Position numbers and translations under genes: made by a program
In this document: positions 1 through 64,000 of the stretch, piece by piece
How positions within the stretch are numbered: position 1 is the stretch's first letter
How the letters are laid out: each line of letters starts with the position of its first letter
Notes under the pieces: generated by a model
What the model was told of the DNA's origin: nothing
The model's database searches: none
What the model saw: only the letters and a program-made list of their open reading frames with translations
Assembly: GCF_014205015.1 (NCBI RefSeq)
Contig: NZ_JACHMO010000001.1
Span: forward strand, 930,001 to 994,000
DNA from: Saccharothrix ecbatanensis
GTDB lineage: Bacteria > Actinomycetota > Actinomycetes > Mycobacteriales > Pseudonocardiaceae
Length of the DNA: 64,000 nt
Direction: 5' to 3'

Positions 1-9
1 ACCGACCGT

Positions 10-801
10 TTGTCGAACTGGACCACCTCGTCGGCGACCACGACGGCCCTGCTGTTGTTCGTGGTTCTGTTGGCCGCCGCAGCGGCTGGCCTGACCGCCC
101 AGGCTCTCGGTTCCCTGATCGAGCGCGCCTGGCTCGCCGACCGCTGGACATCCCGCCGGCCGCCACTCCGGCACCTAGCCCGCCTGCGCGTTCGCCGCCG
201 CCACCGCCGCTGGTCGACCAAGCAGAGCGCCTACCACGCCCTCGCCCAAGCCAAGGCCGAACGCCTCGCCCACGGCGACCCCGTCCCGCCTGAAATGGAC
301 CAAGCCCTGATCGCAGGGCACAGCCGCATCGCGCGCATCGCCCTCGAAGAACCTGCCCGACCGGGCTGGATCGGTGACCGCCTGCACGCCGTCGTGCACC
401 GCATTGACCGCGACTACCGCCTTGACTTGCCCACCGCGTGGCCCTACCTCTGGCTCACCATGCCGGAAGAAACCCGCATCACCATCACCGATGCCAGAGC
501 CGCGTTCGGCCGATCCGCCACCTTGGCTGGCTGGGGCGTGCTCTACCTGGCCGCGGGCATCCTGTGGTGGCCAGGTGCCCTGCTCGCCGCGGCGATCCTG
601 ATCACCGCTCGCCACCGCGCCCGCGACGCCACCGAGACCTACGCTTCCCTCGTCGAGGCCGCAACCCGCCTCCATACCCCTGCCCTGGCCACCACCCTCC
701 GCCTGGACCACACCGGACCGCTGGACCGCGCGACCGGCTGGGCCGTCACCTGCCTGTTGCAAGGCCGCCCAGACCTGATCCCCTTCGTGCCGCACAAGTG
801 A
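10..801 (+). CDS. Two-pass membrane protein of unknown function, 5' end uncertain
   Basis: I do not recognise the family. Reading from the TTG at position 10 gives 263 residues, but the frame is open to the window edge, so the real start may lie upstream. There are two hydrophobic segments, about residues 11-33 and 171-200, separated by a very basic stretch (about 45-70) and a soluble helical region. The last 60 residues look soluble. This suggests an inner-membrane protein with cytoplasmic loops. No enzyme motif is visible. It converges on the CHAT protein gene on the other strand; a functional link between the two is only a guess. Confidence 0.6.
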   Translation: MSNWTTSSATTTALLLFVVLLAAAAAGLTAQALGSLIERAWLADRWTSRRPPLRHLARLRVRRRHRRWSTKQSAYHALAQAKAERLAHGDPVPPEMDQALIAGHSRIARIALEEPARPGWIGDRLHAVVHRIDRDYRLDLPTAWPYLWLTMPEETRITITDARAAFGRSATLAGWGVLYLAAGILWWPGALLAAAILITARHRARDATETYASLVEAATRLHTPALATTLRLDHTGPLDRATGWAVTCLLQGRPDLIPFVPHK

Positions 802-893
802 ATCCCGTCGAAGAGGCGAAGTGGGGAACGGGATGGCTGGTTCGAGCGGCGCAGTAACAATAGGCGGTTCAGACTGACTGGAGGACCCTGCCG

Positions 894-974
894 ATGAGGA
901 CGCGGACCCGGGCCGAGTGTGCCGTGTGTGGCACGGGCCTGGTGGTCCGAGGGTCGAAGGTGTCACGGCATTGA
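894..974 (+). CDS. Possible 26-residue CxxC micro-protein
   Basis: A short ATG frame with a good GGAGG ribosome site at 880-884, nine bases before the start. It is basic and has one CAVC pair (a C-x-x-C knuckle) at residues 9-12. It lies in the 184-base gap between the membrane protein gene and the convergent CHAT gene. Evidence is only the ribosome site and composition; it could be chance. Confidence 0.3.
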   Translation: MRTRTRAECAVCGTGLVVRGSKVSRH

Positions 975-985
975 TGAAGTGACCT

Positions 986-3900
986 CTACGGGCCGGTGTG
1001 GAGGTAGGGCGCCCATACCAGTGGGTCGGTGGGCCATTGCGCCCGTAACGCGGTGACCGCGTGGTGCAAGGCGTGGGCGGTGTCCGGGGTGCCGGTGGTG
1101 GTGAGGGCCGCGTAGACCGCGTCGGCGACGTCCGGGGCCAGGTGGTCGTAGATCGACCACAGGGTGGCGATGACGTTCCGGTAGCCCAGGAGTTGCATCG
1201 CCGCGGCCAGGTGCACGGCTTCGTCGACCATTCTGGGGCTGCCGGTCGCCGTCTGACAGGCGGACAGGAACGCCAGCTCGCGTCGGCCCGGGTTGTGGTG
1301 GATCAGATCGGCGATGCGGAGCGGGCCGTCGGCGAGCCAGAACGCGCTCTCAGTGGGGTCGCTGAAGTGTTGGCTGCCGTGGCAGGAGAAGTGCGCCCAC
1401 GCATGCCGCGGCAGCTCGGCGAGGACCCGGGCCGTGGTCGGGGTGTCCGGGGACTGGCCGTCGGTCCGGTTCTCCAGGCGGGTGGTGATCGGGTAGCGGG
1501 CGTGCACGCGGTCCAGCTCGTCGGACACGGCGGGCAGGTCGGTCGCGCCGGGAGTGGTGGGCACGCCGACGGCCAGCAGCGCCGGCCTGCCCGTCGGGGC
1601 CGGTGCGTTTCTGGCGCGCAGCAACGCGGTCAGCGTGGGGGTGTACGACGAGATCACGCGGTCGGGCACCGTGCCGCCGGCGGCGTCGGTCCGGCGACGG
1701 GGGTGGTGGCCGGCGGCGTGCAGCGGCAGCAGGGCAAGGGGGCCGGTCGGGCACCACCAGATCCTCGGCCACGCGCCGGCCGGCGGGGCGATGTGGCCGA
1801 GCCTGGTCAGCACCGGGTCGGCGATGGTGTCCCACAGCCACGCCAGGACGTCCAGGATCGTGTGCCGGTCCTGTTCCCGTTCGGCGAACGAACGGTTCGG
1901 GTCGGTGGCGCGGCCCAGGGCGCCTAGCAGGGCGTTGGCCCGTGTCGTCGCCGTCGCGCGGGTCAGGGTGGTCAGCTCGACCACGTCGACACCGGTGGCG
2001 GAGACCAGCAGCGCGTGGCAGCCGTGGCGGCTGAGGTTGACGATGACCACCGTGCCGGCACCGGCCGCGGCCCGGAGTTCGGTGAACGACGTGGGTTGGA
2101 GGAACCGCTCGAAACCGTCGATGGCACGTATCCGGCCGATGAGGTCGTCGAACTCGCGGGCGGCGCGCATGCGCTCCTCAGCCACGCGATTCTGTTCGGC
2201 GCGTGGGTCGTCGTCATCGCCGGACGGGCTCACCGCGGGCAGCGGCGCGTCCAACAGCGTCCGGATCCGCTCGAAGTGCTCGGCCAGCGCGGGTGCGCGT
2301 TCGGCCAGCTCGGTGAGGTCGGTGCGCAGGTTGAACAGCTGTGCCCACAACACCGACCGGCCGGTGTCGAGCAGTTCCACCGCCTCCTCGGGACGGCCGG
2401 CGCGGACCGCGCACGCCGCGCCGTCCGCGGCCAGGCCACTCCAGCGTGCGACCCGGTCCTCCTGGGTGGCGCGGGCCAGGCCGTGCGAGGCGAACCGCGG
2501 CAGCAGCCGTACCGCCGCCGCGTACCCGTCCGCAGCCGAGTCGATCCGACCGGCCTCGGCCGCCATCTCTCCCCACATCCCGGCCGCGGCCATCCGATCC
2601 GGGAGTGCACCCGACTCGACGCCGTACGCCTCCCGGAATGCGACGGTCGCCTGGTCAAGGTCTGCCGGTTGACGGGTGCGCCTGAACCGGTCGCGGAGCA
2701 TCGCGCCGAGGACGATCAGTGCCTTCACGCGATCGGGGTGTTCGCGTGGGAGGCCGGCCACCGCCTCGCCCGCAGTGGTGATCGCCTCGTCCACATCCGT
2801 GAGTTCGCCGGTGCGCTCGAACCGAATGCCCAGGAGGACGGCGAGGTGCACCAGAGTGCTCCGGTCGGGATCGTCGGGCGGGGTGGCGGCGATCGCGTCA
2901 CGTGCGGTCGACAGCGCCTCGTCCAGATCGCTCGCCTCGGCGGTGCGCCGATACCGGGTCTGCAGCGCGTTGCTGAGGCTGTTCAGATGGGTGGAGCGCA
3001 CTGGGTGGTCGTGCGGCGTGCCCGCGATCGCTTGCCGGATGGCGGTGATGGCCTCGTCGAGATCGGCCGGCTCGTCGGTGACGCGGTACCGGTCGATCAG
3101 CCCCGTACCGAGGTTGCCCAGGAAGATCTGGTGGTACGGGTTGTCCGGCCGGCTGGCGGCGATCGCGTCGCGATCCAGCGCGATGCTGTCGGCCAGGTCG
3201 GCCAGGCGATCGGTGTGCAGGTAGCGGGTGTGCAGCGCGGAGCCCAGGTTCGCCAGGTACCGGTGGTACCTGGCGTGGTCGGGTGCGGTGCGGGCGACCG
3301 CGTGGCGGCCGGCGACGACGGCGTCGTCCAGGTCGGCCTCCTGGCGGGTGCGCCGGTACCGGTGATGCAGGGCGACGCCGAGCCTGTCCTGGATGCCGGG
3401 GTAGTCCGGGTGCGTGGCCGACGTGACCTGCGCTGCGTCGCGTAGGGCGCGGACGCCCTCGTCGAGGTCGGCCGGCGTCCCGGTGCGCTGGAACCTGGTC
3501 AGCAACGCGGCCCCGAGTCCGGCCCGGTTTAGGGCGAAGTCCGTGTGACCGGCCGGTGTGGCGACCACGGCCTGACGATGTGCGGTGACGCCGTCGTCGA
3601 GGTCGGTCAGGTCGCCCGTGCGATCGAACCGGGCGAGCAACGCCGTGCCGTACTGCGAATGGAACTTCGCGAAGTCCACGTCCTCCGGGGTTGCCGCGGC
3701 CGTCGAGGTGCGGGCGGCGGCGACCGCACCCTCCACATCGGATAGTCGGCTCGTCGACTCGAACCGGGCGAGCAGCGTGCGGCCGAGGTTGTGGTGCAGC
3801 CCGGCGTAGTTCGGGTCGTAGGGTTCGGTGGCGGCGCACGCCTCCGTCAACGCGGTGATCGCGTCCGTCAGCGCGACTTGGTTCCCGGTGGTGATGAACT

Positions 3901-5122
3901 GTTCGTGCAGTGCCAGGCCGAGTGTGCTCACGCACGCGACACGGTCGGGGTGACCGGGCTGAGCGCCTGCCACGGCCGCGCGTCCGGTCGTGACGGCCTC
4001 GTCTAGGTCCTCCCTCCGGCCGATGTGCTCGGACCGGACGCGGAGCGTCGCCGACAGGTTGGCCAGGTACCCCGGATAGCGGACCGAGTTCGGGGGAGTC
4101 TCGGCGAATGCCTCGCGACCGGCGGTGACGGCGTCGTTCAGGTCGTCGAACCGGCCGGTGCGTTCGAAGCGGTCCCGCAGCGCGAGACCGAGCTGGGAGA
4201 GCACCGCGGGCCGCTCGGACGCCACCGGTGACAGGGCGGCCCGCGCCGTGAGCAACCTGTCGATGACCGCGTCGAGGTCGGCCAACCGGTCGACGAGGTG
4301 TCGCCGGGCGTTGAGCAACCGGACGACGGCGAGCAGGCGCTCGGCCCGCGCCGCGTCCCCAGGAGGGGTGGTGTCGGCGGCCTCGGTGAAGGCGGCGAGC
4401 GCCGCGTCGAGGTCGGCCGGTTCGCTCAGCCGGATGAACCGTTCCTCGATGGCACAGCCCAGGTTGAACAGCCGGCCGGGGCGGTGCGGCTGCCCAGGCA
4501 GCGCCGCGGCCACCGCGTCCCGAGCGGCGGTAATGGCGTAGTCCACGGCCGTCAGCGCTACTTGCGGGTTACCGCCGTCGGCCGGTTCCGCGTCCTCGTG
4601 CGCGATGGCGTACGGACTCATGATGACTTCGGTCTGCTGGACCGGATCGGTGGTGACGGTGATCCCGGACGAATCGACGGTGTTCGGCGCCGCGCAGCCG
4701 GGGCAGCGGACCACCGTGTCGTTCCGGTAACGCAGCGCGTCGTGCCACGAATGTCCGCACCGGCCGCATTTGACCCGCGCGACGAAGTTGTCGCCGTGGC
4801 CCCGGGCCGCCGATCTCAGGCCGAACGCATTGGTGATGGACTCGATTCGTCCGACGCAGTCCGCCGACCTGGTGTCGGCTTGCCAGGGCAGCAGGTTCTC
4901 CAGGTACAGACCCTCGATGTCCGTGCCCCAGTTCCCCTGCGGGGTTTCAACCACGATGTAGAACAACTGGCGCTCGACCCGTCGGGTCAACAGGAACGCC
5001 TTCGCGACCTCCGCATCGGCAGCGCGGTAGGTCTCGTAGACAGCACCATTCTGGTTGGTTTCGGTGAACACGTACACCGGTTGACCCTGGTCCGGCGTCG
5101 ACTCGCGTCTCGACCAGCTCAT
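986..5122 (-). CDS. Zinc-ribbon, TPR and CHAT-domain protein (caspase-like protease family)
   Basis: CHAT domains are caspase/separase-type cysteine proteases fused to TPRs; several act in bacterial conflict or cell-death systems. This 1378-residue protein has an unrecognised N-terminal domain (about 1-110), a zinc ribbon with Cys 119, 122, 140 and 143, a long array of tetratricopeptide-like helical repeats (about 190-950; recurring units of the form 'ADLDEAV', 'RYRRT', 'NLG'), and a C-terminal CHAT domain. The catalytic pair is visible: His at about 1248 in HFSCHG and Cys at about 1289 in LSACQT. The start is supported by AGGAGG four bases before the ATG. There is no signal peptide, so it is cytoplasmic. 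Its substrate or partner is unknown; no dedicated target protein is evident beside it. Intact and long, in contrast to its decayed neighbours. Confidence 0.88.
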   Translation of the reverse strand: MSWSRRESTPDQGQPVYVFTETNQNGAVYETYRAADAEVAKAFLLTRRVERQLFYIVVETPQGNWGTDIEGLYLENLLPWQADTRSADCVGRIESITNAFGLRSAARGHGDNFVARVKCGRCGHSWHDALRYRNDTVVRCPGCAAPNTVDSSGITVTTDPVQQTEVIMSPYAIAHEDAEPADGGNPQVALTAVDYAITAARDAVAAALPGQPHRPGRLFNLGCAIEERFIRLSEPADLDAALAAFTEAADTTPPGDAARAERLLAVVRLLNARRHLVDRLADLDAVIDRLLTARAALSPVASERPAVLSQLGLALRDRFERTGRFDDLNDAVTAGREAFAETPPNSVRYPGYLANLSATLRVRSEHIGRREDLDEAVTTGRAAVAGAQPGHPDRVACVSTLGLALHEQFITTGNQVALTDAITALTEACAATEPYDPNYAGLHHNLGRTLLARFESTSRLSDVEGAVAAARTSTAAATPEDVDFAKFHSQYGTALLARFDRTGDLTDLDDGVTAHRQAVVATPAGHTDFALNRAGLGAALLTRFQRTGTPADLDEGVRALRDAAQVTSATHPDYPGIQDRLGVALHHRYRRTRQEADLDDAVVAGRHAVARTAPDHARYHRYLANLGSALHTRYLHTDRLADLADSIALDRDAIAASRPDNPYHQIFLGNLGTGLIDRYRVTDEPADLDEAITAIRQAIAGTPHDHPVRSTHLNSLSNALQTRYRRTAEASDLDEALSTARDAIAATPPDDPDRSTLVHLAVLLGIRFERTGELTDVDEAITTAGEAVAGLPREHPDRVKALIVLGAMLRDRFRRTRQPADLDQATVAFREAYGVESGALPDRMAAAGMWGEMAAEAGRIDSAADGYAAAVRLLPRFASHGLARATQEDRVARWSGLAADGAACAVRAGRPEEAVELLDTGRSVLWAQLFNLRTDLTELAERAPALAEHFERIRTLLDAPLPAVSPSGDDDDPRAEQNRVAEERMRAAREFDDLIGRIRAIDGFERFLQPTSFTELRAAAGAGTVVIVNLSRHGCHALLVSATGVDVVELTTLTRATATTRANALLGALGRATDPNRSFAEREQDRHTILDVLAWLWDTIADPVLTRLGHIAPPAGAWPRIWWCPTGPLALLPLHAAGHHPRRRTDAAGGTVPDRVISSYTPTLTALLRARNAPAPTGRPALLAVGVPTTPGATDLPAVSDELDRVHARYPITTRLENRTDGQSPDTPTTARVLAELPRHAWAHFSCHGSQHFSDPTESAFWLADGPLRIADLIHHNPGRRELAFLSACQTATGSPRMVDEAVHLAAAMQLLGYRNVIATLWSIYDHLAPDVADAVYAALTTTGTPDTAHALHHAVTALRAQWPTDPLVWAPYLHTGP

Positions 5123-5326
5123 CGAACCTCCTAGTGCTGTCGAGGTCCGACTTTACTGGGTGTTACTGGCTGGTCACACCGGTTTCGCGAGTCCAGCCGG
5201 TTGTTGCCGGGTGGGCCACGGGGGCGCACTTCGTGACTGGCGCAGGTGCGGTCGGCGTGGTGGGAGTTGGGCCACGACTCGCCCATGGACAGGATCGCCG
5301 GTGCGGCGTCCCGCCGTGACGGCGAA

Positions 5327-5367
5327 ACGCTCCCGGCTCGAACCCGACGGGTTCGAGCCGGGAGCGT
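5327..5367 (-). terminator. Strong intrinsic terminator-type hairpin
   Basis: Arms 5327-5345 and 5349-5367 are perfectly complementary over 19 bases with a 3-base loop, about 12 bases beyond the stop at 5379 of the galactosidase-like remnant. No U-tract is evident, as is common in actinobacteria. It lies between that remnant and the upstream end of the CHAT gene. Confidence 0.85.
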
Positions 5368-5378
5368 CGTGAGATGGG

Positions 5379-7013
5379 TCAGGAGCAGGTCAGCGTCGGC
5401 GCGATCCAGTCGGGGTGGTCGGAGCCCACACCGTCGATGCCGCCGCCGACGACCAGATCGAGGATGTCCCCCGTGATCGGGACGTCGATCGCCACCGCGG
5501 CCTGGCCGGCCCTGATCACCGGGGTCGTGGTGAGCGTGACGCCGTCCACGACGACGCTGAAGGTGACGCTGCCCGCGCCGCCGGTCTCGTCGTCCACGCC
5601 CACGAGGGCCGTGAAGCGCGAGCACTTCCCGCCGAGGTAGAACTGCAGGTCGCTTTCCGCGTGCACTCCGAGGCCCTTCGGGTAGACGGTGCCCGCGATG
5701 GTGAGGGGTTTGCCGTCGCCCGCAGCCAGTTCGCCGTTGCTCATGTCGCGCTCGACCGGGCCCCAGCCGCTGACGGAGCCGAGGAAGGGCAGGCCGCCCA
5801 CCTCGACCTCGCCGCTCGGGGGCAGGGCCGGGACCACGCCGATGATCCGCTCGTCGGTCACCGACGTATGCCTGCCCTGCTGCTGGAAGCTCGCCTTCAC
5901 CTGGAGGTCGGCGGGCACCGGTGTCCCGCTCGGCGCGGTGACCGGCCACGAGAACACCGCGGACGTGCCGCCGTTGACGCGGCCAACCGACGCCGGCGTC
6001 GCCCGGCCGACCGTCCAGCCCTCGGGTGCGGTCAGCGTCGCGGTGACGTTCCGCGTAGCGGGCGCACCGGTGGGCACCCGCACCGTGGCGGTCGCCGTGA
6101 ACTGCTGCGCGTTCCCGGCCGTGTCCGGCACGCTCAGCGAGACCGACGCCTTCGGCGACGAAGGTCCCGTTCAGCCAGACGGAGAACGCGCCGGCCGAGC
6201 CGCCGCTCTGCGACGACGGCGAGATGCCGGTCTGCTTCCCGTCACTGGTGAAGCGGCCCCGGTACCAGGTGTTGCCGGTGTGGAAGCCGTAGTCGTCGGC
6301 GAACAGCACGGGCAGCGTGCCCGGCGCGGTCTTGCTGTTGGTGGTCATCTTGTCGGCGACCGGCCACGCCGAGTCGTCGAAGTCCGGTCGGCTCTCCGGC
6401 GACTCCTGCTGGTGCTTCCAGTCGGTCAGCGCGGGCAGGGTGACCGGCGCGGCCACGGGCAGCGCTCCCGTGCGGCTGCCGCTCGGGGTGCTCCGCGTCT
6501 GCACCCGCTTGCCGTTCCAGTCGACGTGTGTGGCGGTGGAGAACACCTCCACCGTGCCGTCGGACGTGGTGTCGCCGGTCAACGTCAGCAGCCCGCCCGC
6601 GGCCCGAGCGGAGCGCAGGAGGTGGGTGCCGCGGACGAGTACCGGACCCGACGCGGTGTCCTGCCGCCAGAACGTCGCCGCGGTCTGCTTGTCCGCGAGC
6701 AGCAGCAACAACGGCTGCCTGCCGTCGTCGACGAGCACGCGGGTCAGCCCGCCGTGGGTGTAGTTCAGCCGCAGGTCGCCGCGGGCGGCGTCCCAAGTGC
6801 TGGTGGCCGCGCTGATCCTCCGGTGACCTGGCCGAACCGGGACAGGTCGAAAGTCAGCCTCTGCGCGGCCCCCGGGTTGGCAGCGACGATGACGAGACGG
6901 CGCGCGGCGCTGTCGTAGGCGGCGACGGCCAGTTCACTGCCGGTGTCCAGGATGCGCATGCCCGGCCGGATGTGCCGGGTGAACTGGGCGACCACGTAGA
7001 ACTTCGTCTCCAC
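5379..7013 (-). pseudogene. Decayed secreted beta-galactosidase-like glycosidase, C-terminal part only
   Basis: Three pieces in different frames together make the C-terminal half of a glycoside hydrolase. From 7013 downward a piece containing 'KFYVVAQFTRHIRPG' resembles the end of a clan GH-A catalytic module. After a frameshift near 6825 a second piece contains 'TWYRGRF' and 'VWLNGTFV', typical of the jelly-roll domains of GH35 beta-galactosidases. After a second disruption near 6165, where the rest of the jelly roll is missing, a third piece shows an NEW3-type domain and an NPCBM-like carbohydrate-binding domain ending in '...TLTCS' at the stop. The catalytic domain and any signal peptide are absent. 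The strong hairpin at 5327-5367 sits just after the stop. Homology is by motif recall, so the exact GH family is uncertain; that the gene is broken is clear. Confidence 0.75.
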
Positions 7014-7592
7014 CGCCGGATGTCCTAAAAGTACGCGTGGCCCTGGACCGGCGAGTTGTCTTCCGCAGCGATTTCACCGGCGACCGGCTTTATCGGCGAG
7101 ACAACGTGCATGAACTGGCTACTTCACGCGTGACCTATGGCCACCAGCCGACACGACGCCCACCACCCCGCCGACCACAACCCGGTCCGCAGTTCCTGAC
7201 AACCAAAGCTCCGGTACGGCGGGCGACCGTCCACACGGCAGTCAAGACCGCCTTCGGTCGGGCCGGCTATCGCCAATGATCATCTAGCCGGCCCAACCGG
7301 TACCTGCATACAAGTCGGAACTTCACAGGTACTGGTCGATGTGATCGTCCGCGCTCGGCATCGCGCCGTTGGCAGCCGCACCCGACGGGACGTCCCCGCG
7401 GTCACAGGCGTCGCCAGGATTTCCGGCAGTGTTCGCTGCCCTGCACACGTCTCCTGCACCAAGTCCTCGACGGCCACCTTCGCGTCCAGGTCGGAATCCG
7501 CGGTGCGCGGTCGGCGGTGCGGCCGTCGAGGCGCGGGAGCGCGGCCACGGGGTTGTGAAGCCGCGCTCCCACACGCGTGTGCGGCTCCGGGG
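7014..7592 (+). other. 579-base gap with a hairpin and no convincing gene
   Basis: No frame has both a plausible start site and a recognisable product. A hairpin with 10-base perfect arms at 7260-7269 and 7285-7294 (loop 7270-7284), extendable by a few pairs, could be a terminator. Some minus-strand codon bias between 7323 and 7574 may be leftover coding sequence. Confidence 0.4.
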
Positions 7593-8315
7593 TCAGCGGC
7601 GACCCAGGTTCAGGCCGAGGTCGAGTCCCAGGCCCAAGTCCAGGCCGAGGAGTCCGCCCCGGCTGGTGCGGAAGGGCCCGCAGGCGGCCGGTGAGGTGGC
7701 TTCCAGCGGCAGGGACGGGTCGAGGTCGCTGGGTGCGCTGCCGTCGTAGGTTCCGCTGCGGTTGGGGTCGATGCCGTGCACGACCAGCACCGCCTTGCCG
7801 TTGCGGATGTTGCTCGCCACATCGGCGGTCACCGTGATGCTGCGCCGGTAGTTGTAGGAGTTGCCGTCGGGCGTCGGGAAGCGGTCGATCGCCAGGCCGC
7901 TGGCCGGGCTGGTGTCGCCGCTGGTGGTCAGCGAGGTGCCGATGTGTCCGTAGAAGGGATGCCCCTCGGTGGTGTTCACGATGCCGTCACCGCTGGTGTC
8001 GGCCCGCTGGGTCGGGCATCGGCCCTGTGCTCCGATGTGGATGTGCTGCGCGTGCGGGGCGTCGGCGAGTACGCCGCGGACGCGGACGGCGATGTCGACC
8101 TGGTTGCCGCGCAGGACGAGAGCGCCCTGCCCCGAGGCGCCGCTGTGGTTGAGCTGCCGGAGTTGCACGGTGGCCACCGTGGTGCCGCCGTCGTCGCCGG
8201 AACCGGTGCCGTGGTCGCCGTCGTGGGCCGAGGCCACCGCAGGCGCGGTGAGAGCCAGCCCTAGGGCGAACACCGGAACCGCCGCACGTGCCGCTCGGGT
8301 CTTGAACGTCGTCAT
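7593..8315 (-). CDS. Secreted CHRD-like protein
   Basis: 240 residues with a clear Sec signal peptide: basic start, hydrophobic core about 11-30, and a likely cleavage after 'ASA'. The mature part is His-rich at its start (HDGDHG) and contains an 'HAQHIHIG' stretch and 'GHPFYGHIG', reminiscent of CHRD/superoxide-dismutase-like beta-sandwich domains; the family call is tentative. The last 20 residues are a low-complexity Gly-Leu-Asp run of unknown role. Start support: AGAGGA about seven bases before the ATG. Probably extracellular or wall-associated; possible metal binding by the histidines is inference. It stands alone between two decayed stretches. Confidence 0.7.
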   Translation of the reverse strand: MTTFKTRAARAAVPVFALGLALTAPAVASAHDGDHGTGSGDDGGTTVATVQLRQLNHSGASGQGALVLRGNQVDIAVRVRGVLADAPHAQHIHIGAQGRCPTQRADTSGDGIVNTTEGHPFYGHIGTSLTTSGDTSPASGLAIDRFPTPDGNSYNYRRSITVTADVASNIRNGKAVLVVHGIDPNRSGTYDGSAPSDLDPSLPLEATSPAACGPFRTSRGGLLGLDLGLGLDLGLNLGRR

Positions 8316-8459
8316 GATCGTTCCTCTTCTTGAAGGGGTTCGAAACGGTCTGGCCTACACATGGCCTTCGGCGCGAACCCCCATCCGGATTGCCCGTATC
8401 GCAAAGTCGCCTGCCGCCCTCGACGCCACGGCGGACAACCCGGACAACAACACCATCAG

Positions 8460-9322
8460 GTGACACCCCGCCGACCGTGTCATCTCACCGAAACCAGCGT
8501 CACGCAGCGGCCCACCGCGCACCCGACCCACCGTGCCGGCCGCCGTTGCCGTCCGAGTTGGACACGGTTACGACGGTCACGAGGCCGACGCGGGGCGAAC
8601 CACTGTCGGTACCGCAGCCGTCGTCGCGCACGCTCGCCGACGACGGTTGAGGGCACTGAAACGATCACCGGCGAACCTGGCGGCCTACCGCGTCGCGCGA
8701 TGGAAACGGTCGTGCAGCTCAATCAGCGATGCACCGTGCGGTACGGCCACGCAAGCTGCTCTCGTCCGAGGACGCACGGGCCCCTGGACGAGACGCTGGC
8801 CTGGTACGCGACGTGCGCCGCCGCCAGGCCGGAGTCAACCTGCTCGTCGAGGGTCTGATGATCTAGTGGTCGGTCGAGGCCACCGGGCAGGACCACGGCG
8901 CGGTCGTCCAGCGCCTGGCGCTCGCGGTGGGACGGCTGATACCGCCGACCGCAGTCGACCCACTTCGGCGGATGCGCGGTGGCGGACCGGCGGAGAACGC
9001 GCTTCATCGCCCGGGACCACCATCCGTCGTCGGCAGAGCCCAAGCCTGGCTGCCGGCCACCCGCGACGGCGCACTCACCGTGGTCACGGTGGCCTGGAAC
9101 TGCGACTCCGAGAACCGGCCGTTCGGCATGACGATCCACGACGAGCCCCGAGTGATCGTCGGCGGCGCGGGCGTCGGCAGTGCGATCGAGTGGTCCGCAC
9201 CCGCGATCACCCGGCCACGGCCGCCGACTCGCCCGTTGGTGACCTGGCGTTGTGGTCCTTCGACGGCCGGTCGAACCACTGAACGAACCTCAGCGGGGGG
9301 CCGCCGATCGCGTTGCCGGACG
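8460..9322 (+). other. About 860-base stretch with scraps of coding sequence
   Basis: The plus strand shows protein-like fragments in one frame around 8830-9240 ('GVNLLVEGLMI', then a TAG at 8864-8866, then 'VEATGQDHGAVVQRLALAVG' and 'VVTVAWNCDSENRPFGMTI'), interrupted by the stop and by frame changes. I cannot name the family. It is most likely an old pseudogene; the longer open frames across it do not look like real proteins. Confidence 0.35.
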
Positions 9323-9369
9323 CGACGAGGGGTCGCGGCCACGGTGAGAGTGGCCACGACCCCTCGTCG
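9323..9369 (-). terminator. Terminator hairpin of the fasciclin gene
   Basis: Arms 9323-9342 and 9350-9369 pair over 20 bases with a single mismatch and a 7-base loop. It begins 17 bases past the stop of the fasciclin gene. Confidence 0.85.
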
Positions 9370-9385
9370 CATGGGGCGGTACGGG

Positions 9386-10042
9386 TCAGGAGGTGGGCAT
9401 CATGACCTTGTCGATGACGAAGACGGTGGCGTTGGCGGTCGGGATGTTGCCGCACAGGACCTTGGCGCCGTTGACCGTGACGTTGTCGCCGGAGCCCTCG
9501 ACCTTGAGCGTGCCGCCCTGGACGGTGGGCAGGTTCGCGGAGGACAGGATGCCTTCCTTGTCCATGCGCTGCGGCACGACGTGGTAGGTCAGGATGGAGG
9601 TGAGCTTGGCCTTGTCGGCGAGCACCGCGTTCAGCGTTTCCTGACCCAGGGCCTCGAACGCCGGGTCGTAGGGCGCGAAGACGGTGTACTTGGCGTCGGT
9701 CTTGTTGAGCGTGTCGACGAGGCCGGCTTCCGTGACCGCGGCCACAAGTGTCTTGAGGAGCGGGTTGTTGCTCGCCGCCGTGGCTACCGGGTCGTCGACC
9801 ATGCCGTCGAGGGAACCCTCGGTGTCCTTGGGCAGGCTGGCGCAACCGGCGCCGAAGACGTCGCTGGTCGTGGTGACGCCGTCGCTCATCGCCTTGCTGG
9901 TGGTCGTGGTGGTGGTGGTCGTCGTGGCGGCGGCCGAGGTGGTGGCGTCCGAGGCGGTTTGTTCGCCGCTGCCGCACGCGGCGACGGAGATCATGGCCGC
10001 GGTCAGGACGCCGATCGCGGACGCGAGCCGGGTGCTGCGCAT
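9386..10042 (-). CDS. Fasciclin-domain (MPT83/MPT70-like) surface lipoprotein
   Basis: 218 residues. The N-terminus has a lipoprotein signal with lipobox 'VAAC' (Cys about 23), then a Thr-rich linker with a long run of threonines (about 40-50), then a fasciclin (FAS1) domain with the hallmark 'YTVFAPYDPAFEAL' (H1-type motif), 'LTYHVVPQRM' and 'VFVIDKVMMP' at the end. Start choice: AAAGGAG about eight bases before the ATG. FAS1 lipoproteins are adhesion or signalling proteins; in mycobacteria MPT83/MPT70 belong to the SigK regulon. Here a SigK/RskA pair lies 2 kb upstream on the same strand, so regulation by it is likely (inference). Separated from the molybdoenzyme remnant by 134 bases holding a possible SigK -10 element. 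Confidence 0.88.
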   Translation of the reverse strand: MRSTRLASAIGVLTAAMISVAACGSGEQTASDATTSAAATTTTTTTTTSKAMSDGVTTTSDVFGAGCASLPKDTEGSLDGMVDDPVATAASNNPLLKTLVAAVTEAGLVDTLNKTDAKYTVFAPYDPAFEALGQETLNAVLADKAKLTSILTYHVVPQRMDKEGILSSANLPTVQGGTLKVEGSGDNVTVNGAKVLCGNIPTANATVFVIDKVMMPTS

Positions 10043-10127
10043 GAGATTGCTCCTTTGAGGACGGTGCCGGACTGTGTTTCCCGGCTTGTCATGAGTGGTT
10101 CGGTGCCGGTGTGGCGTCGGATTGGTC

Positions 10128-10134
10128 GATTCGG
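10128..10134 (-). promoter_or_regulatory. Possible SigK-type -10 element upstream of the fasciclin gene
   Basis: The minus strand reads CCGAATC here, 86 bases before the fasciclin start. As I recall, the mycobacterial SigK promoters read CCATCC and CCGAATC. No CCATCC-like -35 is present at the right distance; a GGAAAC lies 14 bases upstream instead. Weak support. Confidence 0.3.
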
Positions 10135-10176
10135 GAAAATGTTGAGTCGTTTCCGCGCCGGCCGTTGCACAGGTGG

Positions 10177-11588
10177 TCAGGGTCGTGCGGTGAACACGAT
10201 CGTGTGCCATCCGGCGGCGCCGTCCGGGATGGGTTCGGCGCGTTCGCTGGTCTGGGTGTAACCGGTTCGGTCGGTGGCGCGGACTTCCAGGGTGTGCGAG
10301 CCGGCGGGGAGCTCGAGTTCGGCGCGCCACATCCGCCAGGTGTCGACGTTGACCTCCGTGCTCAAGGCGGTGGCCTGCCAGGGGCCGCCGTCGACGCGGA
10401 CCTCGACCTTGTCGATGCCTTTGTGCTGTGCCCAGGCGACCCCGGCGGCGACGAACCTGCCCGCGGGCACCTGTTCGAAGGCCTTGGGCCGGTCGATGCG
10501 GGACATGGTCTTGATCAGGGCTCGTCGTGCCCAGTCGCGTTTGACCCAGTAGGCGTCGAAGTCGGCGAAGGTGGTGAGTTCGGCGTCGACCAGCCACTTG
10601 GTGGCCGAGACGAACCCGTACAGGCCGGGCACGACCATGCGCACGGGGAAGCCGTGCTCGGCGGGCAGCGGTTCGCCGTTCATGCCGATGGCCAGCAGCG
10701 CGTCGCTGTCGGGTTTCATGATGTCCTCGACGGGTGTGCCGCAGGTCCAGCCGTCCACGCTGCGCGTCGCGAGCTGGTCTGAGCCTTGTTGCACGCCTGC
10801 TTCGGCGAGGATGTCGCGAAGGGACACGCCGATGAAGTTCGTGGTGGAGATCCCGTGGGGATCGGTGGCGCGGTCACGTCCGGGGTGAGCCGGATGGAGC
10901 GGCGGGAGGCCTCCACGTCGACCCGTCCGCCGATGAACTGCCCCGCGCCGGCGGTCACCCCGGCCGCGGTGGCGACAGCGGTGGAGGTGATCAGGAAGCG
11001 GCGGCGCCCCAAGCCGGGAACCGACCAGTCCAGCGCACGCGTCTGTGGTGGACCGGCGCTGTCGACGGTGTCGTTGACAGGCTGCGGCTTGTCCGCACCG
11101 GGCTTGCCCGCAGAGGTGCGGCGGGCGAGCCCGTGCAGCCACCGGAAGATCAGCACACCCACGACCAGGCCGGCCAACGGTGCCAGCACGGCGATCGGGG
11201 CCAGCGTGGGGCGGGTGAGCACCGCCGCGACACCGAGCACCCCCAGCGCCGCGGCCAGGAGCGTTCCGGGCAGCGGACCGCGGCGGGACAGCAGTCCGGC
11301 CAGGACGGCCGCGGCGGCGATGACGAACGCCATGCCCGCCAGCAGCACGATCTTGTCGTCCTCACCGAACGTGCGGATCGCGAAGTCCTTGACCGGGTGC
11401 GGTGTCAGATCGATCGCGGTGTTGCCCACGGCCAGGAACGGCGAGGCGAACGGGTCTATCAGCGCGGCCACGAGGTGTCCCGCGGCCAATGCGGCGGCCA
11501 CGGCGATCAGGCCCACCGCAGTTGCCGCCAACAGCGGCAGCCGCGGCACCGCGGTGTCGGACGACTGCCTGGGCGTGGATGCGTTCAT
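10177..11588 (-). pseudogene. Sulfite-oxidase-family molybdopterin oxidoreductase, core deleted
   Basis: The N-terminal frame (start 11588) has four or five membrane helices (about residues 18-42, 80-100, 108-125, 130-150) and a twin-Arg-like 'GRRRFLITSTAVA' at about 195-207, as in membrane-anchored members. The C-terminal frame (to 10177) carries 'STTNFIGVSLRDILAEAGV', 'DGWTCGTPV' and 'NGEPLPAEHGFPVRMVVPGLYG', typical of the Mo-cofactor domain, and then the dimerisation domain. The frames meet near 10862, where about 100-120 residues present in intact homologues, including the invariant Mo-ligand Cys in the 'CVSNEVGG' region, are missing. A deletion that also shifted the frame is the simplest account. 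The product cannot be active. It lies between rskA and the fasciclin gene. Confidence 0.8.
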
Positions 11589-11643
11589 ACCAGGTGTTCG
11601 CAGCCGGCCTCCCTGCGGATTGCCTCTTTCGGTCAGGTGTTGC

Positions 11644-12441
11644 TCAGACGAGCGGGAGAACCACCACGGTCGGGGTCGTGGGCCGAGGGGATCCGCCTCG
11701 TGGCTCCACGGTCAGGCCCACGGCTTCCCGGCCGGTGAAACCACTGGCGAGCAACGGATCGGGATGTTCGTCGGAGGACGCGAGCAGACCGGCCGGACGT
11801 GGGCCGTCGGCGCCGATCAGCCACATCTGATAGGTGCGGTCCTCGGGCAGCCGTGCCAGCCCGTCGGCGAGGAACACCACCTGTCCCTTGGTCGCCGACG
11901 CCACGACAGTGCCCGTACCACCGCCTGCGACCTCACCGCGGACGAGCTTGGCGTCCGGTGCGGCCAGCAGTTCGGCGACCTGGCTGTTGCGGGTGTTGAC
12001 CTGTTCCAAGGCTTGCAGGTCGCGTTCCAGCCGATTGTTGGTGTCCACGGCCTGGATGCCCAGCGTCACGGCGACCGCGATGCCCGCCGCGGCGGCCAGC
12101 GTCGCGGTCCTGCGCAACCACAGGCTTTGGCCCGTGGATCCGCCTGGGCGCGGGAAGTGCGCTTCGGGTGGTGGGCCCGCAGGATTCCCGGTTCCCGGTG
12201 GCAGTTGGCGGGTGTCGGCGACGGCGGCCAGTACCCGGTCGCGCAGGTGGGCCGGAGGCTCGACCGCAGTCTCACCGGCCAGCAGCGCCGTTGCCTCGAA
12301 CAGTTCGGCCGTTTCCCGTGCGCAGCTCGAGCAGCCCGCGATGTGGTCCTCGAAGAGGCGGCGCTCGGTATCGGCGACGGCGTTGAGCACGTAGGCGCCG
12401 ATCAGCGTGTGCGCTTCGATGCGCGCGGTGTCGTCGGTCAT
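11644..12441 (-). CDS. rskA: Anti-sigma-K factor
   Basis: 265 residues. Cytoplasmic zinc-binding anti-sigma domain with His33, Cys37 and Cys40 (HxxxCxxC), a linker, one membrane helix at about 112-132, and an extracytoplasmic RskA C-terminal domain ('YQMWLIGADGPRPAG', 'LTVEPRGGSPRPT'). In mycobacteria RskA holds SigK at the membrane until regulated proteolysis frees it. The ATG overlaps the sigma factor stop by four bases (ATGA), so the two are translationally coupled. No disruption is seen, so SigK control should be functional. Confidence 0.92.
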   Translation of the reverse strand: MTDDTARIEAHTLIGAYVLNAVADTERRLFEDHIAGCSSCARETAELFEATALLAGETAVEPPAHLRDRVLAAVADTRQLPPGTGNPAGPPPEAHFPRPGGSTGQSLWLRRTATLAAAAGIAVAVTLGIQAVDTNNRLERDLQALEQVNTRNSQVAELLAAPDAKLVRGEVAGGGTGTVVASATKGQVVFLADGLARLPEDRTYQMWLIGADGPRPAGLLASSDEHPDPLLASGFTGREAVGLTVEPRGGSPRPTTPTVVVLPLV

Positions 12442-13040
12442 CGGGTCACCCCCAGGCAGTCTCGGAGTCTGATCAAGCCGTCGCGCATCCTGGTCTTGAC
12501 CGTGCCCAGCGGGATGCCGAGCACGGACGCGGTCTCCGGGTATGTGTAGCCCTGGAAATAGCCCAGGAGGATGGACTCTCGCTGAAGGTCGGTCAACGTG
12601 GACAGGCAGCGGCGCACCTGCCGCTGTTCGATGCGGGCGGCGACCTGCTCGCTGACCGTGTCGAACGGTGTCTCGACGTCGCGGCGGGCGGCGATGTCCT
12701 CGCGCCGGGTCGCGGCCTGCGCGGAACGGACCCGGTCCACGGCGCGGCGGTGCGCCATGGTCATCACCCACGTCAGCGCGCTGCCGCGTTGCCGGTCGTA
12801 GCGGGCGGCGGTGCGCCACACCTCGACCAGCACCTCCTGAGTGACCTCCTCCGACTGCGCGTGATCGCGCACCACCCGACGCACCAGGCTGAACACTCTG
12901 CTCACCACCACGTCGTACAGCCGGGCGAACGCCTTGTCGTCACCGCGCGCCACCAGGCTCAGCAACTCCTCGGCGGTGGCGTCGCTCCCGTCGTGGGTGT
13001 CGGCGGATACGGCCTGGAGCTTGCGCTCACGCCCTGCCAT
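12438..13040 (-). CDS. sigK: ECF RNA polymerase sigma factor SigK
   Basis: 200 residues. Sigma region 2 at about 30-97 ('AFARLYDVVVSRVFSLV', 'RGSALTWVMTMAHRRAVD') and region 4 at about 143-197 with the helix-turn-helix 'YTYPETASVLGIPLGTVKTR'. It directs RNA polymerase to a small regulon, which in mycobacteria comprises mpt70/mpt83 and the neighbouring fatty-acid genes. Start support is modest (AAGGGG before the ATG). Its pairing with rskA and the surrounding gene content make the SigK assignment firm. A 156-base gap separates it from the DUF1295 gene upstream on the same strand; no obvious self-promoter of the SigK type is visible in it. Confidence 0.92.
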   Translation of the reverse strand: MAGRERKLQAVSADTHDGSDATAEELLSLVARGDDKAFARLYDVVVSRVFSLVRRVVRDHAQSEEVTQEVLVEVWRTAARYDRQRGSALTWVMTMAHRRAVDRVRSAQAATRREDIAARRDVETPFDTVSEQVAARIEQRQVRRCLSTLTDLQRESILLGYFQGYTYPETASVLGIPLGTVKTRMRDGLIRLRDCLGVTR

Positions 13041-13196
13041 CGTGCCCCTTCCCGATCGAATCGTCCTTGACAGTTACTCATCGCCGAGCCCTTGCCCGGC
13101 TCGTCCACGAGGGAGATCAACCGATAGGAGGACGAGTCGAGCGGCTACCTCTCGTTCGTCGCCGGACGCGGATCAGATTGGTTCGCACGGCCCGCG

Positions 13197-14030
13197 TCAT
13201 GTCGACCGATCCCCGAAGCGGCGAGCGGCACGGCGGGGAGGCAGCGGGAAGAAGCCGCTCGTGCGCTGCACGTAGTCGGCATAAGCGGGACGTCGACGGC
13301 GCAGGTGCTCCTCGAGCATCGGTTTGCCCGTTCCTCTCGCGAGGACGAATGTCATGAGCACCGGTGACACGACGGTCACGAGGCCGTGCCAGGAGGAGCA
13401 GGCGAGCAGGAACAGGCCCCACCAGACGCAGGCGTCGCCGAAGTAGTTCGGGTGCCGGGTGTAGCGCCACAAGCCCCGGTCGAGCACCCGGCCCCGGTTG
13501 CCCGGGTCGGCCCGGAAGCGCTGCAACTGCCAGTCGCCGACCGCCTCGAACACCACTCCCACCAGCCACAACACCGCTCCAGCGGCCATCAACGCCGGGT
13601 GGACGCCGGTGCCGTACTGGGCGACTTGGACCGGCAGCGACACCAGCCACAGCACGATGGCCTGCGCCACGTACGCGCGCACCAGCACGTGCAGGTGAGG
13701 GTTTCCCCTGGCACGCCGGCGCATCTCGGCGTAGCGGTGGTCCTCGGGCTCACCCCGGCTGCGCAATCCTATGTGGACCGCGAGGCGGACGCCCCACACC
13801 ACGGTCAGCACCGTGACCAACACCCGCGTCGTGGTGTCGTCCTGGCCGCTGGAGAGCAGGAACGTCGTGCTCGCGATCAGCGCGAAGCCCGGGCCCCAGG
13901 CGATGTCGAGGGTGTCGTGCCGATTCCTGACCACGGAGACCGTGAAGGTGACCACCATGAGCAGCGCCACCACGGCGGCGCTGATCGCGAGGTTGAGGGG
14001 CAACCCGGCGGGCAGTTCCGGCCAGGTCAC
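13197..14030 (-). CDS. DUF1295 membrane protein (steroid 5-alpha-reductase-like fold)
   Basis: 277 residues with about seven hydrophobic segments. The signature 'LWRYTRHPNYFGDACVWWG' at about 190-208 is the conserved motif of DUF1295/steroid-5-alpha-reductase-like and isoprenylcysteine-methyltransferase-like membrane enzymes; its substrate is unknown. The M. tuberculosis counterpart is Rv0446c, beside sigK. It starts with GTG overlapping the stop of the upstream methyltransferase by four bases (GTGA), so it is co-translated with it. A role in fatty-acid or lipid reduction or desaturation is inference from context. Confidence 0.85.
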   Translation of the reverse strand: MTWPELPAGLPLNLAISAAVVALLMVVTFTVSVVRNRHDTLDIAWGPGFALIASTTFLLSSGQDDTTTRVLVTVLTVVWGVRLAVHIGLRSRGEPEDHRYAEMRRRARGNPHLHVLVRAYVAQAIVLWLVSLPVQVAQYGTGVHPALMAAGAVLWLVGVVFEAVGDWQLQRFRADPGNRGRVLDRGLWRYTRHPNYFGDACVWWGLFLLACSSWHGLVTVVSPVLMTFVLARGTGKPMLEEHLRRRRPAYADYVQRTSGFFPLPPRRAARRFGDRST

Positions 14031-15340
14031 GTGTCACCGCCGGATGCCGCGCTGTCCAGAGCCAAGGGGTCGGTGCGGTGCCATGGCATACCACTCGCGC
14101 CGTCGGTGGTCGGGCGCACGGCGAGGATCTGGTCCACGCCCATGCGGTTGTCCTCGAAGGCCAGCGCCCCGCCGGCCAGGTAGAGCCGCCACACCCTGGC
14201 CTGACCTTCGCCGACCAGTGCGACGACCTCGTCCCAGCGCCGTTCAAGGGTGGCCGCCCACTCCCGGACCGTGCGCACGTAGTGCTCGCGCAGGGCGTGC
14301 ACGTCGCGGATCTCCAGCCCGGCGTTCTCCAGGTGTGCCAACGTGCGGCTCAGCGGTCGCATGGTCATGTCGGGCGCGACGTAGGACTCGATGAACGCGC
14401 CGCCGCCCGGCGCCGTGGCTCCACGCGACATCTGCTGCAACAGCAGTCGACCCGCGGGGCGCAGCAGGCGGTGCAGGGTCGAGGCGTACACCGGGTAGTT
14501 CTGCTCGCCGACGTGTTCGCCCATCTCGATCGACGCCACCGCGTCGAACGGCGCGTCGCTGATCTCCCGGTAGTCCTGCAACCGGACCTCGACGGCGTCC
14601 CGCAGGCCCAGTTCGGTGATCCGGCGGCTGACGTGGGCGTGCTGCTGTCGTGACAGCGTCACCCCGGTGGCGTGCACGCCGTGGTGGCGGGCGGCGTACA
14701 GCAGCAGCGAGCCCCACCCGCACCCGACGTCCAGCAGGCGCATCCCCGGGCGCAGGTCGAGCTTGCGGCAGATCAGCTCCAGCTTGTCCCGCTGGGCGTC
14801 GACGAGCTCATAGCCGGGTCCTTCGACGGCCCAGTACGCACAGGAGTAGGCCATGCTCGGGTCGAGGACGAGCTGGTAGAACTCGTTGCTCAGGTCGTAG
14901 TGGTGGGCGATGGCCGCACGGTCCCGGCGGCGGGTGTGCAGGCCGCCCGCCAGCCTGGCCTCTTCGGCCGGCGGTCGCGGGCGGGGACCGAGCACACCGA
15001 GCCGGATGGCCGTGCGAAGCAGCGCCACGCGTTCGGAGACGGTGAGCCCGCGGCGCGGGCGGTCGGCTCGGGCCAAGGCCCAGAACCGGCGCAGCCCGGT
15101 CGTGATGTCGCCTTCGACGTCGAGGTCACCGGAGACGTAGGCGCGGGCCAAGCCGAGTTCGTCGGGGTTCCACAGCAACCGGCGCAGGGCGTGGGGCGAC
15201 CGCAGCACCACCCGCGGACCGTCGGACGGGCCGGCCTCGCTGCCGTCCCAGGCCCGCAGCCCCACCGGCAACGCGGTGCCCAACACCCGCTCCACGACAT
15301 CGGCCAGCACCGCGGCGTGTCCGGTCTTCCTGTCCTGCAC
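14027..15340 (-). CDS. Cyclopropane-fatty-acyl-phospholipid synthase family methyltransferase (paralogue 1)
   Basis: S-adenosylmethionine-dependent enzyme that methylates or cyclopropanates the double bond of phospholipid acyl chains. 437 residues from the GTG at 15340, chosen because GAAGGGG lies about six bases upstream; a longer reading to 15436 would add a Pro/Arg-rich stretch without a ribosome site. Visible features: 'AHHYDLSNEFYQLVLD' (about 145-160), the SAM-binding motif 'LLDVGCGWGSLLLYAAR' (about 200-216) and the acyl-binding core 'SIEMGEHVGEQNYPVY'. It heads the minus-strand operon with the DUF1295 gene. A second family member lies in the divergent operon; this one is the extra copy relative to the mycobacterial arrangement. 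Confidence 0.88.
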   Translation of the reverse strand: MQDRKTGHAAVLADVVERVLGTALPVGLRAWDGSEAGPSDGPRVVLRSPHALRRLLWNPDELGLARAYVSGDLDVEGDITTGLRRFWALARADRPRRGLTVSERVALLRTAIRLGVLGPRPRPPAEEARLAGGLHTRRRDRAAIAHHYDLSNEFYQLVLDPSMAYSCAYWAVEGPGYELVDAQRDKLELICRKLDLRPGMRLLDVGCGWGSLLLYAARHHGVHATGVTLSRQQHAHVSRRITELGLRDAVEVRLQDYREISDAPFDAVASIEMGEHVGEQNYPVYASTLHRLLRPAGRLLLQQMSRGATAPGGGAFIESYVAPDMTMRPLSRTLAHLENAGLEIRDVHALREHYVRTVREWAATLERRWDEVVALVGEGQARVWRLYLAGGALAFEDNRMGVDQILAVRPTTDGASGMPWHRTDPLALDSAASGGDT

Positions 15341-15432
15341 GTCGTCCCCTTCACCGTCGGCTTCCCGGGTGGTTCGAGACCACGGGCACGGCGGGTTGGC
15401 CCAACCAGGAAATGTGACGCGCGACACAGCAC

Positions 15433-15460
15433 CCATCTGGTGGATGATGTGCGCCGAATG
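15433..15460 (+). promoter_or_regulatory. Candidate SigK-type promoter of the hydrolase-FAD-DUF1365-methyltransferase operon
   Basis: CCATCT at 15433-15438 and CCGAATG at 15454-15460 with a 15-base spacer resemble the mycobacterial SigK consensus CCATCC / CCGAATC as I recall it, each with one mismatch. The -10 overlaps the ATG at 15458, so if used, transcription would begin near the in-frame GTG at 15467, giving a leaderless mRNA. Confidence 0.4.
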
Positions 15461-16189
15461 CTGGTCGTGTCACACCTCCACTCCGACACCGGGCGGGTCC
15501 GGCAGCCCTCGATCCAGAGCTGGGGTCAGCCGACGACGGCCGGCTCCGCGGTACTGGTCATACCGGGCGGTCGTGCTCGCAGCTGTGAACCCGCGAGCCG
15601 GGCCAACCTGGCCTACCAGCGGATGGTGCCGTTCGCCCGGGACCTCAGCCGGACGGTGCCCGCCGTCTGGCTGTTGCGTTACCGGTACCGGGGGTGGAAC
15701 GAACCCGACCGCGACCCGGTGCGCGACGCCCGCTGGGCATTGGCCCGGCTGCGCGAACGGCACCCCGGGGCGCGGGTCGCCCTGGTCGGCCACTCGATGG
15801 GCGCACGCACCGCCCTCCGGATCGCCGACGACCCCGCCGTCACCGCGGTGTGCGCGTTGGCGCCCTGGATCGAACCCGGTGAACCGGTCGACCAGCTCCG
15901 CGGGCGTGCTGTCCTGCTCGCCCACGGCGACGTGGATCGGTGGACCGATCCACGGGCGTCCTACCGCTACGCGGTGCGCGCGAAACAGGCCACTGCGACG
16001 ACCTGCCGGTTCGTCGTGCACGACAGCGGCCACACCATGCTGCGGCGGCGTGCCGACTGGAGCGGGCTGGTCCGCCGGTTCGTGCGCGGCGCGTTCGACC
16101 CCACCGCCACCGATGCCCTGATCGCCGAGGCGATGACCGCCCCTGCCCCGCACGGACTCTCCGTCGCCCTGCCCCGAGGAACCCGATGA
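15458..16189 (+). CDS. Alpha/beta hydrolase
   Basis: 243 residues if the ATG at 15458 is used. A catalytic triad is visible: nucleophile Ser in 'GHSMG' (about 112-116), acid Asp in 'HGDVDRWTDP' (about 157-166) and His in 'DSGHTML' (about 188-194). The fold is that of small serine hydrolases, such as dienelactone-hydrolase-like or thioesterase-like enzymes; the substrate is unknown but likely an acyl ester given the lipid-modifying neighbours. No ribosome site precedes the ATG, and a putative -10 overlaps it, so the GTG at 15467 (leaderless) is an alternative start. Its TGA overlaps the ATG of the FAD gene (ATGA), so the two are coupled. First gene of a four-gene operon. Confidence 0.82.
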   Translation: MLVVSHLHSDTGRVRQPSIQSWGQPTTAGSAVLVIPGGRARSCEPASRANLAYQRMVPFARDLSRTVPAVWLLRYRYRGWNEPDRDPVRDARWALARLRERHPGARVALVGHSMGARTALRIADDPAVTAVCALAPWIEPGEPVDQLRGRAVLLAHGDVDRWTDPRASYRYAVRAKQATATTCRFVVHDSGHTMLRRRADWSGLVRRFVRGAFDPTATDALIAEAMTAPAPHGLSVALPRGTR

Positions 16190-17454
16190 CGACCACACCC
16201 CGCCGCGTCGCCGTGATCGGCGCGGGAGTCGCCGGCCTGACCGCCGCCTACCTGCTGCAACGCCGCTACGACGTGCTGCTGTTCGAGGCCGGTCCGCGCC
16301 TGGGCGGCCACGCCCACACCCACGACGTCGTGTCCGACGACGGCGGCACCGTCGCCATCGACAGCGGCTTCATCGTCCACAACGAACGCACCTACCCCCA
16401 CCTGCTGCGGCTGTTCGCCGAACTGGGTGTGCGCACGCAGGCCACCGAGATGTCGATGAGCGTGCGCTGCGAGGGGTGCGGTCTGGAGTACGCGGGCGCC
16501 AGAGGTTTGGGCGGGCTTTTCGCCCAACCCTCGAACACGACGCGTGGGCCGTACCTGCGGATGCTCGCGGAGGTCACGAGATTCCACCGGAACGCCCGGC
16601 GCGTGCTGCACGACCCGGCGGCCGACGGCGTCACGCTCGCCGCGTTCCTGGCCATCGGCGGGTACAGCAGGTTCTTCGTGGACCACTTCGTCGTGCCCGT
16701 GGTGTCGGCGGTGTGGTCGGCCGACCAGGTCACCAGCCTGCGCTACCCGGCCCGGTACCTGTTCGAGTTCCTGCACAACCACGGGATGCTGTCGATCACC
16801 GGCTCGCCGAAGTGGAAGACGGTGGTTGGTGGCTCTCGCAACTACGTCGAGCGCGCGGCCAAGCAGTTGACCGCCGTGCACCTGTCCAGCCCGGTACGGG
16901 CCGTGACCCGCACAGGGCGCGGCGTCGAAGTCCGCGACGACGGCGACGAGGTCCACCGGGTCGACAAGGTCGTCATCGCCACGCACCCCGACCAGGCGCT
17001 GGCGTTGCTGGCCGACCCGACCGACGACGAACGCGAGGTGCTGGGAGCCTTCCGCTACTCGCGCAACGAGACCTGGTTGCACACCGATGCCTCCCTGCTT
17101 CCGCGATCGTCGGATGCGCGTGCCTCGTGGAACTACCTCAAGCCCCACTGCCGCTCCGACGACGGGCCCGTGCTGGTCAGCTACCACATGAACCGGCTGA
17201 TGCGGCTGGCCGAACCACAGGACTACCTGGTCACGCTCAACGCCACCGACCGGATCGCGGAGTCGTCGGTGATCGCCCGGATGCGTTACGAGCACCCGGT
17301 GTACACGCCCGAGTCGGTCGCCGCGCAGCGTCGCCTGCCCGGGTTGAACACCGGATCGACCGCGTTCGCCGGCGCCTACCACGGCTGGGGATTCCACGAG
17401 GACGGCTGCGCCTCCGGCGTGCGAGCCGCCGCGGCACTCGGCGTCGACTGGTGA
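16186..17454 (+). CDS. FAD-dependent amine oxidase-like protein (Rv0449c type)
   Basis: 422 residues. An N-terminal Rossmann FAD motif, 'VIGAGVAGLTAAYLLQ' (about 6-21), with the acidic end of strand 2 in 'LLFEAGPRLGGHAHT'. The NAD(P)-binding_8/amino-oxidase family features continue with 'DSGFIVHNERTYPHLL' and C-terminal 'STAFAGAYHGWGFHEDGCASGV', which closes over the flavin. Members at this locus act beside cyclopropane-synthase-like methyltransferases; in actinomycetes such flavoproteins pair with the methyltransferase to make 10-methyl branched (tuberculostearic-type) acids. Whether this protein is the reductase for that step is inference. Overlaps both neighbours by four bases. Confidence 0.88.
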   Translation: MTTTPRRVAVIGAGVAGLTAAYLLQRRYDVLLFEAGPRLGGHAHTHDVVSDDGGTVAIDSGFIVHNERTYPHLLRLFAELGVRTQATEMSMSVRCEGCGLEYAGARGLGGLFAQPSNTTRGPYLRMLAEVTRFHRNARRVLHDPAADGVTLAAFLAIGGYSRFFVDHFVVPVVSAVWSADQVTSLRYPARYLFEFLHNHGMLSITGSPKWKTVVGGSRNYVERAAKQLTAVHLSSPVRAVTRTGRGVEVRDDGDEVHRVDKVVIATHPDQALALLADPTDDEREVLGAFRYSRNETWLHTDASLLPRSSDARASWNYLKPHCRSDDGPVLVSYHMNRLMRLAEPQDYLVTLNATDRIAESSVIARMRYEHPVYTPESVAAQRRLPGLNTGSTAFAGAYHGWGFHEDGCASGVRAAAALGVDW

Positions 17455-18179
17455 CCGCAGCCGCGCTGTACGACGCCGTGGTCACCCACACGCGCCGCCA
17501 CCCGGTGCGCCGGACGTTCCGCCACCGCACCTACCTGTGGCTGGTCGACCTCGACCGGCTCCCCACCGTGCCGAGGTGGCTGCGCCCGGTGGCACAGTTC
17601 CGCGCAGTCGACCACCTGGGCAGCTCCGATCGCGGCATCCGGGAGAACCTCGACACCTGGCTCGCGGGCCAGGGCGTGGACCTGCGGGGCGGACGCGTGC
17701 TGATGCTGACCAACGCCCGCGTGCTCGGCCACGTGTTCAACCCGATCACCGTGTACTGGTGCCACGACCCCGACGACGAGCCCGTCTGCGTGGTGGCCGA
17801 GGTGCACAACACCTACGGCGAACGGCACTGCTACCTGCTGCGCCCCGACCCCGGCGGACGCGTGGAGACCGACAAGGCGTTCTACGTCTCCCCGTTCCTG
17901 ACCGTCGAAGGGCGCTACGTGATGCGGTTGGCCCGGCCCGCCGAGCGCCTGTCCGTGGCGATCAGCCTGCGCCAAGGCTCGCGGACACCGTTCAGCGCCT
18001 CGCTGACCGGCGTCCGCCGACCGGCCACGCCGTGGACTCTGCTGCGCCTGCTGTGGCGCCACCCGCTGCCGACCCACCGGGTCAGCGCGCTGATCCGCTG
18101 CCACGGCATCGCCCTGTGGCTGCGCCGACTGCCCGTCGTCCCCCGCACACCGCACAACGCACAGGAAGGTGTCCGATGA
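17451..18179 (+). CDS. DUF1365 protein (Rv0448c type)
   Basis: 242 residues from a GTG that overlaps the previous stop (GTGA). DUF1365 features include 'RTYLWLVDLDRLP', 'TNARVLGHVFNPITVYWCHD' (about 85-104), 'EVHNTYGERHCYLL' and 'DKAFYVSPF'. The biochemical role of DUF1365 is not established; it is nearly always encoded between the FAD protein and a cyclopropane-synthase-like methyltransferase, which implies a role in the same lipid modification. Its stop overlaps the next ATG by four bases. Confidence 0.88.
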   Translation: MTAAALYDAVVTHTRRHPVRRTFRHRTYLWLVDLDRLPTVPRWLRPVAQFRAVDHLGSSDRGIRENLDTWLAGQGVDLRGGRVLMLTNARVLGHVFNPITVYWCHDPDDEPVCVVAEVHNTYGERHCYLLRPDPGGRVETDKAFYVSPFLTVEGRYVMRLARPAERLSVAISLRQGSRTPFSASLTGVRRPATPWTLLRLLWRHPLPTHRVSALIRCHGIALWLRRLPVVPRTPHNAQEGVR

Positions 18180-19429
18180 CCACTTCACCCACCCGGCAGG
18201 CGGACACCGCGCTCACTGGCAGGGCCTGGCATTGGCCGGGCCTGCACGAGCCGCGGCACTCCGCCGCCCGCGCCGCCGCCGCACGACTGGTGTTCCAGCA
18301 CGCCGTGAGAACGCTGCCGGTCCGGGTGGCGCTGCCGGGCGGCGAGCGGCTGGGAGCGGGCGGCCCGGACTCGCCCGTGATGCGGATCGTGCGCCCGGGA
18401 GCGTTCTTCCGCCGACTCGGGGCGGACGCCAAGATCGGCTTCGGCGAGGCCTACATGGCCGGTGACTGGACCAGCAACGACCCCGCAGCCCTGTTGACCC
18501 CGTTCGCCGCCCGCATGGCCGACCTCGTGCCCAGGCCGTTGCAGGTGTTGCGCCGCTGGGTCGACGCCCGCCAACCCGCGCACGAGCGCAACACCGTCGA
18601 GGGAGCGCGGGCGAACATCCACCGCCACTACGACCTGTCCAACGATTTGTTCGCCGCGTTCTTGGACGAATCGATGACCTACTCCTCGGCCTGGTTCGCC
18701 CCCGGCAGCGACGACCTGCACACCGCCCAGCTGCGCAAGATCGACGGTGTGCTCGACCTCGCCGACGTGCGCGCCGGCACCCACCTGCTCGAGATCGGCA
18801 CCGGCTGGGGCGCGCTGGCGATCCGCGCCGCCCGCAGGGGCGCCCGCGTCACCACGCTCACCATCTCCGCCGAGCAGAAGCACCTTGCCGAACAACGCAT
18901 CGCCCGAGCCGGACTCGCCGACCGCGTGCAGGTGCTGCTGCGCGACTACCGCGAAGCCCACGGCAGCTACGACGCCGTGGTGTCCGTGGAAATGATCGAA
19001 GCCGTGGGCGCCGACTACTGGCCCACCTACTTCCAAACCCTCGACCGCGTGCTCAAGCCGGGCGGCCGGGTCGGGCTACAGGCCATCGCCATGCCCCACG
19101 ACCGGCTCCTGGCAACCCGCCGCTCCTACACCTGGATCCACAAGTACATCTTCCCGGGCGGCCAACTGCTCTCCGTCCCCGCCATCCAGGACACCGTGCG
19201 ACGGCACACCGCACTCGCCATCACCGAACAGCGCTCACTCGGACCCGACTACGCCCGCACCCTGCACCACTGGCGCACCCGCTTCCTCGACAACTGGCCG
19301 CAGATCGCGGCGACGGGCTTCGACGACACCTTCCGCCGCCTGTGGGAGTTCTACCTCTCCTACTGCGAAGCCGGCTTCCGCTCCGGCTACCTCGACGTGC
19401 TGCAACTCGGCATGGCCAAACACCGCTGA
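18176..19429 (+). CDS. ufaA1: Cyclopropane-synthase-like fatty acid methyltransferase (UfaA1 type)
   Basis: 417 residues. Family marks: 'HRHYDLSNDLFAAFLDESM' (about 145-165), SAM-binding 'LLEIGTGWGALAIRAAR' (about 203-219), 'SVEMIEAVGADYWPTYF' and 'YIFPGGQLLSVPAI' near the C-terminus. It transfers a methyl group from SAM to a membrane phospholipid acyl chain. The gene order FAD protein - DUF1365 - methyltransferase equals Rv0449c-Rv0448c-Rv0447c of M. tuberculosis, so this copy rather than the one at 14027 is the UfaA1 counterpart. ATGA overlap with DUF1365; a GGAAGG lies upstream. Last gene of the operon, followed by a strong hairpin. Confidence 0.87.
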   Translation: MTTSPTRQADTALTGRAWHWPGLHEPRHSAARAAAARLVFQHAVRTLPVRVALPGGERLGAGGPDSPVMRIVRPGAFFRRLGADAKIGFGEAYMAGDWTSNDPAALLTPFAARMADLVPRPLQVLRRWVDARQPAHERNTVEGARANIHRHYDLSNDLFAAFLDESMTYSSAWFAPGSDDLHTAQLRKIDGVLDLADVRAGTHLLEIGTGWGALAIRAARRGARVTTLTISAEQKHLAEQRIARAGLADRVQVLLRDYREAHGSYDAVVSVEMIEAVGADYWPTYFQTLDRVLKPGGRVGLQAIAMPHDRLLATRRSYTWIHKYIFPGGQLLSVPAIQDTVRRHTALAITEQRSLGPDYARTLHHWRTRFLDNWPQIAATGFDDTFRRLWEFYLSYCEAGFRSGYLDVLQLGMAKHR

Positions 19430-19459
19430 CCGGAAGGGTCTCGACACCACTGCCGAGGT

Positions 19460-19488
19460 GGTGGTCCGCAGCCCCCCTGCGGACCACC
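19460..19488 (+). terminator. Terminator hairpin of the ufaA1 operon
   Basis: A perfect 12-base stem (19460-19471 with 19477-19488) and a five-C loop, 31 bases after the stop at 19429. Confidence 0.8.
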
Positions 19489-19649
19489 CGAGCAGCGCGC
19501 GACGACGCTGCTCAAGCTGGTGGCAGCGCAGCGAGGGCGGCGGCAGCCGATGGTCTGCCTCCCACTCGGTGGGTGTTCGTGGCGAAGGGGCGACACGGAT
19601 TGCCCGGCCTTTCAACAGAACCCGTTCGGGCTTCGTAGACAGGGGCGTT

Positions 19650-20188
19650 CACCACAACAGGAGGCGTTCATCCGCATCCCGCATCACTGCGTTCGTCGGG
19701 ATCGCCGCGCTCGCGGCCGTGCTCGTCGCACCCGGCACCGCAGGAGTCACCGCCCCGGGCAACGACGTGCACCTGCTGACCGAGGACGGCCTGCACCCGG
19801 ACACCGGCGCGGTCGCCGCCATCGACGGCACGTTGGTCCACATCGACGGCGGGTCGGCGCCCGCGGTCACTGCCGCGGCTACACCAACAGCGTGGCCGGG
19901 GCCACCAGCACGACGCTGTACGCGATCGACTCCGGACACGGCACCCTGGTCACCCAGGGCACCCGGGCAGGCGTCACCCCGGTGGTGTCACCCAACACCG
20001 GCCGGCTGTTCACCGTCGGACGGCTAGGTGTCCACATCGGCCGTACCAACGGCTTCGACATCGCCCCGGACGGTGCAGCCCTGGTCGCGTCGGGTGCGCG
20101 GGTCTGCCGGATCGACCTGGAAACCGGTCGGGTCCGGCTCGTCGGCCTGGTTCCCGGCAGCGTGGTCGGCTTGGCGTTCCGCCGCTGA
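19650..20188 (+). pseudogene. Broken DUF4394 secreted protein
   Basis: Two frames together resemble a DUF4394 beta-propeller-like secreted protein. The first has a signal-peptide-like hydrophobic segment ('FVGIAALAAVLVAPGTA') and 'NDVHLLTEDGLHPDTG'. After a frameshift near 19880 the second has 'STTLYAIDSGHGTLVTQG', 'VTPVVSPNTGRLFTVG' and 'GFDIAPDGAALVASG', ending at 20188. Internal stretches present in intact family members are missing, and no normal start codon follows the AGGAGG at about 19658. The family call is from recalled motifs. Confidence 0.65.
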
Positions 20189-20265
20189 GCCCAACCTCGC
20201 GCGTCGCCTCCCACCACAGCCCAGGTAGCCGAGCACGCGTCTTCAGCTGGCGGCGAGCGGGCTGA

Positions 20266-23200
20266 CCGACCGATCCGTGGGACATCGTCACCGCCTACGA
20301 CTACACCGATCTGGGGCAGCAGAAGGTCCGCACGCTGACCAGCGCGGGCGGTTCGTCCAACCGCACGATGGTGTGGGACTACTACCCGGACGGCAAGCTC
20401 AAGTCCCGCTCCGACGACGGAGTCCCGGTCGGCAGCCATGTGGCGCTGACCGACAACACCGACGCCGGCTTCGTCGAGACGGTCGGCACCTGGACGGTGC
20501 GTACCGCCGGCAGCGGCTACCAGAACACCAACCACCGCAGCGCCCCGGCCGGGACCGGCGCGGCGACGTTCACCTGGAAGCCGGTCATTCCGCAGGACGG
20601 CACCTACGAGGTGTTCGTCAAGTACGCCACCGGCCTGACCGGCGTGGCCACCAACACCCCCTACAAGATCGACAATGGTGCCGCGCAGACCACCGTCCCG
20701 GTCGACCAGACCAAGAACGGCGGTCAATGGGTCAGCCTCGGCGGGCACAGCTTCACTGCGGGCGACAAGGCGAAGGTCACCGTGTCCGACGCCGCGAACG
20801 GCATGGTGCTCGCCGACGCGGTCAAGCTGGTCCGCGACCACAGCGCCGACATCGACAACGAGAAGAAGACCTTCACCCACTCCTACGACGCCAATGGCAA
20901 CCTGCTCTCACTGACCGACTCCTCACCCGGCGCGAAGGTCGACGCCTACGCGATGACCTACAACGGCCTCAACCAGCTGGCCAAGGTCGAGGAGAAGCTC
21001 GCCGCGGTGGTCAAGGGCACGACCACGTTCTCCTACAACGAGAACGGCTCACCGCTGACCCGCGGCCACGACCGGCAGTCGTCGGTATTCCGCTACAACC
21101 CGCGTGACCTGGTCGACCAGGTAACCAACACCGAGACCGGCGGTCAACCCAAGGTCACCGCCTACAGCTACACCGACCGCGGCCAGGTGCTGCAGGAGAC
21201 CAAGCCCAACGGCAACAAGGTGACCTACGGCTACCACCTCGACGGAGCGCTCGCCTCCCAGGCCGAACGCAAGACCGACAACACCCTGGTCGCCGAACAC
21301 CAGATCGAGTACAACGCCAACGGCCACCGCGTCCGGGACGCCTCCAAGATCCAGAACGCCGACAACGCCACGGCATACCTGGACGAGGTGCGCGAGTACG
21401 CCTACGACCCGCTCGACCGCCTCCGCAACCTGACCAAGAAGTCCGCGGCCGGCGCGGTGCTGGAGACCGAGGACTACGTCCACGACGCCAACAGCAACGT
21501 CACCAGCCAGACCCTCGAAGGCAAGACCACCACCTTCAACTACTACTTCAACCGCCTGCTCACCGCGACCACATCCGGCGTGACAGCGGCCTACAACTAC
21601 GACCCGTTCGGCCGCCTCGACACCGTCACCGGCGGCGGGAAGATCATCGAGTCCTACAAGTACGACGGCTTCGACCGCACCACCCAGCACAGCAAGCAGG
21701 GCGAGGGCGGTGCACTCACCACCGCTACCTACGCCTACGACCCGCTGGACCGCACGACTTCCAAGACCGAGGCCGGCAAGACCACGGACTTCGCCTACCT
21801 CGGGCTGTCCGACAAGGTCGTCGGCGAGGAGATCGCCGGACAACTCCAGCGCACCTACCAGTACGACGCCTTCGGCCAGCGCCTCACCCAGATCAAGAAG
21901 GACACCGACGGCACCGGCCCGCAGGTCGCCGAGGACTCCTACTACGGCTACAACCCCCACACCGACGTCGAAACCCTCACCAAGGACAACGGCGACACCC
22001 GCGCCACCTACGGCTACACCGCCTACGGCAAGGACGACACCGAAGCCTTCACCGGCATCGACAAGCCGCAGGCGCAGCAGCCCGGCACCGAGCCCTACAA
22101 CTTCTACCGCTACAACGGCAAACGCTGGGACCCCAACTCCGGCTCCTATGACATGGGGTTCCGCGACTACAACCCCGGCCTCAACCGCTTCCTCACCCGC
22201 GACAACTACAACGGCGCCCTCGCCGACCTTAACCTCGGCAGCGACCCCTTCACCGGCAACCGCTACGCCTTCACCGGCGGCAACCCGATCAGCCGCATTG
22301 AGATCGACGGCCACTGCTGGGCGTACGACTGGATCTGTGACACCGGCAGCGCCATCGGTGACGCGGCCTCCGCGACCGGGAGTGGTATCGCGACCGCAGC
22401 CGAGGCGACGTGGGACTTCTTCGGCCAGGTCGGCGGGTTCTCGGTGGGCATCATCGAGGGGGTCGGGAGCACTGTCGGCGAGGCATGGGACTGTGTCTCG
22501 GCCATCTTCGCGTGTGGCCAGGGCATCGCAGACTTCGCGAGTCTCACGTGGAACGATCCCGGCACGGCGGGCGGCCTATTGTGGGGCTCGGTCACCGCGC
22601 CCATCGTCGACGACTGGAACCAGGGCAACTACGGCGAGGCGATAGGACGTGGCGCATTCTCGATCATCGAGGTGATCGCAGGTGGCAAGGGCATCAGCAA
22701 GCTTGGGGCTGCCGGCAAGACGCCCGATTCCGGCACGAAGAAGCCGGGTGGTCTCACTTCGCAGAACTTCAACCTGCAGACGTTGAAGGAGCTGTTCGAC
22801 TCGGGGCAGCTTAAGCACGGCGACGCCACGCCGCGGCCGGACAGCAATGTGCCCAATGCGTCCGACAGTGACCTGCTGAACATCGCCAGGAACCCGCGCA
22901 ACCCGGACGAACAGGTCAAGATCAATCGGAACTCGGATGGCACGATGACCGTGATCCAGGGCAACCAGCGGCTGTACGAGCTGTTGAACCGCGCCGGACA
23001 GGGCAGGATCGGGTGGAACGAGGAGGTCCCCGCTGTGGGGCTTCTGGTGACGAGAACGGATCAGGGCATGAGCATTCGTCAGTGGGTGGCGAACCTGCTG
23101 CGCGCCCGCGAACCTGACCTGCGCACGCTGACTCGCGAACGACTGGTCGCACTGCGCGAGACGGCGAAGTCGCACGGGTACACCGGGCGGGCGTGGCGGG

Positions 23201-23475
23201 ACGGCGAGGACTACGCCATCAACGAGTCCGCGTTCATCTGGCTCGAGGCCGGAGACGAGATCGGCGATGGCGTGGTGGTGTGCAACCTCGTGGTGTCACA
23301 GATCGAATTCACCGGCAGCAGGCCAACCGGCACCCCGGTCCGACGCCATACCCTGCACGTGCACCAGGACGACCTGCGGCGGCTGAGGCGTGCTTCAACG
23401 GAGGACGCACGCCGCGCCTACTTCGTGCTGCAGGCCGCATTGCCGCTCGATCTCGATGAGGTCGGGCCCTGGTGA
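20266..23475 (+). CDS. 5'-truncated Rhs/YD-repeat polymorphic toxin with golvesin-like insert
   Basis: Rhs proteins form a shell around a C-terminal toxin delivered to competitors. The frame is open from 20266 and already reads as Rhs ('YDYTDLGQQKV') before the first ATG at 20368, so the N-terminal delivery part is missing. From that ATG (1035 residues): a golvesin/Xly carbohydrate-binding-like domain at about 37-153, YD repeats at about 160-575, the conserved core-end segment with 'RYNGKRWDPNSGSYDMGFRD' at about 578-610, then a hydrophobic, Gly-rich junction and a variable C-terminus of about 390 residues. The part near 'RNSDGTMTVIQGNQRLYELL' resembles ParB-like toxin modules; the last 135 residues look like a separate immunity-type protein now in the same frame. 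Without its start and export region it is probably not expressed normally. No terminator is seen. Confidence 0.8.
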   Translation, partial: PTDPWDIVTAYDYTDLGQQKVRTLTSAGGSSNRTMVWDYYPDGKLKSRSDDGVPVGSHVALTDNTDAGFVETVGTWTVRTAGSGYQNTNHRSAPAGTGAATFTWKPVIPQDGTYEVFVKYATGLTGVATNTPYKIDNGAAQTTVPVDQTKNGGQWVSLGGHSFTAGDKAKVTVSDAANGMVLADAVKLVRDHSADIDNEKKTFTHSYDANGNLLSLTDSSPGAKVDAYAMTYNGLNQLAKVEEKLAAVVKGTTTFSYNENGSPLTRGHDRQSSVFRYNPRDLVDQVTNTETGGQPKVTAYSYTDRGQVLQETKPNGNKVTYGYHLDGALASQAERKTDNTLVAEHQIEYNANGHRVRDASKIQNADNATAYLDEVREYAYDPLDRLRNLTKKSAAGAVLETEDYVHDANSNVTSQTLEGKTTTFNYYFNRLLTATTSGVTAAYNYDPFGRLDTVTGGGKIIESYKYDGFDRTTQHSKQGEGGALTTATYAYDPLDRTTSKTEAGKTTDFAYLGLSDKVVGEEIAGQLQRTYQYDAFGQRLTQIKKDTDGTGPQVAEDSYYGYNPHTDVETLTKDNGDTRATYGYTAYGKDDTEAFTGIDKPQAQQPGTEPYNFYRYNGKRWDPNSGSYDMGFRDYNPGLNRFLTRDNYNGALADLNLGSDPFTGNRYAFTGGNPISRIEIDGHCWAYDWICDTGSAIGDAASATGSGIATAAEATWDFFGQVGGFSVGIIEGVGSTVGEAWDCVSAIFACGQGIADFASLTWNDPGTAGGLLWGSVTAPIVDDWNQGNYGEAIGRGAFSIIEVIAGGKGISKLGAAGKTPDSGTKKPGGLTSQNFNLQTLKELFDSGQLKHGDATPRPDSNVPNASDSDLLNIARNPRNPDEQVKINRNSDGTMTVIQGNQRLYELLNRAGQGRIGWNEEVPAVGLLVTRTDQGMSIRQWVANLLRAREPDLRTLTRERLVALRETAKSHGYTGRAWRDGEDYAINESAFIWLEAGDEIGDGVVVCNLVVSQIEFTGSRPTGTPVRRHTLHVHQDDLRRLRRASTEDARRAYFVLQAALPLDLDEVGPW

Positions 23476-23639
23476 AGGCGAAGGGCATCTGACCCAAGAA
23501 GGACACCGTTGGCGAATACGGACGGCGCGACTGAGCCCGGCGTACTCAACTCGATCACGCCGGGCACGGCGGTCATGGGAGCCTCCACCCAGAACTCGTG
23601 CGCGACCGCCTCGGCACGCTCGCCGCCGATGGCAACCAT

Positions 23640-23820
23640 TACGCGGCCGTACGTTTTCGGGTTCCGCCCGAGACGTTCGGCGCACGATGCCCTGCAAGTG
23701 CTCGTTGACGAGTCGTGGCAGGGCAAGCGGTGGGTGGTCGAGACGGACATCGCCGAGCGCTTTTCGGCTACTCCGCACGAGAAGTTAATGCAGGTGATCG
23801 AGGAACGCGGTCGACAGAGA
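23640..23820 (+). pseudogene. Group II intron reverse transcriptase/maturase fragment
   Basis: About 55 residues matching the conserved region of group II intron reverse transcriptases: 'FGFRPRRSAHDALQVL', 'GKRWVVETDIAERF', 'PHEKLMQVIEER'. Family members are above 400 residues; everything before and after is lost, and the sequence decays beyond 23820. No intron RNA domains are recognisable nearby. Confidence 0.75.
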
Positions 23821-23960
23821 CCCGCCATGGGAGGAAGGTGGGAGGACATTGGGAGAAGTCAAGGTGTGACAACAGGATCGAACTGCGCTCAAGTGCATCC
23901 AACGGTGCCGTCGTGACCTGCGGATTCGGCGTTTTCACAGGTCAGACCATGACCTGATCC

Positions 23961-24002
23961 CTGGGGGCAAGGGGTCGCAGGTTCAAATCCTGTCGTCCCG
24001 AC
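23961..24002 (+). repeat. 3' fragment of tRNA-Pro, probable attachment-site remnant
   Basis: The 42 bases match the 3' half of an actinobacterial tRNA-Pro as I recall it: anticodon-loop end, variable loop, T-arm with GGTTCAAATCC, and 3' acceptor strand CGTCCCG. The 5' half (acceptor CGGGACG, D-arm) is not present upstream and one base is missing near the anticodon stem, so it is not a functional gene. Tyrosine integrases commonly use the 3' end of tRNA genes as attB and leave such copies at one end of the element. Confidence 0.7.
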
Positions 24003-24010
24003 GGTCGATG

Positions 24011-24046
24011 ACCAGCGGGTTTGTCTTTCGAGGCAAGCCCGCTGGT
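24011..24046 (+). terminator. Hairpin directly after the tRNA-Pro remnant
   Basis: Arms 24011-24023 and 24034-24046 pair over 13 bases with one G-U pair and a 10-base loop. It could be the terminator that originally followed the tRNA gene. Confidence 0.6.
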
Positions 24047-24091
24047 GTCGTTTTGGGCTGTTGTGGTCGCAATGTGGTCGCGTCCCGCGGG

Positions 24092-24886
24092 TCAGGCGAC
24101 GTCGGCCTCGTTCAGGGCGTGGGCGATGACGTCGACCGCGTCGTGGGCGATGTGGCGTAGCAGGTCACCGACGGTGTGGCACGACGAGCCCCGACGTGGT
24201 ATCGACCGGGCCGGTCGCGGCGGTGCGGCTTCGTCGACGCCCGGTCGACAGGGGGTAGCGTCGGGTACGGCGAGGACGCCGAGGAGCAGGGCGCCCGCGC
24301 AGGTCGCGTAGGTCGTGGCGGTCAGCGGTTCGACACCCGCGAGGACGCGTGGTCCCGCCAGGGTGTAGGCCGCCCAGCACACAGCGCTCAGGGTGAACAG
24401 GGCATCGCCCAGGAGCCGAGACGGCCCTCCGCCTCCACCGCCACCGGCTCCGATGAAGAAGATCGCCGCGCCGGTGAGCCCGAGTGCCAGACCTGTGACG
24501 CGTGCCCAATTCGCCTTCTCCCGACCGGTCACCAGGAGGAACGCACTGGTGAGGACCGGGCTCAGGACCGGGATGAGGATTCCGGCGTCCATGGAGGGGG
24601 CGAGCGACAGTCCCCAGAAGAAGAACCCGTTGTAGGCAAAAACGCCCAGCACACCCGCGGCCGCCGCGAGCCATCCGTCACGGGCCGGCACGCGTGCGGT
24701 ACGGCTGCCGAACATCGCTACGGCAAGTAGCAGGGCCAGCGCACCGCCGCCGAAACGCAGGAAGGCTGCCACGGAGTGCGGCACGTGCTCCACGACCGAC
24801 TTGGAGCTGGAGAAGGCGCTTCCACAAAGCACCATCGTCACCGCCAGAAGCGCATATGGATTGCCGATCCTGCCCGTCGTTCCCAT
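24092..24886 (-). CDS. EamA-family (DMT) transporter, C-terminus replaced
   Basis: 264 residues with the first EamA domain (about 10-125) and most of a second ('ANWARVTGLALGLTGAAIFF', 'ALFTLSAVCWAAYTLAGP'), about eight membrane helices. Members export small metabolites or amino acids. Normal proteins have ten helices and about 290-300 residues; here the homology stops at about residue 215, near position 24240, and the reading frame continues through an unrelated Pro/Arg-rich tail. It appears cut by the rearrangement near the tRNA remnant and is probably inactive. Start at the ATG at 24886. It is divergent from the AraC-type regulator, a common regulator-transporter pairing. Confidence 0.75.
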   Translation of the reverse strand: MGTTGRIGNPYALLAVTMVLCGSAFSSSKSVVEHVPHSVAAFLRFGGGALALLLAVAMFGSRTARVPARDGWLAAAAGVLGVFAYNGFFFWGLSLAPSMDAGILIPVLSPVLTSAFLLVTGREKANWARVTGLALGLTGAAIFFIGAGGGGGGGPSRLLGDALFTLSAVCWAAYTLAGPRVLAGVEPLTATTYATCAGALLLGVLAVPDATPCRPGVDEAAPPRPARSIPRRGSSCHTVGDLLRHIAHDAVDVIAHALNEADVA

Positions 24887-24950
24887 GTGCGGATCCTGGC
24901 TGCTGGACCGCGTTCTGGCTTGAACGCCTGTGCGCGGCCACAATGGGTTA

Positions 24951-25787
24951 ATGCACAACGGAGCCAGTTGGGTGCGGTACTGGCGGGACGAGGCCCGTCC
25001 GCTGGAGGCCATGCACGCGCACTTCCTGGATCACGTGTACGCGTTGCACAGCCATGACACATATTCCTTCGGCATCACCGATCTGGGCGCCCAGACGTTC
25101 CGCTGTCGCGGGGCGCACCACACCAGCGGTCCCGGCATGGTGATGGCGTTCAACCCCGACGAGGTCCACGATGGTCATGCCGCCGCGGAACTGGGCTATC
25201 AGTACCGCATCGTGCACGTCGGTCTGTCCGTGATGCGCGGTACCTTGGCAGACGCGGCCGGCGATGGGGCCTCGGGGGCGATGCCCCTGTTCGTTCGCCC
25301 TGTGCTGACGGATCCCTTGCTCACCGGAGCGCTGACCCGTCTGCACAAGGCGCTGGTGCACGGTTCGGGCAGCATGGCGCGAGAGGAACTCCTCAGGGCC
25401 ACCGTCCTCATGCTCGCCGAAATAGGCACCACACGGGCCCCGCATCGGAGGACGCTGGGAGGCGAGGCACAGCGGCGGGCCGCCCGACGGGTTCAGGTTC
25501 TGCTGAACGAGGCCTTCCTCGAACCGCTGTCGGCGGAAGACCTGGCCGTGGCGGCCAGCTGCAGCCGTTTCGCGCTGTACCGGGCCTTCCGCTCGGAATT
25601 CGGCTTGGCGCCAAGCGACTACCAGCGCATCCTCAGGCTCCGTCGGGCACGGCAGCTGCTGGCCCGCGGGCTGTCACCGGCGAATGCCGCGGCATCCACC
25701 GGTTTCTCCGATCAAGCGCACTTCAACCGGTGGTTCAAGCGCGCCTACGGCATCACCCCGGCGATCTACCAGCGTGCCGGTCGCTGA
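24951..25787 (+). CDS. AraC-family transcriptional regulator
   Basis: 278 residues from the ATG at 24951. N-terminal cupin-like sensing domain ('HSHDTYSFGITDLG', 'FNPDEVHDGHAA'), then a C-terminal double helix-turn-helix ('LSAEDLAVAASCSRFALYRA' and 'SPANAAASTGFSDQAHFNRW', about 185-275) that marks the AraC family. The short 64-base divergent spacer to the DMT transporter suggests that it controlled that gene, which is now damaged. The effector is unknown. Confidence 0.9.
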   Translation: MHNGASWVRYWRDEARPLEAMHAHFLDHVYALHSHDTYSFGITDLGAQTFRCRGAHHTSGPGMVMAFNPDEVHDGHAAAELGYQYRIVHVGLSVMRGTLADAAGDGASGAMPLFVRPVLTDPLLTGALTRLHKALVHGSGSMAREELLRATVLMLAEIGTTRAPHRRTLGGEAQRRAARRVQVLLNEAFLEPLSAEDLAVAASCSRFALYRAFRSEFGLAPSDYQRILRLRRARQLLARGLSPANAAASTGFSDQAHFNRWFKRAYGITPAIYQRAGR

Positions 25788-25799
25788 AACGCTGTGCTT

Positions 25800-25960
25800 G
25801 CCGGAAAATGTCGCTTGATTTGTGACGGCTGGTGGCAGTGTGCGCAGTGGTCGGGCGTTGACGATGCCTTGGTGGGGTCGGTGGGTGTTGCAGAAGTGCT
25901 CGTACTGGCGTAGCGCACGGAGCAGGTGCCGTTGGTCCAGATGAGGGTGCGGTCGAGTAC
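25800..25960 (-). pseudogene. C-terminal fragment of an integrase-core transposase
   Basis: About 50 residues ('LLRALRQYEHFCNTHRPHQG', 'NARPLRTLPP') match the end of rve-type transposases (IS481-like ending). No catalytic domain remains. Different from the transposase of the neighbouring complete IS. Confidence 0.65.
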
Positions 25961-25965
25961 TTCGC

Positions 25966-26187
25966 GTCGCCCTCGCCCTGGGAGCCGAGGTCCCCCGCAA
26001 CGCGCTGACCCAACGCCACCCCGACCTGCGCAACCGGTTCTACGCCCCCGTCCGCGACCACGCGGGCACCCCCGACGACGAGGTCCGCCTGCGCGCCACC
26101 ATCGCCCAGTTGAAGAAGACCATCGCCGGCAAGAACACCGAACCCGCCCGACTCGACCGCGACGTCCATACCCGCACCGCCGCCCCT
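25966..26187 (+). pseudogene. DUF6262 (transposon accessory protein) fragment
   Basis: The plus strand encodes 'EVPRNALTQRHPDLRNRFYA' followed by 'RLRATIAQLKKTIAGKNTEPARLDRDV', typical of the coiled-coil DUF6262 proteins encoded beside large actinobacterial transposases. It is cut at 26188 exactly where the IS begins. Confidence 0.6.
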
Positions 26188-27364
26188 GTGCCGCTCGAAA
26201 AGTCATCGCTGCTGGTCAGGCGGCTTGTCTGTATTCGTTGATGAGGCCGCCGAGGATGCGGGTGCGGCGCAGTCTGTGTGTGTCGAGGTTGTGTACTGCA
26301 CCAGGGTGCTGCTGGGACTTGGGTGGTAGTTGGCCGCGAGATTGGTGGGGGTCGGTGGCGGTTGTAGTGGTGCGCGTAGGTCTTGAGGATTTGTCGTGCG
26401 TGGGCTTCGCCCATGATCAAAATGTGGTCGGGGAGTTCGCGTCGGAGGGTGCCGATGACTCGTTCGCAGTGGGCGTTCATCCGAGGCGCCTGTGGCGCGC
26501 TCTTGATGACGCGTAGGTCGTCGCTCTGGAAGACGGCGTCGAACGCGTGGCTGTACTTGTCGTCGCGGTCGCGGAGCAGGAAGCGTAGGGACTCCGTCCG
26601 GTGTCCGAGGTCGGCGGCGAGGTTCCTTGCCTGCTGGGTCGTCCACTCCCGAGTCGGGTGGGAGGTGACGTCGGTGACGTGCAGGCGGCGGGTGCTGTGT
26701 TCGAGGAACGCCAACGCGTATAGGCGCCTGCCGAGCACGGTGTCGAGGTGGAGGAAGTCCGCCGCGATGATGCCCTGGGCCTGGGCGGTGAGGAACTCGC
26801 GCCAGGTCGGGCCATTGCGGCGTGGTACCGTGTCGATGCCCGCTTGGTGCAGAGTCCGCCAGACTGTCGAGTGGGCGATGTGATGGCCGAGTCGGGCCAG
26901 TTCACCATGGATCCGCCGATGACCCCACCGCAGGTTCTCCCGGGCGAGCCTCAGCACGAGCGTCTTGACCGCCGCTCGAGTCGGTGGACATCCGGTACGT
27001 CGACGCGCGGAGTAGTCCCACTTGCGGGCCATGAGTCTGCGGTGCCAGGCGAGCAGGGTGCCCGGTGTCACGGGGACGATCTTCCGCCACCGCTGACGAT
27101 CCACCAACCCAGACAGGGCGGCGAACCGGAACCGATCCGTGCGCTCATAGCGGACAGGGACCCGTCAGTTGCCGGCGAAGAACTGCGTTCTCGTGCCGCA
27201 GCACTAGCAACTCGGCATCTTTCGTCGCCTCGCAGCGCAGCAGCATCGACGGAACTGACAGCAACCTTCGGGTCACCCTGTACAGCAGAGACACGATCAC
27301 CCGGCCATGCTCTCAAGACGGTGGGCCCTCGCTCTACCAGCGACGATGACTTTTCGAGCGGCAC
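26188..27364. mobile_element. Insertion sequence with terminal inverted repeats
   Basis: The left end (from 26188) and the right end (complement of 27364 downward) share about 21 identical bases beginning GTGCCGCTCGAAAAGTCATC, followed by a near match. The element is about 1.18 kb and carries one integrase-core transposase on the minus strand. I could not see a clear target-site duplication. It has inserted into a DUF6262 fragment. Confidence 0.8.
26200..27294 (-). pseudogene. Integrase-core (DDE) transposase, frameshifted
   Basis: From a GTG near 27294 the frame reads 'MLLRCEATKDAELLVLRHEN' and 'NAVLRRQL', then shifts near 27167 into the frame with 'RYERTDRFRFAALSG', 'VTPGTLLAWHRRLMARKWDY' and a full rve domain. 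Catalytic acidic residues are visible in 'AADFLHLDTV', 'FLLRDRDDKY' and 'NAHCERVIGTLRRE'. The frame runs past the normal C-terminus through the left inverted repeat. The single-base shift near the N-terminus has no slippery sequence, so the copy is probably inactive, although a sequencing slip would give the same picture. Confidence 0.75.
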
Positions 27365-27571
27365 AAGATGCCACGGCGCATGACAGCCGTGCTGTGAGCG
27401 CTTCGAGGTCTTGGGCTTTGCACGCCCTCTACCTGCGTGGATGGAGTTCTCGGCAGGTACAACGATCACCGCAGCTCAACGCCCGAGTGCAGAGTTCTGG
27501 CACTCCACAGGGCGAAAGGTTGCCACCTGTTCCGGTAGGGAACGCGGATCGGGTCACCCGTGCCCTGGTTG

Positions 27572-30500
27572 CTAGAGGGTGGACAGTAGGTGCCTGGCCT
27601 CGACCCTGAACACCTCGCTCCACCGGGTCAGGGCACGGGCCGCGCGGCGCCGGATGTGCCGGGGAACCGCGTTGTCGAACGCCACCTCCCGCGCCACCAC
27701 GGCTGCTGCGTCACGGGACTCGCGCCGCAGGTCCACGGCGGTTTCAGCGCACCGGACGCGGACGGTGGGAATCAGGTCGCGGTCTCGCGCCATGGCCAGC
27801 AAGCCCAGCGCCGCCTCGGTAGGCTTTGCTGTGCCGAGCACCTGCCAGACCTGACGGCGAAGGGAGGGGTTGGGGGTGCTCAGCAGATCTTCGAGCACCG
27901 CCAAGGCCACGCGTCGGGCTGCTGGTGCGACGTCAATCAAGATCTCAGCCGCACTCGTACGGACCGACACAGGCAGCGTCGTGTCCTCGGCCATCTCGTG
28001 CGCCAAGGCGGTCGCCTTTCGTCCGCCCGCCTCGCCCATGGACGCGAGGTCATTCGCGATGTATACGCGCAACGCGGGGCGGACCGCGTGGTCGGCGACT
28101 GTCGTGGCCAGCATGCGCACAGCCGCAGCCCGATCCTCGAAATCGAAGCCGACCAACAGTTTCGCCGCCCGGCACCTGATCGCTACGGGCGTGCTTGCTG
28201 AGTCTCGCAGTCGTCGAAGCGGTTCGAGGCCGTCGACTCGCCTCAGGTGGTACCTCGCGTCGGCCTCGTTTCGGCTGGAGGAGTTCGGGTCGACGAGGAC
28301 GTCTCGCAGCAGAGCGACGAGCGTCGATGGTGTCGTGGTGGTGATCTTGAGGACAAGGTTCATCGCAGCGATCCGTTCGCGGATCGGACGCGCCGCGTCC
28401 ATCGCGATCGCCTCAGCCTCTGCTGTTATCCGGCATCGATGTTCCTGGTCGAGCCGTGCCAATGCGTGGCGTGCCCGGGAGGGAGCGGGAGAGTTGTCGG
28501 CGAGTTCTTCCAGCAGTTGAACAACCTCCGGTACGAGCCGGGTCGACAAGGTCGATAGGGCGTACGCGGCGTTGACCCGTTCACGGGCCGATGTTTCCGG
28601 GGCGGCGAGGACTTCGCGGATGGTGGCCTCGGCCTCTGCTGCGAGCGGCAGGTCGTCCCAGTAGTCCTTAGCCGGCACCCGGTCCACGATCGACAGCTCG
28701 TGGTCGTCGAGCAGGCTTCGCTCCACCTCGGTCCGTAAGCCGCGGGGGAGGTTCAGCAGTAACAACTTACGCCAAGCGATGTTCGTCGGGTTCCGGGCGA
28801 TTGCCATGATCAGGTGTGGTTCAAGGCCTGCGTACGCGCTGATCTGCGCCAGCCAGAGTGCGCATACAACACGGTCATACGGTGTCGTGTGAGGGTCGTC
28901 CCGCAGGCGGCGCAGCACACCGACGGCACCCGAGGTCGTAGACCGGTCGAGGGAAACATGTGTAACCGCAGCCCAGGCACGGCTGTGCACGTTCTCCGCC
29001 TCGTTGTTCATCACGTCCCGGTGGAACGCCACGGCATTGCGTCGCTCCGATTCGCGCAATGCGGCCAAGTGCTCGAAAGCAGTACTGCGATCACTAAATC
29101 CTAAGTGGCCGTCAGCGGTCTGTCGGCGCAACTCCTCCAGTGCCGCGTGCTCTCCCTCGGGATTCAGATGGAGCAGTGCCACCGAGGCCGCTATACGAAC
29201 GTGGCGGGCGGTGTCCCGGTCAGTGAGCAGAGTACGTACGCCGGAAACGATGTCGGCACCGAGCGCGGTCAGGCGCAGGACCACGTTCACCCATGACGTC
29301 AGTGGTACGTCGTCCTCCGGGATCGGCAGGGTCGAGACGGCCTTCGGGGCGAGGGAGGTGAGCATCGTGGTGGCGTCGAACCGAACCGACGAATCCGCCG
29401 ACCCGTCATTGACCAGTGCCGTGAGGGCTTCCCTCACTGCTGGAGCGTGGGCGTATCCCAGTGTCTCCAGCGCCCCCACGATCTTCCAAGTGTGGCCGGC
29501 TCCAGCCACTGCGGGGCGTAGCAGCTCGTAGAGCACCTCAGCGATTCTTTGGCGGAGGCCGCGCCCTACATCATCGAAATGCGTCATGAGGTAGGGAAAG
29601 TCGAACTGCGGTACGGTGACGGAGCGGAGCAGGTCGCATGCCCGGTCGACTGCCGTGCGGTGAAATGCCCGCCCGAGGGACACTACGGCGCTGAGGGCGG
29701 CCAACCGGGAGCGGAAGTGCCGTGTGGGGTCGGCGGCAACGGTCAGCAGCACGTCGGCGATGGCCACTCGCTCCACCTCGGACGACGCGAACCGGGACAG
29801 GGCGGGGAACCGGGTGATCGGGTCTGGAAGAAAACCGGTCGGTGCCAGCAGCGCCGCCAACGCGCGGTCGTGGAACGTGATGTCGAGCTGACGCAGCTCA
29901 CCCCACGCCTCCAGGGCCACGCCCGCGTCGAGGGCGGTGGTGGCGATGTCCAGCAGGTGGCCGCGTGCCTCGGCGTGGAATCGGGGACCCGAGCGGATCA
30001 ACTCGCTCACGGCGTAGCGGCGGTCGCTAGCGATCGCGCCGTGATCGGCCGCGATGCCCTGGAGTCGCCGCAGTGCCGAGGCCCGGTGCGGTTCCCCGAG
30101 CCTAATCAGGTAGCTGAGAAGGACGTTGACCTGATTTGGGTTGTTGGGATGCAGTTCGTCCAGCAGCGCCCACAGTACCGAGGCCGCCTCGGCGAAGTAC
30201 TCCGGCCCGAGCTTGCCGAGCGCGTTCGCTGCGTTCATGACGTCGTTGGCGGCTGCGCCAGGATGCTTGGTAATCGAGCGCAGCTCTTGTTCTGCGCGCT
30301 CCCGGAATGCCGGGCCGAACTCGGTCAACCGGCTGGCACAGTACCGGCGGTGGGTAAGGGTCGCGCCCGGCTCGTCCATGATGGCGAGCACGAGTCCACC
30401 CGCGGTGGTGCGGTGCTGGAACCCAAGCCTGCCGAGCACTTCGGCGGCGTTCACGCGCTCGAAGATGTTTCGCCGGGTGTCCTCGACGAGCTTCGTCAGC

Positions 30501-32767
30501 GCCTCGACCGCCTCGCTAACCAGGTCGGGACCGAGCTGCGCCATCCCCAGTGCCGCCTCTTCCCGTCCGGTCTGGCTGTGCACGGGGTCATGTAATACCC
30601 CGCGGAACGCCTCCGCTGCTCGCGCGTGGTGGTCCGGACCGATCTCGATCAGACCGGTCGCTGCCTGCACGAGGACTGCGGTCGGTGTCTCCGCATCGTC
30701 AAGTAGTCCAGTGAGCGCCGCGGCCGCGGCGCGGTTGGTCTCGGCGCCGAACGCGGACAGGATCACCGCGGCGGTCCGGCAGTCTCGGCCCGACGCGTGC
30801 GGATCGGCCAGCACGGACCGCAATCCCCGCTCGGCCGCCTCGCGCTCGTTCGAACCGGTTTCCGACAACCCCTCGGCCGCAGCCAACCGCACCGACACCG
30901 CAGCACTCTCGTTGTCGACCAGCGCGATCAGGAACGCGACGGCCTCCGGCGCCTCCTCCCCGCGAAGCCGCGCCGCCAAGGTCGTCGCTGCCTCGGCCCG
31001 GGAGCCCCAGGGTGCATCCCCGTCGCGCATCAGCCCGACCAACCACTCGGCCAGCCACGGGTACCCGGTCGCCCGGCTGACCTGCGACAGGATCGCCGCC
31101 GCCGGGTACTGATTGGTCATCGCCCAGCCGCGCGCGGTCTCCAGGAACGCCTGCACCACCTCGGGGCTGGCAGGCAGGCGCTTGGCCAATAGCCGAGCAG
31201 CCAACAAGTGCTGTTCCCCGTCACCCGAGTGCAGCCAGTGCAGCATCGGATCGGCCTCGGCCGGGCGCAGGCGGCAGTAGTGCAAGGCCACGGCGCGAGC
31301 GAAGCGGCCCCGTTCGCGCGGGCGGGCGGCGTGCAGGAGGCGGACGAAGGTCTCCTCCGGGGCGAACGCCGTGGCCAGGGTCCTGGCGTGGGCGGTCGCT
31401 GCTAGGTGTTCGGCGAAGCTGTGGTGCAGGAAGCGCAGGTCGTCGTTGCGCAGTTCCAAGGGGCCCACCGAAGCCAGGAACGCGGTCAGCTCCTCCGCCC
31501 AGCCCCTAGGCGGCTCAGTGGTCATCAGGTGAGCGCGGGTCCAGGTCGTGGCCGCTTCGCGGAGGGATGTGTCGCTCTCCAGACGCACGCGGCCCAAGTG
31601 TTCCAGCAGCGGGGTGCGGTACTGCTCGAACGGGCCGGAGGGGGCGCGGTCGGAGCGCAGGAACGCCAGATACGCCTCGTACAGCTCGTACTGGTTGTCC
31701 GGGAGGGGGCGGTCGCCGCGTTGGTCGAAGACGACCGCGGCGATGGTGGCCAGGAGCGGGACACGGACAAGTTCATCCAGGTGAGCCGCGTGGATCTGGC
31801 GGAGGAACCGGTCGGCCCGGTCGGGGCCCTCGGCGGTGAACCAGTTGTGCGCGAAGCGGCGCAGGGCCTCCTCGTCGAACGGCTGGAGCTCGTAGCGCAC
31901 CGCCCCGACGCGGTGCAGGGGCGCCAACGCGCCGCCATCGACCGGCCTGGTCATAAGGACCACCCGGTACGGCGAGTCGGCCGCGCACCGTGCCAGCGCC
32001 TTGACCAGGCGGTCGCGGTCATCGGCGTCGGCGACCTCGTCCAGGCCGTCGATCAGCAGCAGCCACCGGCAGCCTGCGACGCGGTCGCGCAGCAGGTCTG
32101 CGGTCAGCGGTGAGTGGAGCAGGGAGCCATAGTCGGCGCGGGCGCTGTCGGCCAGGGCCTCGGGGAACGGGACGCCGCGCCGGGCGGCGAGCTCGCGTGC
32201 GGTCACGCGCAGCGGCACCACGGGTTCGGTCAGGGGTTCGTCGCCCTCGGCGAACCAGCGGGACGCGATGTCGGCGGCCAGGCGCAGCGATAGGGTCGAC
32301 TTGCCCTGGCCCGCGCCGCCCACGACGACGAGGTGCCGATCGGTGTCGAGAGCTTCGCGTACGGCTCTGGCCGGTGGGCGGACCGCGACCCGGGCGACGG
32401 GCGGGGCGGGCGCCTCGACCAATTGGCCGTGGCCGTCGAGGATCGGCTGGGGCGGCTCGGAGCGCGGTTCGTCGGTGCTGCCGCCCAGGTCTTGGCGGAC
32501 GTAGACGGCGGCCAGCGACGGCCGGCGGGCACCCGGCAGGCGATGCGGCAGGTCCTCGGCCGCCTGGATCTGGGTGTGGAGCAGGGACCGGATGGTGTGG
32601 GGGAGGACCGGTGCGCGGTCCCACGTCTCGACTGCGGGAGCGGGTTCCGCTGGTACGGGCGGGGTGTGGATGTGGACGCCGCCGTTGATCACGGACGCTT
32701 GGACGGTGGGGCCGCGGGTGTCGCCTTGGATGTGGTTGGTGGTCAACGCCTCGCCGTCCCGGTGCAC
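27572..32767 (-). CDS. NACHT NTPase with long HEAT-repeat sensor
   Basis: STAND-class signalling ATPase; bacterial NACHT proteins include anti-phage sensors. 1731 residues from the GTG at 32767, preceded by a purine-rich GAGAGGGGA; an ATG at 32794 has its ribosome site too close. N-terminus: a short beta-rich motif 'NHIQGDTRGPTVQASVING' (about 11-29) ending in 'GGVHIH', common at the start of actinobacterial STAND proteins. The NTPase has Walker A 'GGAGQGKS' (about 150-157) and Walker B 'LLLIDGLDE' (about 236-244), a winged-helix-like region ('LEHLGRVRLE', 'LRFLHHSFAEHLAA'), then over 1100 residues of HEAT/armadillo-like helical repeats. No recognised effector such as a nuclease, TIR or protease is present at either end, so output may need a partner. 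Fully intact, beside decayed mobile DNA. Confidence 0.88.
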   Translation of the reverse strand: MHRDGEALTTNHIQGDTRGPTVQASVINGGVHIHTPPVPAEPAPAVETWDRAPVLPHTIRSLLHTQIQAAEDLPHRLPGARRPSLAAVYVRQDLGGSTDEPRSEPPQPILDGHGQLVEAPAPPVARVAVRPPARAVREALDTDRHLVVVGGAGQGKSTLSLRLAADIASRWFAEGDEPLTEPVVPLRVTARELAARRGVPFPEALADSARADYGSLLHSPLTADLLRDRVAGCRWLLLIDGLDEVADADDRDRLVKALARCAADSPYRVVLMTRPVDGGALAPLHRVGAVRYELQPFDEEALRRFAHNWFTAEGPDRADRFLRQIHAAHLDELVRVPLLATIAAVVFDQRGDRPLPDNQYELYEAYLAFLRSDRAPSGPFEQYRTPLLEHLGRVRLESDTSLREAATTWTRAHLMTTEPPRGWAEELTAFLASVGPLELRNDDLRFLHHSFAEHLAATAHARTLATAFAPEETFVRLLHAARPRERGRFARAVALHYCRLRPAEADPMLHWLHSGDGEQHLLAARLLAKRLPASPEVVQAFLETARGWAMTNQYPAAAILSQVSRATGYPWLAEWLVGLMRDGDAPWGSRAEAATTLAARLRGEEAPEAVAFLIALVDNESAAVSVRLAAAEGLSETGSNEREAAERGLRSVLADPHASGRDCRTAAVILSAFGAETNRAAAAALTGLLDDAETPTAVLVQAATGLIEIGPDHHARAAEAFRGVLHDPVHSQTGREEAALGMAQLGPDLVSEAVEALTKLVEDTRRNIFERVNAAEVLGRLGFQHRTTAGGLVLAIMDEPGATLTHRRYCASRLTEFGPAFRERAEQELRSITKHPGAAANDVMNAANALGKLGPEYFAEAASVLWALLDELHPNNPNQVNVLLSYLIRLGEPHRASALRRLQGIAADHGAIASDRRYAVSELIRSGPRFHAEARGHLLDIATTALDAGVALEAWGELRQLDITFHDRALAALLAPTGFLPDPITRFPALSRFASSEVERVAIADVLLTVAADPTRHFRSRLAALSAVVSLGRAFHRTAVDRACDLLRSVTVPQFDFPYLMTHFDDVGRGLRQRIAEVLYELLRPAVAGAGHTWKIVGALETLGYAHAPAVREALTALVNDGSADSSVRFDATTMLTSLAPKAVSTLPIPEDDVPLTSWVNVVLRLTALGADIVSGVRTLLTDRDTARHVRIAASVALLHLNPEGEHAALEELRRQTADGHLGFSDRSTAFEHLAALRESERRNAVAFHRDVMNNEAENVHSRAWAAVTHVSLDRSTTSGAVGVLRRLRDDPHTTPYDRVVCALWLAQISAYAGLEPHLIMAIARNPTNIAWRKLLLLNLPRGLRTEVERSLLDDHELSIVDRVPAKDYWDDLPLAAEAEATIREVLAAPETSARERVNAAYALSTLSTRLVPEVVQLLEELADNSPAPSRARHALARLDQEHRCRITAEAEAIAMDAARPIRERIAAMNLVLKITTTTPSTLVALLRDVLVDPNSSSRNEADARYHLRRVDGLEPLRRLRDSASTPVAIRCRAAKLLVGFDFEDRAAAVRMLATTVADHAVRPALRVYIANDLASMGEAGGRKATALAHEMAEDTTLPVSVRTSAAEILIDVAPAARRVALAVLEDLLSTPNPSLRRQVWQVLGTAKPTEAALGLLAMARDRDLIPTVRVRCAETAVDLRRESRDAAAVVAREVAFDNAVPRHIRRRAARALTRWSEVFRVEARHLLSTL

Positions 32768-32996
32768 CCGGTCCCCTCTCCGCCGAGGGTGCATCCTCCC
32801 ACGGGCGAACACGCGGGCGGGCGCAATGCTGCGGGTCCGTCGCCATATCACCACGCGGCACTGGATGTGCCACTCCTGCGGCGGTCGATGTGCCCATGCG
32901 GCTGCATTCACCTGTGTCGATGACTACTCGAGCGGTGCATCGTGGAGGTTGTGGGCGGTCGGAATATAGTCAAGTGATGTCGGCCGAGCACGGTTG

Positions 32997-33665
32997 TCAA
33001 CGGTGTGGATCGCACTTGAGTCCACATCGGACAGGGCGTGGCGATGAGCGAGGCTCGTGTGCCGCCGGTCTGTTGAGACGGACGGGTGGCGAGACACGGT
33101 CGACCGGGTCTTCGCCACCACGGCGATGTGGTTGGTGGGGTCTGTGGATGTTGGTCGGGATGTGGCACTCCCGTTGGCGGTCGGCGTCTCCGCGGAACGT
33201 TCCGAACATGGTCGGTAACCAAGCACGGCACGTTCTCAAAGTGGCGCAGGACGGACGGCACGTACGGGTCAACTTGTGGTCGGTAAACTTCGTGTAGCTG
33301 TAGAACAGGACGTCCGGGACGGTGCGAGCGAGGCGCAGCCAGGCGAGTGCGTAGGCGTCGGAGAAGTAGTCGCCCGAGTCGTGCACCCGCAGCGCCGCAC
33401 CTCGGTACTTCGGGTGGGCCAGCTCGGCGCGGATGTCGGCTTCCCACCGGGGCAGGTCGTCCAGGACTCGCGCGAGGTTGCGTTCGTGTTTGGCGAGCAC
33501 GGCTGGGAAGCGGTAGGTGCCGTGGCGGGCGTAGCAGACCGCCGCGCACACCCCGGCGGCCGGGCAGGTGTTGTAGGTGCGGCCGTCCGGGAGGCGTCCG
33601 GCCCAGGCGGGCAGGGAGAAGGTGTGGATGCCGTGTGGGCGCAGGTAGGAGTTCTGGGTGATCAT
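32997..33665 (-). pseudogene. Phage gp88-family protein, C-terminally altered
   Basis: The first 120 residues ('NSYLRPHGIHTFSLPAWAGR', 'NTCPAAGVCAAVCYARHGTY', 'RVHDSGDYFSDAYALAWLRL', 'VLFYSYTKFTDHKL') match the mycobacteriophage gene-88 family of unknown function; the Cys-rich segment may bind a metal cluster. After about residue 125 the sequence becomes Arg/Pro-rich and unrelated, so the C-terminal half is lost by a frameshift or recombination near 33290. It follows the lysis genes as the last recognisable phage gene. Confidence 0.65.
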
Positions 33666-33720
33666 CTGTTCGGGCCTGCGCCCGCGTGTGGTCGTGGTCG
33701 TGGTGGGGTGCTCCTCGGGG

Positions 33721-34143
33721 TCAGTAGGTGTCGGTGTCGTCGGCCGGGGTCAGGGCGCGGCCGTCGGCGTCGCGGGGGTCGACCAGCGGGGTGACGCGGT
33801 GCTCGGTGCTGATCACGACGCCGAAGGTGCCGAGCAGGACGAGGGCGGCGGTGATGAAGCCGGTGATGGCGTCGCCCTGGTCGGTGGTGAGCAGGCCGGA
33901 GCCGACCAGGCCGGTGACCAGTGCGGTGAGGCCGCCGACGGAGCCCGCGACGCGCAGCGGGCGGGGGCGGGTTTCGGACACGAAGGATTCCTCCTGAATG
34001 GGGTTGGGGTGGTTGCCGTCGTGCCGCTCGAACCACAGGACGAAGCGCATCGAGGCTTTGCCGAGTAGCCAGAGCAGCAGGGCGAGGGAGAGTACGAGGG
34101 AGCCGCCGCCGGGTTCGATCCCGGTGGCGGACTCGTGGGTCAT
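33721..34143 (-). CDS. Putative holin, possible dual start
   Basis: Directly after the endolysin. From the ATG at 34143, which overlaps the endolysin stop (ATGA), 140 residues: one hydrophobic segment at about 16-36, a charged linker, then two more helices ('GGLTALVTGLVGSGLLTTDQ' and 'TGFITAALVLLGTFGVVI'). A GTG at 33981 in the same frame is preceded by AGGAGG and would give an 86-residue two-helix protein of standard holin layout. Holins form the membrane lesion that frees the endolysin. Which start is used, or whether both are, cannot be decided from sequence. Confidence 0.7.
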   Translation of the reverse strand: MTHESATGIEPGGGSLVLSLALLLWLLGKASMRFVLWFERHDGNHPNPIQEESFVSETRPRPLRVAGSVGGLTALVTGLVGSGLLTTDQGDAITGFITAALVLLGTFGVVISTEHRVTPLVDPRDADGRALTPADDTDTY

Positions 34144-35099
34144 GGGCGGGTCAGCCAGTCCCCGGCGCGGATGTGGTCCGGGTTGGCGATGCCGTTGCGT
34201 GCGGCGATGGCCGCGACGGTGGTTCCCCAGCGCGCGGCAAGAGCCGAGAGGGTGTCGCCGGGCCGGATCTGGTAGCGCTCGCCGCCACCGGGGATCTGGA
34301 TGGTGTTGTTCGCGTAGATGAGGTTGGGGTTGGCGATGCCGTTGCGGGAGGCCAGTTCGGCCACGGTGGTGCCGGTGCGTGCGGCGATGCCGGACAGGGT
34401 GTCGCCGGGCTGGATGACGTAGGCGATCCAGCCCGAGGGCGCGGACGGTGGCGCGGGTTGTGGGGTCGGTGCCGGGGCGGGTGCGCCGTCGAGGACGAAC
34501 GAGCCGACGCGCCGGTCGCCGATCGTGGCGTTGCGGTCCACGAACCCGGTGAAGCCGGGGACGATGCCTTCCTGGGAGTGCTGGTGGATCGCCAGGCGCG
34601 GGTGGCTGTAGTAGGGGCGGCCGGGGTCGCCGTTGTAGTGGGCGACCCACAGCAGCACGTGGTCGTCGGCCCACTCGTCGGGGCGCAGGCGGCGGGTGAA
34701 CCAGTGCTGGTTGGCGTAGACGAGCAGTTCGCGGCGGCCGGAGCGTGCGCGGTACTCGCGGACGAACTCTGCGATGAAGTCGTTGGGGTCCCAGGCGAAG
34801 CCGTCGGCTTCCATGTCGAGCATCGGCCACAGCGCCCCGGAGCCGAGCAGCCCGCGGGCGTTGAGGTTGGCGACGAAGTGCGCGACCTGTCCGGCGACGT
34901 CGCCGGGGTGGGCGTAGTGGTAGCCGCCGGTGTGGATGCCGACGCCACGGGCGCCGTCGACCTGGGCGGTGGCGGCGGGGTTGACGTAGCCGGTGCCCTC
35001 GGTGACCTTCACCGAGCAGTAGGAGATGTTGTTGCCCTTGACTGCGTTCCAGCCGATTGCAGAGCCCTGCCAGGAGCTGATGTCGATGCCGTAGTCCAC
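34140..35099 (-). CDS. Phage endolysin: GH25 lysozyme with two LysM domains
   Basis: 319 residues from the GTG at 35099, chosen for the GGAAGGA three bases upstream. The GH25 muramidase domain (about 1-200) begins 'DYGIDISSWQG' and has the catalytic acidic pair in 'MLDMEADGF'. An Ala-Pro linker (about 208-225) leads to two LysM domains (about 230-273 and 277-319, both with 'PGDTLS' and 'NGIANP'), which bind peptidoglycan. It cleaves the glycan backbone of peptidoglycan for phage release. No signal peptide, so it depends on the adjacent holin. Confidence 0.93.
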   Translation of the reverse strand: MDYGIDISSWQGSAIGWNAVKGNNISYCSVKVTEGTGYVNPAATAQVDGARGVGIHTGGYHYAHPGDVAGQVAHFVANLNARGLLGSGALWPMLDMEADGFAWDPNDFIAEFVREYRARSGRRELLVYANQHWFTRRLRPDEWADDHVLLWVAHYNGDPGRPYYSHPRLAIHQHSQEGIVPGFTGFVDRNATIGDRRVGSFVLDGAPAPAPTPQPAPPSAPSGWIAYVIQPGDTLSGIAARTGTTVAELASRNGIANPNLIYANNTIQIPGGGERYQIRPGDTLSALAARWGTTVAAIAARNGIANPDHIRAGDWLTRP

Positions 35100-35173
35100 G
35101 TGTTCCTTCCGGTTTTCGGGCATGGCGAAGCGGCCGAACACCGGGGCGGTGTCGGCTCACGGGCGTAGGTCGG

Positions 35174-35512
35174 TCAGGTGGGTGGAGGTTCGCTGCGCCG
35201 CGCGGCGGCGGCCTCGTCTTCGGCGCGTCGGCGGCGGTCGCGTTCGGCGTCGAGTTCGCCTTCGAGCCCGGCGAGGCGGCGTTCGAGCTTGCCGATACGG
35301 GTGCGCAGCGCTGCCAGTTCGGCGGCGTGGGCAGTGCGCATGGCGGTGAGCTCGGCGGCGTGCGCCGTCTCGCGCGCGGCCAGCGCCGCCAGGTACTCGG
35401 CGCGGTCGCTGCGGTTGGCGGTCATCAACCGGTGGTTGGCCGAGAGCAGGTAGCCAACGACCACCACCAGGGCACCGGCTACGCCGAGGCTTGGCAGGAG
35501 GGAGAGGTCCAG
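35174..35512 (-). CDS. Small membrane-anchored coiled-coil protein of the lysis cassette
   Basis: An N-terminal membrane helix ('LLPSLGVAGALVVVVGYLLS') followed by an Ala/Glu/Arg-rich coiled coil (about 45-105). Conventional start codons give only part of the helix (GTG at 35467). A CTG at 35512 with AGGGGGT six bases upstream gives the whole helix and reads 'LDLSLLPSLG', so I prefer it. One-helix coiled-coil proteins are common in lysis cassettes; a spanin-like or holin-accessory role is inference. Confidence 0.6.
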   Translation of the reverse strand: MDLSLLPSLGVAGALVVVVGYLLSANHRLMTANRSDRAEYLAALAARETAHAAELTAMRTAHAAELAALRTRIGKLERRLAGLEGELDAERDRRRRAEDEAAAARRSEPPPT

Positions 35513-35745
35513 GGGGCCACCCCCTGCGCTAGGCTGCGGCCTGCTTCACGCACCACTCGACGAGGTGCTTGACGTAAGACCGAATCACCACAATCCCAAC
35601 CCTCACAGTTGTCCTCTGTCCCGTTGGCCTGAAGTACAGGTCAATCGAGCCGGAACAGGGTTGGTTTGCGGTGCGTTCAGATCCTCGACATGAACGACCA
35701 GCAGGAAGCCAGGCGCTCGACCTGAGAGCCGAAGCTGGAGGACTT
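35513..35745 (+). other. 233-base gap between lysis and tail genes
   Basis: The minus strand is open here and ends 'VVIRSYVKHLVEWCVKQAAA' at 35529, which looks protein-like over about 25 residues but has no plausible start site. I see no firm gene. Confidence 0.3.
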
Positions 35746-35958
35746 GTGTCGGGTTGGTTCTGGTTCGGGATCGCTGTGGTGGTGGCGATTGTCCTGATCA
35801 TCGGGTTGGTGGCCGTGAAGCCCCTCCATGCGCGGGTACGCGCGCTGCTGCGGGTAGGTCGTTGGGTAACGCTCTCGCTGGAACTCGACCCCTCGCCTCC
35901 CACTACGGGACGCGGACGCCCTCGCGGGCGAGGACGGCGCGGGCGTCGGGGTCGATAG
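35746..35958 (+). CDS. Possible small membrane protein opposite to the phage operon
   Basis: 70 residues from a GTG with GGAGG about five bases upstream. One hydrophobic helix ('FGIAVVVAIVLIIGLVAV'), then a basic region ending in an Arg/Gly-rich tail. It points against the surrounding structural operon and its 3' end overlaps that of the tail gene by 56 bases. Position, orientation and size are those of a phage accessory ('moron') gene. No family recognised. Confidence 0.45.
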   Translation: MSGWFWFGIAVVVAIVLIIGLVAVKPLHARVRALLRVGRWVTLSLELDPSPPTTGRGRPRGRGRRGRRGR

Positions 35959-38115
35959 GCGGGTCTGGGTAGAGGTTCTGGTCGGTGGATGGTCCGGGGC
36001 TCAGCGTGGCGCGCAGGGTGAGGACCTGGCGGATGCGCCCTTGGTCGTCGCCGCTGGTGCGGATGCCGACCACCCATGCCGGGGTGCTCAGGGCTGCGCC
36101 GACGGTGTCGGTGATGCGGACGAGGTCGCCGAGTTGGATGCGCGGGTCGGGCAGGATCTCGACGTCCCCGAGCACGGGTAGTGGAGAGCTCGCGACGGCG
36201 AGCAGGTAGGAGGCGACCGACGAGGCGGCGGCCGAGGTTTGCAGCCACGGGGTGGCCTGTACTTGGTAGACCTGCGCGCCGTAGCGGGTGACGCTGGTGG
36301 TGTCGGTTCGTCGCAGCATCCGTTGGGAGGGGCCGTTGTTGGCCAGTTCGACGGAGTAGATCGACAGCGATGGGACGTTGCCGCTGGTGAGCATGTAGAC
36401 GGTGCTCGACCCGGTGTTGCGGAAGGTGATCCGCAGGGTCGCGCCGTCGCGCTCGGTGGTGGACTCCACCCGCCCGTGGATCCCGGTACTGCCGTCGCTG
36501 GTGGTCGACCAGCGCACCCGTGAGGTGGTGCTGGGCGTGGTGGTGACGTAGGCGATCGGCGGTGGGCTGTCGTATTCGGTGAAGTCGTAGTTGTAGGTCA
36601 GGGTCAGGGTGGAGAAGCCTGGGATGCTGCGTCGGGTGGTCTCGGTGAACCGTTCCCGCGTGGAGCCGATCGTGTGGACGGAATAGGGCACGTCGATGAC
36701 GTTGCGGACGGAGTCGATGGCTTCCGATACCCGCAGTCCGGCGATCTCGCGTGCGCTGGTGGCGGTGAGCACCGGGTTTCCAGGCGTGGTGAAGCGGGTG
36801 TTGTTGCGGTAGCGGAAGATGCCGTGTTCATCGAACGAGGCGGTGGCCTGTTCGGCGCGGGCCACGGCGCTGATCACCTCCCACGCCGAGCCCTGGGTGG
36901 GCGGGATCGCGGTCAGGGTGCTGGTGAGGTTGTCGAGCACCGCGCCGCGCTGCCAGGTCGGCCCCTCGAAGTCCGCGCGAGTGGGCTGGGTCAGCGTCAG
37001 CGAGACCTGCACCGCCTCGACCGGCAGCCCGGAGGTCAGCGAGATGTAGTTGAGCTGGGTGCCTCCGGCGGGCATTCCGCCGAGCGTGCCGGGGTTGAAC
37101 TCGTTGTAGTGGCCGTCCGGGCCGGACATGAAGACGCGCGCCGACGGCTGGGTTCCGTTGAACGACCAGAAACAGCCGAGGTGCCAGCGCCCGACCGGCA
37201 GCGGCGTGAGGAACAACTGGGTGGCGAACTGCCCGTCCGAGCTGGCCGAGGCTCGTTGCGGGTCGGACTTGAAGTCCACTCCGAACTCGACGGAGTTGGT
37301 CGCGCCGTCGGCCTGGTAGAAGCAGGACAGCGCGACCGTCCCGGTGTCGGGGCCGATGGTGCTGGTGTCCACCCAGCACTCCACGAACAGCGACCGGCCG
37401 GGCACGGTGGTGCGGGTGCGTGGGTCCCAGCGGACGGTGAAGCTCGTGGTGGTCGAGCCGGGCAGCGCGGCCATCTCCCACGGGGCGCGGGTGCGGGTGT
37501 AGCCGATGGAGCCGGAGTGGGTGCGGTAGAAGCCCACGTCGGGTGCGATGCCGCTGTGCATGGACGCGTAGAGGATGCAGTCGGGGCGTGGTGGAGGGGC
37601 GGTGTGGATGCCCGCGTCGCGCAGCAGGTTGTCCACCACCCAGGTGCCCGAGGCTATCGGGACGGTGTTGACCGAGACGGCGGCCGGGAGGCGGGCCGCG
37701 CCGCGTAGCCGTTCCGCGCCGTCCAGCGCCGACACCTCGACCCGCCCGGTGCCGGAGTCGGTGATGCGGTCGCGCACCAAGCCCCGGAACGCCGGTAGCG
37801 CGTCGTCGGCCAGGCCCCAGCCGTGCAGCACGGATTGGCGGGGTCGGGTGATGTCGGCGGTGGCGTGCGGGGCGTAGGGGCTGTAGAGCTGGGCGGCGGT
37901 CTGGTCGCTGTGCCGGTCAGGGTCATGCGCAGCTCTGCCGAGGCGCTGCCGTTGGTGGCGCGCATCGGGGCGGGCAGGTCGGAGTCGTAGGCCCGGTCCA
38001 GCGACCAGGCGGTGACCTGTCCGGTGAGGTCGCGTCCGCCCAGCCTGGTGAGGCTGGTGTGGACGCGTTCGGGTTCGCCGAGGGCGGCGGTCAGCGCGGG
38101 GTCAGCTTGGAGCAC
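35903..38115 (-). pseudogene. Minor tail (tail tip/fibre) protein, frameshifted
   Basis: The 5' piece from the GTG at 38115 reads 'VHTSLTRLGGRDLTGQVTAW' and 'SAELRMTLTGT'. A one-base change near 37905 is needed to continue as 'SDQTAAQLYSPYAPH' and on through 'GWGLADDALPAFRGLVRDRI' to the stop at 35903, for a full length of about 736 residues. The central part has a laminin-G/concanavalin-like look ('RSLFVECWVDTSTIG'), and the C-terminal part has the 'QLGDLVRITDTVG' typical of phage tail proteins that bind the baseplate. No slippery sequence sits at the break. Either the gene is dead or the base call is wrong. It overlaps the upstream tail gene by 14 bases. Confidence 0.7.
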
Positions 38116-38911
38116 GGCGCACCTCCACGAGGGTGAGCGACAGGTCGCGGTGTGGGAGCCGCGGGCGGTCGGCGTAGCCGGTGACGGTCATGGCGGGGCA
38201 GCCGTCGCCCACCGGGATGGGTTCGGCGGCGTCAACCGGTTCACCGAGGCGCAGCAGGGCGCCGCCAACGGGGGTGGGCGTGGTGAGGGCGGGCAGCCAC
38301 ACCTTGGGCGAGGCGAACACCGCCCCGGCGGGCGGGACGGCGGTCGCCACGGGCGAGACGGGGCCGACGGAGTCGAGGAACGTTCCGGCGCCGTCCCAGA
38401 AGTCCAGCACGGCCCGCGCGCCGCCGCTGCGGGTCAGGTCGCTGGTAAACGAGACCGGCACACCTGGCAGCACCGGCCACCCGGCCCAGTACGGCGGCAG
38501 GTAGTAGAGCTGGCTGCTGTTGTCCCGCGTATCGGTCACGGTGAGCGTCCCGTCCGCGCGTTCGGCCAGGGCGCCCCACCCGGCGAGGGAGATCCGGCGG
38601 GGTGTGCGCCCGAGGGATTGACCGGCCTCCAACAGGTTGTCGCCGGCGGGGTCGAGCACGGCCAGCGGTCCGGGTCCGTGGGCGCGGCGGGCCAGGGCAT
38701 CGAGCCACCGGGCGTGGTCGGGCAGCAGCGCCGACCAGGACAGCGTGAGGCGGCGGGGCGGGGTGGCCAACCGGGTGGTGGTCACCCCGCCCGCCAGCGA
38801 GGCGAACTCTTGCACGCCCAGCGACACCGAACGGTCGAACTCCGTTGCGGTGTCGGGGATCTCCCGCAACGCCCCTGGCGGTCGATCCACAGCGAACGCA
38901 CGGGCGCTCAC
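38102..38911 (-). CDS. Phage tail protein downstream of the tape measure (distal-tail position)
   Basis: 269 residues from a GTG overlapping the tape-measure stop (GTGA). Mostly beta-type with 'TRLATPPRRLTLSWSALLPD' and 'VSFTSDLTRSGGARAVLDFW'. In siphophages the gene after the tape measure encodes the distal tail protein that caps the tube; the assignment rests on position and general character, not on a clear motif. Confidence 0.7.
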   Translation of the reverse strand: MSARAFAVDRPPGALREIPDTATEFDRSVSLGVQEFASLAGGVTTTRLATPPRRLTLSWSALLPDHARWLDALARRAHGPGPLAVLDPAGDNLLEAGQSLGRTPRRISLAGWGALAERADGTLTVTDTRDNSSQLYYLPPYWAGWPVLPGVPVSFTSDLTRSGGARAVLDFWDGAGTFLDSVGPVSPVATAVPPAGAVFASPKVWLPALTTPTPVGGALLRLGEPVDAAEPIPVGDGCPAMTVTGYADRPRLPHRDLSLTLVEVRRAPS

Positions 38912-41823
38912 CTCCTCGACAGGATGCGGTCGCCGTCTGCGGTGGCGCGGGCGATCTCGGTAGCGCCGACCTGCACCACGACTGGCCGCGCGGCCAGCTC
39001 GCGCACCGCTTCCACCAGCTCGTCCCAGTCCGGCTGTGTTGTGCCGGTGGTCGTGGTGGTCGGGGTGACCATCCGATCCGGGCCGGTTGCGGCGCGGACG
39101 TCGGCGGGGGCGGTCATGCGGGGGATGCTGCGGGTCAGGTCGGACAGGTACGCGCGCACGGCGGGTTCCTCGGCCTCCAGACCGGAGATCAGCCCGCGCA
39201 TGATCAGGACACCGTTGCGGCGCAGCAGCTTCGCGTCCCGCTCGGGCGGTCCCTTCCATTCGGGCAGCAGGTCGGTCACCTGGCGCAGCTTGTCGCGCAG
39301 GAAGTTGACCATGGACTCGATGCCGCGCAGCAGGCCCCGGATCACGTTCTTGCCCGCCTCGACCAGCAGCGATCCGAGATCGCCGAGCGCGCCGAGGAGT
39401 TTGCCGGGGATGCCCGCGACGAACGACACGAGCCCGCCGGTGGCGGCGTCGATGCCGGAGGTGATGGCCTGCCAGGCTCCCGAGACGATGTCCTTCACAC
39501 CGGACCAGGCGCGGGACCAGTCGCCGGTGATCACGCCCATGACGACGTCGAGCACGCCCTGGATCACCCGCAGGGCACCGGACACGGTGTCCACGATGCG
39601 CGCGAAGGTCGGGCCGACGACGTTGTCGATCAGGAACTTCAGGATCGGGATCAGCGTCGACCCGATCTCGGCCGCGACCCGCGCGACCATCGCCGCCCAG
39701 GTGGCGAGTATGTCCACGGCCTGCATGACCACGGGCATGAGCAGCTCTACGAGCTGGAGCACGGAGGGCAGCAGTTCGGAGGCGAGCCGGAGCAGGACCT
39801 GGGCCAGCGGGAGCAGGCCCTCAGTCGTGATCCGGAGGAGCCCTTCGACCAGTGGCGACAGCAGCGGCAGGAGTCCTTGCAGCGCTACGGCCAGCGTTTC
39901 GCCGAGCAACTGTCCGATCTGGACGAGTACCGGTGTGGCCGCCGCGAGTCCGACCGACAGCACCTCGGCCAGCCGCTGGACCGTGGAGACGACCACCGGC
40001 AGCACCGGCAGCACCGCCTGAAGCGCCGCCAGCAGCACGCGGGCGAACACGTCGGCGAGTTGCCCGATCAGCGGCAGGACCGCCGACAGGGCGGTGAGCA
40101 GCGCGCCGCCGACCTCGACGGCGATCGGGGTCAGGACTCGGAGCAGGTTCGCCAGGGCGGGGGCGGTGATCTGGACGGCTTGCACGAGCAGTTGGCCGAG
40201 TTGGACGATCAGGGGCGCGGTGGCCTCGGCGAGGCCGATCAGCGCCGGGGCCAGTGCGCGGACGGCGTCGGTGAGGGCTCCGCCGACGAGTTCGCCGACG
40301 ACCTGCGACACGGCGGGTGCGAGTGCGGCGGTGACCCCGGCCAGCAGTTCGAACGCCGGGACCAGAAGCGACGCCAACGCCTGTGCCGCGACCCCGACCA
40401 GCGGTGCCAGCGCGGCCAGGACCCGGCCCGCGGGCTCGACCGCGCCCGCGAGCGTGCCGAATGCCTGGGCGATCATCGGGCCGAGTTGCGCGATGGCGGG
40501 CGCGAGCACGGACGCCGTGACACGGGCGACTTCGGCGAGCAGCGGCAGCAGCGCCGCCGCGATCGCGCCCAGGCCGCCGAAGATTTGTTGCAGGGCGCGG
40601 GTTCCCTCCGCGCTGCGGAGGAAGGCGAGCATGGAGGCGGTGACCGAGTTGAGGGTCTGGAGCAGTCCCGCGCATTGGACGTTGGCGGCCCTCAGGACGG
40701 TGGAGACGATCCGGACGACGTTGCCGAGCAGGGTGGCCAGGTCGCCGAGTGCGGAGAGGCCGGCGGACATCCACTCGCGTAGTTGCCCGGTTTCGCGGGC
40801 GGTGGCGATGAACTGCGCGAACCGTTCGGTGCTTTCCCCGATCCCGGAGGCGAAGCCGGGAAGGAAATCGCTGCCGACGGCGGTGATGTCGCGGAAGGCG
40901 CGCAGCAGCGGCGCCACACCACCGGCCAGCGCGCGGACGGCTTGGCCGGTGTTGTCCAGGATCAGCCGGACGTCGTCCACGGTGCGGGCTTCGGAGGCGA
41001 ACCCGGCCGCCTGGCGTGCGGCGTGGTTGTAGCCGTCGGAGATGCCGCCCAGGCCGTCGCGCAGCACCGGCAGGTACCGGTTGCCCAGGGCGGAGACCTC
41101 GCCGCCGAGTCCGGCGAACAGGCGGGCCTGCACGTCGAGCTTGAGCCCGTCGAGCTGCGGGCGCAGCGCGCGGACGGCGTCGGTGGTCTCCCGCATCGCG
41201 GACGGGAAGTCCTCGACCGCCTTGGCGTACTCGGCCGGAGTCTCGGCGGTCAGGGCGTCGTTGAGGCCGTCGACGCCGAGCTTGAGCGTGCGGACCGCCA
41301 CCGCTGCGGCGATGCCGATCGCCGGGACGATCAGCAGCGACCCGGCCGCAGTCCCGGCCGCCGCGCCGAGCCCACCCATCAGCCCGAGGACCTGGGCGAT
41401 GCCACCGGCCAGCGCCGCGTACTTCACCGTCGCCGCGCCCACGGTCGCGGTGTGCGCGGTGATGCCGCCGGTCAGCCGCGCGACGCCGGTGTCGAGCTGC
41501 GCCAGGCCGCGCACGGACGCGCCGACTGAGCGGTCCAGGACCGTGCGGACGGTGACGGTGTGCCCGGACAGGCGGCGGCGCAGCGCCGCGAACTCCGACT
41601 CGGCCTGCCCAGTGTCGAGCTGGGCCAGCAGCCGCAACGCGGTTCGGTCACCCTCGCGCGCCAGCGCGGCGAGTTGGGCGCGCACCAGCGCGGTCTGGAT
41701 CTGCGCGCCCAACGAGATGTCGGGTGCGCCGCGCTCGGCCTGGTTGATCTGGTCGCGGACGTGACGCCCCAGGCCCTGGAGGCTGGGCAGGATGGTGAGG
41801 TAGGCGTGGCCGACGGTTGCCAG
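38908..41823 (-). CDS. Tape measure protein
   Basis: About 971 residues, the longest phage gene, Ala/Leu-rich and helical with repeated hydrophobic helices (for example 'GGIAQVLGLMGGLGAAAG', 'LLPLIGQLADVFARVLL') as in tape measures that set tail length. The expected N-terminus 'ATVGHAYLTILPSLQGLG' is in frame only from a CTG at 41823, after an in-frame TGA and with GGGGAG about 11 bases upstream; the first conventional start is a TTG at 41712, which would remove this conserved part. Follows the tail assembly chaperones, as usual. Confidence 0.85.
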   Translation of the reverse strand: MATVGHAYLTILPSLQGLGRHVRDQINQAERGAPDISLGAQIQTALVRAQLAALAREGDRTALRLLAQLDTGQAESEFAALRRRLSGHTVTVRTVLDRSVGASVRGLAQLDTGVARLTGGITAHTATVGAATVKYAALAGGIAQVLGLMGGLGAAAGTAAGSLLIVPAIGIAAAVAVRTLKLGVDGLNDALTAETPAEYAKAVEDFPSAMRETTDAVRALRPQLDGLKLDVQARLFAGLGGEVSALGNRYLPVLRDGLGGISDGYNHAARQAAGFASEARTVDDVRLILDNTGQAVRALAGGVAPLLRAFRDITAVGSDFLPGFASGIGESTERFAQFIATARETGQLREWMSAGLSALGDLATLLGNVVRIVSTVLRAANVQCAGLLQTLNSVTASMLAFLRSAEGTRALQQIFGGLGAIAAALLPLLAEVARVTASVLAPAIAQLGPMIAQAFGTLAGAVEPAGRVLAALAPLVGVAAQALASLLVPAFELLAGVTAALAPAVSQVVGELVGGALTDAVRALAPALIGLAEATAPLIVQLGQLLVQAVQITAPALANLLRVLTPIAVEVGGALLTALSAVLPLIGQLADVFARVLLAALQAVLPVLPVVVSTVQRLAEVLSVGLAAATPVLVQIGQLLGETLAVALQGLLPLLSPLVEGLLRITTEGLLPLAQVLLRLASELLPSVLQLVELLMPVVMQAVDILATWAAMVARVAAEIGSTLIPILKFLIDNVVGPTFARIVDTVSGALRVIQGVLDVVMGVITGDWSRAWSGVKDIVSGAWQAITSGIDAATGGLVSFVAGIPGKLLGALGDLGSLLVEAGKNVIRGLLRGIESMVNFLRDKLRQVTDLLPEWKGPPERDAKLLRRNGVLIMRGLISGLEAEEPAVRAYLSDLTRSIPRMTAPADVRAATGPDRMVTPTTTTTGTTQPDWDELVEAVRELAARPVVVQVGATEIARATADGDRILSRR

Positions 41824-41829
41824 GAGCGC

Positions 41830-42503
41830 TCACGCTCCCCGCATCCACAGCGCGATCTCGCGCAGGGACTTCGTCTCGACCTGGGGTTCACCCCCTGCGG
41901 GTGCGGGCGGGGCGGTGTCGCCGAGATCCAGGGGTGCGGCCACGTCGGCGTCGGTGACTTTGCCGCCCAGCGTCGTAGCGACCGTGGCCCACAACAGGGT
42001 CACGCGGCGTTCCAGCGCGGCGAGCAGGACTTCCGGGCGGGTCCACCCGGCATCCGGTCCGGTCGCGCGCCACACGGCGGCGTCGTCGGGCAGGTGCGCG
42101 ACCACAGCGCACACCCGCCGGAACGACAACCCGCCCCGGTAGAGGTCCAGCAGGTCCAGGCCGTAGCGCAGGAGGTCGACTTCGAGTGCGGTCGCGGTGG
42201 TGTCGTCCGCCAGCAGGCGGGCGACGATCAGGGGTTTCCCCGCCCCAGCTCCCGCATGATCGTCTGCGAGAAGTGCTCTGCGTCGGCGGCCGTGGTCGCC
42301 AGACCGCGCCACGTCTTGTACTGCTCGTCACCGAGGATCATCCGCAGCGACAGCAGGACCTTGCCCTCCTCCTCGGCCTCGATCGCCGCCAACGGGAACT
42401 CCGAGGCGGACGGCAGGGTGAAGCGCTTACCGCGCCACATCACGGCGTGCTCAATGCGCGCAGGCGGGCGGTTAGTGGCCTCTCGGCGCTGGGATCGGCT
42501 CAC
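41830..42503 (-). CDS. Tail assembly chaperone, frameshifted long form (gpG-T)
   Basis: Produced from the gene at 42503 when ribosomes slip -1 at GGGAAAC (42240-42234). The frame after the slip continues 'PLIVARLLADDTTATALEVD', 'LLRYGLDLLDLYRGG' to the stop at 41832-41830, giving about 224 residues. Long forms with a C-terminal T domain bring the tape measure and major tail protein together during tail assembly, at a set ratio to the short form. The T frame has no start site of its own at the overlap, which supports frameshifting. Confidence 0.85.
42228..42503 (-). CDS. Tail assembly chaperone, short form (gpG)
   Basis: 91 residues from the GTG at 42503. Small acidic/helical protein ('FPLAAIEAEEEGKVLLSLRM', 'DEQYKTWRGL') directly between the major tail protein (with an AbiTii gene inserted on the other strand) and the tape measure, the standard position of lambda gpG-type chaperones. 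It ends shortly after the slippery site, with TGA two codons past it. Confidence 0.85.
   Translation of the reverse strand: MSRSQRREATNRPPARIEHAVMWRGKRFTLPSASEFPLAAIEAEEEGKVLLSLRMILGDEQYKTWRGLATTAADAEHFSQTIMRELGRGNP
42234..42240 (-). promoter_or_regulatory. Programmed -1 ribosomal frameshift site GGGAAAC
   Basis: In the chaperone frame the heptamer reads G GGA AAC, a canonical X XXY YYZ slip site. The zero frame stops two codons later; the -1 frame stays open for about 135 codons and reads as a T domain. Confidence 0.85.
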
Positions 42504-42553
42504 GTACAGGTCTCCTCCGTGGTCGGGTTGGCTACGTACCTCTCCGCGTTGGC

Positions 42554-43384
42554 GTGAGCGATACTGTGAACGTGAAGAAGCGGGATGGTGGGTTGCTCAG
42601 TGAGATCGAGCGTGGAGCCTTGGACGACCGGGTCTCGATCACGACCTTGCTGCGCAAGTGCATCGCCCTCGGGGGACGCGCGGGCTCGGAGAAGCTCCGT
42701 GATTGGGCGCAGACCGAACTGGATGGCTACAAGAACGGCCAGGGCATTCCGCAGTACCGCAGGGTGCCTGCAATCATCGCCATCGACGGATTGCTCCCGT
42801 TCGGCGGTCAGGTCAAGGGTGAGCAGATCAGCCGTTACGACCTGCCGGACTTCGTCCAGGAGCACATTGGCGACGAAGTCCCCTTCGGAAATGGCATCGC
42901 CCACCTTGAGGAACTGGCGAATTCCGCCGAGGACCACTTCAAGCTGGCGTTGCCGGACTCGGCCACGCTGATCAAGTTCATGCACGACGAGATGAACGAT
43001 CCATCCAGGCGGATCACCCGGCTATACTGGGTGGCTTCCCGGTCGAGCATCAAGGGCGTCGTCGAACACGTGCGAACAGCGCTGGTCAAGTTGGTGGCTG
43101 AGATGATCGCAGTCATGCCGAACGAAGAGACCCTACCCAGCAAGGAAGCCGCCGATCAGGCGGTCAACGTCGTGTTCAACGGCGGAAGGCGAAACAACAT
43201 TTCGTTCGTGAACAGTCAGGCGTCTGGAGGAGGGACCAGCAGCGTCCAGGCCCCCGAGGAAGCTCCGAAGCCGGAGGGCTGGTGGCAGCGGCTGAGAAGG
43301 CGCGGTCTGTTCGTGGTCCTGTCGACCATCGCCGCTGCCGCAATCGCCCTGTTCACCTGGATTGAGTGGAAGCCGTGGGCGTAG
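42554..43384 (+). CDS. AbiTii-domain abortive-infection-type protein with C-terminal membrane helix
   Basis: 276 residues. The N-terminal 50 ('LLSEIERGALDDRVSITTLL' to 'LRDWAQTELDGY', about 14-58) match the AbiTii domain, found in proteins tied to phage abortive infection. A middle region of unknown fold follows ('DEMNDPSRRITRLYWVASRS'), then a Gly/Ser/Pro linker and one membrane helix at about 250-270. It faces against the tail operon, between the chaperone and the major tail gene, and its last 32 bases overlap the 3' end of the latter: a classic moron arrangement. The GTG at 42554 has no good ribosome site; later GTGs at 42566 and 42572 follow a TACTGT that could be a -10, so a leaderless start is possible. 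A role in superinfection exclusion is inference. Confidence 0.82.
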   Translation: MSDTVNVKKRDGGLLSEIERGALDDRVSITTLLRKCIALGGRAGSEKLRDWAQTELDGYKNGQGIPQYRRVPAIIAIDGLLPFGGQVKGEQISRYDLPDFVQEHIGDEVPFGNGIAHLEELANSAEDHFKLALPDSATLIKFMHDEMNDPSRRITRLYWVASRSSIKGVVEHVRTALVKLVAEMIAVMPNEETLPSKEAADQAVNVVFNGGRRNNISFVNSQASGGGTSSVQAPEEAPKPEGWWQRLRRRGLFVVLSTIAAAAIALFTWIEWKPWA

Positions 43385-43979
43385 CACCTCCGCTCGGTGC
43401 CATTAGTACGGCGGGGTCGTCGGTGAGCCACACGGCCAACGTGGTGCCGGTGGCCGGGGCGAGCGCGGCGAACGTGAGGCCCCAGCGGGCTTCCTGGGTG
43501 CGGGTCCATTGGGCGTCCTGGGTTTCAGAGACCTCGGCGCGCGGGACGTAGAGCCGGTGGTGGTAGATCGCCGTGGCGGAGATTTGGTCGACCCAGTCGA
43601 CGCACAGGGCGCGTTCGTCGCCCTTGGGGACGGAGGAGATCTCGGCGCGGTACTTCTTCGACCCGGCGGCGGTCTCGGTGAACACCATCCCGCCGAAGTA
43701 GGCCGACAGCACCGCGCCCTTGATCTCCTGGAAGACGCTGGAGACGCCGAACTCCTGGGAGGTGTAGATGTAGCGCGCGGGGGTGATCTGTTGCCAATGC
43801 GTGGTTCCGGACTTCTCCACCGCGCGGCGGATCGTCACGCCGTCCTCGGTGGACAGGCCCAGGCCGCTCCATGCGGCGGGGAGCGGGGTTGTCGGGTCGG
43901 GCGGTTCGGGTGTGCCCGGTGGGGCGAGGGACAGTTCTCCGGTGCCGGGAACGCGGACGAGGGTGGGGTTCAGGGCCAA
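43353..43979 (-). CDS. Major tail protein
   Basis: 208 residues from a TTG with GGAGG eight bases upstream. A tube-forming major tail protein is expected at this position, before the chaperones. It has the usual alternating beta-strand character ('SVFQEIKGAVLSAYFGGMVF', 'SATAIYHHRLYVPRAEVSE', 'WGLTFAALAPATGTTLAVWL'). The C-terminal end overlaps the AbiTii gene on the other strand. Confidence 0.8.
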   Translation of the reverse strand: MALNPTLVRVPGTGELSLAPPGTPEPPDPTTPLPAAWSGLGLSTEDGVTIRRAVEKSGTTHWQQITPARYIYTSQEFGVSSVFQEIKGAVLSAYFGGMVFTETAAGSKKYRAEISSVPKGDERALCVDWVDQISATAIYHHRLYVPRAEVSETQDAQWTRTQEARWGLTFAALAPATGTTLAVWLTDDPAVLMAPSGGATPTASTQSR

Positions 43980-44070
43980 GCGGACGACCTCCAGGAGGAA
44001 CGCGGGAGGGCCGCTCTCCTGGAAGTGGTGCCGGGAGGCGGGCAGCCTCCCGAGATGCGGGTACGAGGGT

Positions 44071-44487
44071 TCAGCGGATGGTGGAGCGGGCGCGCACCGC
44101 AGCGGCGGCGGTGGCCAGGGGTCGGTCGGTGTGCGGGTCGAGCCCGCCGAGTGGGCCGCTGACGGGTTCGCCGCCGGTCAAGCCGGGTGCCGGTCGGGGG
44201 GCGCACAGCAGAGCCAACGCAAGGCCCACGGCGGCTTTGGCGGCGTGCTCGGAGCGGTGCCAACAGGTCAGCCGGACCACCACACGCTGCACAGCCGGCC
44301 ACTGCCAGGTGTGACCGTCCTCGGCGACCAGCAGCCACGGAAGCGACGGCGGACCGCCGTCCGGGCCGGTACCGACCTGAGTCGAGACCTTGATGCCGGC
44401 GAGCACCGGTTCGGGGCGAGCGGCCAACTGCGGCCGGAGGGCGCGGACGACCAGCTCGGCCACGTCGACCGGGACCGGCAGCGTCAC
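44071..44487 (-). CDS. Phage tail terminator-type protein
   Basis: 138 residues from a GTG that overlaps the previous stop (GTGA) with GAGGAG upstream. Small alpha/beta protein ('VVVRLTCWHRSEHAAKAAVG') in the slot of the tail completion/terminator protein just before the major tail protein gene. Assignment by position and size. Confidence 0.65.
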   Translation of the reverse strand: MTLPVPVDVAELVVRALRPQLAARPEPVLAGIKVSTQVGTGPDGGPPSLPWLLVAEDGHTWQWPAVQRVVVRLTCWHRSEHAAKAAVGLALALLCAPRPAPGLTGGEPVSGPLGGLDPHTDRPLATAAAAVRARSTIR

Positions 44488-44801
44488 GTCTCCTCGCCCG
44501 CGTTCAGGCCGTCGACCTCCAACCCGGTCGCCTCGGCGCTGCGTTTGAGCAGGCCGTAGCGGGCCTCCATGCCGACCCCGGCGGGATGGCGTACCGCGAC
44601 GGTGAAGGCCGCCCGGTCGTGGCGGGGATCAGCGAAGACCTCGACCGGCAGCAGTTCGCCGCTGGTGACGCGGTGACCGGCGCCGCGCGCCACCGCGCCG
44701 ACCTGATCGGCCGCGGCCTGCACCGCGTCCCGGAAGCTGTCCGAGTTCAGCAGCTCGCGCACGCCGTCCCGGTCGAGGCGGAAGCCGTGGAAGGCGTCCA
44801 T
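44484..44801 (-). CDS. HK97 gp10-like head-tail joining protein
   Basis: 105 residues. Helical start 'LLNSDSFRDAVQAAADQVGA', then 'VRHPAGVGMEARYGLLKRSA', the layout of the HK97 gp10 family of head-tail connection proteins. ATG at 44801. Overlaps the terminator gene by four bases. Confidence 0.7.
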   Translation of the reverse strand: MDAFHGFRLDRDGVRELLNSDSFRDAVQAAADQVGAVARGAGHRVTSGELLPVEVFADPRHDRAAFTVAVRHPAGVGMEARYGLLKRSAEATGLEVDGLNAGEET

Positions 44802-44804
44802 CGT

Positions 44805-45107
44805 TCAGCCCTCCACGTGCTTGAGTCGGGTCTCGTAGTGGACGTGGCCGAACCGGGGTTCCCAGAGGTCGGGTTCGCCGTCGACCTCCAACACCCGGCC
44901 TTGCCACTCGATGCGCTCGCGGGCGGCCAGGCGTTCGATGCCGAACATCCGCCACGAGGTGACCACCGGGCGGCGGCCCGGTTCGATGGGTTCGGACGAG
45001 GTGACCGGCTGGAGCAGGCCCCACATCACCCGGCGCGGGGCGTCCGGCCCGTAGTCCAGGTCCGGGGTGGGGTTGTCGTAGGCGTCGGTGACCGGCGTCG
45101 GGGTCAC
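44805..45107 (-). CDS. Head closure / head-tail adaptor protein
   Basis: 100 residues, GTG start. 'WRMFGIERLAARERIEWQGR' and 'LEVDGEPDLWEPRFGHVHYE' are typical of small beta-barrel head-closure adaptors. It ends three bases before the gp10-like gene. Assignment by position and character. Confidence 0.65.
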   Translation of the reverse strand: MTPTPVTDAYDNPTPDLDYGPDAPRRVMWGLLQPVTSSEPIEPGRRPVVTSWRMFGIERLAARERIEWQGRVLEVDGEPDLWEPRFGHVHYETRLKHVEG

Positions 45108-45265
45108 GACGAGGAAGCGGTGAGGTAGCTAGATGCGTGCTCCAATCAGGTGAAACGAGGCTGAATCGCTTAAGTCGGCGGGAGAGTCCGCCGATGCTGG
45201 GAGGAGAAGCGCCGGACCCGTCACAACGGGCTGGCGCTCTGCCATATCCGGCGGATCCGTCGAGG
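45108..45265 (-). other. Intergenic gap with two hairpins in the connector operon
   Basis: Neighbouring connector genes normally abut; here 158 bases intervene. A CGGCGG/CCGCCG hairpin and a longer one spanning 45208-45238 are visible. This could be a terminator/promoter junction left by the inserted pentapeptide gene, or decay. No gene seen. Confidence 0.45.
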
Positions 45266-45616
45266 TCACACCGTCCAGATTGAGAACGCGCCGCGCGGCG
45301 CTGGCGCGGGCGGCCGGAGCAGGTCCAACTCGTCGTCGGTCAGGTAGAGCCCGCCGCCCTCGTGTGCGGCCGTGCGTGAATGCCCGCCCACCGTCTCGGA
45401 CTTGTTGCCGTCCGGCGGGGACGCCAACGCCCGCAGCACGGCCGTGGCGAGCACACCCGGCGCGGTCGCGGGCGGCGGATCGGACAGTTCCGGCACACGG
45501 GCACGGACGATCGCCGAGGCGTCACCGACCAGCACCGCCGCGCGAGCCTGCTGCTCGGCGGTGAGCTGTACCTCGGTGCGGGCCTGGACATCGGCGACGG
45601 TGGCCAAGGGTGTCAT
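45266..45616 (-). CDS. Head-tail connector protein (gp6/gp15-like)
   Basis: 116 residues from an ATG. 'PLATVADVQARTEVQLTAEQ' is the characteristic start of actinophage head-tail connector proteins, followed by a helical bundle and a C-terminal arm ending 'GAFSIWTV'. It forms a ring under the portal vertex in related phages. Confidence 0.75.
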   Translation of the reverse strand: MTPLATVADVQARTEVQLTAEQQARAAVLVGDASAIVRARVPELSDPPPATAPGVLATAVLRALASPPDGNKSETVGGHSRTAAHEGGGLYLTDDELDLLRPPAPAPRGAFSIWTV

Positions 45617-45658
45617 CCATCACCCCAGCGACCGGCGAGGAAATATCGCGACTGTTGG

Positions 45659-46774
45659 TTACCTTGAAGTCGGCAGCCGAACCCACCTTGCAGCATCGTC
45701 AGGCAGCAAATCGAATTGCCGCAGCACATCGGATACAGCCGCAGCCGAGAAATCGACCAGGCCGCTGGAGAACGTCGCGCGCCCGAAGTCGACTTGGCCG
45801 CCCGAGAAGCTCGATCCTACGAAGCTGACTTGGCTGCCGGAGAACGTCGCGCCCCAGAAGTTGACTTGGCTGCCGGAGAACGTCGCGCCCCAGAAGTTGA
45901 CTTGGCTGCCGGAGAACGTCGCGCGCCCGAAGTCGACTTGGCCGCCCGAGAAGCTCGATCCTACGAAGCTGACTTGGCCGCGGGGGAACGTTGCGTCACG
46001 GAAGATCATGATGGTTCCGGGCACGAGGTTGATCTTGGTGAGGTCGCCGCCGTCGAGTGTTGCGCCGGTGAAGTCGAAGACATGCCCGTTCCATGACACG
46101 GGGGACGTGGGGCGGAGATGTGCGGCGATGACACGGATAACGGTGTGGCGGACCTGTTGTTCCTCGCGATGGTCCGCAGTCGACGCGGCGCCAGCTGATG
46201 TCGGAGCCGGGTGCGTGGTGTCGCGGCGGGGGGATGGTTTGCGCAGTCCGAGTCCTCGGTTGCCCGATGGCGGTGTCGTGGTGTGTGGGTCGTAGGGCAT
46301 TCGCAGGTAGGCGCACAGGACGTCGATGCAGGTCTGGCGGTGCTCGTCCCAGTCGTCGGCGAGGGCGGCCATGGCGTAGATGCCTGCCAGACGGACAGCC
46401 GCCTGGGGTGAGCCGATGAGTTCGGATGCCTTCGTGAAGCGGTCGGTGAATGCCTTGGTGTCCTCGCGGCGTTCGGCGGCCTCGCCGAGTCGTTGTTTGC
46501 GGTAGGCGACGGTGAGGGCGATGACGCCGCCGATACCGCCGACCACGGTCAGCGCGATCTTGAGCCCATCGAACTTGTCCTGGGTGCTCGCAGGCCCGGA
46601 ACTCGCCGGACGCAGGGCGGGCTGTCCGAGCAATAGCCACAACGCCCAGGCGGTCAACGCGGCCACGACGACGCCCAAGAGCAGCCACAGGGCGATGTGG
46701 CCGGCGAAGGGCAGCCGCAGCGCCGGTCCACGTAGCGCCGGTCTGCGTCGCGCGGCGGTCCGCAGTACGCCCAT
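45659..46774 (-). CDS. Membrane protein with pentapeptide-like repeats, cargo gene in the head module
   Basis: 371 residues. Two N-terminal membrane helices (about 27-50 and 74-92), a coiled-coil/helical region ('KQRLGEAAERREDTKAFTDR', 'VRLAGIYAMAALADDW'), then from about 255 a right-handed beta-helix-type array of 12-residue units such as 'TFSGSQVNFWGA' and 'SFSGGQVDFGRA'. Such proteins (pentapeptide-repeat family) are frequent in actinomycetes; function unknown. It lies between the capsid and connector genes on the operon strand, where structural phages carry no such gene, so it is cargo. Good ribosome site (GGGAGG) before the ATG at 46774. Confidence 0.8.
   Translation of the reverse strand: MGVLRTAARRRPALRGPALRLPFAGHIALWLLLGVVVAALTAWALWLLLGQPALRPASSGPASTQDKFDGLKIALTVVGGIGGVIALTVAYRKQRLGEAAERREDTKAFTDRFTKASELIGSPQAAVRLAGIYAMAALADDWDEHRQTCIDVLCAYLRMPYDPHTTTPPSGNRGLGLRKPSPRRDTTHPAPTSAGAASTADHREEQQVRHTVIRVIAAHLRPTSPVSWNGHVFDFTGATLDGGDLTKINLVPGTIMIFRDATFPRGQVSFVGSSFSGGQVDFGRATFSGSQVNFWGATFSGSQVNFWGATFSGSQVSFVGSSFSGGQVDFGRATFSSGLVDFSAAAVSDVLRQFDLLPDDAARWVRLPTSR
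45760..45990 (-). repeat. Tandem 36-base coding repeats in the pentapeptide-like gene
   Basis: Units of 36 bases (12 residues) are repeated about seven times, and a block of two or three units occurs twice nearly identically (about 45766-45830 and 45912-45976). The near-identity at DNA level implies recent duplication or gene conversion. Confidence 0.75.
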
Positions 46775-46849
46775 CGGCTGCCCTCCCTCGGGTCGGTTGC
46801 TCCTACTTGATCGTGCCGCACCACCGAACCGTCACGACGCCGAACGTGT

Positions 46850-47029
46850 CTATTCGGTGGTGGGAGTACGAGGTGGACGACCGCCGGCCGCGCGGATGCA
46901 GAGATCGGCGGGCAGGGCGCCCAGGGCCTCGATGATGATCTTGTCGGTCACTTCGGCCTCGCCGTCGGTGAACCTCACGCCCAGGTCGTGGATCACGAGC
47001 TGCTTGTAGCGGTTGCTGGTGAACTTCAC
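46850..47029 (-). CDS. Small phage protein after the capsid gene
   Basis: 59 residues from a GTG overlapping the capsid stop (GTGA). Reads 'KFTSNRYKQLVIHDLGVRF' and 'IIIEALGALPADLCIRAAGG'. Small genes here often encode capsid decoration or head-fibre pieces; I do not recognise this one. Translational coupling supports its reality. Confidence 0.6.
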   Translation of the reverse strand: MKFTSNRYKQLVIHDLGVRFTDGEAEVTDKIIIEALGALPADLCIRAAGGRPPRTPTTE

Positions 47030-48021
47030 GCACCACCGCCTGTCGGGCCGGTTGTGAGGTTGGTGGTCTTGCCGTGTGCGATCTCCGGCCCGTACTCCAG
47101 GCTGATCTCGCCGTAGATCTGCGCCCGGTCCGTGCTGCCGGTCTTGGCGAGCGGTTCGGAGAACAGGAATCCCTGTCCGGGCTTTTCCAGCAGTACCGGG
47201 GCACACTGGTCGAGGCTGACCACCTGCACCGTGTCGGTGGGCATGTACCGGTTGAGCATGATGTTGACGCGGCCGAAGTCGGTTTCGATTGTGGACACCG
47301 CGACGCCGCCGACGTTGCGGGTCTCCTCGCGGTAGTTCTTCTTGGTGACGAACTCGTTGGTGAGCTGCCGCTTCTGCCAGGCGTTGCACATCAGCGTGGC
47401 CGTCTCGCTGATCTGGATGCCGCCGTTCTCCCACACCTTCTGCATCAGGTCGATGATCAGCGCCTCGGTCAGCGGCTGCGGGGTGGCGTTGGTGATGACG
47501 TTGGTGCGGGTGGCCTCCAGGATGCCCCGCGTTTTGCGCACCGTGGAGTTGTCGGTGGGCTCCTGGTACTTGCCGATCAGGAACGTCAACTCGACGTCGC
47601 GGGCGATCTGCACGAGCGCCTGGCGGGTCTGCCAGTCCATCTCGTTCGGCACGGCGTTGGTGCCGTCGATCGCGGCGGCGTTCGGGTTGGCCGCCCAGGT
47701 CCCGGCGAACATGTTCTGCGTCGACTGCCGGGTGTAGGTGATGCCGACGGTTTCCTGGTGGATTTCCAGAACGTTGCGGTCTTGGCCCCGAATGCGGGTC
47801 TCGGCGGGCGGGGCGTCCGCACCCTCCAGGCGCTGGCGGTTGGGGTCGGGCGGGCGCAGGTCGTACACGGTCCAGGTGTGCACGATTGCGTTCGCCCGCC
47901 GCCCGCCGGTCAGACCGCCGATCGAGGACAGGAACGACGTGTCCGTGGGCGTGAGGCCGAACAGCTCGCCGACGTAGTTGGGACTGTTGTAGGTGTTCGC
48001 TATCGCGGCGATACCGGGCAA
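47026..48021 (-). CDS. Major capsid protein, SU10/DUF5309 type
   Basis: 331 residues from a TTG with AAGGAGA six bases upstream. HK97-fold capsid of the DUF5309/SU10 family: 'NSPNYVGELFGLTPTDTSFL', 'QETVGITYTRQSTQNMFAG', 'RTNVITNATPQPLTEALI', 'GEISLEYGPEIAHGKTTNL'. It forms the icosahedral head. Intact, unlike the scaffold and MuF genes next to it. Confidence 0.88.
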   Translation of the reverse strand: MPGIAAIANTYNSPNYVGELFGLTPTDTSFLSSIGGLTGGRRANAIVHTWTVYDLRPPDPNRQRLEGADAPPAETRIRGQDRNVLEIHQETVGITYTRQSTQNMFAGTWAANPNAAAIDGTNAVPNEMDWQTRQALVQIARDVELTFLIGKYQEPTDNSTVRKTRGILEATRTNVITNATPQPLTEALIIDLMQKVWENGGIQISETATLMCNAWQKRQLTNEFVTKKNYREETRNVGGVAVSTIETDFGRVNIMLNRYMPTDTVQVVSLDQCAPVLLEKPGQGFLFSEPLAKTGSTDRAQIYGEISLEYGPEIAHGKTTNLTTGPTGGGA

Positions 48022-48037
48022 CGATTCTCCTTACGGG

Positions 48038-48701
48038 TCAAGGGATACGGGGTGCCGCCGTGCGGTCCTGCTCGGCGAGACGCTGGTTCTTCAGCGAGAT
48101 GGCCGTGGCCCAGTCGCTACGCGCCTCGGCCTCGCGGATCTGCTCGGCGACACCGGACGGCCCGCCCTGCCGTTGCCCCTGCGACGGGTCGGGCGCAGGT
48201 CGGCGCGGCCCGTCGACGCGGGCCAGGTGCGGGCGTTGGGCGAGCACCGCGGCGAGGTCGGCGGTGATGGCGGCGGTGTCGACCGTGCCGTCCTCGCCGA
48301 GGTAGCGGTCCCGGTTGTCCAGGTAGCGCGGAGCGTCGGTCGGATCGGCCCAGCCGGACGCGGCGGCGCGGATCTCCGCGTCCACCGCCGTGCGGCGCAG
48401 CGCGGCGAGCTGCGCTTCGGCGGCCGTCGCGCGCTCGGCGGCCTTCTCCGCGTCGGTCTTGTTCGCCGCCTCGATCTCGTCCAGGCGGCGGGCCTTCTCG
48501 CGGTTCTCCCGCGCCTTGGCCTCCGCACCGGTCAGCTTCGTGCGGGCCTCCTCGTACAGCGCCCGGTAATCAGGCTCGGCGTCCTTCCCGGTGCCCTCGG
48601 CCGGGTGGGGACGGGGCGGGCGGTTCAGCGGCCGGTGGAGGGGCTGAGGGCGGCTGTGCGGGCGGTTCCGGGGCGGGTGGGGTGGTCGGGTTGTCGGACA
48701 G
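48038..48701 (-). pseudogene. Capsid scaffolding protein, frameshifted in its Pro-rich linker
   Basis: Starts best at a CTG (48701) with AAAGGGGG about nine bases upstream, reading 'SDNPTTPPAPEPPAQPPSAP'. After a frame change in a G-run region near 48605 it continues 'DYRALYEEARTKLTGAEAKA' through a long Ala/Glu/Arg coiled coil to a conserved C-terminus 'SDWATAISLKNQRLAEQ' that binds capsid subunits in this protein class. Full length about 220 residues. The break lies in a homopolymer-rich stretch, so a base-calling error is plausible here. Confidence 0.7.
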
Positions 48702-48759
48702 GGCGGAAACCCCCTTTCGTGTGACGTGCGCAGCCGGGCGGACGTGGGAAGATCCGCGC

Positions 48760-48966
48760 GTGAACAACCGGCCGGTGCGCACGCTCGCTGTCGCGGCGCT
48801 GCTCGCCACCTCGGCCGGCGCCCAGGTCATGGCCGGTGTGGATGGCGGTCTCACCGTTGCGCAGGTGGCCTGGTTAGCGGGAACCGTCCTGGCCGCAGGA
48901 GCGGCCGGACTCTTGACTGGCTCGCCCGTCGAAAGAAAAAAAGGGCTCGTCTATCTACCTAGATAG
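48760..48966 (+). CDS. Possible small two-helix membrane protein in the phage head module
   Basis: 68 residues from a GTG with GGGAAG about nine bases upstream, opposite to the operon. Two hydrophobic stretches ('TLAVAALLATSAGAQVMAGV' and 'VAWLAGTVLAAGAAGLL'). It ends in an A-rich, lower-GC stretch with a small perfect palindrome (48951-48957 with 48960-48966). The base composition at the 3' end differs from neighbours, as in a moron. No family recognised. Confidence 0.5.
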   Translation: MNNRPVRTLAVAALLATSAGAQVMAGVDGGLTVAQVAWLAGTVLAAGAAGLLTGSPVERKKGLVYLPR

Positions 48967-49019
48967 ATCGGCTTCAAAAACGCTGAAGTTGACCTTGCCA
49001 ACCTGTGTGACCTGCGTGC

Positions 49020-49950
49020 CTACCTGAGGTAGCCGAAGCGGCGTAGCTGCCGCACCAGCTCGGCCTGGTCTTCACCCACGGTGTTGACGAGTTGGGCGGC
49101 GGTGGGCCGGGGCACCTGGGAGCGCCGGTACCGGCCGCTGTTCTTGGCCAGTTCGCCGCGCTGCTGGCCGATGCCCCGGCTGGTGATCGCCTCGCGGGTG
49201 AACTCGTATCCGCCAGCCACGTAGACCTGGTTGCGACGGCGGGCGTTGACCACGCGGCCGATGTCGGCACCGGCCCGGATCGCGGCGGCCTCGCCCTTGC
49301 CGAACGCCTTGTCCTGCTGGGCGAGGGTCATCCCGTCGAACAGTGCTCGTGGGCTGTCGGAGCTGCCGCCCTCGCGCCACTGCTCCGAGGTCACCGGCCG
49401 CATCGAGCAGTCACAGCGCGGGTGCCGCAGGAACCCGGTCGAGTACCGGTACAACCGGCCCGACAGCAGGATGCAGCGCCCGCACGCGGGCAGGGTCACC
49501 ACCCGCTCGTACCCGGCGATGTCGGGTTCGACCACCGCGCCGACGTGCAGCGCGAGGCGGGCGGTGTCGTTGGTCTCGGTGGACACGTAGGTCAGCAGCT
49601 TCGCCAGGCCGGGCTTCGGTCTCGGGCACGTCGGCGGCGCGGGCACGGCGGTAGAAGCCGAACGCGAAGTCCGTCAACGCCGAGATCAACAGCCCGTTGG
49701 CGGCCAGGCCGACGAACGCCGAGGCCACCAGCAGCGCGAGCGGAGCCGACACCGCGCCCACAGCCAGCAGCGTGCCCGCGATGTAGAGCGGTGCCAGCGC
49801 CGCCGACTCCTGCTGCGCCTCCTCCACCGCCGCTACGATCTGCGGTCGGATCTCCTCCACCCAGGAGGCGAACGGGTCGCGCGGGTCGAGCTGCCGCCAG
49901 GCGGACTGGGCCTGGTCCACGGCCACGCGGACGATGCGCTGCTGTGTCAA
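49020..49950 (-). pseudogene. MuF-type minor capsid protein, frameshifted
   Basis: The N-terminal piece (from a TTG at 49950) has 'FASWVEEIRPQIVAAVEEAQ' and a hydrophobic region. A frame change near 49615 is needed to continue into 'GLAKLLTYVSTETNDTARLA', the Cys/His motif of MuF domains ('ACGRCILLSGRLYR', then 'GFLRHPRCDCSMRPV'), and a C-terminal 'YEFTREAITSRGIGQQRGEL'. Intact length would be about 310 residues. MuF proteins join portal and capsid and can carry toxin domains; none is seen here. No portal gene follows upstream. Confidence 0.75.
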
Positions 49951-49961
49951 AGATATGGGGT

Positions 49962-50006
49962 CCGGCTCTGACCTGCGCTTTCTCGACTGGCGCAGGTCAG
50001 AGCCGG
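49962..50006. terminator. Large perfect inverted repeat at the left end of the phage head genes
   Basis: Arms 49962-49977 and 49991-50006 are perfectly complementary (16 bases) with a 13-base loop. It is 12 bases before the MuF TTG and covers the stop of the small ORF at 49997-50113. As a hairpin it could terminate transcription in either direction. Confidence 0.8.
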
Positions 50007-50113
50007 TCGTTCCTCACGGTCAAGCCGAGTTCCGGCAACTTCCACCGCGTTCCGGTCGCCGCCAGATCGCCGTTTGATCTTGCTTGTGGTTGGTCGATCA
50101 GCGAGCAGCTCAT
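49997..50113 (-). CDS. Possible 38-residue protein
   Basis: ATG at 50113 with GGAGA six bases upstream; reads 'SCSLIDQPQARSNGDLAATG' and ends 'LTVRNDRL' with its TGA inside the terminator hairpin. The combination of ribosome site and terminator suggests a real short gene, but there is no homology I can name. Confidence 0.35.
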   Translation of the reverse strand: MSCSLIDQPQARSNGDLAATGTRWKLPELGLTVRNDRL

Positions 50114-50305
50114 CGGATCTCCGCGTGGGTCGGTTGGCTGCGACCTCCGATCACTCAATGCGTCGTAGTCGGTCGTCCGCTGCTGAAGCTCCACCACTGC
50201 TCGCGCGACGCTCCTCCTTGCGGACCGGGCAAGCGTGGATTTGGCCCGAACCGGTACCGATGTCTGCCAAGGTGATCCTGCTGTCGGCCAGGTGGAGGCG
50301 GCTGG

Positions 50306-50827
50306 TCACGCAGCCTTGATGGACGGCGCCATCTTCGGAGCAATAGAGGTCAAGTTGGCGGCCTCCATCAACACCTTGGCCAAGGTGCGAGCTTCTGCGG
50401 GTGTGAGGTGCCAGCCTTTCGCGGTCTCGCCCAGTCCGCACCAGATCATGGCACGATGCTCACGGACCATCTGGCGGATGTGGAGCGCGACGTACTCCGG
50501 TTGAAACGGCCCCTTCGACAGGTCGCCGTAGGTTTCCGCCTTCTCGTTGATCAACGGCACCCTGCCCTGCCAAGAAGAATAGTGACCACGATCATCGGGG
50601 TGGTCATTGTCCGCGTGTAGCCCGTCACACCACGGCGGGCAAGGTGAATCCAGCCAGAAAACCTTGCGCTCGCACATCATGCGATCTTCTTCTGAACAGG
50701 CAACCAGCGTCGTGTCGGTACTATTTTCGACTACTTTCAGATTGACCGGAACGCGTCCGCAGTGGATGCAACTGACGCCCGATAGTTGGTCCTTGGTGAG
50801 CTTGTCGTATGCAATGCCATCCGTCAT
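50306..50827 (-). CDS. DUF6907-like Cys-rich protein
   Basis: 173 residues from the ATG at 50827 with GGGAG upstream. A CxxC zinc-knuckle-like segment ('SCIHCGRVPVNLKVV'), then 'SPCPPWCDGLHADNDHPDDR' with a Cys/His cluster typical of actinobacterial DUF6907 proteins, then a helical C-terminus ('EYVALHIRQMVREHRAMI', 'LTPAEARTLAKVLMEAANL'). Such genes are frequent on integrative elements; the function is unknown. Codon use is less GC-biased than the flanking genes. Confidence 0.65.
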   Translation of the reverse strand: MTDGIAYDKLTKDQLSGVSCIHCGRVPVNLKVVENSTDTTLVACSEEDRMMCERKVFWLDSPCPPWCDGLHADNDHPDDRGHYSSWQGRVPLINEKAETYGDLSKGPFQPEYVALHIRQMVREHRAMIWCGLGETAKGWHLTPAEARTLAKVLMEAANLTSIAPKMAPSIKAA

Positions 50828-51125
50828 TTTTGTGCTCCCTTTGTGTGGCGATATGTTGGTTTGCATGTTTCGACTACGGTTGAGTGGTGCTGTGCATCAA
50901 ATGGATCCTGATTAATCGTCTTGTGGTACATACGGCGATTGGTCGTCCTCGCCGTAGCGCTGAACGGGTGCTGCCCGCTGGGCTGAACGGGTGTCGTGAG
51001 GCCGCCGCTGACCGCGTGACGCGGACTGCCTCTCACTCGAGAGGAGGCGGTGTCCGCTGGCCGGAGACGGGACAGCTCGGACGGTCGTGCAAGAAGTGGT
51101 CCACTGCACCCGCTGGCGCGTGTGA
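50828..51125 (-). other. 298-base gap upstream of the DUF6907-like gene
   Basis: No convincing gene. Lower GC near 50830-50940 and a weak TTGATG ... TAGTCG pair on the minus strand suggest the promoter of the DUF6907-like gene. Confidence 0.3.
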
Positions 51126-54100
51126 TCAGCCGTGAGTGGCTTCGTAGGCGTCGACGAGGTCCTGAGAGATCCGGCCGCGATCGGCCACCGGCCTGCCGGT
51201 TTGGCGCGCCCACGCCCGGACCAGTGTCGGGTCGACCGTCCTCGTGGCGCGCGGCGCGGGTTCCGGTTGGTTCCCAATCACGATGCGCTCGCGCGCGGCG
51301 TCGCGGATCTCCTGCGGGGTGCGCGTCGAATCGATCGGGGGCGGGACGACCAGTTCGGCGACGGTGAGGTTGTCCAACTCCAGGCCTTCCGCGACCTGTC
51401 GGATGTGAGTGTGGTGGCTGAAGACGACGATCTGCCACTGGCGTGCGAGCCGTGCCATCACCTTGAGCGTTGCTGCGGCCCTGGCGTCGTCGAAAGTCAT
51501 CAGCACGTCGTCGAGGACGACCGGCAGCGTCGGGAGCCCGCGGGTCCGCCTGTCGTCCTGCAACGACTCGATGCCGGCCAGGCGGAGGGCGAGGAACGCC
51601 TGGTCGGCCGTCCCTTCCGACAGCTCGTCCGGTTTCCGGGGGCGCTCATCGGCACCGACGATGCGCAACGACCGCCCGTTGGCGTCGCTGTACGTGTGCA
51701 GGGCGACATAACGCCCTCCGGTCAACTCTTCGAGGATGCGCCCGGCGGTGTCGAGCAGCGGTGAGGCGTGCTCCCGCTCGTACGCCTCCAACTCGTCGCG
51801 CAGGACCGTGCGCTGGATCTCGGCGACCAGGTACTCCTCGACCTCGTCGGCCAGCGCGGCCAGTCGTTCGTGCGCTTTGGCGTGCAGTTCGGCGGCGCCG
51901 GGCCGGGTGATCAGCGCTTGGTGGCGTTGGGAGAGCTCGCCGTAACGGCGTAGCGCTGCTTCGTGCGTCTCGTCGGCGTCCTCGTACCGCTGCCGCGCAG
52001 TGTCGACGTCGATGCGCAGTTGTTCCTCGTCGACATCGCTCAACTCGGCGACCAACTGCCGCAGGTCGGTTCGCGGCAGCGCGATGCGCACCACTTCGCT
52101 GTGCTGGTTGACGTCGGTCGACAGGCTGGCCAGTTCCTCGCCGCGTTCAGCCGCGGCGTCGAGGTCCGAAGCGTCGGTCCGGCGACGCAAGTCGTCCAGA
52201 GCGGCGACGGCCAGAAGCCGTTGCCCGGCGTGCTCTTCGAGCTTTCGGCGCAACGAGTCGAGCCTGTCCGCGAGGTTGTCCGCAGTGCCCTTGGCCTCCA
52301 ACGCCGACTGGACCCGCGCAGACAGGGTGTCGAGCGCGTCGGTGATGCCGTCCTCCTCGACACCCGAACGTGCGGTGAGTGCCGCCAGATCCTCCACGAA
52401 CCCCTGATGCCGTTCAGCCAGCTGTCGTGCCCGTGCACGGAGGCCGGTCGCGGTGACGTGTGACGCGCGGGCTCGCGCGACGATGTCGCGCCGCCGGTAC
52501 CACCCGGTCGGGCTCAGATCGGGGAGCTGGGCGGCGGCCAAAGCTGTCCGCCACCGGTCAGCTGACCAGTCCCGCTGCGAACGTGCCCGTTCGAGTTCCC
52601 GCTCCGCCTCCTGCCGGATGGTCCGCACGTTCTGCGCGACCGCACGTGCTTCGCGTGCGTAGTCGTCCTCGGCCAGCAGCCGCCTCGCTGCTTCGAGCAG
52701 GCTGTCCAGATCCGCCTCGGGCCGAGGTCGTCCCGCCCGAGCGAGTACTTCCGCCAGGTAGTTGCGCCGCTCCTCGACCGCCGGCCGCAGGTCCTCGGCG
52801 GTGCGGCTCGCGGTGACCTCCTGCCCTTCGGCCGTGAGCGCTCCGGCCAGCGACTCGTGGAGCACGAGCGCATCGCTGACGGGCGGATGCGGAACGCCAA
52901 CCGGTTTCCAGATGGCCTCCCACGCCTGGCAGGCCGCTGTGTACGCGCGTTCTGCTTCCGCGACCTTCGATCCGGCGGCGACCGCCTCGGCACGGGTCTT
53001 CGCCAGTTCGGCGGTCAGGATTCTGCGTCGTGCCACCATCTCGACGTGCTCCGCGAGCAGGTCGCCGACGCGGTCGGCCTCGCGCACGGCGCGTTCGACC
53101 TCCACCGGCAGACCGGGCGCTCGCGCGGGCGGTTGACCCTCCAGCCAAGCGCGCACGACCTCGGTGATCAGTTCGTCGCGTGCCGCACGGGCAGCCGTCA
53201 CCTCTGCAGGGTCCGGGACGTGGTGCAGTTCGTCCCCCGACAGTTGCCGTTGGACATCGGCCGACCGCCGTTCGACGTCGTCCAGTTCTCGACGGGCCGT
53301 CCGGATGACACCGTCGGAATCCGAGATTTCGTCGCAGGCGCCTATCACCGACTCGCGGGATGGCAGTGCCCCGAGACGCGTGTGTGCGGGCAGGCCCACC
53401 GTCGTGAGAAGGCGGGCGTGCTCGTGTCGCGCATCCGCCACCGCTTCAGCAGCGCGCCGGAAAGCGGTCACCACCGAATCCTCGGCCTCGATGGCACTCA
53501 CCACTTCACGCAGTGACGCGACGATCTGCACGTCCGGCGCCTCCGCGTTGGGCGTAGCGGGTTCGCGGTCACCTGCGGCTTCTACCTGGCGTTGTCGCTC
53601 GGCCACGACGGCGTCCGCCTGGACGAACGCCTCCGCTGCGGCATCCAACTCGGCGACGCGATCCTCGCCGACCCACAGCGTGCTCAGCAGCACGTCGACC
53701 GGCTGGTCGACGTTGCCGGTCAGGTCGACCAGCAGCGCGCGGGTGCCCGCGTCGCTTTCATCGGCTTCCGCTAGGCAGACCCGGGCCTGCTCCGCGTCGT
53801 CCAGTCTGGCTGCGGACTCTCGCTTCAGGCGCTCCACCAGGTCGCGGTCCCCGAGGGCGGGGTCCTCGGAAGCGATGCCGGCCAGCTGCGCGGACGTCGC
53901 GGCGATCTCGCCCTCGATGTCGACGATTGCACTGTCGGTGAGGTGGAGTCGTGCTGCGGTCCCGGCGTGGAGTGCGAGATCTTCGGCGTCCAGGCAAGGC
54001 CCTGCCGACCGCAGGGTTGCGATCCTGGCTTCGGCTTGAGCAAGCTGCCGGACCCTGTCGACCACCCGTAGCCGCGCCTCCTGGTCGGTCAGCCCGGCGA

Positions 54101-54770
54101 CGGCGGCATCCTTGACCCTCCTGGTCCGCTCGACGTCCTCGCCGACCTGGCGCAGCACCTCGCGGATGGCAGTGACGTCGGCGGCGAGCGCAGTGGCTTC
54201 CTCCACGTCGTGGACCGCCTGTTCGTACTCGGCGATTGCACGACGTGCCCGAACGGTCTTGTTCCCCCGGTGCTCCTTGTACAGCGAGTCGGCACGCGCC
54301 GAGAGCGAGTCCAGCAGGTGGTGCACCGACAGCCCGCTGCGCGCTCGGAAGATCAGGGACGCGAGGTCGCCTTCACCCTTGAACAGGTGCTCCCCGCCCT
54401 TGCGCAGCTCCTCGTGAGACAGGCCGAACGAGGTCCGCCACCGGCCGCGATCGTCCCCGTCCCCCTGCCACACCGCGGGAACCACCCTGTGCGTGGTGGT
54501 GTCGACCAACCCGCTCGCACTTCGCTCGACGGGGACCTCGGTGCCATCGGGCAGGACGAGCACCGCGCTGACGGCCAGTTCCTGCCGGCGGAAGTGGAAG
54601 GCGCGCTTCGAGGACTGCGGTATCGACCACAGCAGGTCGGCCAACGCGTCGAGCGCGGTGGACTTGCCGGTCTCGTTGGGGCCGAGCACCACGCTCAGAC
54701 CGGTGCCGAGTTCGATCGTCCGGTTCCGGAACGCGCCGTAGCTGTCCAGCGTGAGCAGCCGAACCCTCAT
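51126..54770 (-). CDS. SbcC/YhaN-type SMC-like ATPase fused to an Lsr2-like DNA-binding domain
   Basis: 1214 residues. N-terminal ATPase half with Walker A 'GPNETGKST' (30-38) and the typical opening 'MRVRLLTLDSYGAF'; a very long coiled coil (about 170-1000); C-terminal ATPase half with the ABC signature 'LSEGTADQAFLALRLA' (about 1050-1065), Walker B 'LPVVLDDVLMTFDD' (about 1082-1095) and H-loop 'VVFSHHTH'. This is the YhaN/SbcC architecture, which with a Mre11-like nuclease processes DNA ends. A linker follows, then about 35 residues (1180-1214: 'LVRAWARQTGRPVADRGRIS' and 'QDLVDAYEA') that match the C-terminal domain of Lsr2, including the RGR tripeptide that inserts into the AT-rich minor groove. 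Lsr2 is the actinobacterial silencer of foreign DNA. Overlaps the nuclease gene by four bases. Intact. Confidence 0.85.
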   Translation of the reverse strand: MRVRLLTLDSYGAFRNRTIELGTGLSVVLGPNETGKSTALDALADLLWSIPQSSKRAFHFRRQELAVSAVLVLPDGTEVPVERSASGLVDTTTHRVVPAVWQGDGDDRGRWRTSFGLSHEELRKGGEHLFKGEGDLASLIFRARSGLSVHHLLDSLSARADSLYKEHRGNKTVRARRAIAEYEQAVHDVEEATALAADVTAIREVLRQVGEDVERTRRVKDAAVAGLTDQEARLRVVDRVRQLAQAEARIATLRSAGPCLDAEDLALHAGTAARLHLTDSAIVDIEGEIAATSAQLAGIASEDPALGDRDLVERLKRESAARLDDAEQARVCLAEADESDAGTRALLVDLTGNVDQPVDVLLSTLWVGEDRVAELDAAAEAFVQADAVVAERQRQVEAAGDREPATPNAEAPDVQIVASLREVVSAIEAEDSVVTAFRRAAEAVADARHEHARLLTTVGLPAHTRLGALPSRESVIGACDEISDSDGVIRTARRELDDVERRSADVQRQLSGDELHHVPDPAEVTAARAARDELITEVVRAWLEGQPPARAPGLPVEVERAVREADRVGDLLAEHVEMVARRRILTAELAKTRAEAVAAGSKVAEAERAYTAACQAWEAIWKPVGVPHPPVSDALVLHESLAGALTAEGQEVTASRTAEDLRPAVEERRNYLAEVLARAGRPRPEADLDSLLEAARRLLAEDDYAREARAVAQNVRTIRQEAERELERARSQRDWSADRWRTALAAAQLPDLSPTGWYRRRDIVARARASHVTATGLRARARQLAERHQGFVEDLAALTARSGVEEDGITDALDTLSARVQSALEAKGTADNLADRLDSLRRKLEEHAGQRLLAVAALDDLRRRTDASDLDAAAERGEELASLSTDVNQHSEVVRIALPRTDLRQLVAELSDVDEEQLRIDVDTARQRYEDADETHEAALRRYGELSQRHQALITRPGAAELHAKAHERLAALADEVEEYLVAEIQRTVLRDELEAYEREHASPLLDTAGRILEELTGGRYVALHTYSDANGRSLRIVGADERPRKPDELSEGTADQAFLALRLAGIESLQDDRRTRGLPTLPVVLDDVLMTFDDARAAATLKVMARLARQWQIVVFSHHTHIRQVAEGLELDNLTVAELVVPPPIDSTRTPQEIRDAARERIVIGNQPEPAPRATRTVDPTLVRAWARQTGRPVADRGRISQDLVDAYEATHG

Positions 54771-56011
54771 CGGTCCTCCCCGGTGGTCATCTTGGCGACC
54801 AGGCCGTTCATCGCCGCCGCAGTGATCCGCTCCAGCACGACGGGGTCGTTGAGGTCCAGCGGGCTGTCCTTGTGCAGCACCCGGCCGAAATCGCGCTTGA
54901 GCGGTGCGGTCAGCCTGTCAACCAAAGGGCTGTCGTGACCCAGGTCCTCCGCCCTGCGGAGCACCGCTTCGATCAGCCGGTCGTTCGCCCGGTCACCGGC
55001 CCGGGGCATGCGCGCGTGGGAAGCGGCCTTCTCCACTGTGACGCCCGCGCGGACGCCGGATGCCCGTACCTCTTGGACCAACCGTTCGCGATCGCTCAAC
55101 GCTCCCGCCGCCCGGGTCGTCCCGGTCACCGTCACCCTGGCGACCAGCGGACGGCCTTCGGCGGCGACACGGGCGTCGGCCAGGCTCGTCTCCACCGTGT
55201 CGAGCACTTCGTCGAACGTCCCGTGCCCGGACGCGTCGACCTCGATCCGCTCCCAGCGAGCCACGTCGAGTGCGACGAACCTCGGATTTGCGGGCTCGTC
55301 GCGGTCCAGGTCGACCACCAGAGCACCCTTGGGGCCGGTCTCGTTGGCGTGCCTGCCCTGTAGGTTGCCGGAGAACGCTGCGACCCACTGGCCGCCGTTC
55401 ACCACCCGCCGCTGATGGACGTGGCCGAGCGCGAAGTATTCGTACCTGGGCTTGAGCAGGTCCGACGGGTCGCACGGTGCGTAGGTGTCGTGGCCCTCTG
55501 CGCCGGATACCGCCGTGTGCAGGATGCCGACGTTCACCATGCCGTGGACGCGGTCGGGATAGGCCAGCGCCAGGTTCTTCGTGACGGCCCGCGTGGCGAA
55601 CCCCTGGCCGTGCACGGCCAAGCCGAGGTTCTCGTCAATCACGGTTTCGGCCTTGTCCACGTCCAGCACGGTCACGTTGTCGGGCAGCCGCACGGCCTTG
55701 GTGACCACGCTGGCCGCGTCGTGGTTGCCCGCGGCCATGAACACCCGCACGTCGTGGTCGTTCAGGAAGTCCATCTGCTCGGCGAAGAACCGGCCGGTGG
55801 CGTAGTCGGGCCAGTCGCCGTCGTAGATGTCGCCGGCCAGCACGAGCGCGACCGCTTTCTCGTCGACGGTCAACCGCACCAAGTTCTTCAGCGCCTGCCG
55901 CGAAGCCTGGCGCAATTGATGGGCGATGTCCTCCTTGACGAACCCGCCCAACCCCCGCAGCGGGCTGTCGAGGTGGATGTCCGCCGCGTGCACGATCCGT
56001 ACCCCGGTCAC
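54767..56011 (-). CDS. SbcD/YhaO-type metallophosphoesterase nuclease
   Basis: 414 residues, GTG start with CGGAG about eight bases upstream. Calcineurin-like metal-binding motifs in order: 'HAADIHLDSPLRG' (about 8-20), 'LVLAGDIYDGDW' (about 56-67), 'AAGNHDAAS', 'GILHTAVSGAEGH' and 'ALGHVHQRR' (about 194-202). The C-terminal region resembles the capping/adaptor part of SbcD-like nucleases. As the Mn-dependent nuclease partner of the ATPase encoded next (ATGA overlap, same operon), it would cut DNA at or near ends recognised by the complex. Divergent from the TerB-helicase operon. Confidence 0.88.
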   Translation of the reverse strand: MTGVRIVHAADIHLDSPLRGLGGFVKEDIAHQLRQASRQALKNLVRLTVDEKAVALVLAGDIYDGDWPDYATGRFFAEQMDFLNDHDVRVFMAAGNHDAASVVTKAVRLPDNVTVLDVDKAETVIDENLGLAVHGQGFATRAVTKNLALAYPDRVHGMVNVGILHTAVSGAEGHDTYAPCDPSDLLKPRYEYFALGHVHQRRVVNGGQWVAAFSGNLQGRHANETGPKGALVVDLDRDEPANPRFVALDVARWERIEVDASGHGTFDEVLDTVETSLADARVAAEGRPLVARVTVTGTTRAAGALSDRERLVQEVRASGVRAGVTVEKAASHARMPRAGDRANDRLIEAVLRRAEDLGHDSPLVDRLTAPLKRDFGRVLHKDSPLDLNDPVVLERITAAAMNGLVAKMTTGEDR

Positions 56012-56303
56012 CGTTGCACGCTCCGGAGTTTCGTGTGGATCGCGGGCAGCGGGACCAGGTGGCGATCATGCAAAGGAATCATGGCTCGCACATCGCAGCC
56101 CTTCACGGCAGCGCTACATCGACCTTCCACACGATTGGGTGAGTAACACTCGCGTATTGGCTCGTTGCTGCGACAAGGCGAAAGTGTCACCGGAGTAATT
56201 CACCCATTCGGCCGCTAACGCTGGGTCGAACTGACGCGACGTAGCCGCTGTCACCGATTAGAACGACCGTCCGTGTGCACGCAGCGCGAGTTAAGGGGTC
56301 CGA
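56012..56303. promoter_or_regulatory. 292-base divergent promoter region between the SbcDC and Shango operons
   Basis: No gene here. A small near-palindrome (GAGT-AACA-CTC) lies near 56145-56155, and the region is less GC-rich than the genes, as expected for two back-to-back promoters. I cannot assign specific -35/-10 boxes with confidence. Confidence 0.5.
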
Positions 56304-58577
56304 GTGGGGCTGTTGGGCCGAGTGCGGCAGCTGTTCGAGGGCAAGCCCGCTTTCGTGGCGCCACCGCGACCCGCGCCGCCGCCGGCAGTACCCGTGCCGC
56401 CACCGGTGCCCGTGTCGCGTTCGACCCGGACCGGTCCACCACCGCCTTCCCGTCCGCAGCCGGTACCGCGTCGTCAGCCCTCGGTGTCCGCCCCGACTTG
56501 GGTACAGGCCGGTGCCACATCATCAGTGGCCGGCCGGTCGCTGCCCGGCGGGATGCTCTACATCGGGAAGTTGTCCCGGGGTGACGCGGTACCCGCTCGG
56601 AACGTCGAGGTGATCGACCCGACCTTGCCGATCGACTGGCGCAAGCCCGACTTCGCCGGTCGGGACATGGACTACTGGCCCGCCTACCACTCGATCACGC
56701 CTCGCAGCCGGGCCGCGTACCTGCTGTGGCTCGAGGGCGGCAGGTGGGCGCCGGACGCCTACATCGGCTACGTGTTCCTGTACTTCTACGGCCTGGAACG
56801 CCGGGCGCTGGTCGATGCGCAGCAGGACCCGGCCGCGCGGGCCGACCTGCCGCGCATCCTCGGCGAGGTCGTGCGCCTGCTGACCGTCTACGGCGACAAC
56901 TCGTCGTTCCGGCAGTACGCGACCGAGTTCCAACAGGTCCTGCGAGCCCTCATCACCAGGGGAGAGGGGCCCGCGCCCGACCCGGTCGAGCATGACAAGT
57001 GGCCCTCGCCGCTCACGCTGCGCGTCGGCATCGGCCGCTTCGCCGCCGAGGGACGTCCCGTCCCGGTGGACTGGGCGTGGTCGTGGGCCATGCTCCACCC
57101 CGAGATCTACGCGCGCACGCCCGCGACGCGGTGTCCGAACGAGTTCCGCGCGCTGTTCGCCACTCGCTACCGGGCCCGCCATGCCGACGGCATCAAGGTC
57201 CGCCCCCTGAAGAGCCGGGTGGACCTCTCCTACCGCCCTGCCAGTGGCGGGCTGCGGACGACGAGTTGGCACCTGGACGTGCCTGACGTGCTCACCGCCG
57301 CCGCGCCGACGAAGGCGCTCAAGGCGCTGATCGAGTCGTGCACCGATGACCTGGACGCCTACAGCCGCCTGATCGGCCGGCAACCCGAGGCGGCGGGGAC
57401 ACTGCCCGCGCTGGCCCTGCTGCCGGACGAACTGTTCACCGGTGACCTCGACGGTCTGCGCCCGGTGCGCGACCTGGTCGACCGGACCCTCCCGGACGAT
57501 GCATCGCAGGCCCGGTTCGAGCTGGCCGACCTGACCTCGCTGTGGCCGTCCCGCACACCCGGGAAGTTCGCGAAGGCCGACGCGGTCGGACTGGCGCAAC
57601 TGCTGGACAAGTTCGGCATCGGCATCGAGCCCGACGTGCGCATGGGCGCACCCGTGCAGAGCACGGGACCGGCCGTGCTGTTCCGGGTCACCGCCGCGCA
57701 GCCGGCGACCGCGACGCCCGAGTACACGGCCGCCACGACGTTGCTGCACCTCGCCGCGGTCGTCTCGACGGCCGATGACGACGTGTCCGCCGCCGAACGT
57801 GACCACCTGGTCTCCCACCTGGAGTCGAGCCTGCACCTGACGCCGGGAGAGCGGATCCGGTTGACCGCCCACCTGGACTGGTTGCTGGCCTCGAAGCTGA
57901 AGCTGACCGGGCTCACCAAGCGCCTGGGCGGCCTGACCGACGCGCAACGCGCCCACGTCGCCGAGTTCGCCACCGCGATCGCGGCCGTGGACGGCGTCGT
58001 CTCGCCGGGCGAGGTCGACACACTGCGCAAGATCTACAAGCTGCTGGGGCAGGAGCCGGACTCGGTGTACACCGAACTGCACGCTCTCACCGCCGCGTCC
58101 ACCCGCCCCGCGCCGGCCACCGAACCCGTGGTCGTCGTGCCCGCGGACACCGGCCCGACCGGCTACCTCATCCCGCCACCACCGAAGCCGGAGCCACCGG
58201 TCGGCGCCGTGCGGCTCGACCCCGCCTTGGTGGAGGCCAAGATGCGGGAAAGCGCCGCCGTAGCCGCGCTGCTCGCCGACGTCTTCGACGACGAGCCGGA
58301 AGAAGCAGCACCACCGCCACCCGCACCTGTTGTCGCGGTGGACCTCGTCGGTTCCCTCGACGCCACCCACTCCACCTTGCTGCGGGAACTGGCCACTCGA
58401 CCGTCCTGGAGCCGTGCCGACTTCGACGCCCTGTGCGCGAAGGCCGGTCTGCTGCCCGAGGGTGCGCTGGACGTGCTCAACGAAGCGGCGGTCGAGGCCG
58501 CCGACGAACCGGTCGTCGAGGACGACGACACCCAGCTCGTGATCAACGACTACGCAATGGGAGAACTGCTCGCATGA
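56304..58577 (+). CDS. sngA: TerB-domain protein, Shango component A
   Basis: 757 residues from a GTG with TTAAGGGG upstream. A Pro-rich disordered N-terminus (about 18-65), a TerB-N type domain (about 85-330, 'DMDYWPAYHSITPRSRAAYL'), a TerB domain (about 475-585) with two acidic metal-type turns ('DDDVSAAERD' and 'DGVVSPGEVD'), a Pro-rich linker, and a TerB-C type domain to the end ('LLRELATRPSWSRADFDALC', 'INDYAMGELL'). TerB domains were first defined in tellurite resistance; TerB-N/TerB-C proteins occur with an ATPase and a helicase in the Shango anti-phage system. The stop overlaps the next ATG (ATGA). The role is probably as scaffold or sensor; its activity is not established. Confidence 0.85.
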   Translation: MGLLGRVRQLFEGKPAFVAPPRPAPPPAVPVPPPVPVSRSTRTGPPPPSRPQPVPRRQPSVSAPTWVQAGATSSVAGRSLPGGMLYIGKLSRGDAVPARNVEVIDPTLPIDWRKPDFAGRDMDYWPAYHSITPRSRAAYLLWLEGGRWAPDAYIGYVFLYFYGLERRALVDAQQDPAARADLPRILGEVVRLLTVYGDNSSFRQYATEFQQVLRALITRGEGPAPDPVEHDKWPSPLTLRVGIGRFAAEGRPVPVDWAWSWAMLHPEIYARTPATRCPNEFRALFATRYRARHADGIKVRPLKSRVDLSYRPASGGLRTTSWHLDVPDVLTAAAPTKALKALIESCTDDLDAYSRLIGRQPEAAGTLPALALLPDELFTGDLDGLRPVRDLVDRTLPDDASQARFELADLTSLWPSRTPGKFAKADAVGLAQLLDKFGIGIEPDVRMGAPVQSTGPAVLFRVTAAQPATATPEYTAATTLLHLAAVVSTADDDVSAAERDHLVSHLESSLHLTPGERIRLTAHLDWLLASKLKLTGLTKRLGGLTDAQRAHVAEFATAIAAVDGVVSPGEVDTLRKIYKLLGQEPDSVYTELHALTAASTRPAPATEPVVVVPADTGPTGYLIPPPPKPEPPVGAVRLDPALVEAKMRESAAVAALLADVFDDEPEEAAPPPPAPVVAVDLVGSLDATHSTLLRELATRPSWSRADFDALCAKAGLLPEGALDVLNEAAVEAADEPVVEDDDTQLVINDYAMGELLA

Positions 58578-59896
58578 ACGACACGCGCATCCGCCCCCGC
58601 GACCGCGACGCGATCATCCAGTCGCTGCGGGCAGGCGTCGTGCCCCGCTCGGGCCAGCAGCACGTCCAGGTCGGGCGTGCGCGCGAGGTCGAGTCGCTGC
58701 TGCGCGACCTCGACAGCGTCGCGGACGGCGGCTCCACGGCCCGCTTCGTCATCGGCGAGTACGGCTCGGGCAAGACGTTCTTCCTGAACCTCATCCGCGC
58801 CGCCGCGCTGAAGAAGCGCCTGGTCACGATGCACGCCGACCTCGCGCCCGACCGTCGCCTGCACGCCACCGGCGGCCAGGCCCGCAGCCTCTACGCCGAA
58901 CTGGCCCGCAACACCTCGACCTCCGCCAAGCCTGACGGCGGCGCGCTGGCAGGCATCGTCGAACGCTTCGTCTCCCAGGCGCTCACCACCGCTCGCGAGC
59001 ACGGCACGTCACCGGAGAACGTCATCCGGCAGCGCATGGCCGAGCTGTCCGAACTGGTCGGCGGCTACGACTTCGGCACCGTCGTGGAGGCCTACTGGCG
59101 TGGCCACGACACCGGCAACGAACAGCTCAAGATCGACGCGGTGCGCTGGCTGCGCGGCGAGTTCACCACCAAGACCGAGGCCCGCGCCGCGCTCGGCGTG
59201 CGCACGATCGTGGACGACGCGAGCTTCTACGACCAGCTCAAGCTGCTGTCCCGCTTCGTGCGAATGGCCGGCTACAGCGGCCTGCTGGTCTGTCTGGACG
59301 AGATGGTCAACCTCTACAAGCTGACCTCCTCGCAGGCCCGTTCCGCCAACTACGAGCAGATCCTGCGCATCGTCAACGACAGCCTCCAGGGCATCAGCAC
59401 CCACGTGGGCTTCCTGTTCGGCGGCACGCCGGAGTTCCTCATGGACACCCGCCGCGGCCTGTACGCCTACGAGGCGTTGCAGTCCCGCCTGGCGGAGAAC
59501 GCCTTCGCCGCCAACGGCTTGGTGGACCATTCCGGTCCGGTGCTGCGGCTGACCAACCTCGCCCAGGAGGACTTCTACGTCCTGCTCACCAAACTGCGCC
59601 ACGTGTACGCCTCGGGCGACCCGCAGCAGTACCTCGTGCCCGACGAGGCGCTGCACGCGTTCATGCACCACTGCTCGCAGAACATCGGTGACGCCTACTT
59701 CCGCACCCCGCGCACTACGATCCGGGAGTTCCTCAACCTGCTGTCCGTGCTGGAGCACAACCCCGGCCAGCCGTGGGAACCACTCGTGGGCGGCGTGCGG
59801 TTCGAGGCGGAGTCGAACCCCGACCTCGAACCACTGGAGCCGGCCACGCAGGACGAGTCGAGGGTGGACGATGAGCTGGCCACCTTCCGCCTCTGA
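58574..59896 (+). CDS. sngB: DUF2791 (BrxD-like) ATPase, Shango component B
   Basis: 440 residues. P-loop ATPase of the BREX ATP-binding family: 'GQQHVQVGRAREVESLLRDL' near the start, Walker A 'GEYGSGKTFFLNLI' (about 60-73), Walker B 'LLVCLDEMVNLYKL' (about 237-250), then 'ANYEQILRIVNDSLQG' and 'HVGFLFGGTPEFLMD' typical of the family, and 'YFRTPRTTIREFLNLLSVLE' at the C-terminus. It is coupled to sngA (ATGA) and overlaps the start of the helicase gene by 26 bases. In BREX type 2 a related ATPase (BrxD) pairs with helicase BrxHI, but no PglX/PglZ genes are here. Confidence 0.87.
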   Translation: MNDTRIRPRDRDAIIQSLRAGVVPRSGQQHVQVGRAREVESLLRDLDSVADGGSTARFVIGEYGSGKTFFLNLIRAAALKKRLVTMHADLAPDRRLHATGGQARSLYAELARNTSTSAKPDGGALAGIVERFVSQALTTAREHGTSPENVIRQRMAELSELVGGYDFGTVVEAYWRGHDTGNEQLKIDAVRWLRGEFTTKTEARAALGVRTIVDDASFYDQLKLLSRFVRMAGYSGLLVCLDEMVNLYKLTSSQARSANYEQILRIVNDSLQGISTHVGFLFGGTPEFLMDTRRGLYAYEALQSRLAENAFAANGLVDHSGPVLRLTNLAQEDFYVLLTKLRHVYASGDPQQYLVPDEALHAFMHHCSQNIGDAYFRTPRTTIREFLNLLSVLEHNPGQPWEPLVGGVRFEAESNPDLEPLEPATQDESRVDDELATFRL

Positions 59897-62699
59897 GGCC
59901 CCACCGGGATCCTCGCAGTTCTTCCGCCTGCACCAGAAGGTCCAGCGCTGGATCCACCGGCAGGGGTGGCCGAAGCTCAACGACGCTCAGGAGCAAGCAA
60001 TCCCCTTGGTGCTCAAGGGGACCGAGGACGTGATCGTCTCGGCGGCCACCGCGTCGGGCAAGACGGAGGCGGCGTTCCTGCCGATCTGTTCCGCCCTGCT
60101 CGACGAGGTTGACGACGGCGGCATCCGGGTGCTCTACGTGTCACCGCTCAAGGCGCTGATCAACGATCAGCACCGCCGCCTCGACGAGTTGTGCGAAGAA
60201 CTCGACCTGCCGGTACATCGCTGGCACGGCGACGTGCCCGGTTCGGCCAAGGCCAAGGTCCTCAACAAGCCCGACGGCATCCTGCTCATCACGCCGGAGT
60301 CACTGGAGGCGATGTTCGTCCTGCGCGGTATGGAGATCGGCTGGTTGCTGCGTGCTCTGCGGTGGGTAGTGATCGACGAGATGCACTCGTTCATGGGCAC
60401 CGAGCGCGGCGCGCAGCTCCAGTCCTTGCTGCACCGTGTCGAGCTGGCAACCCGGCGTCGCATCCCCCGCATCGGGCTGTCGGCCACTCTGGGCAGCATG
60501 GAGTCGGCGCGCGACTACCTGCGTCCGGGCAACGGCCGGAATGTCCACCTCCTAACCGCCTCGCACCAGAGCGGGGACATCAGCGCCATCATCCGCGGGT
60601 ACGTCCATAAGGCGCCCACCACGGAGGATGAGGAATCCGACGAGGGCACCTCCGTCGAGCGAATCTGCGAACATGTATTCACCACCCTGCGTGGCGGCAA
60701 CAACCTCGTGTTCTTCGACCGGCGCGGCGACGTCGAGCTGTACGCCGACCGGCTGCGCCGCCGCAGCGAGGAACGTGCCGTGCCCAACGAGTTCTTCCCC
60801 CACCACGGAAGCCTCGCCAAAGACGTGCGCGAGCACGTCGAAGACCTGCTCAAGAGCAACCGGCCCGTCACCGTGATGTGCACCTCCACGCTGGAGATGG
60901 GCATCGACATCGGCACCCTCACCTCCGTCGCCCAGGTCGGGGCACCACCCTCGGTCGCGAGCCTGCGCCAGCGCATCGGCCGCTCCGGACGTCGTGGCGA
61001 GCCCGCCGTGCTGCGCATGTACGTGACCGCCCAGGAGATCGACGCCGACATCGCGCCCCAGGACGAGCTGCGTGCCGAGCTGTTCCAGGCCGTGGCGATG
61101 ATGAGCCTGCTGTCCGAGCGCTGGTACGAGCCCGCAGACACATCCTCGCTGCACCTGTCCACGCTCATCCAGCAGATCATGTCCGTCATCGCCCAGCACC
61201 AAGGCGCCCGCCCGGCCGAGCTGTTCCAAGCGCTATGCATCTCCGGATCGTTCGCGCACGTCGACGAGACCACCTTCGCCACCCTGCTGCGCGACCTCGG
61301 TCAAGCCGAACTCGTCCAGCAGGAACCCGACGGCCTGCTCCTGCTCGGCAGGGTGGGGGAGCGGATCGTCAACCACTACTCGTTCTACGCGGTCTTCGCG
61401 GAGAAGCAGGAGTACCGGCTGGTCCACGGCTCCCGCACCCTCGGCGTTCTGCACGTGACCACACCCACCGAAGTCGGTTCGCTCGTCATCTTCGCGGGCA
61501 GGCGCTGGAAGATCGTCTCCGTGGACGACCAGGCGGCCCTGATCCAGGTGGAGCCCTCACACGGCGGACGGGCACCCAAGTTCGCCGGCGGTCGTGCCGA
61601 GATCCACGACGAAGTCCGCCGCCGGATGCGCGTCTGGTACGAATCCGACGACGTCCCCGCCTACCTCGACGCCACCGCCCAACGCCTCCTCGACGAAGGC
61701 CGCGCGGCCTACCGCCGCTTCGACCTCACCCGAAACCCCGCGCTGGCCAAGGGCAACGACACCATCGTCTTCCCTTGGCGCGGCGATCGCATCCTCAACA
61801 CCCTGACGGCCTGGCTGACCCGTGCGGGTGTGCCGGCGGTCCGGGACGGCGTCGCCTTCACCGTGCCCAAGTGCACTCCGGCCCAACTGCGCGCGGTCCT
61901 CCAGCAACTGTTCCTGGAGGACGACACCACCGCCGAGGACATCGCCGCCGCCCTACCTGACACCGCGGTCGAGAAGCACGACGTCCACCTCGGCAAACCA
62001 CTGCGCATCCGTGGCTACGCCGCCGGGTGCCTGGACATGGCGGGCGCACGTTCCGCACTTGCCGACCTGGTCGACCGGCTGCCCGAGCACGATGTCGACG
62101 TCATCACCGGAATCCCCTTCGCCCCGGCACCTCTCGTCACCACCCCGACGGCCTACGCGGTCGTGGACGTCGAAACCACCGGCTTCGCCGCCTGGGGCAA
62201 GGACCGGGTCATCGAGGTAGCGGTCATCCGCGTCGCCCTCGACGGCACCGTCCTCGGCGAGTGGAGCGCACTGGTCGACCCACAACGTCCACTCGCGGCG
62301 ACCGAAGTCCACGGCATCACCGAGGACGACCTGGCCGGTGCACCCGTGTTCGCCGACGTGGCGCCTACCCTGGCCGCACACTTGGACGGCGCCGTCGTCG
62401 TAGCCCACAACGCCTCGTTCGACTTGAGCTTCCTGAATGCGGAGTTCGCCCGCACCACCACCCCACTCACCCTGAGCGCGACGCTGTGCACGATGAAGCT
62501 CGACGACCACGTCCACCAGGTGGGTCGCCGCAAACTGCACGACTGCATCACCGCGATCGGCATATGCACCACTCAGGGCACGGCCCACCGAGCCCTCTCC
62601 GACGCCAGGGCCACCGCCGACCTGCTGCGGCACTACCTGACCCACACGCCCCACGATGTGCGAAAACTCGTCACCGCGTCCGAGCGCAGCACCTCGTAG
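59871..62699 (+). CDS. sngC: DEAD/DEAH helicase with C-terminal DEDDh exonuclease, Shango component C
   Basis: 942 residues. Lhr/BrxHI-like superfamily 2 helicase: motif I 'SAATASGKTEA' (about 57-67), motif II 'VIDEMHSF' (about 168-175), motif III 'SATLG' (about 203), motif VI 'QRIGRSGRRG' (about 366-375), then a winged-helix/accessory region. Residues about 760-930 are an added DEDDh 3'-5' exonuclease of the DnaQ/epsilon type: 'AVVDVETTGFA' (first D and E), 'HGITEDDL', 'VVAHNASFDLSFLN' (second D) and 'HRALSDARATAD' (H and last D), all catalytic residues present. ATP-driven unwinding plus exonuclease would destroy DNA; that activity is inference. The ATG at 59871 lies within the end of sngB. 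Confidence 0.88.
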   Translation: MSWPPSASEAPPGSSQFFRLHQKVQRWIHRQGWPKLNDAQEQAIPLVLKGTEDVIVSAATASGKTEAAFLPICSALLDEVDDGGIRVLYVSPLKALINDQHRRLDELCEELDLPVHRWHGDVPGSAKAKVLNKPDGILLITPESLEAMFVLRGMEIGWLLRALRWVVIDEMHSFMGTERGAQLQSLLHRVELATRRRIPRIGLSATLGSMESARDYLRPGNGRNVHLLTASHQSGDISAIIRGYVHKAPTTEDEESDEGTSVERICEHVFTTLRGGNNLVFFDRRGDVELYADRLRRRSEERAVPNEFFPHHGSLAKDVREHVEDLLKSNRPVTVMCTSTLEMGIDIGTLTSVAQVGAPPSVASLRQRIGRSGRRGEPAVLRMYVTAQEIDADIAPQDELRAELFQAVAMMSLLSERWYEPADTSSLHLSTLIQQIMSVIAQHQGARPAELFQALCISGSFAHVDETTFATLLRDLGQAELVQQEPDGLLLLGRVGERIVNHYSFYAVFAEKQEYRLVHGSRTLGVLHVTTPTEVGSLVIFAGRRWKIVSVDDQAALIQVEPSHGGRAPKFAGGRAEIHDEVRRRMRVWYESDDVPAYLDATAQRLLDEGRAAYRRFDLTRNPALAKGNDTIVFPWRGDRILNTLTAWLTRAGVPAVRDGVAFTVPKCTPAQLRAVLQQLFLEDDTTAEDIAAALPDTAVEKHDVHLGKPLRIRGYAAGCLDMAGARSALADLVDRLPEHDVDVITGIPFAPAPLVTTPTAYAVVDVETTGFAAWGKDRVIEVAVIRVALDGTVLGEWSALVDPQRPLAATEVHGITEDDLAGAPVFADVAPTLAAHLDGAVVVAHNASFDLSFLNAEFARTTTPLTLSATLCTMKLDDHVHQVGRRKLHDCITAIGICTTQGTAHRALSDARATADLLRHYLTHTPHDVRKLVTASERSTS

Positions 62700-62766
62700 G
62701 TCCCTGGGCTGCCGAACCGGCCATTCTCGACGAGCTGCTGTTTCTGCTTGTCGAGCATGGACGGAG

Positions 62767-64000
62767 GTGTTGTTGGTGGGGTATTCGCGGCGGCGTGTGG
62801 GTGTGTCTGGTCGGGTTCGGTACACGGCGTATTACTGGGATGCGTGGGGCCGAGAGCGGTCGGCTGGGACGTTCGATCACGTGCGTGATGCCGATCGGGC
62901 GTGGCAACGGGCTGAGGTGGACGTGGTGTCGGGTCGGTTCGCCGACGTCAGGAGCGCCCGGCAGTCGTTTGAGCGGTACGTGACGGTGGTGTGGCTGCCA
63001 TCGCACCTGGTCGAGGCGACCACGCGGCAGACCTACACGCATGTGGTGGAGCGGTATCTGGTGCCGGAGTTCGGTCGGATGCGGATGGATCGGGTGCTTC
63101 CGTGTCACGTTCGGGACTTCGTGCACCGGTTGTGCGACGACGGTGTGTCGGCTCAGGTAGTGCAGCGGTGTCGCACCGTGCTCAGTTCGATTTTCACCAC
63201 GGCGTTGCGGGACCAAGTCGTGGTGCAGCACCCGTGCGTCGGAAGCCGCGGTCCGGTGGTGCCACCGGTCCCACTGCGGGTGTTGGAGCCGGAGGAGTTC
63301 GAGTCGCTGCTTGATGCCCTACCCAACATGCGGTGGCGGTTGTTGGTCGAGGTGGCGATCGAGTCGGGTGTGCGGTGGGGTGAGTTGGTCGAGCTGCGGG
63401 TGCACGACCTCGATGTGGCGGCTCGTCTGTTGACGGTGGGCAGGACGGTGGAGGAGGTCGAGCCGCGGTTCCATCCGACCGGCGGGCGTTTCCTGGTGAA
63501 GGAGTACCCGAAGGATCGGGAGTTCCGTCGACTCCGGCTGGGCCGACAGCTTGTCAGCCGGGTCGCGGCCTACGTTGAGCAATCAGGGCTCGCACCGGGT
63601 GACCTGCTGTTCTCCTTCCCGGAGCGTGCGGCGGTCATGGAACCGAGCTCATCCGGCGACGGATTGGATCCGGGCGATCAGGGACGCTGTCGCGTTACTC
63701 GGCGCGTGGATGCCGATGTGGAACGTGCCGCGCTGCCTACGCCGGCTACCGGGCCCGGCGGCGTGTGCAGGGCAAGGATTGCCCTCGGCGTGGACGGTGC
63801 GTGGACACTGACGGGCACCTACCTCGCAGGTGGTATCTCAGGAATATCTGGAAACCGGCCCTGGCCGCGGCTGGGGTCACGCGTCGGGTGCGGATGTATG
63901 ACCTGCGGCACGCGCATGCCTCCTGGCTGCTCGCCGGTGGTGCCGACATCCAGACCGTCCGCGAGCGTCTCGGTCACGCCAGCCTGCGGGCCACCGAGAG
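62767..64000 (+). pseudogene. Tyrosine integrase, disrupted and cut by the window edge
   Basis: From a GTG near 62767 the frame carries an N-terminal region ('YTAYYWDAWGRERSAGTFDH'), a core-binding domain ('THVVERYLVPEFGRMRMDRV') and the start of the catalytic domain with the first Arg in 'AIESGVRWGELVELRVHD'. Between about 63640 and 63800 the frame is lost twice. It resumes in another frame with the HxxR box 'YDLRHAHASWLLAGGADI' and 'VRERLGHASLRATE' up to the edge; the catalytic Tyr lies beyond it. Integrases of this type insert phages and ICEs, often into tRNA genes. It probably marks the end of the island that carries the Shango genes. Confidence 0.75.

Follow-up and report, generated by a model that had tools for sequence, protein, structure and literature searches.

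An Lsr2-type DNA-binding tail on an SbcC/YhaN-type ATPase encoded beside a Shango system in Saccharothrix ecbatanensis

Lsr2 is an actinobacterial protein that silences foreign DNA. In Saccharothrix ecbatanensis, an SbcC/YhaN-type ATPase ends in an Lsr2-type DNA-binding domain, an assignment confirmed by profile, sequence and predicted fold, and its gene lies with that of an SbcD-type nuclease beside a complete Shango system. The window analysed is a stretch of 64,000 nt (assembly GCF_014205015.1, contig NZ_JACHMO010000001.1, positions 930,001-994,000, forward strand), whose features are given in Table 1. A previous sequence-only reading had noticed the tail and proposed a nuclease complex aimed at xenogeneic DNA. 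Its observation is confirmed and its interpretation partly supported.

Table 1. Features of the window (positions counted from its first nucleotide)
Feature	Position	Strand	Basis
YhaN/SbcC-type ATPase P0001, 1214 aa	51126..54770	-	profile matches and motifs
Lsr2-type DNA-binding domain, P0001 residues 1180-1211	51138..51233	-	PF23359, sequence and predicted fold
RGR motif, P0001 residues 1198-1200	51171..51179	-	motif search and 13-tail alignment
SbcD/YhaO/Mre11-type nuclease P0002, 414 aa, GTG start	54767..56011	-	profile matches and catalytic motifs
Divergent intergenic region sbcD-sngA, 292 bp, GC 60%	56012..56303	.	sequence
SngA (TerB_N, TerB, TerB_C), P0003	56304..58577	+	PADLOC SngA E=2.9e-87; Pfam
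SngB, BrxC/D-type ATPase, 440 aa	58574..59896	+	PADLOC SngB E=2.3e-180; PF10923 E=1.5e-154
SngC, DEAD/DEAH helicase with C-terminal DEDDh exonuclease (putative start codon, within ORF 59688-62699)	59871..62699	+	PADLOC SngC E=1.9e-281; PF00270, PF00929
Prophage late region, truncated	32997..49646	-	adjoins cassette

The ATPase and its nuclease partner

The N-terminal lobe of P0001 is an AAA_27 domain (PF13514, E=8.8e-46, Pfam). The Walker A motif starts at residue 30 (GPNETGKS) and is followed by an LSEG signature at 1050, a Walker B motif (LPVVLDD) near residue 1084 and SHH at 1118. Unlike classical SbcC/Rad50, P0001 has no CxxC zinc hook, its only cysteines being at positions 259, 332, 479 and 614. 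The gene of P0002 overlaps that of the ATPase by 4 bases and the protein retains the Mre11-type catalytic motifs, in agreement with the SbcD-type partner proposed earlier.

This organization is that of the YhaN/YhaO (SbcCD-like) pairs, in which a metallophosphoesterase gene overlaps a long ATPase gene with an AAA_27 N-terminal domain. Their plasmid homologues are annotated as YhaN family protein or AAA family ATPase plus DNA repair exonuclease. The window pair shares the Walker A, signature and Walker B motifs of the ATPase lobe, as well as the adjacent Mre11-type nuclease with its motifs, but differs in the extra C-terminal residues carrying the Lsr2 domain and in the adjoining SngABC genes. 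In three alphaproteobacterial plasmid YhaN pairs viewed, out of 227 records with a match, there was neither a tail match nor an annotated Shango nearby.

A Rad50-like ATPase in a defence setting is also present in Lamassu (LmuB). However, LmuB, about 650 aa long, goes together with LmuA and in many cases with LmuC, according to the available text of PMC10586767. Lamassu membership was rejected, since the LmuB match of P0001 is partial and weak (E=3.4e-12) and neither LmuA nor LmuC appears among the families listed for the genes on either side of the pair (50306-50866 and SngA). The LmuA scan covered nine proteins, three of them later judged to be non-gene ORFs, and for SngC the best 25 of 68 families.

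The Lsr2-type tail

The last 32 residues or so of P0001 match PF23359 with E=1e-11 (Pfam; 44.4 bits versus a curated cut-off of 26.9), and a genome-wide search with this profile leads to the same position. The tail sequence also matches the solved structures 6qkp, 6qkq and 2kng, and the fold predicted for the tail has the solved Lsr2 domain 2kng as its best match (Foldseek E-value 0.057), consistent with an Lsr2 C-terminal domain. On the profile, the sequence matches and the predicted fold, a chance similarity was rejected. A frame or assembly accident was likewise rejected, given the single open frame and the recurrence of the tail at other loci.

Lsr2 C-terminal domains bind the minor groove of AT-rich DNA through a Q/RGR motif, according to the available text of PMC3374832. 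In an alignment of 13 of the 24 tails found, some of which stop short of the ATPase core, the seven invariant columns all fall inside the domain and the linker varies freely. Within the RGR motif the glycine is invariant and each arginine column reaches 90% conservation or more, the variants being SGR in Kineococcus (L043) and RGK in Actinokineospora (L039). The window ATPase shares this C-terminal domain with Lsr2 but carries it as the tail of a 1214-aa protein, in which the Lsr2 N-terminal oligomerisation domain gave no Pfam match at E values up to 1. Literature searches on Lsr2 listed no paper describing such a fusion by title or abstract, in line with the sequence-only reading.

The tail is an add-on, because eight tail-less orthologues (six of the Pseudonocardia group and two of Actinospicaceae) continue for only 24-41 residues past SHH/THH, versus 94 residues in P0001. 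A distant paralogue in the same genome aligns with P0001 only to about residue 1128-1149, stopping before the tail.

Distribution of the tail

The tail was seen in at least 24 distinct loci, with PF23359 matches listed from the strongest downwards. It is accessory, since 11 intact tail-bearing genes occur in 297 family genomes, and is thus not a constant feature of the SbcC-like proteins of related actinomycetes. Shango lies in the flanks of six of the 24 loci (the window, L020, L021, L025, L069 and L039). None was found in the other 18, where roughly 5-10 kb per side were covered as contigs allow, flanks being short at L022, L040, L041 and L213.

The neighbours of seven of these 18 loci were scanned (one to three proteins each). 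Ordinary genes were found at five of them, in Umezawaea (L019), Frankia (L026), Actinosynnema (L023) and Kineococcus (L041 and L043), so that the tail alone is not a mark of defence. The Actinosynnema neighbours also include a T5orf172-domain gene, those of L142 are an integrase and an OLD-like gene, and the scan at L042 gave zero matches. In Frankiaceae, identified as such by a Parafrankia soli contig, all six genomes with a match in the class sample carry the tail and none of them has Shango in the flanks covered, after which the idea that the tail marks defence loci was dropped. Conversely, in Actinospica (L046) Shango adjoins a tail-less SbcC, so that tail and Shango are uncorrelated. The supposed link of the tail to a mobile or defence context was therefore not borne out in general; its co-occurrence with defence genes holds for the window copy and for the minority of loci beside Shango.

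The tail marks one actinobacterial clade; in the SbcD tree, the tail-bearing rows fall into a single group that also includes tail-less Pseudonocardia. For the Frankia set, Pseudonocardia and the other tail-bearing rows, the branching fits both one gain plus a loss and two gains, either of which may have been the history of the tail.

Shango beside Mre11-Rad50-type pairs

The three Shango genes are all found in the window in order by PADLOC, head-to-head with sbcD. These neighbours, the main context of the pair, were missing from the sequence-only reading. The available text of PMC10250203 describes Shango as a three-gene system, without SbcCD, that protects Pseudomonas modestly from many phages, by a factor of 10-100 in plating. 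The window SngC differs in having an additional DEDDh exonuclease domain. In the accessible part of a review (PMC12926258), the mechanism of Shango is listed as unknown.

Comparison of loci indicates that Shango and SbcCD have been re-paired, because SngA/B/C share 94/97/91% identity between the window and L020, versus only 51/65% for SbcC/SbcD. Thus, judged by sequence identity, a single Sng type is accompanied in an identical head-to-head arrangement by two types of SbcCD. Between L020 and L021 the values are 77/87% for SbcC/SbcD and 87/96/83% for SngA/B/C. An exchange of the SngA N-terminus along with SbcCD was considered and dropped; SngA residues 1-65 vary in every locus pair compared, so that the exchange junction cannot be placed.

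Other arrangements also join the two systems. For instance, in Actinokineospora (L039) SbcD, SbcC, SngA, SngB and SngC are consecutive on one strand, and genome G020 holds a scar in which fragments of a window-type ATPase and of SngC are joined. Unrelated Mre11-Rad50 pairs flank SngABC in two haloarchaeal plasmids (L083 and L153) and in the actinobacterial locus L161. These resemble Mre11-Rad50-NurA-HerA sets but differ from the window in a Rad50 with a hook (CPTC in L083, CPVC in L161) and in extra genes. In L161, whose proteins gave no match to the Lsr2 domain, a gene next to the SbcD-SbcC pair is weakly HerA-like. The view that it carries HerA and NurA as in haloarchaea was dropped: the HerA-like match is weak (E=7e-12 to an L153 protein), no NurA match was upheld and neither gene has a Pfam family. 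The neighbour models included these two putative genes, which match by construction.

SngB matches at E<=1e-120 occur in seven of 394 genomes of the class, among them that of S. ecbatanensis itself, so that the probability of a chance adjacency at any single locus is expected to be well under 1%. When loci were selected from the Sng side, 10 of 13 had no Mre11/Rad50 neighbour. This sample is biased, as two haloarchaeal records were chosen because a third had the pair; it leaves out the five coriobacterial SngB-like loci L105-L109 (no SngA by tblastn). Of the SngC plasmid records, seven from the first 40 of 710 were viewed.

The cassette adjoins prophage genes for an endolysin, a tape measure, a tail tube, a head-tail adaptor, an SU10-type major capsid protein and a head maturation protease fragment. 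A phage-borne system was rejected; no relative of P0001 was found in the viral_contigs set and only one 31% fragment in a phage collection. Four viral contigs with SngB gave no SbcD or Mre11 match (tblastn).

Possible functions

The products of the two minus-strand genes would form a YhaN/YhaO-type Mre11-Rad50 (SbcCD-like) complex able to bind DNA ends or hairpins and to cut them. A flexible linker past the ATPase head would bear the Lsr2 domain, with RGR seated in the minor groove of AT-rich tracts. Since two such tails would be present in a presumed SbcC2-SbcD2 complex, the tail is most likely a tether by which the nuclease is loaded or kept on AT-rich stretches; in a host of high GC content, these are enriched in incoming DNA. 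By analogy with Lsr2, it may thus prefer xenogeneic DNA. In this genome the complex would be coupled to Shango, supplying or processing ends and recruiting its TerB, BrxD-like and helicase-exonuclease proteins to halt the invader. We give about an even chance to this reading, in which an AT-preferring tail tethers a DNA-end nuclease that works here with Shango. Against it weigh the 18 tail-bearing loci without Shango in the flanks covered, the 10 of 13 Sng-first loci without Mre11/Rad50, the altered motifs in L043 and L039, the Foldseek E-value of 0.057 and the composition of the SbcCD-Shango cassette, which is itself not AT-rich.

There is a substantial, though less than even, probability that the pair is an accessory DNA-repair nuclease without a defence function, the tail being a general DNA tether that actinobacteria acquired and the adjacency to Shango resulting from the gathering of accessory DNA-processing genes in islands. 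Consistent with it are the ordinary neighbours of tail-bearing pairs of Frankia, Umezawaea and Kineococcus, the chromosomal locus shared by three close genomes (L023, L072 and L073), the six Frankiaceae with the tail but without Shango in the flanks covered, the grouping with tail-less Pseudonocardia and the majority of Sng-first loci lacking Mre11/Rad50. Also, the three Shango genes alone protected PAO1 (available text of PMC10250203), where nucleases of the host may help. However, the re-pairing of different SbcCD types in one head-to-head layout, the one-strand run in Actinokineospora and the unrelated pairs beside SngABC in three more loci exceed what island crowding would lead one to expect, and the G020 scar also speaks against it.

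A mainly regulatory tail, which would bind AT-rich DNA, for example at the divergent promoter or on prophage DNA coated by Lsr2, and either control cassette expression or park the nuclease on silenced DNA, is improbable. The truncated prophage next door and the GC content of the sbcD-sngA region, lower than that of the window (65-74% per 2 kb), would fit such a role, but 60% is not AT-rich in absolute terms, and the tail is kept in loci with very different surroundings. Least probable of all is a vestige or protein-protein adaptor that has lost DNA binding; the altered motifs in L043 and L039 would agree with this, but the invariant columns are confined to the domain across 13 diverse tails with a freely varying linker, and the predicted fold matches Lsr2.

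Returning to the tethered nuclease, a broader form of this reading, which we hold to be rather unlikely, is that a modular DNA-end arm belongs to Shango. In actinobacteria and haloarchaea, SngABC would have gained Mre11-Rad50-type complexes as neighbours in several independent events, and SbcCD would have been swapped for another type next to a nearly unchanged SngABC. The arm of one actinobacterial line would have gained the DNA-binding domain of a xenogeneic silencer, which would tell self from non-self by base composition.

If the tail steers the nuclease, this would be a natural DNA-end enzyme with a base-composition filter borrowed from a xenogeneic silencer. The recurrent pairing of Shango with Mre11-Rad50-type complexes would also give a lead on the target of Shango. 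The presence of an Lsr2-tipped SbcCD beside Shango suggests a possible way of directing a DNA-end enzyme at invading DNA.

The ATPase and its Lsr2-type tail

The Walker A, LSEG signature, Walker B and SHH motifs are all in place in the YhaN/SbcC-type ATPase, but inspection of the 1214 residues revealed no CxxC hook. The SbcD encoded beside it carries the Mre11 catalytic motifs. The source genome also contains a second, distant YhaN/SbcC-like gene (L145, G000:C1:9377860-9378429), whose match stops short of the tail.

The claim of the sequence-only reading that this ATPase ends in an Lsr2-like domain was borne out by profile, sequence and predicted fold. Residues 1180-1211 match PF23359 (Lsr2_DNA-bd) with E=1e-11, above the curated cut-off, and a profile search of the 9.69-Mb genome gave three matches, namely this ATPase and two small Lsr2-like genes. 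The tail sequence also matched the solved Lsr2 domains 6qkp, 6qkq and 2kng. An AlphaFold model of the 109 C-terminal residues shows an RGR loop flanked by two helices (block pLDDT 78-92), and the fold comparison proposed by that reading gave the Lsr2 C-domain 2kng as the top PDB match (probability 1.00, rmsd 0.5 over 32 columns, E=0.057), followed by 6qkp. The C-terminal domains of Lsr2 are described as binding the minor groove of AT-rich DNA through a Q/RGR motif (PMC3374832).

Features of the cassette and its surroundings
Feature	Window position	Strand	Remarks
1779-aa protein, NACHT and HEAT repeats	27572-32911	minus	left of prophage
AbiTii domain gene	42554-43384	plus	inside prophage late region
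DUF6907 gene	50306-50866	minus	directly downstream of ATPase gene
YhaN/SbcC-type ATPase, 1214 aa	51126-54770	minus	sequence and Pfam
sbcD	54767-56011	minus	overlaps ATPase gene by 4 bases
SngA		plus	right of sbcD; PADLOC E=2.9e-87
SngB		plus	right of SngA; PADLOC E=2.3e-180
SngC	within 59688-62699	plus	PADLOC E=1.9e-281; C-terminal DEDDh exonuclease domain

Origin and distribution of the tail

A match to the C-terminal 274 residues of the ATPase was found in 51 of 297 family genomes, and one spanning both the ATPase part and the tail in 12. One of the latter (G020) is a fragment, leaving 11 intact genes; the tail is therefore not carried by the SbcC of all relatives, whereas its presence in all of them was what the earlier reading had held would tell against it. 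In twelve genomes of one genus (g5, including Pseudonocardia oroxyli), the match of the orthologue breaks off ahead of the tail, and the remaining family genomes gave weaker matches, to distant relatives. Tail-only remnants of the window type, signs of turnover, occur in G019 (L076:9533-9718) and, in addition to its intact gene, in G008 (L068:9138-9350), where the remnant adjoins a DUF6907 gene, as the window tail does.

Eight tail-less orthologues (six from the Pseudonocardia group and two from Actinospicaceae) stop 24-41 residues beyond the SHH/THH motif, versus 94 residues in the window ATPase and 95 at locus L020; thus, the tail extends an already complete ATPase. In an SbcD tree of 47 rows, the tail-bearing pairs and the tail-less Pseudonocardia form one 26-row group (support 100/100), and no tail was seen among the other rows. 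Counted once each by contig and coordinates, there are 24 distinct tail-bearing loci (the window, L019-L023, L025-L027, L029, L039-L043, L069, L072, L073, L142, L212-L214, L216 and L217), three of them (L029, L040, L041) partial or broken in assemblies; the repeat records L070, L071, L077, L139-L141, L143 and L215 and three remnants were excluded. When PF23359 was sought in open frames >1000 aa of 55 relatives, 7/7 among the matches listed were such ATPases.

Association with Shango

Shango has been published as a three-gene system (PMC10250203) and is named alongside the anti-plasmid ApsAB in E. coli islands (PMC11096173). In the window, a 292-bp gap separates sbcD from the Shango genes. The exonuclease extension of SngC is also present in Nonomuraea L081 (PF00929) and is missing from Actinokineospora L039.

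SngABC lies in the flanks of six of the 24 tail loci (the window, L020, L021, L025, L069 and L039); all five genes run in one direction at L039, while sbcD and sngA are head-to-head at the others. At Actinospica L046, SngABC adjoins an SbcCD without tail. Since SngB (E<=1e-120) occurs in only 7/394 class genomes, the adjacency of SbcCD and Shango is far above random placement, although the loci are related. In G020, a C-terminal piece of a window-type ATPase is fused directly to an SngC piece (L074 near 8921-10887), a cassette deletion scar.

Mapping the Shango linkage of the tail rows onto the SbcD tree requires three label changes, two of them forced by starred branches. Window and L020 proteins are 94, 97 and 91% identical for SngA, SngB and SngC, 65% for SbcD and 51% for SbcC; between L020 and L021 the values are 87, 96, 83, 87 and 77%. 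The simplest account of these sequence comparisons is that the SbcCD next to this Shango has been swapped at least once. The SngA N-terminus varies in every pair compared, which masks the exchange junction.

Thirteen SngABC loci were reached from Shango genes, independently of SbcCD (L081-L085, L104, L153, L154 and L160-L164, SngA being weak in L164). Three of them (L083, L153 and L161) have a Mre11-Rad50-type pair, in a set that is no fair sample, L153 and L154 having been chosen because L083 had such a pair; a model of 50 SbcD/Mre11 sequences detected no such neighbour in the other ten. The haloarchaeal plasmids L083 and L153, which are related (Mre11 identity 45%), share the order SngABC, Mre11, Rad50, NurA, one gene, and HerA or an ATP-binding protein. 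In the actinobacterial L161 (7133-16287), a four-gene run divergent to SngA includes SbcD (PF00149, PF12320) and a hook-bearing SbcC, flanked by a 660-aa gene that weakly resembles HerA and a 322-aa gene that belongs to no known family. A Shango and end-processing supersystem spanning domains of life is possible from these three loci. Comparable sets lacking Shango in the stretch viewed are found in Halobaculum L198 and in the Streptomyces plasmid L201 (7027-14596), whose four genes show 44-58% identity to the L161 run and adjoin TIGR02680/TIGR02678/DUF2397 genes, which we take to be Wadjet-like. The pairing is therefore recurrent, yet optional. At L160, where no SbcCD was found near SngABC, the gene directly upstream of SngA (13537-14325) encodes a protein of 262 aa that has an Lsr2 domain at its N-terminus (PF23359 E=4e-13) as well as DUF6461.

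Is the tail tied to defence?

The survey of homologues for tail and defence genes suggested by the sequence-only reading gave a divided answer: Shango accompanies the tail at the six loci named, but is absent from the flanks examined at the other 18, four of which have short flanks. Neighbours, one to three per locus, were scanned at seven of these 18, and in five they are mostly ordinary: ornithine cyclodeaminase-like and MDMPI genes (L019), short-chain dehydrogenase, prephenate dehydratase and a CoA-ligase-like protein (L026), DeoR and a T5orf172-domain gene (L023), an oxidoreductase (L041) and a glycosyltransferase (L043). At L142 the scan gave an integrase and an OLD-like gene, and at L042 it gave no matches. 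In Frankiaceae (f104), the tail is present in 6/6 genomes with a match in a 296-genome class sample, with no Shango in the flanks examined, one limited by a 5.5-kb contig.

The window cassette itself has a truncated prophage on its left, with endolysin, tape measure, tail tube, head-tail adaptor, SU10-type capsid protein and a fragment of head maturation protease. The NACHT/HEAT protein is possibly an NLR-type defence protein. On the right there are an M78/HTH protein, a nitroreductase, a GAF histidine kinase and further chromosomal genes. Next to SngC in Lentzea cavernae lie a related capsid gene and a protease fragment.

Proposed mechanism

The earlier reading knew of no described Lsr2-SbcC fusion, and none was found in the open-access literature by title and start of abstract, so that a preprint or subscription paper may describe one; for Shango with Rad50, titles gave nothing to the point.

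Rad50-type complexes recognise DNA ends that are free, closed by a hairpin or linked to protein, and Lamassu points to a possible sensor role in defence for a Rad50-like ATPase (PMC10586767). By analogy with these precedents and with the binding of AT-rich grooves by Lsr2 domains, the favoured reading is that the window pair would be a tethered end nuclease with a putative anti-phage action. SbcCD would process DNA ends while held to DNA by a tail of presumed AT preference, and the tethered complex may cooperate with SngABC as its candidate partner. The tail is best regarded as a lineage trait of this SbcCD, employed here in a Shango context.
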